64,000 nt of DNA, taken from NCBI GenBank assembly GCA_028583405.1, contig JAPTMU010000155.1, forward strand, positions 248,663 through 312,662. Direction: 5' to 3'. The number at the start of each line of letters is the position of its first letter. Position 1 is the stretch's first letter. The notes below the pieces were generated by a model that was not told where the DNA came from, made no database searches, and was given only the letters and a program-made list of their open reading frames with translations. This document shows positions 1 through 64,000 of the stretch, piece by piece. Source of the stretch: Pogonophryne albipinna. Taxonomy: Eukaryota; Chordata; Actinopteri; Perciformes; Artedidraconidae. The translations under genes were made by a program, and so were the position numbers.

Positions 1-42
1 CAGCCCTTTCGCTTCACGGGCAGCGGTGGCGAGGGCAATGAC

Positions 43-890
43 GTGGCTCGTCACCATGACGACCATTACAGCACATCACAGAGAAGCCAGAACGGGGGAA
101 TGAGACCCATCCTTGATCTGTCAGTATTCCAGGCTGAGCGCCCCCAGCGGCAGCGCCCGCCAAAACACATCTCGAGCATGTGCGCCCACTCTGAGTTTTT
201 CTCAGAGTGGCAGCGCGTGTGTCTGATGGACAGATTGATGAGCAGGCTGATCAGCAGAGGATACGCCCTGCAGTTCGCCTCTCCCCCCCCCACCCCCCAC
301 AGTTCAATGGGATATAGGAAACACTCCTGTCCTCCCAGAAGCTATGTCTTGCGCTCCAATCAGAGCTCCTGTTGAAAGAGGCTATTTCCAGGGTTCCTCA
401 AGGGGAAGAAAATCAGGTGCTGGAATGTGTTCACCAGGACGACTGGTTCACTTCCACCTGAAGGATGCATACTTCCACGTACCCATCATCCCGAAACACA
501 GGAAATTCCTGCGTTTCTCATTTCAGGGAATATCAGACCAGACAATCGTCTGCCGTTCGGATATTTCCTGGCTCCTCGCATTTTTGTGTAGAGAAGGCTG
601 GAGCCACTACACAGAGGAGGGATGAGAGTGTGGTTTCCTCTGGACGACCTGCTATTTGCTGGCTCGCTCCAGGGAGGAAGTCTCTTTACAGACGTTACAT
701 CTCGTATCGCATCTGTCAAAGCCTGGGTTTCCTAATGAATTGGAAGAAAAGCTGTCCTCTTCCCTCTCAGACAATCGATTATCTGATAGTGGAATTAAAC
801 TCAGCCATCAGAGCGCGGCTCTCGTGGCAGTGAGTGGAGAAACTGACAGCTCTCCTCTGGCGTGTCACAAACCCGCACAGCCCTCTCCGT
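43..890 (+). pseudogene. DIRS reverse transcriptase fragment, copy A
   Basis: The two forward frames together give recognisable DIRS RT pieces. PILDLSVFQ lies near the start, HLKDAYFHVPIIPKHRKFLR at about 454-513 carries the first catalytic aspartate region, and the palm/thumb end with the VELNSA motif lies near 790-830. At least three frame changes and several stops interrupt it. The unit is repeated from 1081 onward, so this locus contains a tandem duplication of the RT segment and not one continuous gene. Confidence 0.7.
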
Positions 891-1080
891 GACGCAGCTG
901 CAGAGCTCGCGGCATTCCTCTGTCCCAGATATGCCTCCTACACACGGTCATAATAAATCCACGAGCACCGTTATAACGCCTCGTGTGGACAGCACTGCAC
1001 ACACCACTACTCATCCCCTGGGCGTGTACACGCCTCATGATGAGAGCCAGAGTGAAATGCAGCGTGTGGAGATTCCCTCG

Positions 1081-1802
1081 CAGCCCTTTTGCCTCAAGAA
1101 GCGCGAGCAGCGAGGGAGAGGGCGTGGCTCGTCACCATGACGACCATTACAGCATATCACAGAGAAGCCTCTCCCCCCGCATTTCCATGGGATACAAGAA
1201 ACACTCCTGTCATCCCAGGAACAGTGTCTTGCGCTCCATTCAGCGCTGCAGGAACACCTGTTGAAAAAGGCATTTTTTCCAAAAGGGAGGAAAATCAGGG
1301 GTTTTTACTCCCGTTATTTTCTAAATCCCGGGAAAAAAACGGGGGAGTGAGACCCATCCTTGATCTGTCAGTGTTCCACATGCTGACGATCAAACAGATG
1401 CTGGAATGTGTTCACCAGGATGTGGTTTTATCTGGACGACCTGCTATTGCTGGCTCGCTCCAGGGAGGAAGTCGCTTTACAGACGTTACATCTCGTATCA
1501 CATCTGTCAAAGCCTGGGTTTTCATAATGAATTTGAAGAAGAGCTGTCCTCTTCCCTCTCAGATATCCATTTATCTGGGAGTGGAATTAAACTCAGCCAG
1601 CAGAGCGCGGCTCTCGTGGCAGCGAGTGGAGGAACTGACAGCTCCCTCTCCGGCGTGTCACATCCCGCAGGCCCTCTCCGTGATACAACTGCTCAGCATG
1701 ACGTCAGCTGGTCATGTGGGGATCCCCCTGGGACTCCCCCACAGGAGGAGTCTCCAGAGGTGGTTCATTCGCCCGCAAATCGACCCCGTGCGTCAGAGGT
1801 AA
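1081..1802 (+). pseudogene. DIRS reverse transcriptase fragment, copy B
   Basis: This repeats copy A with a small number of substitutions. The matching start is at 1 and 1081 (the shared GTGGCTCGTCACCATGACGA block), and the matching end is the VELNSA region near 1580. Copy B lacks the LKDAYFHVPI segment present in copy A, so it carries an internal deletion of about 200 bp. It then reads on further downstream (toward the VGIPLGL-like stretch near 1715) than copy A, giving the more complete 3' RT end. Confidence 0.65.
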
Positions 1803-2145
1803 ATGTGCTGGAGCTGTTCTCCGGTTTGGGAAGTATTCCAGCACTTCGCCCCGTTGCTGTACAATCAAACATGTGTTGATTCGCACAGACAACAGGCCAG
1901 GGCAGCCTACCTCAATCGCCAGGGAGGAGTACGATCTGCGCAGCTTCTGAACGCAGCCAGGCGGCTGCTGTTCTGGGCGCGCACACACGTTGCTCTCCAT
2001 CAGAGCAATGTATATTCCCGGCGAATTGAACTGAGGGGCTCGCAGAGCGCAACAGCCGTTGTATGCGAGGAGTACGGAGACTCAGACCTGTGTCACGCAC
2101 ACTGGCGCCTCAGTGGGATTTGGCTTTGGTGTTACGCGCACTAAA
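1790..2145 (+). pseudogene. DIRS RNase H-like region fragment
   Basis: Two overlapping forward frames carry the segment between RT and recombinase of fish DIRS elements, including LLYNQTCVDSHRQQARAAYL and LLNAARRLLFWARTHV. The position between the RT and YR domains fits the RNase H domain, but catalytic residues cannot be fixed because of frame breaks. Confidence 0.5.
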
Positions 2146-2237
2146 GCAAAGCCCCATTTGAACCTGATCAGGTTCCCCTTAAACTGTTATCAGCCAAAGT
2201 AGGCTATTACTTTTGGCTCCATCAGCGAAAAGGGTGA

Positions 2238-2745
2238 GTGATTTGTCTGCTCTCTCTGTCATGTCTCCGGATCCAAGGAGATGCAGTTCAGCTGTTTTAC
2301 GCCCTAACCCGGCTTCATGCCAAAGGTCATCACAACTCTTTTAGATCAAGAGTGATCACCCTGGCTGGCTTATTCCCTCCTCCTCACAGGTCGGAGGAAG
2401 AAGCCACATCTCATCTCCTCTGTCCTGTGCGAGCGCTGTCCTGCTATGTGGCGCGCACGGCTGCCTTGCGCCGTTCTCAGCGCCTGTTTGTGCATTATAG
2501 AGAGCGCTCGATCGGGCAACCTCTGTCTGCACAACGGCTGTCACACTGGCTGTGTGAGGCTGTGTCGCAGGCGTATGTCTTCTCTGGGGTGGATCCCCCG
2601 GCGAACATCAGTGCGCACTCCGCCAGAGGAATTGTCCTCCTCCACGGCTTTGCACGGAGGAACGTCAGTGGAAGACATTTGCACTGCTGCATCTTGGTCT
2701 TCCCCCTGTTCATTTATTCAATTTTATTGAGGGATGTCTCTCATT
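2238..2745 (+). pseudogene. DIRS tyrosine recombinase (YR) fragment
   Basis: The frame contains LLCPVRALSCYVARTAALRR, a SAQRLSHWL block and the H-x-x-R signature within NISAHSARG. A one-base frame change near 2630 moves the reading into TALHGGTSVEDICTAASWSS and the FIQFY segment that carries the likely nucleophilic tyrosine. In DIRS elements this enzyme integrates the circular DNA copy. The frame change and upstream stops make it non-functional. The hAT insertion begins about 25 bp after the tyrosine region. Confidence 0.75.
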
Positions 2746-2760
2746 CCTCTCTGACACACC

Positions 2761-4264
2761 CTGTACTGCAGGGGTGGCCAACCAGTCAGAGGTTAAGAGC
2801 CACATTTTTTCTATGTTACTGCAAAGAGCCACATCAAACACAGTCACTGATACCGCTTGTTTCAGTTTTTTACTGATGCATTTTTGTGGCATTGGGATAT
2901 ATATTTTTTAAATCCTCTGGAGCAGAGAGAGGAGCTGTGGATTATTGTTATTGATTAGTGCATCAGTGTTTCTTAGGGTCAAAAACACTAAACTCACAAC
3001 TTAAAATGAAAGTGTTTAGTTTATTTAATAAAAGAGCACATGTTCAATGTGAAAAGTGACAGTAGTTATAGATTATTTGCAATTTGGTGCTATATATTTA
3101 AAAAAAAACATTTATATATATTTTTTAAACACCTTGAATTTCAGGGGGGGGCGCGGGGCTCCGTTGGCGGGGCGCAGCGCCCCTCCAAGACAATGGTAGG
3201 GGAAACACTGGATAGTGTTTAATCAACGATAGGTTTTCCCCCCCTCAAAGGTGATTGGTTCACTGCATCGCAGGTATTATTGTGATTGGCTCATGACACC
3301 TGACACCACACATACACACGTAGGGAGAGCCGGGACGAAAGTAACACGGGACAAAAGTAACGGAGCGATTTTATCCGAGCCCAAAACAACTTTGACCAGC
3401 CAAATTACGTCAGAATGATCAGCATTCAATACTGAACAGACCTACTAAATATCAGGTTTAACTGTCAGGAGTAGCTAGTGTTGTCACGATACCAACATTT
3501 TGGTTTCGATATAAGTCAAGAATTGCGATTCCGATTCTTTTTCAATACTTTTCTTAAAAAAAGGGAAACAGTCTTAAATGTAATTATTGTGCTTTATTTC
3601 ACACCAGAACCATAACCATAACACAAACTTTTAAACAATGAGAACAATAAATAAAATAAATGACAAGAATTCGTATTAAATCAAATTAATACATTTCTTA
3701 CAGACAGGCCTCGTGGTGTCCCGTAGGCTTGCCCTCACTGTCAGAGATATAGCTAAAATAATTCCAAATTTCGCTTCTGGCGTCTTTTTTGTCAACAAGC
3801 CGAGGCGCAGCGGCAGTTGCACTCCCACTTGCAGCCATGCTTCTCGTTTTCTCACATGCCCTGGCAGCTAGCGCGTGCACGGGAGAGGGGAGGCACTTGA
3901 GCGTGCTTGAGAGGGGCGGGACTGCAGGCACGGCTGCAGTGCAGGGAGTGGAAGCAGAGCGCTGAACACACACGGCTCTTATTAAAACGGCGCTTTATCA
4001 TACTTTCCCCCGTCATTCTTAAAGTACCGATACTAATGAAACGGAGGAATCGTACTGTTTTTAACGGCAGGGTATCGCGGTATCTTTCAAGTATCGGTAC
4101 ACCGTGCAACACTAGTCAGGAGTGTCTCTCCCCCAAACTCACACATATACAATTCGATATGAACTGAAGACGAGCCGCATGAAACTAGGCAAAGAGCCGC
4201 ATGAAACTAGGCAAAGAGCCGCATGCGGCTCGAGAGCCGCGGGTTGGCCACCCCTGCTGTACTG
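2761..4264. mobile_element. Non-autonomous hAT element with 8-bp target duplication, inside the DIRS element
   Basis: Terminal inverted repeats CAGGGGTGGCCAACC (2769-2783) and its exact complement (4242-4256) are flanked by the perfect 8-bp direct repeat CTGTACTG (2761-2768 and 4257-4264). This is the hAT signature. No transposase is visible. The right end carries short tandem copies of an AAAGAGCCGCATG motif. A second, smaller hAT MITE is inserted at 3473-4115. Removing the element and one duplication rejoins the DIRS sequence. Confidence 0.92.
3465..4123. mobile_element. hAT MITE nested in the hAT element
   Basis: The 8-bp direct repeat TCAGGAGT (3465-3472 and 4116-4123) flanks a 643-bp segment. 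Its ends contain CTAGTGTTG on the left and the complementary CAACACTAG on the right, followed inward by related GATACC/GGTATC motifs. No credible ORF is present. It is younger than the surrounding hAT element. Confidence 0.85.
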
Positions 4265-5047
4265 AGTGTCCTGTCAGAGTGAGTGACGTCAGGGATCCAG
4301 CTGTGCGCCTCGCTCCTGCCTCTCGGCACACGGAGAGCGGCCCTTTTTCCCTCTTATGAGAGGGATGTTTCCTTTTTTTCCTCTGACACACTTTGTCAGA
4401 GTGAGTGATATCAGGGATCCAGCTGTGCGCTCTCCTGCCTGTCTGCACGCAGAGAGCTTCTGTTCCCCCTCTTTTTGTCACTGGGCAAAGTATGACCTTC
4501 GTCTCTACTTTTTCACAGCGGCAGGTATGTATTGTTCCCAGCCTTCGTCCCCTCATGGAGAATATTCATGTTATGCTATATTCCAGGGACGGTGATGCGC
4601 CATTACGCATGGCGCAATAGGCATGGGTTGTTATTGAGCAGGTGTGTCTGTGCTTCTAGTACCGGGCGGACCCAGTGGGGCGCAGACTACATCATGCTTC
4701 GCCCTTAACCCAATAGCGATAGTCTTAGAGGGCGAAGCCATATACGAAATAGAACTGAAGTTACCTACTGTAACTCCAGCTTCTATGAGTATTGGCGTAG
4801 CCCTCTAAGGCTATCGCTATTGGGTAATCCCCCTGCGCACCCGCGCAGCACTGAAAACACTTGTAGTCCGCGCCCGCCCGCAAGGTGGCCCCCACCCTCG
4901 GGCTCCCTTACGGTATAAATAGGAAGGAGGCCCGACAATCTGCTCCCATACAAAATAACTTTTCTTCAGCTATTCGTGGAGCCAGTAGTAGTCTTAGAGG
5001 GCTACGCCAATACTCATAGAAGCTGGAGTTACAGTAGGTAACTTCAG
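4265..5047 (+). mobile_element. 3' non-coding part and inverted repeats of the DIRS element
   Basis: After the hAT insertion the DIRS sequence resumes. Two imperfect direct copies of a GTGAGTGA-CAGGGATCCAGCTGTGCG block occur at about 4279 and 4401. A 55-bp inverted repeat is perfect over its length (4755-4809 against 4993-5047). A shorter complementary pair (about 4711-4732 and 4801-4822) adds a fold. Inverted terminal repeats plus an internal complementary region are hallmarks of DIRS elements, where they guide formation of the circular integration intermediate. Confidence 0.7.
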
Positions 5048-7219
5048 ATACCAGCGGTAACCAGCCAAGCGCCGGGCAAAAAACAATCTTCAAATAAAAG
5101 AAAGTCACCGGAGGAGTTAAAGGAGAGTGACAGGGAGTATGAGAAGAAGAGGGAGAGAAAGTTTCAGCCAGCTTGATCGATGGAGTTGGCTTCTATAGAG
5201 TGGTGCAGTGACGCGTCGTAAAACCCTTTTATAATCTATCGACTAGTTTTATGATTTGAAAATTATAAAAAAGTAGGGTAGACATGTGGAGATTATCCGG
5301 CTGAACAAAACGTGCATTTATCAAACAGGTTTGTTTTCCACAGACCTTATTTCCAGCTATTTTCCAAAACCTCGTGGAGAAATCCCATTGCTTTTTGTCG
5401 AGGGAACCAGCAGCTTACTTCCTGGTTTTAGGACGCGTCACTGGCTGCACCTCTCAATATGATGCCAATATAAACAAGGTCTTCTGTCGGCTCTGTACAT
5501 CAATGCCGACCTATGCTGACAAGTAAGTGAAGAGTAGACAATATAAAGGTATTGGCGAAATGTCCCAGCAGTTTAGGATAATGAAGGATCTAATCTAATG
5601 TATTACAAAGCCATTACATTTCTAACTCCTGATGACAGGAAGGCAGAAAGCACATTATACAAATAATAATACTCATAATAATAGCAGACATTTTTTAACA
5701 ATGACCACAATATCATTATTTTAATAAACCAAATATGAACAATTGAGGAAAATGAGGAAGAACTGATTATTCAAATGTTGTAGTACAAGTAGTAATGTAG
5801 TTAGTGCATTACTATTGCAACAAATGTGTTAATTTTCTTCAATATTAGTCGATTTTTTTTGGACGAATGCTCCGGGCCAGTGGTTACAATGGTGGGGCCA
5901 GTGACAATACAATTTTAACATCATGCAATAACACTGAGACGACATTAGTTGCATTGAACTGATCTTTTTAATAAGTTGTACTTACAATGTAGTGAGAAAC
6001 ATGGGCTTGTGCTTCACTGAGGACCTTTGTCATTCTGACAGGGAGGCCACTGCAGTTATTACACTTCGCGTTTTGAAATATGTGTAACTGTTAATATAAA
6101 AGCCACACTGCTCAAACTTCGTTACTTTCCCTAAAATTGGTATATTTATTTATTTTGGGACGTGGGGAATGAAGAAAAAAATATATATGAGCATGTTATG
6201 AGCATGGGATTTTGACCCCTCATATAAACATATGCATAATGCTGCGCTATACTTTGCGGCCACACGCCTTTGCCAAGCAACGCTTATTGTTTAGGTCCTT
6301 TGATAAGCAGGCAGTCATATCATTAGCTAGAACTAGCTAGATCTGATAGATTTGGACATAAACGTGAGTGAAGTATAACCGGACGCGAGAGAGAGATCAG
6401 AGATCAGATCAGCTGCTGCTGACGGAGAACACGCAGCTCTTCCGGATCACAGCTCCCCCGCTGTGACGGACCGTTGAGTGGCGCAAAATACACTAAGAGT
6501 TAGACCTAACACACTTAGCTAGTTTATCTACTCTGGAACTAGCTAAACTAGTTAGAAATATATGTATTCTTTACTGTCGGGTCACTCATTACAGGTTCAG
6601 CAAGCTGCACGAGACTGACGGGCTGTCAGGAGAGGGAGAGGAAAAGAGAGCACCCCGTTTATTTTTCCCATTTTATTATCCAGAATTACTGTAAACTTTT
6701 GAATAAAGTAGTTAATCTACTATTAGTAGTTTGTTTAAATGCATTAATTATGTTTTTTTTTCATTAACATAACATAAATCTCACGTACCCCCTGCAGTAC
6801 TCCAACGTACCCCTAGGGGCCCGCGTACCCCCATTTGAGAACCACTGCTCTAAAGGACAGATAGCTTATACTTTTTTGAATAGGTTTGCTTCAACCCAGT
6901 TAAAGTTGTACGATATTTGACCGCAATTATTTTAACAAAGCAGAACATTTTAATTTACAGGCCAATACACTCACAATAGGACTCTATGAGCTGGCAAATA
7001 GACTATAAGGGGAACTTCACCTTTTACATTACACTTTAAACAGTATTATGAGAACATTGATTAAAACAGGTTTAAGTTGTAATGGTACAAACTGATTCCC
7101 TAGATAACTAATTGGAAAAAAAGCTAGAAGTTACAAAAAAATGACACACAAACGAAATGACTCATCTTCTAACATCTGGTGAAAAACAATGCAGATATTT
7201 GTATCCACTGATCATGTGA
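5048..7219. other. Intergenic stretch 3' of the CD99-family gene with hAT remnants
   Basis: No host exon was recognised. A plus-strand codon run at about 5093-5175 reads KRKSPEELKESDREYEKKRE, which resembles the N-terminal part of hAT transposases with a TTF-type zinc finger. It stops after about 27 codons. At 6770-6847 a hAT end terminates in GAGAACCACTG. The matching left end was not found, so the element is incomplete or its boundary is unclear. The rest is AT-rich sequence without recognisable features. Further tail exons of the CD99-family gene would be expected on the minus strand here but were not seen. Confidence 0.4.
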
Positions 7220-7419
7220 CTAGGCCAGCAGCAGTTGTAACACTGGTGAGGTCACTGCCCTGAGGGACTCCACTAATGAGTTTACTGTAAAAGCCTTACG
7301 TTGAATCCCGAAGCACAGCTTCTTCTTCTGGTAGGAGATGTAGCTGGTGATTGCTCCCACCAGCGCCATAGCAACCGCGCTAACAATCCCTGCAATGGTG
7401 CCCACTTCTGCTGTGGTCT
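7220..7419 (-). CDS. cd99l2: CD99-family exon 8, transmembrane segment and tail start
   Basis: Acceptor TTTGCAG opens ETTAEVGTIAGIVSAVAMAL, then a helix ending at SYISYQKKKLCFGIQ. The small-residue-rich helix followed by the lysine cluster is the family transmembrane/stop-transfer signature. Reading on gives 26 more residues to TAG at 7220-7222. Alternatively CAAC|GTAAGG at 7300|7299 is a good phase-1 donor, matching the family's usual junction after I-Q. A downstream exon was not found, so the true C-terminus is unresolved. Confidence 0.75.
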
Positions 7420-10400
7420 CTGCAAATGCCCAGAGACATTAACACCAACAGACAGTAGAGATGCATTTATGAACAAACACTAGAAGCAGAGAGAACACAC
7501 CATTGTTGTCTTCACGGGGGTTGATCTGATCGTCACCACGTCCACCTGTGAAAACACAGCACACAGAAGGGTTAATTTTCTTAGCTACGGAGCTTTACAT
7601 GGATTTGTTATACATTTGCAGACATTACCTTTGCCTCCGTCAGGTTTGTAGGTATCATCTTTACCAACCTCTTCCAGATCATTGTCAGAAATTACACCTG
7701 AAAATAAGTATTTATATTAAAATCACTAAATGATAAACTGTCAGAGCAAACTCAAAATGTCAAATGTGCACAAAGCTTGATTTATAATTAATTTGCTTTT
7801 GAAGGGATATTTTGGATGTTTTTGTAGTGGGGTAAGTATATCTGTTTCTTTATGCCGCCTGCCATCTATTTTGATAGAATCCAATACAAATCCCACTTCA
7901 AAACAACCAACTACCTCTTTACATTGTTTTGCTGTATATGATGCAGAAGCTGGTGTCATTCCTTTTGTAATGATACTATGTCAGGTGGTGCTCTTTTGTA
8001 TTCTCTTCCATTTGGACATGACAAGAGTCTAAATTGATTATAATTGATCATATAGAATAGATTAAACAGCAGTTTTTTGCACCTTTTATTTGCCCCGTCA
8101 AACAGAGTTTTTTGTCAATATATATATTCTGGATGTATTACGCTGATACTTATATTAATATTTTAAAGTTTAATTCTAATACAAATAATAAAATAAATAT
8201 AAATTCAATAACAAATAGATTTAGAAATGTAAGCAGACATTTGTCTTCATAATAGCCAATTCGTAGATAAATACTGGGTATAAATAAGCATTTTTTAAGT
8301 CGACCGCCAGTAGTCTTATAGATTATTGTATGAGTGAACTAATATTATTATTATAATAGTAATGATAATAATATTGGCATTAATTCCTAAAATAAAAATA
8401 ACTTATTAAATGATTATTTGTTTGCAAAAAAAAGTAAATAATGAACTGAGAAAAAGAAGAAACTATATTTGGTCTAAAGCAGATAAATAAAGCTTTGAAT
8501 GCAGAAATAGCATGTGAGGGACAGTGTTACCAGCAGAGTGGGGGTGGGGGAGGGGGGGTGATGAGCAACAGATGAAAACAATGAGCTCCCTCTGAGACAT
8601 GAAGAGTTTCATTAAGTTCTTGTGTAGAGTTTAACAACAGAGCACTCATCCCAGCAGACTGTGGGGACACTTGTCCGCATGGTGGCCATGCAACTGTCTG
8701 AAGATTGTTTTCTTATGCCTATCAGAACAAATGAGTATCGTGCATACTGTTTAAGTCCTCCAAATCAAAACTTTTGGGGATTTCCGGATGATTTCTAGAC
8801 ATTAAATGACTTTCGATGTATGTGGGAGGACTTAAATACACAAAACAAACTCAAACATTGACTTTAATTAAATGTATTATGTCAAAAAATGTCACGTAAC
8901 TGTATTAGTTTAGTTGTAGGCAATAATATTAAGTTGAAGCTAATATTTGTATCTCAACATTATATAACCTAATACAGTTTTGTGAAATCTGTTGACATAA
9001 TACATTTAATTGAATTAATTAAGTTTCAGTTGTTTCACTTCAGAAGCACAAGTAGCACTTAAGAATTCCCAGTGTATATGATGGGGTGATGTTTATGCCT
9101 CAGTATATTTAACAAGGGCACTTTATAATATAATATAAGTTGAAAACACCCAGCCTTAAATATACTGTTATTGATAAACCATACATATTGACTATCTATT
9201 AAAGCCACCATGTTTAGAACTTGTATATGATTAAATCATCTAATTATTTAACTATATTGATGTTTTTTACATTTCTGCTATGTTCATATTTCACACATAG
9301 CGGCTTTAATTCCACACAAAAAACTGATTTATAAAGTGATGCCGAGCTAATAGCTAATCCCACCTCCCTGCCCCTTGTTCTTATCCTTGCCACCAATGTC
9401 ATTGTTGGGGTCCAAGGCATCGGACAGGTCAAAGTAATCCGCAGCTGTGGAGGCCAAAAGGTCGGGGGTCAGTGTGTTTGCAAAATAAAGGCAGAAGCAG
9501 CAGTCAGAACAAAACATTAACAACATAGAAACAATATTTAGCATTTGAGCAGAGAGAGTAACACCTGGGCTGCGGTCGAATAGCCTTTCGCTAACCGCTC
9601 TTCATTGACTCAATACTTAATAATAATTCAAACTTGTTTATCCCTCCTGTCGTGTTCGGGTCAGATTTGACCAATTTACTTCTTACATCAATCAATCATA
9701 ACTATTGTGTTTTACATGTTATAGCTTCCAGGGCTCATGGTATCCTCCACAGTAGGCATTTGAACATATTCAATTGCTATTCACCCCATTCATTTAATTT
9801 TGAGTGATTTGGTCAACTTTGTAAAACCTATGATGTTCCCAGTCAAAACACCACACATATACATACATTATCAGTGTCTATTCACTGTGGTTATTCATGT
9901 AAACCAGTATTCTGATACATTGTTTACAGCTGAAAAGGTGTTAAATCAAATGTGGTCATGATTAATGTTTTTTTTTGTAAGAGCAGTTACTGTAAAACAG
10001 ACCGGTCAAATTTGACCAGGAACACCAAAGAAGGGGGAGAACAAACATGACAGGAGGGTTAAAAAGTACTCAGGAAATGGCAATAGGGGACTGCCATGAT
10101 TTGCTTTATTTTGATAATGGTCCAGTGTATACTTTGCTAAAGAGAATACAAGATAAATCATTCAAATGAGCATTTAGAGGATTCAAACTGCTCTTATCAT
10201 GGTTGCCAACAAGTTTTTCAAAGCATTTAACCAATGAAACTTCCTAAGCAAGAAAGACTATTCGACCACAGACCTGGTGAAAAGAAATTGAAACAGACTT
10301 AAGTATATAGATTAGAGAGATCATATAAGGAAGGAAGTCAAATTGGATTAACAGCCAACTAAAACAGAAGCAGAAGAGAACTGGTTAGTGAAATATAAAG

Positions 10401-12228
10401 CAGGGGAAATTAAATTAAAGGTGGGGTAGGTAATTTTGGAGAAACCAGCTCGAGTGCGCTAGAATTTGAAAATACACAACCGGAAAAAATCTGCCACTTC
10501 CTTACAGAGCCCCTCCTCCAACACACACGCGCACATGACCAATGAGGGCACGAGATAAGTTTGTGCACAGATGAAAGGCTGACAGGCAGGTAGGCCATCC
10601 AGTTATTTTAGCCGGGCCGGCTAAAATGATTGGTCGTGCTTTTTACAGTACTACGGCTTCCACAGATGACATTTTTTTATGGATTTTTTGTCAAAGCACT
10701 TAAGATATTCATTGCTATCGGGATGTTAAGAGCATTCCATGGAATATAACAACAAGTGTATCTCGAGCCGGTTTCTCAAACTTACCTACCACACCTTTAA
10801 GGCTTTTTATGAAAACCTGGTCCTCTGCAGTAGAGTTTCCGGCCTGAGAAGGGAAGCTGAGGATTCTCTCACCTGGCTTGGGTTTGGGCTTGAACGGGGC
10901 CTTGGTTACTGCCTTGGAGGGGGCTTTGGTGGTAATGGTGGTGATGTCACCAATTGAATCAAAACCTGCACACAACATTGACAGCTCAAACCTAGAGATC
11001 GACGGGACTTCAGTTATAAGTCCACTGTAAATGATTCAACAGCATAAGTAGTATTACTGATGCTGTTTCAATCACATTAGTATGCATAAAAAGTGACAGG
11101 TGACACGCCCCCAATTATGCAAATGAGCTAAGTCCCGCCTCCATTGTTCGAAACCCTTTGATGTGATTGGGTACAATCATGTTAATGAGCTAAGTCCCGC
11201 CTCCCATTGTTCGAGATCCTTTGATGTGTTGATTAAGGTATGTGTGGAATCCCCCTCAGGGTATTGCCTTTGTTGTCTATTTCTTTGATGTGTTGATTAA
11301 GGTAGTCTCTTTGAAGTTATATTGTCTGATAGGTAGGTGTGGAATGCCCCCCAGGGTAGTGCCTTTGTAGTCTAATTCTTTGATGTGAGATAATAGGTAG
11401 GTGTGGAATGCCCCCCAGGGTAGTGCCTTTGTTGTCTATTTCTTTGATGTGTTGATTAATGCAGTCTCTTTGAAGTTACGCTGTCTGGCCCCCTCAGGGT
11501 TGTATAATCTAATTAGCCTGTGATGTTATCCCTTTGAGGTGGTGTGTTATAAGCCTTTTGATGTTAATCTATGTGTGTCTTTGAAGTTAAGTGTGAGACT
11601 GTCTAACCCCCTCCCCGCCTAGGCCTCTCCCCCCTTTCTCCACCCCTTCCTTTCCCTTCGGTTGTGTACTTTTCAGAATACGTAAAGGGGGAAACAAATA
11701 AAACAATTTAAAAAAACATGATCTTTGTCTTTTTTTATAATTACTATACACCACTATAAGAATTTCCTGTAAGCAACAAAAAAGAAGGTTTGAATGGTGA
11801 AAAAGACTCACCTTTACAGTGCCTCCCACTCAACATAACAAGTCCCGCCCTCCTCACCAGATCATTTAAAAGTAAGGGGGTGGAATTAGATGAAAATAGG
11901 AATATTCTCAAATTAAAAAAGACAGTAATCTCCACTTACCAAGTCACCTTGCAAAAAAGAAAAATGGCCAAGAGACGCCTGTGACAACTTACCGATGTAG
12001 CGCCATTCAAGAAACGAATGCCTCAGCGGGGTGGGAGTCAGAGCCTACAGCCAGAGATCTTTGCATAAACTTATCTCGTGCCCTCTTTTTGGTCATGTGG
12101 AGCGCGTTCATGTGTGCTGGAGGAGGGGCTATGTGAGGAAGTGGCAGATTTTCGGTTGTGTACTTTCAAATTCTCGCTCACTGGAGCTGGTTTCTCCAAA
12201 ATGACCTATCCCCTACCTTAAGAACAAT

Positions 12229-12273
<45 letters not shown>

Positions 12274-15200
12274 GGAGTTGGCCTTTTGTGTGGGGGTTAG
12301 AGATAAGCCTGGTATGTTAATCTGTATGTTGATTAAGACACTTTCTGTGAGGTGAGAAGCGAGGGGATGGAGTTCGGAGAAATACGTTCAAAACTAAATA
12401 AAACAACCATTATTTTTCACTCACTAAGACACATAAAAACGTTATTGTCCTCTCTAGATTTGATTCAGGGTTTTGCTCTAAATGATTAGTGCTTGCTAAG
12501 GATGTTTTCTTTTCAAGTTCTTGTGAAACTGTTAACTACAAGGAAGTATCTGTTTTTGCAAAGAAGGTATTCATATTAATTTAAAAAAGATCTTATTTAG
12601 GTTTTTGTGTACTACACTCCTTCTAATCCAGGGAGTTTAGGAGGTGTGGATAAACTCCATAGAGCTGTACAGAATGAAATGGGTAAACAAGTCAATGTAG
12701 AGAAAGTCAGAGAATATTTATCTGAGCAGGATGCATATACTTTGCATAAGCCGGCTAGGGTGCATTTTGTAAGAAACAGAATTTTCGTACTCAGGCCGCT
12801 ACAACAATTTCAAGCAGATCTTTGCGATATGCAGTCACTGTCCAAATATAATGATGGTTTTAATTATTTGTTAACAGTCGTAGATGTATTTTCGAAAAAA
12901 GCCTATGCTCAGGCATTAAAGAAGAAGACGGGCATAGAGGTTACCAAGGCTTTTTGATACAATTTTAACACACAGTCAGATGCCCAAAAAGATACAAACA
13001 GACGCAGGGAAAGAATTCTTTAACAAAGTTTTTCAAACCTTATTGAAGAAACGAGGTATTGCACATTATGCAACAGCCAGTGATATGAAGGCATGTGTGG
13101 TAGAGAGATTTAACCGTATGCTGAAAACTAAAATGTGGCGGTATTTACAGCTAAAAACACTCATAGATATATAGACGTCTTACCTGAACTAATTGAAAGT
13201 TACAATAATAGTTATCAGCGAAGTATTAAAATGACACCAATGCAGGTGACCAAGGAAAATGCGGCTCAAGTGTTTCGGAACCTGTATACCCCCTCTAGCC
13301 ATCGTAAAAAAGCTGCTGCCAAAATGAACTTTAAGGAGGGGGAGCTTGTAAGGATATCCAATTTGAGAGGGGTATTTGATAAAAAATATGAGCAGAGTTT
13401 TACAGGGTAGTGGTCAGCTTTTTATACACAAAGTGTATCTTTCAGTAACTTTCTGAGAAAATTAAGCATAAATCAGTCAAATGTTCAAAACAGCCTTCAC
13501 TGAAATAGCCTCAAAATCACAAAATGCCATTAAGAGTCAGAATCCTAACAAAATCTACTAAAACAAAGTTCTTCATTATCTACTTTTTCAGCTTTTATAC
13601 ACAAAGTGTATCTTTCAGTAACTTTTCTCAGAGAATTAAGCATAATTTTGTCAAATGGTCAAAACAGCCTCTGTTTTTCAAGCCTCAAAATCACAAACGG
13701 CCATTAAGAGGCAGAATCCTAACGAAATCTACTGACACAGAGTACTTCATTATCTACTTTTCAGCTTTTTTACACAAAAGTGTATCTTTCAGTAACTTTC
13801 TCAGAGAATTTAAACATAAATCGGTGAAATGTTCAAAATAGCCTTCACTGACATAGCCTCAAAATCACAAATTGTCATTAAGAGTCAGATTCTTAACGAA
13901 ATCTACTCAGAGTACTTCATGGTAGTGGTCAGCTTTTTTACACAAAGTGTATCTTTCAGTAACTTTCTGAGAAAATTAAGCATAAATCAGTCAAATGTTC
14001 AAAACAGCCTTCACTGAAATAGCCTCAAAATCACAAACTGCAACTTTTTAAACAGAGTCAGACATCGATGGACATTATACTGGTGAAAAAGACACTCACT
14101 TTTGCAGAGGACTCAGCCTCCAACTCAACATAACAAGTCACACCCTCCTCACCAGATCATTTAAAACTAAAGACCCCTCAAAGAAAAGCATTGTGTTTTC
14201 TACCTATGTAAAAGGTCTTATGAAAATGTGTTATCTCTGTATCAAGATGATGTGTTTAAAAATGAATCTTGTGAAAAATACCAACTGTGTGAGAGACGTC
14301 ATAAAGACACTCATTTTAACCACAGTGTTTGGTCTCTACAATTGTTTAAAGATTGTTACAAAATGTAAAAAAAAAAAAAAAAAGGTATGGAGACAAAATT
14401 AATTCAGGTGACTCTGTCTTTTATTAGGAAAACAAAAATATAAGACAAATGGTTTAAAGGGGGGGTAGGTAAGTTTCAGAAACCGGCTCGAGTGCACTAA
14501 AATTTGAAAATACACAGCCGAAAAGAATCCGCCCTTCCTTCAGACTTCCTTACAGAGCACCTCCTCCAACACACATGAACGCGCACATGACTTAGGTTGG
14601 CTATATAGTTCAGGGGAATTGTAAACCATACAAACCTGTCCAAGAGAAAAAGAGCGACCACGGCGTCAGATTTCAACTCGGTGTGTATGGGGGTTATTCC
14701 CTATCTTTATTCAAGAGCGTGGTATTTACATTTGAGAGCATACTTTATTGATTTCCTTCACTCAAACCCTGTAATCGCACCAAAGACAAACCAAAGAGTA
14801 ACCGCCCTTACGGGACGCTGTAATAAGTAAAACGAACGCACCCGCAAGGACACCTGGCCTCCTATTGGTTGAGGGATTTTGACAGGATTGTTGCACAAAA
14901 GTTTCGAGCGCACAGAGAATAAATCTGAGAGCAGAAAAAATCCGTAAGCAGCAATATATCTGAGTGCAAGCGTACAGTTTGAGCAGAAGCAGAGCAAATC
15001 TAAGTGCAAGCAGGCACTATTTGAGTGCGAGGACAGGGTTTGAGGGAAATAAATACATAAAGTATGCTCTCAAATTTAAATACCACGCTCTTGAATAAAG
15101 ATAGGGAATAACCCCCATAGGTGTGTTCCATCAGTAGTCGCCATCGTTGAAAAGCAACTCCGATATTGACTCTGGTTTGAATTCTCCTAGTTTCCACTTT

Positions 15201-18200
15201 GTTTTTGTTCCTAATTTGCTCCGTTACATTATTTCTTTTGCCACCAGTAGACGATGTTGAACCTAACTCTGCCATGGTGAAAGTGGCCGCCTGTTGCTGG
15301 CGAGTCATTGAAGTACTGCTGCAATGCACGCCCAATGACGGCACGCCCAATGAGGGCACGAGATACATTTGTGCGTGCACGAGATGGAAGGCTGACAGAC
15401 AGGACGGCAATCCAATCCGTTTAGCGGCCCGGCTAAACGGATTGGTCGTACTTTTTACAGTATAAACAAGGCTGTTTTGACCATTTGACTGATTTATGCT
15501 TAAATTCTCTGAGAAAGTTACTGAAAAAAACACAAAAAACAGAGCATACAATGAGAGCACATGATACATTTTAAATGTTTCGTTTACAATACTATTACTA
15601 TATATGAAAGCAAAAAAAAAAAAAAAAAAAACACATTTTCATTTTGTAATGGTTGTTTAATTGAAAACACAACATTCAACACATTTTCATAAAAAAACAC
15701 ATTACATTTTACCAAGATAGTATCGTAGTGCATACAAGGTAATAGACTTAACGATTTGCACTGCTGCTTCTCTCCGTGTTTCATTTACAGTGATCGCTTT
15801 ATCGTTCAATTCCCATACTCTACCCGCCTTAAGAGACACTATTTTCGGATACAATTTCTCCATTTTCACCCCTTTCCTCTGGTTCTCCCAAAAAGATAAC
15901 GTAGAGACTTTTTCTGACTCTGGAGGAATGTAAGGGGAGTTTTCAGGGGACTCTACCTGCCTTAAGAGACACTATTTTCGAATTTTTTTATCCATTTTCA
16001 CCCTTTTCTCTGGTTCTTCCAAAAGTTAACTTACACTATTTCTGACTCTGCAGGAATGTAACGGGAGTTATCAGGGGACTATATCCGCCTTAAGAGACAC
16101 TATTTTCGGATATATTTTATCCATTTTCACCCTTTTCTCTGGTTCTTCCAAAAGTTAACTTACACTATTTCTGACTCTGGAGGAATGTAACGGGAGTTAT
16201 CAGGGGACTTTATCCGCCTTAAGAGACACTATTTTCGGATACATTTATCCATTTCAGTGAACCAAGGCAGTTTTGAACATTTGACAGATTTATGCTTAAT
16301 TCTCTCAAAAAGTTACCGAAAGATACACTTTTATGTTTTAAAAGCTGACCACTACCATGAGATTTCGTCAAGCATCTGACTCTTAATGGCAATTTGTCAT
16401 TTTGAGGCTATTTCAGTGAAGACCGTTTTGAACATTTGACAGATTTATGCTTAATTCTCTCAAAAAGGTTACCGAAAGATACACTTTTCTTTTTAAAAGC
16501 TGTCCACTACCATGAAAGTGCTGGAGACTGCCCGTCTTGTCACATAGATTATACTATCTGTGTCGTAGTAGAAAAAACTCTGTGCTGTAATTTCTCCAGT
16601 TCACTGTACAGTTTGTGATTTTGACGCTATTTCAGTGAAACAAGGCTGTTTTGAACATTTGACAGATTTATGCTTAAATTCTCTGAGAAAGTTACTGAGA
16701 GATACACTTTTGTGTATAAAAGCTGCCCACTACCATGAAGTACTCTGTTTGAGTAGATTTCGTTAGGATTCTGACTCTTAATGGCAGTTTGTGATTTTGA
16801 GGCTATTTCAGTGAAGGCTGTTTTGAACATTTGACTGATTTATGCTTAATTTTGTCAGAAAGTTACTGAAAGATACACTTTGTGTATAAAAAGCTGACCA
16901 CTACCATGAAGTACTCTGAGTAGATTTCGTTAAGAATCTGACTCTTAATGACAGTTTGTGATTTTGAGGCTATGTCAGTGAAACAAAGCTGTTTTGAACA
17001 TTTGACAGATTTATGTTTAAATTCTCTGAGAAAGTTACTGAAAGATACACTTTTGTGTATAAAAGCTGAAAAGTAGGCGTTGTAGTTTTTTCATCTATCA
17101 TTTCCAACCAAACAGCAATAGGTCAAATTTAAGAATAAGTAATAGTTTGTCAAGATTTTGCAGAACAAGTCAAAAGTATAGTTTGTCAGAAATATGGAAA
17201 AGTCATTGTGTGCAAAATAGTATGCTGAAAATCAAAAGAAAGAAACTCTATTCATTACAAATTAATGAATATTTTACCCAGTTCTAAAGTTTTGCACCCC
17301 TTAAAGAAAACCCCATTCCTACCAAGTACTTCATATTATACCCTTTTGTTAAGTGTTGCGTACATCAAGGTGTATCTTAAAGTATTTTGGTAGCAGAAAA
17401 TAACTAAAATATGTAAGGTTATCAGAAAAAGAAAAAACCTTGTTTAACTGAATAAGTGTTTTTACAGCAATAAAAAACCCTGCCATTAAAAGAAAACCAA
17501 ATTCCTTACAAAAGCACTTCATAATCTACCAGTTGTTAAGTGTTGCATACGCCAAAGTGTGTCTAAAAGTATCTTAGTAACACAAGAAAAAGAGAAAAAA
17601 GCGTTGATGTTAACAAAAACTGGATTGTTCCACTGAAATAATATATAAATAATTTCAAAAAGTGCGTTTAAAAGAAATGTATTCAGATAAAGTATTTTGT
17701 TAGAATATTAAGTCCAAGATGGTTACATTTTTTACCCCTTAAACCATTTGTCTTATATTTTTGTTTTCCTAATAAAAGACAGAGTCACCTGAATTAATTT
17801 TGTCTCCATACCTTTTTTTTTTTTTTTTTACATTTTGTAACAATCTTTAAACAATTGTAGAGACCAAACACTGTGGTTAAAATGAGTGTCTTTATGACGT
17901 CTCTCACACAGTTGGTATTTTTCACAAGATTCATTTTTAAACACATCATCTTGATACAGAGATAACACATTTTCATAAGACCTTTTACATAGGTAGAAAA
18001 CACAATGCTTTTCTTTGAGGGGTCTTTAGTTTTAAATGATCTGGTGAGGAGGGTGTGACTTGTTATGTTGAGTTGGAGGCTGAGTCCTCTGCAAAAGTGA
18101 GTGTCTTTTTCACCAGTATAATGTCCATCGATGTCTGACTCTGTTTAAAAAGTTGCAGTTTGTGATTTTGAGGCTATTTCAGTGAAGGCTGTTTTGAACA

Positions 18201-19922
18201 TTTGACTGATTTATGCTTAATTTTCTCAGAAAGTTACTGAAAGATACACTTTGTGTAAAAAAGCTGACCACTACCATGAAGTACTCTGAGTAGATTTCGT
18301 TAAGAATCTGACTCTTAATGACAATTTGTGATTTTGAGGCTATGTCAGTGAAGGCTATTTTGAACATTTCACCGATTTATGTTTAAATTCTCTGAGAAAG
18401 TTACTGAAAGATACACTTTTGTGTAAAAAAGCTGAAAAGTAGATAATGAAGTACTCTGTGTCAGTAGATTTCGTTAGGATTCTGCCTCTTAATGGCCGTT
18501 TGTGATTTTGAGGCTTGAAAAACAGAGGCTGTTTTGACCATTTGACAAAATTATGCTTAATTCTCTGAGAAAAGTTACTGAAAGATACACTTTGTGTATA
18601 AAAGCTGAAAAAGTAGATAATGAAGAACTTTGTTTTAGTAGATTTTGTTAGGATTCTGACTCTTAATGGCATTTTGTGATTTTGAGGCTATTTCAGTGAA
18701 GGCTGTTTTGAACATTTGACTGATTTATGCTTAATTTTCTCAGAAAGTTACTGAAAGATACACTTTGTGTATAAAAAGCTGACCACTACCCTGTAAAACT
18801 CTGCTCATATTTTTTATCAAATACCCCTCTCAAATTGGATATCCTTACAAGCTCCCCCTCCTTAAAGTTCATTTTGGCAGCAGCTTTTTTACGATGGCTA
18901 GAGGGGGTATACAGGTTCCGAAACACTTGAGCCGCATTTTCCTTGGTCACCTGCATTGGTGTCATTTTAATACTTCGCTGATAACTATTATTGTAACTTT
19001 CAATTAGTTCAGGTAAGACGTCTATATATCTATGAGTGTTTTTAGCTGTAAATACCGCCACATTTTAGTTTTCAGCATACGGTTAAATCTCTCTACCACA
19101 CATGCCTTCATATCACTGGCTGTTGCATAATGTGCAATACCTCGTTTCTTCAATAAGGTTTGAAAAACTTTGTTAAAGAATTCTTTCCCTGCGTCTGTTT
19201 GTATCTTTTTGGGCATCTGACTATGTGTTAAAATTGTATCAAAAAGCCTTGGTAACCTCTATGCCCGTCTTCTTCTTTAATGCCTGAGCATAGGCTTTTT
19301 TCGAAAATACATCTACGACTGTTAACAAATAATTAAAACCATCATTATATTTGGACAGTGACTGCATATCGCAAAGATCTGCTTGAAATTGTTGTAGCGG
19401 CCTGAGTACGAAAATTCTGTTTCTTACAAAATGCACCCTAGCCGGCTTATGCAAAGTATATGCATCCTGCTCAGATAAATATTCTCTGACTTTCTCTACA
19501 TTGACTTGTTTACCCATTTCATTCTGTACAGCTCTATGGAGTTTATCCACACCTCCTAAACTCCCTGGATTAGAAGGAGTGTAGTACACAAAAACCTAAA
19601 TAAGATCTTTTTTAAATTAATATGAATACCTTCTTTGCAAAAACAGATACTTCCTTGTAGTTAACAGTTTCACAAGAACTTGAAAAGAAAACATCCTTAG
19701 CAAGCACTAATCATTTAGAGCAAAACCCTGAATCAAATCTAGAGAGGACAATAACGTTTTTATGTGTCTTAGTGAGTGAAAAATAATGGTTGTTTTATTT
19801 AGTTTTGAACGTATTTCTCCGAACTCCATCCCCTCGCTTCTCACCTCACAGAAAGTGTCTTAATCAACATACAGATTAACATACCAGGCTTATCTCTAAC
19901 CCCCACACAAAAGGCCAACTCC

Positions 19923-19991
<69 letters not shown>

Positions 19992-22900
19992 ATTGTTCTT
20001 AAGGTAGGGGATAGGTCATTTTGGAGAAACCAGCTCCAGTGAGCGAGAATTTGAAAGTACACAACCGAAAATCTGCCACTTCCTCACATAGCCCCTCCTC
20101 CAGCACACATGAACGCGCTCCACATGACCAAAAAGAGGGCACGAGATAAGTTTATGCAAAGATCTCTGGCTGTAGGCTCTGACTCCCACCCCGCTGAGGC
20201 ATTCGTTTCTTGAATGGCGCTACATCGGTAAGTTGTCACAGGCGTCTCTTGGCCATTTTTCTTTTTTGCAAGGTGACTTGCATTGTGGAGATTACTGTCT
20301 TTTTTAATTTGAGAATATTCCTATTTTCATCTAATTCCACCCCCTTACTTTTAAATGATCTGGTGAGGAGGGCGGGACTTGTTATGTTGAGTGGGAGGCA
20401 CTGTAAAGGTGAGTCTTTTTCACCATTCAAACCTTCTTTTTTGTTGCTTACAGGAAATTCTTATAGTGGTGTATAGTAATTATAAAAAAAGACAAAGATC
20501 ATGTTTTTTTAAATTGTTTTATTTGTTTCCCCCTTTACGTATTCTGAAAAGTACACAACCGAAGGGAAAGGAAGGGGTGGAGAAAGGGGGGAGAGGCCTA
20601 GGCGGGGAGGGGGTTAGACAGTCTCACACTTAACTTCAAAGACACACATAGATTAACATCAAAAGGCTTATAACACACCACCTCAAAGGGATAACATCAC
20701 AGGCTAATTAGATTATACAACCCTGAGGGGGCCAGACAGCGTAACTTCAAAGAGACTGCATTAATCAACACATCAAAGAAATAGACAACAAAGGCACTAC
20801 CCTGGGGGGCATTCCACACCTACCTATTATCTCACATCAAAGAATTAGACTACAAAGGCACTACCCTGGGGGGCATTCCACACCTACCTATTATCTCACA
20901 TCAAAGAATTAGACTACAAAGGCACTACCCTGGGGGGCATTCCACACCTACCTATCAGACAATATAACTTCAAAGAGACTAACTTAATCAACACATCAAA
21001 GAAATAGACAACAAAGGCATTACCCTGAGGGGGATTCCACACATACCTTAATCAACACATCAAAGGATCTCGAACAATGGGAGGCGGGACTTAGCTCATT
21101 AACATGATTGTACCCAATCACATCAAAGGGTTTCGAACAATGGAGGCGGGACTTAGCTCATTTGCATAATTGGGGGCGTGTCACCTGTCACTTTTTATGC
21201 ATACTAATGTGATTGAAACAGCATCAGTAATACTACTAGCATACAAGTAGACAGGGCTCGTGAAAAACCAAGATGGGAGACAGTTTTGCAGATGAAAGTA
21301 GTCAGAATTTGGATTTTTTTTCGAAGTTAACCACTCCCTTTAAGAATATCTGATACCTTCTGAAAAACAGAGTTTTCAAAGAGGAGCTCATGTTGTAGGA
21401 GAACTTTAAGAAAAAAACGGTCAAAGATTTGCAATCCTGTACCACTACTCCCAGTGCAGACGCTTCCCAGTGCAGACGCTTTTCTGCTTGCTCTTGCCTC
21501 TGCTTACTTGTTATGCTGATTTTCCTATTCTTATTCTCTGAAAACTTCGAGCAGCGGCTCCTGGACATTAACTTATCACTGGGACAGTTCATCTTCGTAA
21601 ATAGACGGAGGGTTTCAGCCATATTTCAACATTTTTACGACGACCTCAGTCTTACAGTAGCGTGGCCTAGCAACAGCTAAAGCCTGGTAGGCTACTGCAT
21701 GCTATTTAGCTTAAGCTAGTTGGTAGCAAAATGCCTCCGTTCTCTACAGATGACTTCCAAAAACGTATACAGAAGATGGCTGTGTTGGAAATGAAAATGC
21801 AACGGTTGGAAGTTAACGTGGAAGTGAATGGACTATGTCGTGGGAATGACACGACTTTACCAGTGTTGCAAAATAATGGAAAAGGGTATGCTAACCCACA
21901 GCTAGTTAGCAGCTACAAGGATTCCAAGGAACAGGATGGCTGTGTACTGGGTAATAAATCTACAAGTGGTAGTCCTCCCTGGAACTCTCTGGGTGCAAAG
22001 CCTAAGAGTAAATCATTTCCATGGGATTTGGGAGGACGGATAACAGGCAGAGCCCAGCGCTCTGAAATCTGTGATGCGACCGGCTGGCCTGCATTGTTAT
22101 CACCCAGGAAGAGCGCCTCTTCAACCCCTATTCATACTAGGAGACAGCCGTGGACAGCTGCTAAAGGGAGAATTACAAACAATCCTCCTAAACCACCAAG
22201 TGTGCCAATCCAGAAAAGATACGCTCCGCTGACCGAGAGCCAGAGATCTCTTTCTGATGACCTGGATAACCTGTCCTCTTCACACAGCAGGGTAAGGACC
22301 AATAGCTACTCCAAAAGTAAAAGGCTAGAGGGAAAGCTAACGACTGGGCCTGAAACTCTGATTGTGGGTGACTCTGCTGTAAGAGATGTAAAAGGTCTGT
22401 GTAGTAAGAACAACACCAAAGTACTCTGTTTTCCCAAGGATGTGGTATCTGACTTGGCTGAAAAGATCCTGCATATTGGGGCTGAACATCCAACTGTGAA
22501 GAATGTGGTACTGCACATTGGAACAAATGATGTTATGAAACAAGAGTCAGAAGTGCTGAAAGAAGACTTTAAATGCTTGTTGGAAACTGTCAGCTCTCTA
22601 AATGCAGAGGTGTTCATCAGTGGCCCTCTACCGCCAGTCAGAAGAGGAGTGGAGAGATTCAGCAGATTGTTTGCACTGAACACCTGGCTTTCAACTGTCT
22701 GTACTGACCATTCTGTCCATTTTAACTTTTTCTGGGATCGCAGACATCTTTTCAAGGCAAATGGAGTTTGCCTGAACAAGTCAGGAGTGAAATTGTTTAT
22801 CTCTAACATATTCAACTGCCTGCGTCATCAATCTGTTCCCTCTGCCAAGGACAAGCGGCAAGAGGAATCAAAACAGGAGAAAGACACAACACATCGCGCT

Positions 22901-25900
22901 GAAAACCCTGAAGAAGTATCACTGCACCCGCCTGAGGAATGTTCTGATTATGGGAGACCTATGACACAAATGGAGGAGTCTCCACTGCCCGTCACCCTCC
23001 CTGTCAACGCCCTTGAGGATACTCTTCATTCATCCCCCAGCTCTCTCTACTCTCCGCTCACCCTTTCACCCTCGCCCACCCCCCTGGAGTTCGATGACCA
23101 CATGAAGGCGAGACGCAGGGTTGGCAGCATGTCCTTTACCCCCACCCCTCAACGACGCCCACCAAAATCACCGAAGCAGAGATGCGCACCATCTCCCCCG
23201 GCTTACAGTGTAGCCCTCACCCTGCCATCCCATGATGAGAGGAGCAGGGTGGTGGGTCCTCCCTCCCCTTCAAAGCCTGATAGGGATGTGTGTGTACAAA
23301 ACGCTGCAAACTGATATCTGCTGGGTCCAGGCTCAAGGGCGTATGGCACTCTCAACTCTTTCCAGGACATGCCGGGGCCCTGCCTGCCTGTAGCTTTGCC
23401 GATATCTGTGTTGATAGGTAATAGATTAAGAGCAGTGAATCATCTTAGATACAGGAAGCGCTCAAACGTTTGTGTGAGTTTATCTAATTTAGCAGTGATT
23501 CCATGTCAGCCACAGCTTGTTACAAAAAACCTGACTGATAGTGTGTTTAACGAACTTAAACTAGCTTTATTAAATGTCAGGTCTTTGGCAGGAAAAACAT
23601 TTTTAATCAATGATTTTATCACTGAGCACAAGCTCGATTTTATGTTTTTAACAGAAACTTGGATTGAACAAAATAACAGTGCAGCTGTTCTTATCGAATC
23701 AACCCCTCCCAACTTTAGTTTTATGAGTCAGGAAAGAATGCATAAGAAAGGGGGTGGAGTTGCTATTCTGTTCAATGATTCCCTTCATTGCAGGAAGACA
23801 TCTTATGGGAACTTTGCTTCTTTTGAATATGTGGCCCTTCAGCTGAAATGCTCCTCTCGAGCTCTGTTCCTAAATATCTATAGACCACCCAAATACTGTG
23901 CAAGCTTTTTTGATGATTTTACCGAACTGCTGTCTATAGTGTGTATTGACTTTGACCGTCTAGTCATTTTTGGTGATTTTAACATCCATGTTGACAACCC
24001 CCAGGACAGAGGGGCAAAAGAACTGTTTTGTGTTCTTGATAGCTATGGACTGACTCAGCATGTGACGGAGCCCACGCACAATAAGGGGCACACTCTGGAC
24101 TTAATTATCTCAAAGGGTCTGAATATCTCTAAGGTTGTGGTGACTGATGTTGCACTCTCTGACCATTCCTGTGTTTTCTTTGAGAGCTCTATTTCTGTTC
24201 ACAAAAATGTTCAGAAAGAGCTAACCACAAAGTGATATTTAACTGAAAATACTAGGGAAATGTTTACTCAGAATTTTTCTTCCACACTTGCCCCTGCTAA
24301 CATCTCAGTAAATGAGCTAGTAGATCGTTTTAATTCAAAAATTAAAAATGTTATAGATGCCATTGCTCCAACTAAGGTAAAGGAAGTGTCTGGCAAGAAA
24401 ATATCTCCATGGAGAAAGGCCATGACCGTGAAAACAGAAAAAAGAGAATGTCGAAAAGCTGAACGCAGGTGGCGAAAAACAAATCTCCAGGTTCACTTTG
24501 AAATCTATAAAGAGAGACTTGGCCTTTATAATTTGGAATTGAAAAACGCACGACAATCGTTCTTCTCTGACATCATTACCAAAAACAAAAACAACGCACG
24601 TGCCTTGTTTGCTACCGTCGACAGACTAACTAAGTCAGTGTCAGTAGCCTCTGAATTTCTATCCACCAGGGCGTGCAATGATTTTGCCTCCTTCTTCACT
24701 GACAAAATTCAGAAAATCAGACAAGCAGTCAGTGCCTCTGCATCAGGAACAGCAAATGTGTTGTCTCTGTGTCCACTTAACATCAATTCAAACACCATGA
24801 CACAATTCCATCAGATTAATGATAAAAACCTAGAGGACATTATTCAACTTCTGAAATCCTCCTCCTGCTGCCTTGATATTATTCCAACAGGATTTTTCAA
24901 AGATGTTTTGCCTTGCATGGCCTCAGATCTACTTCATATAGTAAACAAATCTCTTCACTCAGGTATTTTTCCACAGGCCCTGAAAACTGCAGTCATTAAA
25001 ACGCTCTTAAAAAAGAATAATCTAGATGCTTCAGTAATGAACAATTACAGGCCCATATCAAACCTCCCATTTCTAGGTAAAATCATTGAAAAAGTTGTTT
25101 TTCAACAGTTGAGTAACTTCTTGCATTTAAATAACTGTTTGGATGTGTTCCAGGCAGGCTTTCGTCCAAACCACAGCACTGAGACTGCTCTTGTAAAGGT
25201 CTTTAATGACATCCACTTAAACACAGACAGTGGCAGAACTTCAGTGTTAGTATTATTAGATCTCAGTGCTGCGTTTGACACTGTTGACCACAGCATATTA
25301 CTAGACCGACTGGAAAACTGGGTGGGACTTTCGGAAACAGTTCTAAATTGGTTTGAATCCTACTTAAAGGACAGAAACAACTTTGTTTCTATAGGTAAAT
25401 ACACATCTGAGTTGACAAATATGACATGTGGGGTACCTCAAGGCTCCATCTTGGGGCCTCTTCTCTTTAACGTCTACATGCTACCACTGGCTCAGATAAT
25501 GAAGAACAACAAAATAAGTTACCATAGCTATGCGGATGACACACAAATTTACGTAACAATTTCACTAGGAGACTATGCTCCAATTCAAACACTGAGTAAG
25601 TGCATTGAACAAATCAATGACTGGATGTGTCAGAACTTTCTCCAATTAAACAAAGATAAAACTGAGGTAATGGTTTTTGGAGCCAAGGCAGAACGTATAA
25701 AAGTTAGCGCTGAGCTTCAGTCTGCAATGTTCAAAACAACAGATAAAGCCAGAAATCTAGGTGTAGTCATGGACTCTGACCTGAGTTTCAACAGTCACAT
25801 TAAAACAGTTACTAAATCAGCCTACTATCACCTAAAGAATATATCTAGGATTAAAAGACTAATGTCACAGCAGGATTTGGAAAAACTTGTCCATGCTTTT

Positions 25901-28900
25901 ATCTTCAGTAGACTGGACTACTGCAATGGTGTCTTCACAGGTCTCACTAAAAAATCTATTAGAAAGCTGCAGCTGATTCAGAACGCCGCTGCTCGAGTCC
26001 TCACTAACACTAAGAAAGTGGATCACATCACTCCTGTTCTGAAGTCTTTACACTGGCTTCCTGTGTGTCAAAGAATAGATTTCAAAATACTGCTGCTGGT
26101 TTATAAAGCACTGAATGGTTTAGGCCCAAAATACATTTCTGACCTCCTGCTAAATTATGAACCATCCAGATCTCTCAGGTCTTCAGGGACTAGTCAGCTT
26201 TCTGTCCCCAGAGTCAGAACTAAACATGGTAAAGCAGCGTTCAGTTATTATGCTCCAAATATCTGGAGCAAACTCCCAGAAACCTGCAGGTCCGCTGCAA
26301 CTCTTACTACTTTTAAATCCAGGCTGAAGACTTTTCTTTTTGTCGCTGCTTTTAATTGAACTATTCATATCTTAGACTGCACTGTAACTTTTATCCATGT
26401 ATTTTTTCTTTTAATGTTTATTTTATTCACTTTTTAATGATTTTAAATGCCATTTTCTTAATGTCTTTCATTTTTTGTAAAGCACTTTGAATTGCCTTGT
26501 GTTGAAAAGTGCTATATAAATAAACTTGCCTTGCCTTGCCTTAAATCTAACAATGCTACATCATTGATTCCCATTGACTTACACTTACAAATGATCCTGT
26601 CACTCTTCCAGGTTAAGTTAGTGTTATTATAGATTTAAATGATTTGATTCTTACCTGCTCCTGCCTCTGCTCCTCCAGCTGGTGCAGCTGGTGCCGCTGG
26701 CTTTGGGGCGGGGGGCGGTGCTGAAGAATATTAATTATTGTTATATTTAGACATAATTCAACAAGTCATTACTCTGCTGTTAGTCATTCATAAGTAGATA
26801 TTGTAAATCATGTAATGTATGTTTGTGTGGGTCTGAATCTGAAGGAATGCTTGCTACACATTTTTCTTTTAATGTTACGCCATTTTTCTTACTTATCCAT
26901 TGACTTCCATTCATTTCCGTATGCTATTATCTTGTATTGATAAAGTAATATGCATAAGACTGAAAACCTGATATAGTCACGGATTATACATCACAGGTTT
27001 CAAGTTTTCTTAATGCCTTTAAATTGTAGAATATTAATGGAAGTCAATGGAGATACAACATTTTCTGGCAATTATCATTTTTTTTATTCAAAAGACGGAT
27101 CACAATATTTGTTATCTTTTTCAAGGAATTTGCAGATAAATATATCGGGTTTATGAGACGCTGAGTCCCAAAAAGAAGAAAAAGTTTTGTTTTTTTAAAG
27201 TATTTTGTATTGTACTTACATGGTTTACTTGTGTCATCATCACCCAAAGCATCAGCTAGATCGAAGTCCTGAGAAAGGACTACTGTTCAGAGAGGACAGA
27301 GGGACAGACAGAAGACATGTTACATTCAATCTGACAAATAACACCAAAAGGGACTCAACACATGCTGTAGAGTGTGGATATCTTCTGTCTGATGTAGGCT
27401 CTTTGGTAGATGTGTGACCACTTTACTGATGAGTTCCCAGGCCCTGCCAGTGTTACTGTGTGTCACACAGTTTGGTGCCAAACTGGGCCCAGAGTGCACT
27501 AATCGGCACTATTTGTTGTCTGGGTTGCAAAACGGAGATCATTTACCAGACGGGACACAAAAGCAGAGACAAACAAACACTAGCTATCTTCATTGGCTGC
27601 CAGTCACAAACAAGCACGGTGTGTGTGCCTAACCCTAGATTGGAACTAACAGAAATTATACTTTCATCACCATTGTAGCTGAATATGCTATGACTACATA
27701 ACACAATTAAATAGAATCACTACTTTAAACGGACACATACAAAAACAAATTGTAACGATACTCCATAGCATGCAGTACAATTTAAAATGTATTTATTGTG
27801 CATAATTGAAGAAGACTCGTTTCCCAGATTACACGTCAAACATACTAATCATGTACACTACTTGTAATTCTGATTTATGCTGTAGATTCACTCTGCTCCA
27901 CCCTTTCTATCTATTTTTAATCTAGTCTTTTTCTTCCTCGGCTGTCACACCTGGGAATCAATTCTTATCTTGGAGCCGCAGTCGAGGCTTCATGCTTCTT
28001 ACCCATGCTAGGGCACATTTCAAACTGCTCCTTTTAATGATTTTTTTGGCATTTCTCCTCTATTCAATAGTCTACAGAAAAGGCAGACAGGGAAGGTTGC
28101 GAGAGAGCAAGTACAACATGTACAAAGGCACCCAGCTACTTTAGAATCGACTGAGGAACATTTCAATTATCGACCCTCAGGCAAGGTGTCCCCAAGGACG
28201 TAAAATGCTGAATGGGTTGGCTCCATAACACCCGAGGAACTTCAGTTACATTACCAGACGTTGAAGAATTTAATAAAATTGTAAAGGTAATAAAGACTTC
28301 CCTACCATTGCCATTTTCTTGAATGAGCTCCAAGCTGCCATTAGGGAAACTAGCTATGTAATAACCATCAAGAGTTTTACTGCACATCTGTGCAGTAAAA
28401 CTCTATGGGTTCAGATGTTCCACTCTGAGCTTCTGCTATAGTGTATTGTCCTGTTCTAGAGACAGTGCATGCAAGCCTTGGTGGTGTAGTTACCGGTACT
28501 CAGATTATAAATCTAATTTAGGAGGGGATATAATTGAAAGAAACTAATTTGTACAACATGTTATCTGACCACATTCACAACTAATTGAAATAGACAAGTA
28601 AAAGAGCTGCAACAATAAGTCCATTAATTGATTAGTAGTCCTGCTTTTCGTAGTTTTAAAATCGTGTTTAACTCATTATTTTTGGGTTTTAGACTGTCGT
28701 AACAAGGATTGGGACATTAAGAAACTGAAATAGATTTGTTTTATTTGTTTGATATTTGTTTATATAGACTAAACTCAAGAATGTAATTGGCAGATAAATT
28801 GATAGAAGAAATAAAAGCTCTAATAACAGCCCTATAACAAAAATGCAACCAAATCTCCCAGAAAGGTTTCCATTCATGTTGCATTGTGGGTTTTGTAGGC

Positions 28901-31900
28901 ACCAGGTTCTGACAAGGGAAAACAATTTGTGGCTCAAGAAGACCCTTTTTCTTGTTCTGCTACAATATCCTTTTTCTTCTTAACTGTTCATTTTAACTCT
29001 AGTTCTACGGAGTGCGACTCTGAATCAGTGCAGTTCTCTATTCAAATGAGGTTAGGCATAACATAGGGCTGCTCGATTATGGCAAAAATCATAATCTCGA
29101 TTATTTGGGTCAATAATTGATATCACGATTATTAAAAACGATTATCCATTTACACTGAACAAAAATATAAATGCAACACTTTTGTTTTTGCTCCCATTTT
29201 TCATGAGATGAACTCAAAGATCTAAAACATTTTCTATATACACAAAATAACCATTTCTCTCAAATATTGTTCACAAATCTGAAAAAATCTGTGATAATGA
29301 GCACTTCTCCTTTGCCGAGATAATCCATCCCACCTCACAGGTGTGGCATATCAAGATGCTGATTAGACAGCATGATTATTGCACAGGTGTGCCTTAGGCT
29401 GGCCACAATAAAAGGCCACTCTAAAATGTTCAGTTTTATCACACAGCACAGTGCCACAGATGTCGCAAGTTTTGAGGGAGCGTGCAATTGGCATGCTGAC
29501 AGCAGGAATGTCCACCAGAGCTGTTGCCCGTGAATTGAATGTTCATTTCTCTACCATAAGCCGTCTCCAAAGGCGTTTCAGAGAATTTGGCAGTACATCC
29601 AACCGGCCTCACAACCGCAGACCACGTGTAACCACACCAGCCCAGGACCTCCACATCCAGCATGTTCACTTCCAAGATCGTCTGAGACCAGCCACTTGGA
29701 CAGCTGCTGCAACAATCGGTTTGCATAACCAAAGAATTTCTGCACAAACTGTCAGAAACCGTCTCAGGGAAGCTCATCTGCATGCTCGTCGTCCTCATCG
29801 GGGTCTTGACCTGACTCCGGTTCGTCATCGTAACCGACTTGAGTGGGCAAATGCTCACATTCGATGGCGTCTGGCACGTTGGAGAGGTGTTCTCTTCACG
29901 GATGAATCCCGGTTTTCACTGTTCAGGGCAGATGGCAGACAGCGTGTGTGGCGTCGTGTGGGTGAGCGGTTTTCTGATGTCAATGTTGTGAATCGAGTGG
30001 CCCATGGTGGTGGTGGGGTTATGGTATGGGCAGGCGTATGTTATGGACGACGAACACAGGTGCATGTTATTGATGGCATTGTGAATGCACAGAGATACCG
30101 TGACGAGATCCTGAGGCCCATTGTTGTGCCATTCATCCACGACCATCACCTCATGTTGCAGCATGATAATGCACGGCCCCATGTTGCAAGGATCTGTACA
30201 CAATTCCTGGAGGCTGAAAACATCCCAGTTCTTGCATGGCCAGCATACTCACCGGACATGTCACCCATTGAGCATGTTTGGGATGCTCTGGATCGGCGTG
30301 TATGACAGCGTGTTCCAGTTCCTGCCAATATCCAGCAACTTCGCACAGCCATTGAAGAGGAGTGGACCAACATTCCACAGGCCACAATCAACAACCTGAT
30401 CAACTCTATGTGAAGGAGATGTGTTGCACTGCGTGAGGCAAATGGTGGTCACACCAGATACTGACTGGTTTTCGGACCCCCCAGACCCCCCCAATAAAGC
30501 AAAACTGCACGTTTCAGAGTGGTCTTTTATTGTGGCCAGCCTAAGGCACACCTGTGCAATAATCATGCTGTCTAATCAGCATCTTGATATGCCACACCTG
30601 TGAGGTGGGATGGATTATCTCGGCAAAGTTGAAGTGCTCACTATCACAGATTTTTTCAGATTTGTGAACAATATTTGAGAGAAATGGTTATTTTGTGTAT
30701 ATAGAAAATGTTTTAGATCTTTGAGTTCATCTCATGAAAAATGGGAGCAAAAACAAAAGTGTTGCATTTATATTTTTGTTCAGTGTACTTTGAAAACATC
30801 CATTTATTGAAAAAAAAAATGTGAACAGTATGTTTTTAACAGTTGATCACCCTGAACTTTAAGTATAATTCAACTGAAAAACCAATAAAAAAAATTGAAT
30901 AAAATAATCGTTTTATTTCGATTATGTTGTTTTCATAATCGTTGGAAGCCAAAATCGTAATTGCAATTAAAATACGATTAATCGAGCAGCCCTAGCATAA
31001 CACTGATTAGGTAATAAAAACGTGCACACTCTGACAGGACCTTCTGTGTGCATTTCTGATGTGCCACAGGACCATTCACCACCCTGACCTTGACATATTA
31101 CTTCCCGCAGCCTACAGACCCCCCTCCTTCCTGCTGCCCCACCCACCTACCGCCCAAGGGCAAGGGTACCAGCCAGATGTGACCAATCAGAATAACTCGT
31201 ACCGCTTCCTTCATTTTTGGGTCAACAGCAATCCCTGGACCCATGTTACGGTAGGTAAAAAAGCTCCAGTCACTGAGGTTAACTGATTTTAGATTTAGGC
31301 AAAAGAGAGCATTAGGAATCCATGTACTCTGCAATAAAAGATACCAAAAAAACAGGTGTAAAGTCTAAAAAGTTAAGGGTGGAGACTGAGATTCTGCCTA
31401 CATCCAAACCCAAAATCTTTGCCAGATTAACTCAACACTAATATAACTTTTTTTATAAGTGATACTTGACATCACTTGACACTTGTAATTGTATTCCTAA
31501 ACCCAACATTTGGCTAGAAAATGTATTCACATAATTAGCATCTAATTTGCATAGTAGCATTTCATTAACTAGCTGGCTGCTGGTTGGGTTTTTTTGATTG
31601 CCACAACCAGGTGAATCTTTTATGACTACAGCTTTTCAGTCAGTCCATACCTTAAAATATGGGTTGCCATGCAGACCTTAGAATGAAAAAATACCTCCTA
31701 AAAAGCAATCAAATGAACACCTGCTTGTATTGGATTAGTGATTTAAGGCGAGTACAATTGTAGAGTGAGGACATGTGCTACCGTTAAACCGAATGAACTC
31801 ATCTGCTTTAAAATTGTTCACCTTTTAGTGACTAACTTTCCATATTAATAAGCACTGAGAGTGACATCATTGTCAGCATGGCATGTGCTGCTGCAAACCA

Positions 31901-32344
31901 GACAGGAAGGGCGGGTGGTGCCCCATCACTTTCATCTATAATCATTCATTCAGATCGAAAAAATAAAATAAAAAACATATTAAAGCTTGAATTACTGTCC
32001 CATTTGAAAGAAAACTGTATAATCATAATCATGCATGTAGTAATGTGGAATTACTTAATTTATTACAGCTCAACATCAGTAATATGTGGAGCAAATGGAG
32101 CCACAAAATTAAGCTTCAAAAATGATATATAACGTAAATAATTAGAAAAAATGTATGTATATAATAATAATTTGTATGTTCTCTCTTAACGTCGACTCCC
32201 AGGTCGGTAGACCGTTACTTGGCCTAGAATCAGTGTGCGGCACAAAAGGCGGAACGTGCACGTGCAGACAAAGCGTTACCCACCTTCCAGAGGGAGCAGC
32301 AGCGCGAGGAGCAGCGGGAGGGACCACAGAGAGCGGGAAGCCAT
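7220..32344 (-). CDS. cd99l2: CD99/CD99L2-family membrane glycoprotein gene, eight exons
   Basis: CD99-family proteins are small O-glycosylated type I surface proteins acting in cell adhesion and leukocyte passage between endothelial cells. Coding exons on the minus strand: 32344-32284, 27282-27220, 26720-26655, 10965-10873, 9444-9364, 7697-7629, 7545-7501 and 7419-7300 (or on to 7220). All junctions are phase 1 and GT-AG. The product has a 20-residue signal peptide, a DFDLADALGDDD module, Pro/Ala and Thr/Lys/Pro linkers, a second YFDLSDAL module, an ISDNDLEE acidic block, then the transmembrane segment GTIAGIVSAVAMALVGAITS and YQKKKLCF. Exon 8 either splices at 7300|7299 to an unseen exon, as family phase suggests, or reads on to TAG at 7220-7222. 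The helix resembles CD99L2 and the YQKKKLCF motif resembles CD99, so the paralogue call is tentative. Intron 3 is 15.7 kb because of two transposon insertions. Confidence 0.8.
7501..7697 (-). CDS. cd99l2: CD99-family exons 6 (7697-7629) and 7 (7545-7501)
   Basis: Exon 6 (69 bp, acceptor TTTTCAG, donor AAAG|GTAATG) encodes GVISDNDLEEVGKDDTYKPD, an acidic juxtamembrane block like the S-D-x-D-L-E block of CD99L2. Exon 7 (45 bp, acceptor TTCACAG, donor AATG|GTGTGT) encodes GGRGDDQINPREDNN. Both are phase 1. The short RGD in exon 7 is visible, but nothing here shows that it binds integrins. Confidence 0.8.
7698..9363. other. Intron 5 of the CD99-family gene, with a palindromic MITE
   Basis: Mostly AT-rich unique sequence. 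About 8864-9016 is an inverted repeat with arms built on AAATGTATTATGTCAA and its complement. A second copy of this family lies in the arrb2 locus near 41498-41690. A purine/G-rich run (AGTGGGGGTGGGGGAGG) lies near 8537. Nothing else is recognised. Confidence 0.5.
9364..9444 (-). CDS. cd99l2: CD99-family exon 5, second acidic module
   Basis: An 81-bp exon with acceptor CCACAG and donor GGAG|GTGGGA. It encodes AADYFDLSDALDPNNDIGGK followed by DKNKGQG, a repeat of the aspartate-rich D-L-S-D-A-L module found in exon 2. Confidence 0.8.
9638..10062. mobile_element. piggyBac-like MITE
   Basis: Ends CCCTCCTGTC (from 9642) and GACAGGAGGG (to 10058) are complementary. Each is followed inward by a GGTCAGATTTGACC-like motif. 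The flanks are TTAT on the left and TTAA on the right, close to the TTAA duplication of piggyBac transposons. No ORF is present. It lies in intron 4 of the CD99-family gene. Confidence 0.7.
10415..10800. mobile_element. TTAA MITE, intact copy
   Basis: TTAA direct repeats (10415-10418 and 10797-10800) bound a 378-bp palindromic element beginning AGGTGGGGTAGG and ending CCTACCACACCT. It is a near full-length inverted repeat, with a small symmetric centre near 10608-10625 (TTTTAGCCGGGCCGGCTAAAA). Related pieces occur inside the Maverick element (12055-12224, 14458-14590, 15330-15460 and 20003-20177) and in an arrb2 intron (about 42925-43323). Confidence 0.85.
10873..10965 (-). CDS. cd99l2: CD99-family exon 4, Thr/Lys/Pro linker
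   Basis: A 93-bp exon with acceptor TGTGCAG and donor CAG|GTGAGA. It encodes GFDSIGDITTITTKAPSKAV followed by TKAPFKPKPKP, resembling the threonine-rich linker of CD99L2. It lies 81 bp from the Maverick insertion (left duplication at 11041). Confidence 0.8.
11200..11480. repeat. Short tandem repeat near the left end of the Maverick derivative
   Basis: Units of about 63 bp carry GTAGGTGTGGAATGCCCCCC, AGGGTAGTGCCTTTG and a TTTGATGTG spacer. The left arm has two close copies. The right arm (about 20800-20960) has three, so the arms differ by one unit. Confidence 0.8.
12231..12271. repeat. (AC)n microsatellite, left arm
   Basis: About 20 dinucleotide units. The right-arm counterpart at 19925-19989 has about 32 units. 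This is one of the few length differences between the arms. Confidence 0.9.
12601..13410 (+). pseudogene. Maverick integrase pseudogene, left arm
   Basis: A DDE-type integrase of the Polinton class that would join element ends to target DNA. Visible blocks: YYTPSNPGSLGGVD at the start, FQADLCDMQSLSKYNDG with the first catalytic aspartate, a TDAGKEFFN block with the second, VVERFNRMLKTKMWRY with the catalytic glutamate, then DVLPELIESYNNSYQRSIKM. Two single-base frameshifts break it, an extra T near 12955 and a missing T near 13145, both in T runs. There is no ATG at the 5' end, because a stop at 12598-12600 precedes the frame. The C-terminus stops at 13410 where the satellite-like array begins, so the C-terminal tail domain is missing. 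Confidence 0.88.
13404..14045 (+). repeat. Satellite-like tandem array in the left arm, unit about 165-175 bp
   Basis: About four units share the order TAGTGGTCAGC, ACACAAAGTGTATCTTTCAG, AAGCATAAATCAGTCAAATG, CAGCCTTCACTGAAATAGCC and AGTCAGAATCCTAACGAAAT. The array begins exactly where the integrase frame ends. The short ORFs inside are by-products of the repeat. The same repeat recurs inverted in the core and in the right arm. Confidence 0.85.
15825..16255. repeat. Tandem repeat, unit about 127 bp, about 3.5 copies
   Basis: Each unit contains CCGCCTTAAGAGACACTATT, CCATTTTCACCC, CTCTGGTTCT and TCTGACTCTGGAGGAATGTA, and ends in a GGGGACT run. Copies begin near 15827, 15953, 16083 and 16211. 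No ORF spans it. Confidence 0.8.
16250..17080 (-). repeat. Satellite-like tandem array in the Maverick core
   Basis: About five units of the same repeat as in the arms, in minus orientation (complement motifs GCTGACCACTACCATGA, AGATACACTTT, TTTGACAGATTTATGCTTAA). Units vary more here than in the arms, which fits an older or unhomogenised array. Confidence 0.8.
18165..18795 (-). repeat. Satellite-like tandem array in the right arm
   Basis: Reverse-complement twin of the left-arm array at 13404-14045. It has the same number and order of units and ends at the right-arm integrase truncation point. Confidence 0.85.
18786..19595 (-). pseudogene. Maverick integrase pseudogene, right arm
   Basis: Reverse-complement twin of the left-arm integrase. 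The same blocks, both frameshifts and the same truncation point are present. The predicted fragments are the same length (116, 64 and 91 residues) and identical in sequence to those of the left arm. Shared damage means that the arms were copied from one already broken gene, or were homogenised afterwards. Confidence 0.88.
19925..19989. repeat. (GT)n microsatellite, right arm
   Basis: The expanded counterpart of the left-arm (AC)n tract. Confidence 0.9.
21731..23314 (+). CDS. LINE ORF1 protein with SGNH/GDSL-type esterase-like domain
   Basis: An open frame of 527 residues. Residues 1-200 are basic and low in order, beginning with a short possible coiled stretch (FQKRIQKMAVLEMKMQRLEV). Residues of about 208-375 form an SGNH hydrolase-like fold: LIVGDSAVRDV carries the block I serine, VVLHIGTNDVM the block III G-x-N-D motif, and SGPLPPVRRG follows. 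The C-terminal third is rich in proline and serine. CR1-superfamily ORF1 proteins are known to carry such esterase domains. Their exact role is unsettled, but they act in the ribonucleoprotein. The frame is intact, which fits a young insertion. Confidence 0.82.
   Translation: MPPFSTDDFQKRIQKMAVLEMKMQRLEVNVEVNGLCRGNDTTLPVLQNNGKGYANPQLVSSYKDSKEQDGCVLGNKSTSGSPPWNSLGAKPKSKSFPWDLGGRITGRAQRSEICDATGWPALLSPRKSASSTPIHTRRQPWTAAKGRITNNPPKPPSVPIQKRYAPLTESQRSLSDDLDNLSSSHSRVRTNSYSKSKRLEGKLTTGPETLIVGDSAVRDVKGLCSKNNTKVLCFPKDVVSDLAEKILHIGAEHPTVKNVVLHIGTNDVMKQESEVLKEDFKCLLETVSSLNAEVFISGPLPPVRRGVERFSRLFALNTWLSTVCTDHSVHFNFFWDRRHLFKANGVCLNKSGVKLFISNIFNCLRHQSVPSAKDKRQEESKQEKDTTHRAENPEEVSLHPPEECSDYGRPMTQMEESPLPVTLPVNALEDTLHSSPSSLYSPLTLSPSPTPLEFDDHMKARRRVGSMSFTPTPQRRPPKSPKQRCAPSPPAYSVALTLPSHDERSRVVGPPSPSKPDRDVCVQNAAN
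23369..26359 (+). pseudogene. LINE ORF2: endonuclease and reverse transcriptase, one nonsense codon
   Basis: ORF2 nicks target DNA and primes reverse transcription there. It starts at ATG 23369, 54 bp after ORF1. The APE-type endonuclease shows ALLNVRSLAGK, FLTETWIEQ, GGGVAILF, IYRPPK, IFGDFNIHVD and SDHS. The single in-frame TGA is at 24233-24235, between endonuclease and RT, and the same frame continues to 26359. The RT shows [59 protein letters not shown] and SYADDTQIY with the catalytic YADD. The total is about 997 codons, close to full length for the clade. A TGA in a CpG-decay context is plausible but not proven. Confidence 0.88.
26655..26720 (-). CDS. cd99l2: CD99-family exon 3, Pro/Ala-rich linker
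   Basis: A 66-bp exon with acceptor TTCTTCAG and donor CAG|GTAAGA. It encodes SPPPAPKPAAPAAPAGG and a short GAEAGAG tail, an extracellular low-complexity linker likely to be O-glycosylated. It lies only about 120 bp from the LINE 3' end. Confidence 0.8.
27220..27282 (-). CDS. cd99l2: CD99-family exon 2, first acidic module
   Basis: Acceptor CTGAACAG|TAG and donor CAT|GTAAGT bound a 63-bp exon. In phase with exon 1 it reads VVLSQDFDLADALGDDDTSK and ends in a split serine codon. A nearer acceptor (TTTCTCAG|GAC) would give a frame with a stop, so the upstream acceptor is preferred. Confidence 0.8.
27283..29055. other. CD99-family intron 1, proximal part
   Basis: No exon or clear transposon was recognised. 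A perfect 16-bp inverted repeat with a 2-nt loop lies at 28371-28404. The sequence is otherwise AT-rich and without features that can be supported. Confidence 0.5.
29151..30787 (+). mobile_element. Tc1-type transposon with TA target duplication
   Basis: Terminal inverted repeats of about 265 bp start CACTGAACAAAAATATAAAT (29153) and end with the complement at 30785, flanked by TA (29151-29152 and 30786-30787). The repeats remain highly similar. The element encloses a transposase with two in-frame stops. Confidence 0.93.
29460..30464 (+). pseudogene. Tc1 transposase, DD34E, two nonsense codons
   Basis: A cut-and-paste transposase that excises and inserts at TA. The start chosen is ATG 29460 (MSQVLRERAIG). 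Residues 1-110 form the paired-like DNA-binding region (MSTRAVARELNVHFSTISRL is its first helix-turn-helix). Catalytic residues are present: FTDESRFS, HDNARPH and SPIEHVWD, with D-34-E spacing, plus the glycine-rich HGGGGVMVWAG. TGA codons lie at 30303-30305 and 30411-30413. The frame continues otherwise to a stop at 30462-30464, giving 334 codons in all. Both stops lie after the catalytic core. The intact frame up to that point suggests recent inactivation. Confidence 0.9.
31003..32283. other. CD99-family intron 1, distal part
   Basis: No coding segment is supported. Unique AT-rich sequence with no clear repeat, becoming GC-rich toward exon 1 from about 32200. Confidence 0.4.
32284..32344 (-). 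CDS. cd99l2: CD99-family exon 1, signal peptide
   Basis: ATG at 32344 opens MASRSLWSLPLLLALLLPLE, a textbook signal peptide with one early arginine and a leucine-rich core. The exon ends in phase 1 with donor AAG|GTGGGT. This start is chosen because no longer in-frame N-terminus is needed and the signal peptide follows it directly. The surrounding 32240-32520 is GC-richer than its neighbours, fitting a promoter-proximal first exon. Confidence 0.85.
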
Positions 32345-34706
32345 GACTCCGGTCTTTCACACACAAACAGCCGGTACAGAGTGAGAATACAGCGGGTAAA
32401 GCAGCTGGCCTGTCACCGTTCCGTTAGTCTCAGCCTGCGGTTCAGATCACTCTCACAGCCGCATACAAGGCGTTCACTATGGCTCCTGTGGCACTCCCAC
32501 TCAGACCCACTTCCTGCCACACCTTTCAAAGTAAAACTGCCACACAAAAGCAGTGAACAATGCTCAATAAATCTAAATTATTTTCATAGTAAATGATGAA
32601 GTTATTTATCATATCGTGCAATTAAATGTCCCTTTAATAAATTATTAAGATGTATAAAACACTCGGATTTGAACAATACTTTGATAGTTAATGATGAACA
32701 CCAGTTATGCTACTTTATACTTCTACTCCCATGTATTTTGTAATATGTTTTACTTAAAATATGTCTATACTTTTACTCAAGGAAAGGCTCTAAGCCTGTG
32801 TACCTCTCATGCATTAGCATTGTGTTCACAGAGGAACCCATTCCATTTTCTTTTACACATTTAGGCTAGTGAAGGACTAATATTCTAACATTTGGGAAGG
32901 AAGAAATTATATATATTTCAGAGAAACCTATCTGACCCATATGTTTGACAGGAAATTAAGCTAATGTTATCCAAAAATGACCTTATTACTTTACAGAGAG
33001 AGATTTATCCTCAAAACCGTATGGATGTTTTATTTTCAATAACTGGATACGTTATCCATTAAAAAAAAATCAATGAAAAGAGATTTGTGTTTCCTTCCAT
33101 TTTTCGTCTTGGGAAACCTCCGATTTATGTTATGACCCTTTGGAGGGGTCCAACCCCTAGTTTGGGAACCATCATTATATCAAATTAAAATCAGTTCCAT
33201 CTTGAGATGACTGTTAACAATGTACTTTTACTTAAGCAGGTCTTTTATTGTAATTGAGTAGTCCAACATTGTTATAGGCATGCTTTAACATAAGGACCTG
33301 AGTTATTCCACCATTGTTTCAAGTACAATACCTCAGAAATCTGTTAAGGTAGTTTAAAGTTGGAATGTAACAAAGAATACATAATCAAAGACAGTAGACT
33401 AATAGGACTACAATTTTGAGTTGAGTCTTTTCTTTTCATAACACTTTATACTTCCTATACGATATGAGGGAAATATGTTTAGCTTTTTACTCATTTATCT
33501 AACCTCTTTACTTACATTACAAATGAATTATGAAGAGTTTGAATATAGGAACCTTTATTTGTATTATAGTCACTTAATTCCTACAAAACATGGCATGGTT
33601 CCGACTACTTAAAATGTACGAGTTTTCTTGTTATATACTTCCCAACATTTTAAGCATTTATATGTTTTATTTTGTTCTTGTTTTTTTTTTGGCTGGACAC
33701 AACATTGTGCAATTGTCCCTTTGTTTTGTTTTTTAATTGTGATGACAATTGTTAATATTTTCTAAATGTGACAAGCCAGAGCCAGACAATCAATCGATTA
33801 TTAGAGAAAAACAATTCCATAATGAACATAATCATTAGTTGCAGTCTGATTAAAAAAAGTAAAAGAATAGCTTCATCTCAACTCACTACCACAGTTAATC
33901 TTTAAATGGGCCATCATATGTAAATATTTGTGGAAAATTAATTGATTGGTATTTCCTACATTACGCCTAAATTACACTGTTATTACACCCAAATTACACC
34001 AATATTCCACAGTAATTAAACTCTAAAAACACCCATATTACACATTCATACACCCCTATTACACTCATGTTACACTATTATTACACCCAACACTGTTATT
34101 AAACCAATATTATATTGTATTAGACCCATATTACACCTATGTAACCTCATTATTACAACCCATTTTACCCATGGACACACTACACAGCCTGTCAAGTGAC
34201 CATATCCCCCAGGATCCCGAAATCATTTAAGGATTAAATCATGCTTTTCTAGATTAATGCATGAATAATCATAACCAAATATATAATATTCACATGAGAC
34301 TTTTTCTTTATTTTAGCCTAATAATTACATGTTCCTAATTATACTGTCATGCATAGGCTATATCATTTTCAAAGCAGGTTTTCTTTGACTTAAAACATGT
34401 TATTTTTACAGTGTGGAATCAGTAACTGATCTGAATACTTCATCCACCACTTGTATGTTTTGGATTAAATGTACTTAACCACCACTTTTTATTATTACTA
34501 GTAGAGCGTTTGCATTGCAGGTGTATTATAGCATCTTGAGTGATTGTGGTGTCCATCATATTAATTGTGGGCGTGGCTTGTTCCCCAAACTGCGGAAACA
34601 GGCTGATTTATTCCAAAAAGCTGCCAGTAGCAGTAGCAGCGGACACACTGGAGCGAGACAGGCAACACACCAGCACACAACAGATACTCCACACAGCTCG
34701 GAGGAG
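32345..34706. promoter_or_regulatory. Divergent intergenic region between the CD99-family gene and arrb2
   Basis: The two start codons face away from each other across about 2.36 kb, so both promoters must lie here unless distant exons exist. The sequence next to the CD99-family start (32345-32520) and next to arrb2 (34560-34706) is GC-richer. The middle is AT-rich. A hAT end remnant (CCCCTAGTTTGGGAACCAT) lies at about 33125-33172. Degenerate ATTACACC-type repeats occupy about 33955-34165. No TATA box or other site can be placed with confidence. Confidence 0.45.
33955..34165. repeat. Degenerate ATTACACC-type simple repeat
   Basis: Many short variants of TTACACC(C)AATATTACAC follow one another with irregular spacing. 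The array is imperfect and old, with no coding potential. Confidence 0.7.

Positions 34707-34729
<23 letters not shown>
34500..34729 (+). CDS. arrb2: arrb2 exon 1 with 5' UTR
   Basis: ATG at 34707 reads MGDKAGT, with arginine split across the junction, as in vertebrate beta-arrestins, and has donor CCAG|GTAAGA. The 5' UTR start is approximate. It contains an AGTAGCAGTAGCAGC run. The next coding exon lies 5.2 kb downstream. Confidence 0.85.
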
Positions 34730-49336
<14,607 letters not shown>

Positions 49337-49525
49337 GTAAGTGTGTGACTAGATTTCTCCAAACTAAACCATGCGTTTCACTCACAGACTGAAGTACAGG
49401 GTTGTTATTTGAGTAAAGTATTAACCTGATTTACTAACGCAGCAGAGGATTTGGATTAGCAAAATTTCACATGTCACTGAATTTGAGAGCAACAAATAGA
49501 ACAAGGTGATTCTTGATCAGTGGTT

Positions 49526-50013
49526 GCACCTGTAAGGGAAACTTCTGTAGCAATGGAGAGTCAGGACTCAGAGAGACACGGGACGAGCAGGAGTTCTGAT
49601 GTCAAACACTGGCAGTTTATTACAAGCATCGGGCGGAGAATTCATATCACAAGTCACAGCAGCCAAAGGTTCTGACTGCACGGGTGCGTTGTCATGTCAA
49701 TTCTGATCAGCCTATCTCTCGAATAGCCCTTAACTAGTTTACAGAGAGCTAATCAGCATATTGGGGCACGTACGTGAACACCTGGAGGCACTGAATCACT
49801 CATCTGACTCTAATGGCTCTGTGGCCGAGAGTTGACCGGTCATAAAACTCGTAATGTCAACAATAGCGGAGACTTCCCACTCCTTAAGACAGATAACAGA
49901 CTTAGGGTTCGATCGTAAAACGTCAGCAGGCCGAAAGGTCAAATATTTTAAGAGTAAGGAAGAATTATTATTTGACACTTAGGAAGAGAGAAGAAATATT
50001 CTCTAACAGCACC
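49526..50013 (-). mobile_element. Solo LTR, copy 2, with 5-bp duplication
   Basis: A 478-bp LTR (49531-50008) of the same family as 44179-44621, again TG...CA on the minus strand, flanked by GCACC (49526-49530 and 50009-50013). It is somewhat longer and diverged in its 3' third. It lies downstream of the last visible arrb2 exon. Confidence 0.9.
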
Positions 50014-50756
50014 TATTCCACAGCAAGTTAACGTTGGAGAGAAACTCCCTATAGAGGGAACATGAGAGTTTAAGCCTTTGCAGACCATTTACATGCACTA
50101 AAACTTATAGAACACACTACAGGAAAGGGGAAACACAAAAAATCAGAATAGGGCCTCTTTAATCGACAAAAGATGAAAATATAGATTTATGTTTGTTGGA
50201 AAGGCGGAAATATTTCTTACTAATGACTAAAATTACTTATTTCTTACTCACACTAATTTCAACCATATAGATTAATATGATTGGCCTACACATGATCTGG
50301 TTCTGATATATCTGTCAAGGCTTCCTTCCTGTCTCCATCAAACCACTAAGACGCCTTAAAAAAAACAGTTTTAACGGGTTATCTGTCAATTTATTTGTTT
50401 TACTTACAGTTGTGATGACTGTTTGGCTTCCAATGAAGTTTGTGCGACTCGTGTTTAACAAAAACAATTCCACACACATTCAGCAAAGAAAATAGGCCTT
50501 TACTACAGTTATACAAATCAAAATAAAAGAGCCAAAACTCAAATAAAATAATAGACAATGTCGATCGTATTTGTTTATTTTTACGTTAACGGTTAAAAAC
50601 TGTGTCTCGACAGCATCTTCCACACAGGTTGCCCATTTCTGTGGTTGCGGTCGGATAATCCAAAAATCAGCTCCTAACGTCTAACCCTATCGTCTATCCC
50701 CTGACCTCTGAGTCACGTCACGGATTTAGGAGAAGAGACTGCTGTACTTTAAGGTA
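50014..50756. other. Non-coding stretch downstream of arrb2 exon 13
   Basis: No exon, transposon or RNA gene was recognised. The expected arrb2 terminal exons are not here. Confidence 0.4.
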
Positions 50757-51650
50757 CGGACACACCAACCCGATTATCGCGTTGGTGGTCGTCAGACCGA
50801 CGATGAGCGTCGACACGCCCTACTCGGATTGGTGTGTCCCGCACCGTCGGGTCTTTTCAGCCGGCCCGACGCCTTTTCGGCCAAAGGCAGTCGGCGAAAT
50901 AAATCGTTCTGATTGGCTGTTCAGCTAGCGAATCAGTGCATGAGAAGCGAAACGGAAGTGAGGGACCCAAACAAACTATTAAGAAGGCAAATCTGAGATT
51001 TAATTTAACTCCAGCTCTCGACACAGGTTCGGGAAAGCCCCATGAGCTTCTCGTTGTAGAGTGAAAATGGAACGCACACGCTATTTGTTGTTTGTTTATA
51101 TCACGCAGTCTGTTATTCTTCTCTCGGTTATCACGCAGTCTGTCTTCCGGTTATTGCCTCTTTTGAATGACGAATACACACTACCGCCGCCTGCTGGTAC
51201 GGAGAGTTATTGCCACTCACGCATGCGCAGTTCCTACGTGCTTCTTGGCCGTCGGCCAGGGCTGGACTGGCCATCTGGCATACCGGGCATTTTCCCGGTG
51301 GGCCGACGTGCCTTTTGGGCCGACACGTCATCTTTCTTTTTTTCTGAAGTCCCCGCCCATAAGACGGGTTGATTGGCCCTCTGTTTAAATGTTTTTAGTA
51401 ATTGACACTGGGCCGGCCCAATCAAATCTTTAATCACCTCCCTCTTTGGGCCGCTCGGTGTGCATCATTAAATCACGCCCCCAGGAGGTGAGTCGGCCCA
51501 GCGAGTCGGCCGTTGAAGCCAAACTGCCTTTTTTTTCGAGAAAAGAAAAAGAAGACGAAGACCAAGCGAAAAGGGGGAGCAGAAAAATTGCGGCCAAGAA
51601 AAAAAGCAGGCCCTTCGTGCTGATGCTGCCGCTTGTGTCAAAATAACCGA

Positions 51651-53881
51651 CATGTTTAGTACAGTTGCAGGTCCATCTTCAGCACCCGTGGCCGATATTG
51701 GTGGTGAGGAAGATGATGAGAGGGAGAGAGATCAGCGCAAGTGGGGAGAGGGAGGAGAACTCGCGGTAAGCAGAAGCTAAGAAAATTAGGAAAAGATTAT
51801 TATTAAGGTTGTGATACTCTGTAGTTCTGGAACCCATTAATATCCCCTTGATGAAGCACTAATAAGACAAATATTATAAGAGAAACATTCGTTAGCCTAC
51901 AAGCTAGTAAGCTGGCTTTTTTAGGTTTTCCCTGGCAAGTTAAAATATAGCTTAATACGTTGTCTCATTGAAAGAATGTCATTATTTTGTTCACCACCAT
52001 TCATGAACAATTACTGTCAGCTGGCAGCTTGTTTTGTTTAGTTTATTTACTTATTTGGTTATAAGGGCAACAGTGGTCTTTTGGGACCTGAAAAAAATGT
52101 TTATAGTCAGCTTTTTGTGGTAGTTTTGATTGACAATATATAGAATGAATAATATAGAAATAGATACAAAAATTGAGGCACACATGTAGTTTTGATCATT
52201 AACTGTGTGGTATTGTTATGTCAATGCCTATTTGTATGGACCTCTATCAGGGAATCCATTCATTCTGTATCATTGTGTTGAGCCAGGTAGCATCCCCAGA
52301 GGAGGAGAGTGTCAGGGAGAGTGAGGAGAGCAAAGAGCAGGAGGACATAGATTACTTTGCCCGCCCCGAGCCATTTATGTTACAGATGTTTTTAGAACAG
52401 CACCCACAATACCAGAAATCCAGTTGTGCAGAAGGTATTCTTCACCTGTAAAGATGGCACCAGCAGAAAGTGGCTTACATATTGCAAGGGACGTCATATG
52501 TTGTTTTGTTTTGTATGTCTGGCATTTGGGAAGAGGACTGACACTGGCACATTTATAACTGGAATGTCAGATTGGAGGCACGCACACCAGCGTACAGAGG
52601 AGTACAAAAAGAGCCTTACACATTCAACCTGTGCTGAAGCTTTTTTCTTACGGTGCTCTAAAGCAGACATCGAAAGCATGTTTGCTGGCAGTCAGATGTC
52701 TGCTCATAGGGAACAAGTCCGAAAGAGACGTCAGGTTTTGGAGCGTGTGGTGGATGTGGTGAAAGTGCTTGGGAAGAGGGGGCTAAGCTACAGGCAGGTG
52801 GAGAATGAGGGAGCATATATGCTTGCTGACAACACCGTGGACCACGGTAACTTTTTGGAGCTCATCCTTTTATTAGAAAAGTATGATGTCTGCTTAAAAG
52901 AGCATCTGGATGATTGCGTATAGAGAAGAGCAAGAAATTGCACCAATCCAGTGGAACAAAAGGTAGAGGGTCTCTCATCACCCTACTCTCCAAAACTACT
53001 GTTAACTCCATAATAGAAACTGTTGGTAGTCTAATCAAAGAAAGTATCTCCAGTGATGTCCAGAAGGCCGGAATGTTTTCTGTTCAGCTGGACACAACAC
53101 AAGACATAACTTCTCAGGATCAGTGTTCAGTAATCTTAAGATATGTCAATGAGACTGTGCAAGAGAGGCTTGTGGCTTTAGTGAAGTGCCATGCATCCAC
53201 TGGACAATACTTTGTGAACTTGCTCTCAGAGGTCTTAGAGCATCTGAAACTGGACAAGGGCATGTGTATAGGTAATGCAACAGATGGAGCATCCAATATG
53301 CAAGGCCGGTACAAAGGATTTTCTGCACTGATGACCTCCCAGTCACCCACTCATGTCCATGTGTGGTGCTATGCTCATGTTCTTAATCTTGTCCTGGCTG
53401 AAACTACCCAAACTGTCATCGAATGTGGAACACTTTTCAACCTAATCAATGACATAGCAGTGTTTATCAGGGAGTCATATCAGAGGGTCAATCTGTGGGA
53501 GAAACAAGCCCAATTGGGGAGAGGCGCCTGTGGCTCTTGTGGAGAATCTACAGTCAGAGCTGGACAGTGGGACAGGCTTAAAGCATCACATGTGGAAGAA
53601 TATAAGACCAGAATGGTGGAAGATGGATCAGAAGGAAAGGAAGAGGAGACTGAAATTGTGCATAAAAGCTGCTCCTCCTGCAAAAATTGCCCACTGTGCT
53701 GCTATGAGATACTCAGGCGGTTCAACATGTTGTCAGATGCTTATCATGTCCTTGGGCTTGCATATAAGTTCCTGCTGACCCTTTCCCTAACTCAGGTGGC
53801 CTGTGAAAGAACACACACACACCCACCCCGAGGAATGGACGCTGGACATAGTGCCCCTCTCTACAACAAGCATTCATTTTA
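51651..53881 (+). pseudogene. hAT transposase, ZMYM1/DUF4371 type, frameshifted
   Basis: A possible first exon (51651-51769, MFSTVAGPSSAPVADIGGEE) has donor GCG|GTAAGC. The main part follows AG at 52288 (VASPEEESVRESEESKEQED). It then shows a TTF-type zinc-binding stretch (SRKWLTYCKGRHMLFCFVCL), SVQLDTTQDITSQDQCSVIL (DUF4371 block with an acidic residue), GNATDGASNM, HVWCYAHVLNLVLA and, near the end, FLLTLSLTQVACER of the dimerisation domain. Frame changes near 52418, 52915 and 53511 break it, and the domain ends abruptly after the CER motif. It is not functional as read. Confidence 0.82.
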
Positions 53882-54299
53882 GTTATTTCAGTCTAGTATA
53901 TAAGTTACTTTGTGTGTACAGTATATATATAGAGTATATATATATATATATATATATATCTTAATAATAATAATAATAGATTTAATTTGTTAGCGCTTTT
54001 ACAGGTGCTCAAAGACGCTTTACAGATATAGTGAAGGGAAAAGAAAAGGAAGGAACAACAAATAAATATATAACTATCTTGCTAGTTGTGTACTTTTGTA
54101 ATTTATGTGGGATTTCTGTCAAATGTTGCTTCAACTCCCTTTGTAAATTTAAATCTGTCTCTTTCAAACCTATTCTCAGGAAAAAAAATAACGACAGTGG
54201 ATAGTATTTTTGGTTAAGCCTGTGTTCCTTCAGTTCTGTGGGCTCTGTGAGGTTCTGAGAAACCAGCCGCCTAAGACTTGCACTATAGCCCCTTGCGTG

Positions 54300-54545
54300 C
54301 GTCAATCAATCAATCACATTTTATTTATATAGCCCAATATCACAAATTACAATTTGTCTCAGAGGGCTTCACAGTGTGTACAGGTACGACATCCTCTGTC
54401 CTTAGACCCTTGCAGCGCTCAAGGAAAAACTCCCCAAAACAGACCCCACAATTAACAGTGGAAAGTAGGAAGAAACCTCTGTGAGAGCAACAGAAGAGGG
54501 ATCCCTCTCCCAGGATGGACAGACGTGCAATAGGTGTCATGTGTA
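54300..54545 (-). mobile_element. LINE/SINE-type 3' end fragment
   Basis: TCAATCAATCAATCACATTT followed by TATTTATATAGCCCAATATC is the complement of a common fish retroposon tail. The terminal short tandem repeat marks the 3' end on the minus strand. No coding part is attached. Confidence 0.65.
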
Positions 54546-54710
54546 CAGATGAAAAAGGCAATACAATTACAGCGATTAAAAAAAGGATGGAAAAATTTAA
54601 TGAAAGCGTCAATGTATATAAAAAAGATGCCGTCGACTCATCCTGTAGACTCATCTGGTCCTATCTCTATTGTGTTGTCATAGAAAGGGGAGGCAGGGCA
54701 CTATAGGGTC

Positions 54711-54732
54711 CCCCCCCCCCCCCCCCCCCCCT
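54711..54732. repeat. Poly(C) run
   Basis: A run of about 20 C residues. Such runs are error-prone in sequencing and no function is visible. Confidence 0.8.
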
Positions 54733-55400
54733 AAATTCACTAGAAGTCATCATTTAAGGGGTTATTTTTAAAACTTTTCTTCCCCCAGACCCCCCTATTA
54801 GTGCTCGGTCACTGTTCGCTTTGTGAGAGGGTTTGAAGGTCTAATTTCTAATGATTGATAGTTACACATACTTGTGGTATGTATTAGTTTTGTTTGCCCC
54901 TGGTATGTAAAAAGGATAATAATAGCGTTTTTTTAAATTATACTGAGTTATTCTTCTTATCAGGAACCGCTACTATTCGTTTGTTTTATGGATTTGGGCC
55001 GGTCTGGGTCTAAATGCCAGGGCCGATTTGCTGTCCCAGTCCATAGGCCATAAGGTGAACCCTGTTATCGTTTCATCCCGCTCCACAGAAGTGGAACTAC
55101 ACAATCTTTAGTCATGCTTATCCACCAAAAAAAAGTTAGTCGCTAAAATTCCTGTCAATTCTTCTAGGCACGTAATTATTGGCTGAACTAGTCCCTTCAA
55201 AGCGTAATAATATCTTGGTCAAAAGTAGTGCCACGGTTCGTCACGTGATCGTGCTACACCAATTGGGTAGCTGCATATTGTCAACAGAAGTGAAAGATGG
55301 CCGCCTACATGGTTACGCTAAACCAGACCAAATGGATTCTAAACAGTGCTGTATGCTTGTTTTATGTCATGTTTTGTCATATGTCTTAATACATCACTAA

Positions 55401-56000
55401 GTCCGAGGTATTTGCGTTATATACGCGGTATTTGTGAGAGGTAAAAGAAAGTCATTTGCTGTTGCATGTGAGAAAGATGACTACCTTAAGGCTTTTAGAA
55501 GTTTAGGTACTAACTTGGAGCAATCAACATTTGCACTTCTTTGCCGGTATGTATGTCACCTATATGATCAGCCAGCAGCCGAAAATGTAAATGATGCTAG
55601 GTACAAGGCTTTCTGTATGGTATCATCGGCCTTGCCAGAATTAAGCATTCCCCCTACTCCTGATGCCCTCCATCAGCACTGCAAAAGGGCAAATTACCAG
55701 GCAGCAATAATGAGGTCCTGTCTCAAAAGAGAAATAAATGCTCCATCACCTGCTGGATATGGTTGGGAAATAGAGGATGGGAACTTACACGTCACCTGGA
55801 TGACAAGAAATCCTGCCCCTGACAGTGTGTTGAATGTGATACACTGCAGCTGCAAAGAGTCTGCCTGTGAGAAAGGCAGATGTTCATGCTTCTCTGCAGG
55901 ACTCTGTTGCACAGACTTATGTCGTTGCTCAAATTGTGCAAATAAAAAAGAAACAGAGGAAGAGAACGATGACTGCCCTGACACTGACAGTGAGGAATAG
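55401..56000 (+). CDS. CXC (tesmin/TSO1-like) domain protein of transposon origin, probably a C-terminal part
   Basis: The frame is open from 55401 to the TAG-type stop at 55998-56000 and has no internal stops, but also no ATG before the conserved part, so it is likely a terminal exon or 5'-truncated. Blocks: QSTFALLCRYVCHLYDQPAA, VNDARYKAFCM, LPELSIPPTPDALHQHCKRA, NYQAAIMRSCL and GYGWEIEDGNLHVTWM. A cysteine-rich end reads HCSCKESACEKGRCSCF and GLCCTDLCRCSNCANK. The C-x-C and C-x4-C pattern resembles CXC domains, which bind zinc and DNA in tesmin/TSO1 proteins. Similar proteins are common as unnamed multicopy genes in fish. A poly(A) signal-like AATAAA is at about 56055. Function is unknown. 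Confidence 0.6.
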   Translation, partial: VRGICVIYAVFVRGKRKSFAVACEKDDYLKAFRSLGTNLEQSTFALLCRYVCHLYDQPAAENVNDARYKAFCMVSSALPELSIPPTPDALHQHCKRANYQAAIMRSCLKREINAPSPAGYGWEIEDGNLHVTWMTRNPAPDSVLNVIHCSCKESACEKGRCSCFSAGLCCTDLCRCSNCANKKETEEENDDCPDTDSEE

Positions 56001-56795
56001 GAGTGTCCTTATTCTGTTTTGTACTGTTTTCTATGTCATACCTTTTATATTTGTAATAAATCTCGTTTTTATGGTTCATCAGTGTTGTTTTCATTTGTGG
56101 AGGGATGAATGAGTAAATAAATGAATCAATGGACATTGGTATAAGTACTGCATTTTATTGATCTAAATTACTTAACGTAACAAGTTAACCTTCTTCTTGG
56201 ACGCAGCTATGTATGAAATCAAGTCATGTTTATTTTAAGAGTGCATTTAACGTGTACAGGGTAACAATAACAACAGACAGACAGACAAAAAGTCCTCAGT
56301 CTAATGGAATAATCCACGAGCTCAGCCAATGAACCTAGCGATGCGAACATGGTAGTCCAGGAATGTTGTTGTAGCTGGAGTTGGCTGATAAACGCTGCTA
56401 GCCAATGTTGATTCGATGGTCAACTCTGTTCCCAGATCGTAAAACCTCTCACAAATACCGCGTATACAACGCAAATACCTCGGACTTAGTGATGTATTAA
56501 GACTAGGGCTGTCAGTCGATTAAAATATTTAATCGCGATTAATCGCATGATTGTCCATAGTTAATCGCGATTAATCGCAAATTAATCGCACATTTTTTAT
56601 CTGTTCTAAATGTACCTTAGAGGAATATTTTTCAAGTTTTTAATACTCTTATCAACATATGAGTGGACAAATATGCTTTATGCTAATGTTTATTATCATT
56701 TGAACAATGACAAATATTCTCATGAATATTAAACACAACAACCTCTGAACATTACAAATATTCGCCTCAATTCAACCTGGAACCTCTCATACAAT

Positions 56796-56961
<166 letters not shown>

Positions 56962-57184
56962 TCGTTGGAGCTATGTGCAACTCAAGGCATATGCTCGAAC
57001 GGGAGCTGCCTGGACGCTGCAATCATGTTGCGCACTATCCGTGCTGACTTTTCGTACAATGTCCCACTGTCTGGCTTCCTGCATAAAGTCAAGTGCTCGG
57101 CGCAGTTGTGGCGAAATGTCGCTCCTCTGTTTTTCATTTAAACAGCTCCTTATATCCGTTAGCGCAGCTAGCTAGCACCAGATG

Positions 57185-57212
57185 CTAACAACAACAACAA
57201 CAACAACAACAA
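57185..57212. repeat. (CAA)n run
   Basis: About nine CAA units inside the hAT MITE. Confidence 0.85.
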
Positions 57213-58244
57213 TGCACGTAAGGTCTCTCTCTCGCTCGCTCGTGCCACACATACACACACCCTCCCGGTCCTCCCAATAGCCAGTCGGTGCCTGCCGGTG
57301 AGCGTGGAAGTGTGGTCTGCCGCAAGCAGGCAGCAGGAGCGGGGCTGTCAGCATCAGCTTGTAGATGGTATTTTAAACTCGATGCGCTCTGAAACTTGCG
57401 TTAATCGCGTTAAAATAATTAGTGGCGTTAATTTTGTTTTGCGTTGACAGCCCTAATTAAGACATATGACAAAACATGACATAAAACAAGCATACAGCAC
57501 TGTTTAGAATCCATTTGGTCTGGTTTAGCGTAACCATGTAGGCGGCCATCTTTCACTTCTGTTGACAATATGCAGCTACCCAATTGGTGTAGCACGATCA
57601 CGTGACGAACCGTGGCACTACTTTTGACCAAGATATTATTACGCTTTGAAGGGACTAGTTCAGCCAATAATTACGTGCCGAGAAGAATTGACAGGAATTT
57701 TAGCGACAAACTTTTTTTTGGTGGATAAGCATGACTCGTTCTTTTTTATGAACTAAAGATTATGTAGTTCCACTTCTGTGGAGCGGGATTTCTTTTCTAA
57801 AGGACTTTTCGAGGTTCACCTTGCGGCCTACCAGCCCTGCCGTCGGCTGAAGGCTTTGCGGTGTGTTCCAGTGCGACACATGGCCAAAACGCAGAGACGC
57901 GAGGCGACGCAACAGTCGAGGTCCGTCTGTGTCAGTTCTTTGTTGTCAGATTGGTGTGTCCGGGCATTTAGAGATTCCGACTGCACTTTCACTATCCGAC
58001 GTGTTTATGATGCGCCAGTGGATGTCATAAATGTGCGTCTGCTGCTGTGGGGAAACTACAGTTTTCGGTAAGGGAGGTCCAGTGGTTCCTAAGCTAAATT
58101 AGGTTATAAAGGAAGTTTGAAACCTCCTTTCCTATTCTAGAGAATTCGAACGGCACTTATCATGGCTGTCACTGAGGGACTTCCGGGTCATTTCACTCCG
58201 TTAGGAAGATTCCTAAGCTAAATGGACTATTCGACTTCAGCCTA

Positions 58245-59674
58245 TAGAGGCTTCTCAATTCTTAAATGTCCCCTCCTCGACTCCTCAGTCCTCCGGTAGT
58301 GACCCGGAAATGAATTTCAGCGCGCCATGTTGAAGGACATCTCATTTCTCTAAATGCACATCGAGGGCCGAGCATCGAGTATGCTCTCTGGAGGAGCTAT
58401 GATCGAGGATACACTGATGCATCCTCCACGGCTCCTCCGCGGATGCATTTCCGGGAACGGTGGAGGCTTGACGCACGGCCGGACTTATCTCAGCCAATGA
58501 CAGCTCTGCATGCATCCCCTGGATATTATTTTAGTAACTGCTTTCATCGCGACGCAATGTTTACAGTAGAGGTTTCTCAATACTCTAATTTCCCCTCCTC
58601 GACTCCTCGGTCCTCCGGTTGTGACCCGGAAATGGATTTCAGCGCGCCATGTTGAAGGACATCTCATTTCTCTAAATGCACATCGAGGACCGAGCATCGA
58701 GGAGGCTCTCTGGAGGAGCTCTAACCGAGGAGACACTGATGGGTCCTCGACGGATGCATTTCCGGGAACGGTGGAGGCTTGACGCACGGCCGGATTTATC
58801 TCAGCCAATGACAGCTCTGCATGCATCCACTGGATATTATTTTAATAACTGCTTGAACGGCGACACAATGTTTACAGTGAACAGCTGTGAGGTCCGTGCA
58901 GAAAGCAGAGCAGTGTGTATAATATATATCACTCCGTATAATAGGCCTACATTACTCTCTGTATTTGTATGCTTTAGTTTAGTAGATATCTACAAACAAA
59001 GAGTCGATATTTTTCGAAGACCATTTAGTGCTTCACATACTAAAATACACAACGGCTGTAGCCTGATTATGCTTTAGGAGCGTGTGTGTGGTACAGTGTG
59101 TGTGTTGTACAGTGTGTAGGTGTGTGTTGTACAGTGCGTAGATGCGGTGGACAGACGGGTCTCAGTTGGTTTGGTGTCCTATGCTTACTTTTAATACTTG
59201 TAAATACAACTTTTGGCCCGTAATTTCAATTCCCCATTTCAGCGACCAGAGAGAGGGGAGGGGGGGGGGGTATATCCAGTCTCTGATTGTGTTACGTTAT
59301 TATGAGAGTGCTTGTTTGATTCTGAAATAGTATATATTTATATGGATATATGTGTGTGTATATGTCCACATCTGTAGCCTGTTATTGTCTCATTATACCG
59401 CACTGTCAATGAATGAAAAGTAAATATATAAGTCGTCATGAACACATCTGTCCATCAGACAGAGTGCTGCTGAGCCTCCTGTCATCATTAATGGACGTCT
59501 CTTTAATATGACCGCTCAGAGGAGAGGAGTTCTCATTTCTCTAACCGCCTGCTGCTTCCCCTCCTCTCTCCTCGGTTCCCCTCCTCGAGTCCTCCACTCG
59601 CATCTCCTGTGGGCGGGATTAAGACACAAGGATAGGAGTCGAGGAGGGGAAATTTAAGAATTGAGAAGCCTCTA
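58245..59674. mobile_element. MITE with duplicated left end
   Basis: The left end TAGAGGCTTCTCAATTCTTA (58245) and right end complement (to 59674) define the element. A second left end TAGAGGTTTCTCAATACTCT begins at 58567, so units 58245-58566 and 58567-59674 are arranged head to tail. The units share a GTGACCCGGAAATG block and a CATTTCCGGGAACGGTGGAG block. A further copy is at 60539-61308. The recurring short ORF starting MHFRERWRLDARPDLSQPM is part of the repeat. Confidence 0.75.
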
Positions 59675-59754
59675 TTGTCTCTTGAAGGTCTGGCACTGTG
59701 GGAAATGTAGTCTTTTATAGAGTGGCGAAGTCACGCCCATCTACTTCCGCCCCA

Positions 59755-60535
59755 TGGGACCTTATAGATGAGAGTAACAAATGCGTCACTTCCGGGCCCA
59801 CTTTTGGGGGAAAACAACGCTGTCAGTTGAACGGCGGTCAATACAAATTCTGAAGTTTTTGCCAATCCGATCAGAAATGTAAGAAAACCGGAGACTTTTG
59901 GATCTTCAAAGAGCCTGATTCCAATGGCCAGACAGGCAAACAATTGCATTAGGCCATTAGAAATCGACGATCGGGCTCGATATATGGTTAAATATAGCAG
60001 TAGGCGATCGATTTTCATAGATGAGAGTAACATCTACGTGACTTTACGGCCCCGCCCACTTTTGGGGGAAACAGCTTGTCATTTGAATGGCGATCGAGCC
60101 TGAAGCCGCAGAGATCTTCTGTTACTGTCCTTTCTTCTTAGAGGAAGTACAGAAACACTGAACTCTTGATTATTTTTTATGTTTGAGGTGCAATAAACGA
60201 CACAGCAGCTTTTTGGCATGTTAAAACTTTTATGTTCCGCCTCGCTCATGAGAGTAACAGCTGGAGAAATTACAGGCTCGCCTACTGATTTTAATTTAAC
60301 CATATATCGAGACTGATTGTGGATTTCCAATGATCGAATGTAATTGTTTGCCTGACTGGGCATCGTAATCGAGCTCTTTGAAGATCCAAAAATCCATGGT
60401 TTTCAAAAAAAATTGATCGGATTGGCAAAAACTTCAGAATTTGTATTGACCGCGTTGTTTACCCCCAAAAGTGGGCGGGGCCGTCATTTTTGCCCGGAAG
60501 TGACGTAGGTGTTACACTCATCTATTTCGGAAAAA
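59755..60535 (-). mobile_element. Foldback element with a THAP-domain start (P-element-like remnant)
   Basis: Long inverted arms (about 59761-59998 against 60291-60530) start TAGATGAGAGTAAC and contain GTCACTTCCGGGC and CCACTTTTGGGGG. A partial extra copy of the left end lies at about 60017-60100. Inside on the minus strand is the start of a THAP-like protein. THAP domains are the DNA-binding modules of P-type transposases. Confidence 0.6.
60079..60219 (-). pseudogene. THAP-type zinc finger, N-terminal fragment
   Basis: From ATG 60219 the frame reads MPKSCCVVYCTSNIKNNQEF then VLPLRRKDSNRRSLRLQA. The start matches THAP domains (Met-Pro, then C-x-V-x-x-C, then a F/L-P, then a W/L-Q-A helix). 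The histidine/cysteine second half and any transposase are missing. It stops at 60079. Confidence 0.55.
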
Positions 60536-60538
60536 TTA

Positions 60539-61308
60539 TAGAGGTTTCTCAATACTCAAATTTCCCCTCCTCGACTCCTCGGTCCTCCGGTAGTGACCCG
60601 GAAATTAATTTCAGCGCGCCATGTTGAAGGACATCTCATTTCTCTAAATGCACTTCGAGGACCGAGCATCGAGGAGGCTCTCTGGAGGAGCTCTAACCGA
60701 GGAGACACTGATGGGTCCTCCACGGCTCCTCCGCGGATGCATTTCCGGGAACGGTGGAGGCGTTACGCACGGCCGGATTTATCTCAGCCAATGACAGCTC
60801 TGCATGCATCCCCTGGATATTATTTTAGAAACTGCTTTCATCGCGATGCGATGTTTACAGTGAGGACAGCTGTGAGGTCGTGCAGAAAGCAGAGCAGTGT
60901 GTAAAATATATATCACTCAGTATAACAGGCCTACATTACTCTCTGTATTTGTATGCTGTAGTTTAGTAGATATCTACAAACAAAGAGTCGATATTTTTCT
61001 AAGACCATTTAGTGCTTCACATAATAAAATACACAACGGCTGTAGCCTGATTATGCTTTAGGAGCTAGGTGTGTGTGTTGTACAGTGTGACGATGTGGCG
61101 GACAGACGGGTCTCAGTTGGTTTGGTGTCATATGCTTACTTTTAATACTAATTTCAATTCCCCATTTCAGCGACCAGAGAGAGGTGGGGGGGATATATCC
61201 AGTCTCTGATTGTGTTACGTTATTATGAGAGCGCTCTCATACTTGTTTGATTCTGAAATTGTATATATTTGTATATAAATATATGTGTGTATATGTCCGC
61301 ATCTGTAG
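60539..61308. mobile_element. MITE copy, truncated
   Basis: Begins TAGAGGTTTCTCAATACTCA and follows the 58567-59674 unit through the CGATATTTTT and ATGCTTTAGGAGC blocks. It stops at ATCTGTAGCC (61308), where the next element begins. In the intact copy this point is followed by TGTTATTGTCTC, which is not found later. Confidence 0.7.
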
Positions 61309-63712
61309 CCCAGAGGTTGCGCTAGACTTTTTCGCTGCCCGTCGGACGTGGCAGGGGCAGGGGAACGGATCGGGTAGTGACAGACAGCTGTCACTACCCG
61401 ATCTGTCCCCCTGCCCGATCGGTACTGCGCATGTGCGAGATGGTCCGCCATATTGGACAACTCCGGACGGCAACCCAAGAAGGACACTTGACACAGTGGC
61501 TTTTAGCAAAGCTGAAAAATAAAACTCGAGAGAGATGAGTTATTGTCCAAACATAAACATTTCTCAGACCGTTACACGGTGCTAGTGCGACACTTGTGCC
61601 TGCTTTTGTGAGCAGAGTCTCTTGATGCGTGGGGGGATAGTGGACAGCGCAACGTGGAGGTCCTGCTCCACTGACAGCCGGGTGCGGGTCTTGTTTTTGA
61701 CATGTGTGAGTGAGGAAAATGCCAGCTCGCACAAGTAGGAGGTTGGAAACTGTAAAAGCACCTTGATGGCACTCTCTGAGAGGGATGGATACTCGTGTCC
61801 CACAAGCAGCCAAAATATATCCAGACGTAGTTTGGTTCAGTTTCAGGGAGCGGTCCATAGATAGCTCTGCGAGTTCATCCTGAGCTCTGCTGTTTAAACT
61901 TGTGGCTGATATTAATGACAGAGGATTAAACGGATCCCGGAGCCAATCGAAGTCTTCATTCAGAGGAGGGAAATATGACTCAAACCTCTCCTCCAGCACT
62001 CTCAGGTGAGCAGCTACAACTTGTAGAAAAAATGCTGTCTTGTGCGCTGGGTCACTGGATGTCAGCGGAAACATTTCAATGTTTTTCTTGGCGACTTGAT
62101 TTTGCCACAGTCTTAACTTGGATCGGAAACCATTGAGTTTGTCTGTGGCTGTCAGGATATTCTCATTCTTCCCTTGCATTCTGATGTTGAGGTAATTGAG
62201 ATGGCTAAAAATATCTGCCAGATATGCAAGCTTAACCCACCACGATTCATCATCCATGTGTTCTTTGTAGGGTAAGTCGTGCTCATTTGCAAATGCAACA
62301 AGTTCGTCGCGGAGCTCGTAGACACGGGACAGCACCTTGCCCTGTGACAGCCAGCGGACCTCCGTGTGCAGTAAAAGGCCATGGTGCTCAGTCCCCATCG
62401 CATTGCACAATGTGCTGAACAACCGCGACTTCAGCGGACGGGACTATTTTCACAGCTTGTTCTAATACTGCAGTGAGGTCTGGTGGCATAGCTTTGGCGA
62501 CAAGGGCTTCTCGGTGTAACATGCAGTGGGTTATCTGTACATCGGGATTGACCTGTCTCACTTTATTTACAAAGCCTTTCACCCTCCCCGTCATTGAGGC
62601 AGCCCCGTCGGTGCAAATGCTGTGGCACATCCCCCAGTTTAGACCCTGTTCTGTCAGGTAATCAGCTGTGGTCTTGTACATTTCCTCTCCGGTTGCATGT
62701 GTGTGTAACTCTTTGCAAAAAAAGAAGTTCTCCTCAATGGATTCTCCGTCAACATATCTCACGTTGGCAATGAGTTGACAGTGGCCACTTATGTCTGTTG
62801 AATCATCAACTTGCAGAGCGAATTTGCCACTTCTCTGTATTTTTTCAGTTAGGACAGTTTCTATGTCTACTGACATGTCATCGATGCGACGTTTGATTGT
62901 ATTGTTGGATAATGGAATTTTATGGATTTCTTTAGTAGCATCTGGCCCTATCATTACCCTGACAATTTCCTTACATGCCGGTAGAATGAGGTTTTCCACG
63001 ATAGTGTGGGCCTTTTTTGCCTTGGCGATTAACTCAGCAACCAAATAGCTGGCCTCTTGTGCTTTGAGACACGTAGAGACGAAAGCATACGTTGACTCTG
63101 CTTCTCATTTTGTGATTTCAGTCTCTGGAAATATTCAATGTCCTTGGAATTATAAGAAGGATGTTTTGTGCTAAAGTGTCTTGCTAGTTTACTTGGCACC
63201 ATTCCTTCGTTGGATAATTTTTCTCTGCAGATTAGGCATTCTGGCGTCGGGCAGTCAGCATCCCCAGTCCAGGAGAAACCATACCGAAGGTAGCTTTCGC
63301 TGTACTGTCTGCTTTTAGACTTCTTTTGCACTGCTGTTCCATCATGTTCTGTCATCCCTGCCTGTGTTGTTGAGGGCTGGGGTGCTTCTTTATTTATTGT
63401 CACTACGTAACGATCCATCTTGTAATTATTTGGCGCGAGGATAAAAAGCTTCTCTGCACACCGTAAACAATGACGGCTGACGTAAATCATGAGAATTTAA
63501 GCAGTTTAATATTTCTAAATCTGAGCAATATATGTTTTATTAGCTTATGAACTCCATTGTACATGTAATAAAATAAAGTGTATATGAAGTGAAGTTTATT
63601 AAGTGAGAAAAAAATGTGGAACATAAAAATACGTTTTTTTGCGGCACACTTGGACAGTGCTCGCGGCACCCCAGTGTGCCGCGGCACACCGGTTGGGAAC
63701 CACTGGTCTAGA
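61309..63712 (-). mobile_element. BED-type hAT transposon
   Basis: The right end reads GGTTGGGAACCACTG (to about 63705), the complement of CAGTGGTTCCCAACC, typical of hAT (Charlie-like) elements, preceded by the GTGTGCCGCGGCACACCGG block. The left boundary at 61309 (CAGAGGTTGCGCTAG) is only weakly similar, and no 8-bp duplication was found, so the element may be composite. A GGTAGTGACAGACAGCTGTCACTACC palindrome lies at about 61373-61400. The transposase fills most of the length. Confidence 0.7.
61582..63418 (-). pseudogene. hAT transposase with BED finger, three frameshifts
   Basis: Start ATG 63418 (MDRYVVTINKEAPQ). A BED-type finger follows: PECLICREKLSNEGMVPSKL then ARHFSTKHPSY. After a frame change near 63060 come FALQVDDSTDISGHCQLIAN (first catalytic region), SICTDGAASMTGRVKGF and THCMLHREALVAK. 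After another near 62440 come [20 protein letters not shown] and [11 protein letters not shown]. After a third near 61830 comes the dimerisation part, [20 protein letters not shown], ending at the stop near 61582. The domain order matches SCAND3/ZBED-like hAT transposases of about 600 residues. It is not functional as read. Confidence 0.88.
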
Positions 63713-64000
63713 AAAAGGTAAATGTGTGCATTTTATTATAAAGTTGTGTATATTTACAGACTGTTGCAAAAACTAAGAAGCTTATAAACATCAGGTTTAA
63801 AACTAAAAGAGTTTTACAAAAAAGTAACACAATTAAAGATGTTTGGACAATATTTGGCCTTTTTACAAAAACAAAAGACTGGCTCTAACAATATCCGTCG
63901 TAAAATGAATATATTAGCAGATATAAAACCTTTGACAATATAAACCGCTTTGAAAAAACCCATTCACCCTCATTTCTAAAGTAAAATGGTTATTTAAATC
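63713..64000. other. Terminal stretch without recognised features
   Basis: AT-rich sequence after the hAT end. No ORF, repeat or arrb2 exon was seen. Confidence 0.4.

What the first reader, a model, noticed from the sequence alone, without database searches (positions are those of the whole stretch)
11041..21243. A 10.2 kb Maverick/Polinton derivative shaped as a giant foldback
Two arms of about 3.4-3.5 kb in opposite orientation surround a 3.3 kb core, with AG...CT termini and a perfect AGCATA duplication. Known Mavericks are 15-25 kb, have shorter terminal repeats and carry polymerase, capsid, ATPase and protease genes. Here the integrase is inside both inverted arms and all other genes are gone. 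It looks like a non-autonomous Maverick family, analogous to foldback or MITE derivatives of other transposons, and to my knowledge this layout is rarely described.
Basis: partly seen in the sequence, partly recalled or inferred. Interest (0 to 1): 0.88.

Follow-up and report, generated by a model that had tools for sequence, protein, structure and literature searches.

The report
Giant palindromic Maverick parasite family
This stretch, likely from a fish genome, holds a damaged copy of a repeat family whose complete copies are 12-14 kb DNA palindromes carrying the ends and a truncated gene of a virus-like Maverick element, and these likely spread by borrowing the enzymes of the full Mavericks that sit in the same genome.

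Summary
In detail: two inverted arms, AGTAGT//ACTACT ends, 6-bp duplication AGCATA. The source genome (1.07 Gb, unnamed) shows that it belongs to a large, young family. In other copies the "core" is more arm. Complete members are near-perfect palindromes of 12.3-13.8 kb; the most symmetrical has two arms of 6,743 bp around a ~29-nt centre. All 12 palindromic centres that I read have the same centre sequence (shortened in one), and 8 of 9 other copies with both ends read have their own perfect 6-bp duplication. So one founder palindrome was amplified by integration. Arms within an element match each other better than any other element read in 10 of 11 cases. In the arms compared, a polymerase-side Maverick end is joined to an integrase piece without its start; the tail is missing in 22 of 22 arms. 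Full Mavericks with integrase and convergent polymerase exist in the same genome; one shares the terminal repeats. In the window copy the left arm was cut back by a MITE insertion and a deletion. I infer one snap-back (copy-back) replication event, as in defective viral genomes, then spread in trans.

The parts
11041..11046 (.). left target-site duplication AGCATA
21238..21243 (.). right target-site duplication AGCATA
11047..14457 (+). left arm, truncated at a TTAA (14454-14457) by the MITE insertion
15534..21237 (-). right arm, reaching the palindrome tip (5.70 kb); 17739-21237 is the part matched by the left arm
11047..11263 (+). outer terminal repeat, identical in both arms, begins AGTAGT
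21021..21237 (-). outer terminal repeat of the right arm, ends ACTACT
11216..11487 (+). subterminal repeats, with 64-bp tandem units (1.9 copies here, 2.9 in the right arm)
12050..12226 (-). half copy of a TTAA MITE, carried identically in both arms
19994..20170 (+). the same half MITE in the right arm
12601..13410 (+). integrase remnant, pointing inward: no start codon, two frameshifts (about 12.95 and 13.14 kb), tail lost at 13.40 kb; D, D and E of the core still spelled, in different frames
18786..19595 (-). the same integrase remnant in the right arm, same lesions
13414..14041 (+). 174-bp minisatellite A (3.7 copies), in place of the integrase tail
18155..18782 (-). minisatellite A in the right arm
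14042..14457 (+). stretch X; its first ~140 bp resemble the subterminal region of full Mavericks
17739..18154 (-). stretch X in the right arm
17077..17734 (-). stretch Y, arm sequence lost from the left arm here; 775 first-look candidates in the genome, 40 scored, those all 99-100% identical
16251..17076 (-). minisatellite B of the arm
15817..16254 (-). 129-bp tandem repeat of the arm (3.4 copies)
15534..15600 (-). palindrome tip: the arm-side sequence that adjoins the shared centre in other copies
14458..15462 (+). TTAA MITE (14458-14591 and 15347-15462) in the left arm, split by a 755-bp insert and cut off at 15462, where the rest of the left arm is missing

Best explanation
The feature is a centre-deleted copy of a dispersed family of giant palindromic, non-autonomous Maverick elements, which likely arose once when a replicating Maverick strand snapped back and copied itself, and which are likely replicated and integrated by enzymes of the full Mavericks in the same genome. 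Shown: complete copies are palindromes of 12.3-13.8 kb with one shared ~28-nt centre; they carry Maverick ends and 6-bp target duplications; only 1 of 125 of their integrase pieces has a polymerase gene within 30 kb; that integrase is truncated; full Mavericks coexist, and one has the same terminal repeats. Inferred: in a linear, protein-primed genome a strand with one good end turned back at the centre and copied itself to the terminus. That would give a molecule with two identical ends, which needs no gene of its own, only priming at the ends and integrase acting on them. Because the two arms are complementary strands of one hairpin, each replication round would tend to make them equal again, which would explain why arms match within an element. 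Long palindromes tend to be unstable in chromosomes (recalled), which would explain copies, this one included, that have lost one side of the centre.
For: Ten other loci, chosen for inverted arms, carry the integrase piece, minisatellite A and X in both arms. Perfect, locus-specific 6-bp duplications in 8 of 9 with both ends read. Of the 10 centre pieces, 7 are palindromic (axis search on 9 of them); in a second sample of 10 inverted terminal-repeat pairs 5 are; the 12 centres have one sequence, shortened in C10. The tip 32-mer occurs 525 times (247 forward, 278 reverse; reversed-pattern control 0/0); 17 pairs among the 100 places listed lie 49-62 bp apart, all in the order -/+. Tail of the integrase missing in 22 of 22 arms read. 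In the genome list, 68 of 125 truncated integrase hits form 34 inward inverted pairs and 1 of 125 has a polymerase within 30 kb; of 25 hits with the tail, none is paired and 20 have a convergent polymerase. Full Maverick C23: 1.1-kb terminal repeats, duplication CTCTCC, integrase 97-98% identical to the palindromes'. Arms match each other better than any other element read in 10 of 11.
Against: The snap-back event itself was not seen; end-joining of two fragments could give the same founder. C6 has no matching duplication and mosaic arms, and C1b has 6 differences shared with other elements, so arms are not always equal at insertion. Half of the second sample is not an intact shared-centre palindrome, and 3 of the first 10 are not. 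The arm's first 1.65 kb matches the polymerase side while the integrase comes from the other end, so the founder had an earlier rearrangement. Mobility in trans is inferred from shared ends, duplications and missing genes, not tested. The later events in the window copy (MITE, its insert, deletion) sit oddly with its 0.2% arm divergence unless the arms also convert each other.
Confidence: 0.72

Rival explanations
1. The founder palindrome was made by joining two Maverick fragments end to end (chromosomal inverted duplication or ligation of two broken genomes), not by snap-back; later spread is the same.
For: The centre holds about 28 nt that are mostly not self-complementary apart from AGATG/CATCT, which joining with a small filler could also leave.
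Against: Joining two independent fragments at exactly the same inner point is less likely than one strand copying itself; the arms of C790 are both 6,743 bp.
Confidence: 0.2
2. Terminal repeats grew locus by locus by gene conversion that ran past the end of the repeat, as proposed for the Drosophila transposon Galileo (PMC3573991).
For: Galileo shows such extension (passages), and that paper says inverted-repeat expansion was reported for Polintons. The arm's first 1.65 kb looks like a polymerase-side end copied onto the integrase end.
Against: Independent events would not give the same centre at 12 loci. It may still explain the step before the palindrome.
Confidence: 0.05
3. The palindromes are not passive: the truncated integrase, listed with an open frame of 269 aa in 60 of 125 truncated hits, acts as an inhibitor or helper.
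For: Open frames listed (counted by eye).
Against: The frame is broken in the window and other copies. In four open copies, amino-acid-changing differences are less restrained (pN/pS 0.67 over 6 pairs) than among five full Mavericks (0.24 over 10 pairs); numbers are small.
Confidence: 0.1
4. Assembly artefact: the right arm is a copy of the left made by the assembler.
For: Long palindromes are a known source of misassembly (recalled).
Against: Arms differ in bases and repeat numbers, host flanks differ on the two sides, and target duplications match at 8 of 9 other copies plus the window. No reads were seen.
Confidence: 0.02

Closest known systems
Maverick/Polinton elements of vertebrates (PMC8097293)
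   Same: (AGT)2//(ACT)2 ends, 6-bp duplications, integrase pointing inward; full members in the same genome with convergent polymerase
   Different: Published intact elements have 46-1,447 bp terminal repeats and eight core genes (seven in Xenopus); here complete copies are arm only, 6-7 kb each, with a truncated integrase in both arms. That survey took candidates with integrase and polymerase hits 4-40 kb apart (passages read), so it would pass over these
Galileo and Foldback elements of Drosophila (PMC3573991)
   Same: Long, internally repetitive inverted arms; arm growth by recruiting internal sequence; elements that are almost only arms
   Different: P-superfamily transposase; arms of about 0.3-1.2 kb in the passages read; no single shared palindrome centre in what I read (passages and the first part of the discussion)
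Hairpin deletion derivative of the kalilo linear plasmid (Vierula and Bertrand 1992)
   Same: By its title, a deletion derivative of a senescence plasmid that forms hairpin and duplex DNA; that kalilo is linear and protein-primed is recalled
   Different: Mitochondrial plasmid of a fungus; known here only as a title in the reference list of PMC11071308
Copy-back defective genomes of viruses and self-complementary AAV (recalled)
   Same: One end copied onto both ends; genome folds on itself; depends on a helper
   Different: Not a dispersed family in a host genome; interference was not tested here
Tc4 of C. elegans (recalled)
   Same: A transposon that is nearly all palindrome with a short loop
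   Different: About 1.6 kb, a different superfamily, roughly an eighth of the length

Membership tests
Maverick/Polinton (autonomous element) | 6-bp target-site duplication | tested here: met
   window and 8 of 9 other copies
Maverick/Polinton (autonomous element) | (AGT)2//(ACT)2 or (AG)3//(CT)3 ends | tested here: met
   AGTAGT at each terminus read; motif from PMC8097293 section 7
Maverick/Polinton (autonomous element) | retroviral-type integrase | tested here: inconclusive
   Only a truncated gene in both arms; Pfam rve below its cut-off
Maverick/Polinton (autonomous element) | protein-primed polymerase B | tested here: not met
   1 of 125 truncated-integrase hits has a polymerase within 30 kb; none in the 27 of 34 core ORFs of the window that were scanned
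Maverick/Polinton (autonomous element) | capsid, ATPase and protease genes | tested here: not met
   Complete palindromes are two copies of one arm, whose contents are listed under parts; no such gene by Pfam in the window ORFs scanned, but Pfam covers these genes poorly (recalled)
Non-autonomous Maverick derivative | same ends as a full element in the same genome | tested here: met
   C23 terminal repeats match the window at 93-94% and C1a at 97-98% over about 1.1 kb, less in the outermost 128 bp and in C8b (73-84%)
Non-autonomous Maverick derivative | mobilised in trans | not testable with these tools
   inferred from duplications and missing genes
Foldback-type element | long inverted arms around a short loop | tested here: met
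   arms of 6,743 bp around about 29 nt in C790
Defective interfering (copy-back) genome | one end duplicated onto the other by copy-back | tested here: inconclusive
   product fits; event not seen
Defective interfering (copy-back) genome | interferes with the parent | not tested
   none

The most novel reading that the evidence does not exclude
A self-complementary, hairpin-genome parasite of a virus-like Maverick: a defective-interfering type molecule of 12-14 kb, near the lower end of the published size range of whole vertebrate Mavericks, that is replicated as a hairpin with two polymerase-side ends, is perhaps packaged, competes with the full element, and has entered the host germ line hundreds of times.
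Probability: 0.3. Interest if true: 0.92.

Novelty: new variant of a known kind. Interest (0 to 1): 0.82.

Why it matters
Whether Mavericks behave as viruses with replicating linear genomes is open. A family that can be explained as a copy-back genome is genomic evidence for protein-primed, strand-displacing replication outside the chromosome, and for helper dependence. Near-perfect palindromes of 13 kb are among the least stable DNA forms (recalled); many insertions with comparable arms and graded centre deletions would make palindrome decay in an animal genome measurable. Arm pairs may also give an insertion clock like that of LTRs.

Tried and rejected
Viral contigs: no relative with integrase pieces, the terminal 23-mer or a 24-mer. 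The 89-aa coding-like frame 15702-15971(-) has no homologue and no Pfam match above cut-off; it overlaps the arm's tandem repeat. PDB: no match for the first integrase piece. I first held the window to be a lone fossil whose arm was copied by gene conversion; the genome search overturned that. A test for older divergence in the outer 0.9 kb was marginal (p 0.058 or 0.044, post hoc) and is not used. Dating of the window (0.12-0.21% between arms, 0.07-0.5 My at recalled rates of 2-8e-9) is a floor, since arms may convert. I considered Ginger elements (4-bp duplications, recalled) and rejected them on the 6-bp duplication and end motif. Papers: ten searches showed no palindromic or named non-autonomous vertebrate Maverick in the rows listed, which are part of the hits in several of them. 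The terms sought were absent from the main text of PMC12220804 and PMC10120064, absent but for one reference title in PMC11071308, and 'palindrom' was absent in PMC9341512. Kapitonov and Jurka 2006, Jurka et al. 2007 and PMC5898198 are not held, so an earlier mention there is possible.
Full report
WHAT IS THERE. The two arms, the AGTAGT//ACTACT ends and the AGCATA duplication are real. Arms 11047-14457 and 17739-21237 differ by three single substitutions, a 4-bp block, one 64-bp tandem unit and 24 bp of CA. In the 64-kb window the only other inverted pairs of 300 bp or more found by megablast are two MITE copies and minisatellite units of this element.

THE ARM. From the terminus inward: tandem-repeat-rich terminal repeat, half a TTAA MITE, a CA run, an integrase remnant, a 174-bp minisatellite, stretch X, stretch Y, a second minisatellite, a 129-bp tandem repeat and the palindrome tip. 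The first integrase piece has 105 homologues; the best five are 65-74% identical, and the named sources are fishes (Lucifuga dentata twice, Nothobranchius rachovii once). The C-terminal piece has a relative 93% identical over 65% of it, and another relative that carries the tail lost here. I infer a teleost host; no call names it.

THE WINDOW COPY IS CUT BACK. A MITE with TTAA target sits in the left arm at 14458; the right arm keeps the unoccupied TTAA. The MITE is split by a 755-bp insert and ends abruptly at 15462. After a 70-bp minisatellite fragment the palindrome tip begins at 15534, and from there the right arm runs to 21237. So the "core" is the rest of the right arm plus what replaced the rest of the left arm.

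THE FAMILY. The machine for the source genome answered from then on. The outer 1 kb of the arm gave 1,981 first-look candidates (40 scored, 70 matches), many in inverted pairs 8-15 kb apart. Stretch Y gave 775 candidates; 40 were scored, all 99-100% identical, and 24 of these 40 form 12 inverted pairs (pairs counted by eye). I took 10 loci: 8 from such pairs and 2 (C10, C7) from inverted terminal-repeat pairs with one Y hit, so their inverted layout is by choice. The 20 arms all carry the integrase remnant, minisatellite A and X; 19 reach minisatellite B, while the left arm of C7 breaks off inside Y. Their termini are AGTAGT where read. With both ends read, 8 of 9 have a perfect 6-bp duplication, each different: ACTGTG, TACCTG, GAGGCA, GTCATG, AACAGA, GATATA, TGAAGC and GACTTG. 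C6 has none, and the right terminus of C9 was not reached.

PALINDROMES. Centres are themselves palindromic: self-inverted matches of 4,547 bp at 99.5% (C790), 3,859 at 99.4% (C6), 4,845 at 99.2% (C1c) and 3,601 at 98.3% (C1b), with shorter ones in C10, C9 and C8a; C1a, C7 and C8b have none in the centre piece. An axis search over 9 centre pieces found an axis in those 7. C790 has arms of 6,743 and 6,743 bp and a total of 13,487 bp; C1c is 13,772, C1b 13,372, C10 13,078 and C6 12,303 bp, while C1a, C7 and C8b are 11,394, 11,067 and 9,871 bp. A second sample of 10, picked as inverted pairs of terminal repeats, gave 5 with a palindromic centre, one (C3a) with 99.9% arms around a ~0.6-kb centre, two (C16, C39) with only short inverted stretches, one (C3c) with none, and one (C23) that is a full Maverick. 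Read out side by side, the 12 palindromic centres have one and the same sequence between the tips, with small length changes and a shortened form in C10, in either orientation, as a symmetrical element inserted either way round would show. The 32-base tip occurs 247 + 278 times exactly; the reversed control gives 0. The first 100 listed places fall into 54 clusters, with 17 intact centres, all in the order expected. By proportion that is roughly 280 loci and 90 intact centres; this is an extrapolation.

ARMS STAY EQUAL. Over integrase to X (1.66-1.87 kb), arms of one element differ by 0-11 bases in ten elements and are closer to each other than to any other element read; C6 (14 differences) is the exception. 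In 9 of 11 elements at most one difference has both forms elsewhere; C6 and C1b have 12 and 6 such differences, so mosaics occur. Equal arms at insertion fit a hairpin intermediate; conversion after insertion would fit too.

THE PARTNER. A search with the integrase tail (P0107) scored 150 of 325 candidates. 25 hits cover the tail, 21 of them without a stop inside the match; 125 end at query residue 55-70, most at 55-56, where the palindromes' integrase ends. The polymerase family DNA_pol_B_2 gave 78 matches over its cut-off from 59 candidates, all scored. 20 of the 25 have a convergent polymerase within 30 kb (two integrase hits share one), against 1 of 125; none of the 25 is in an inverted pair, against 68 of 125. 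Element C23 (28.8 kb) has terminal repeats of about 1.1 kb (97.4% to each other), duplication CTCTCC, polymerase about 5 kb from one end and integrase near the other. This is the published vertebrate layout, with the two modules on different strands pointing to the centre (PMC8097293, section 7 read). The window's right arm matches C23's polymerase-side end to position 1663 from the terminus (weaker in the first 128 bp) and its integrase from 1649 to 2447, a 15-bp overlap, and nothing further inward in the pieces fetched; C1a, C790 and C8b behave alike, with small gaps. The arm therefore joins two Maverick ends, and the join removed the integrase start; the tail is cut at the same place in 22 of 22 arms. 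Integrase stretches of four other full Mavericks are 96-98% identical to the arm's over about 798 bp.

MECHANISM. Shown: one founder centre, amplification by integration, almost no polymerase nearby, full relatives present. Inferred: the founder arose by snap-back copying during protein-primed replication; the repeats at the ends are thought to serve the jumping-back step of such replication (PMC8097293, passages read). A hairpin deletion derivative of the kalilo plasmid is on record by title only. Two identical ends and no working genes make a helper-dependent genome. The truncated integrase seems to be cargo: pN/pS 0.67 among four open palindromic copies (6 pairs) against 0.24 among five full ones (10 pairs), with few differences. 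Against this, 60 of the 125 listed truncated hits still show an open frame of 269 aa (counted by eye), which youth alone could explain.

LIMITS. Counts are lower bounds because only the best candidates are scored. Samples were chosen, not random. No reads were seen. Mobility in trans, packaging and interference are untested.

Noticed in passing
window 21710-26359 (+): LINE-type ORFs next to the element: weak GDSL-like match (below cut-off), endonuclease and reverse transcriptase, with long open frames.
   Followed up: partly
window 10415-10802, 42956-43323, 12050-12226, 14458-15462: A TTAA-flanked MITE of about 390 bp with ~40-bp inverted ends; two long copies 92% alike plus partial ones.
   Followed up: partly
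G000 truncated-integrase hits: 60 of the 125 listed (counted by eye) keep an open 269-aa frame, although the window copy and others are broken.
   Followed up: partly
L046 (C39:447900-451900): An element with family ends but a different centre holding open frames of 324, 175, 163 and 155 aa, not identified.
   Followed up: no
L050 (C23:3093600-3097600): The centre of a full Maverick is filled with a tandem repeat that is open on both strands.
   Followed up: no
L023/L024 (C6:22586521-22598823): Palindromic copy without matching target duplication and with mosaic arms; likely a recombinant of two copies.
   Followed up: partly
window 29412-30305 (+): Tc1-like transposase frame, open over 297 aa.
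   Followed up: no
window 55401-56000 (+): Frame with a tesmin/TSO1-like CXC domain.
   Followed up: no
window 52914-53882 (+): Frame with a weak DUF4371 match, below its cut-off.
   Followed up: no
window 14592-15346: 755-bp insert inside the MITE with its own 95-bp inverted repeat (14686-14780 / 15025-15119).
   Followed up: no
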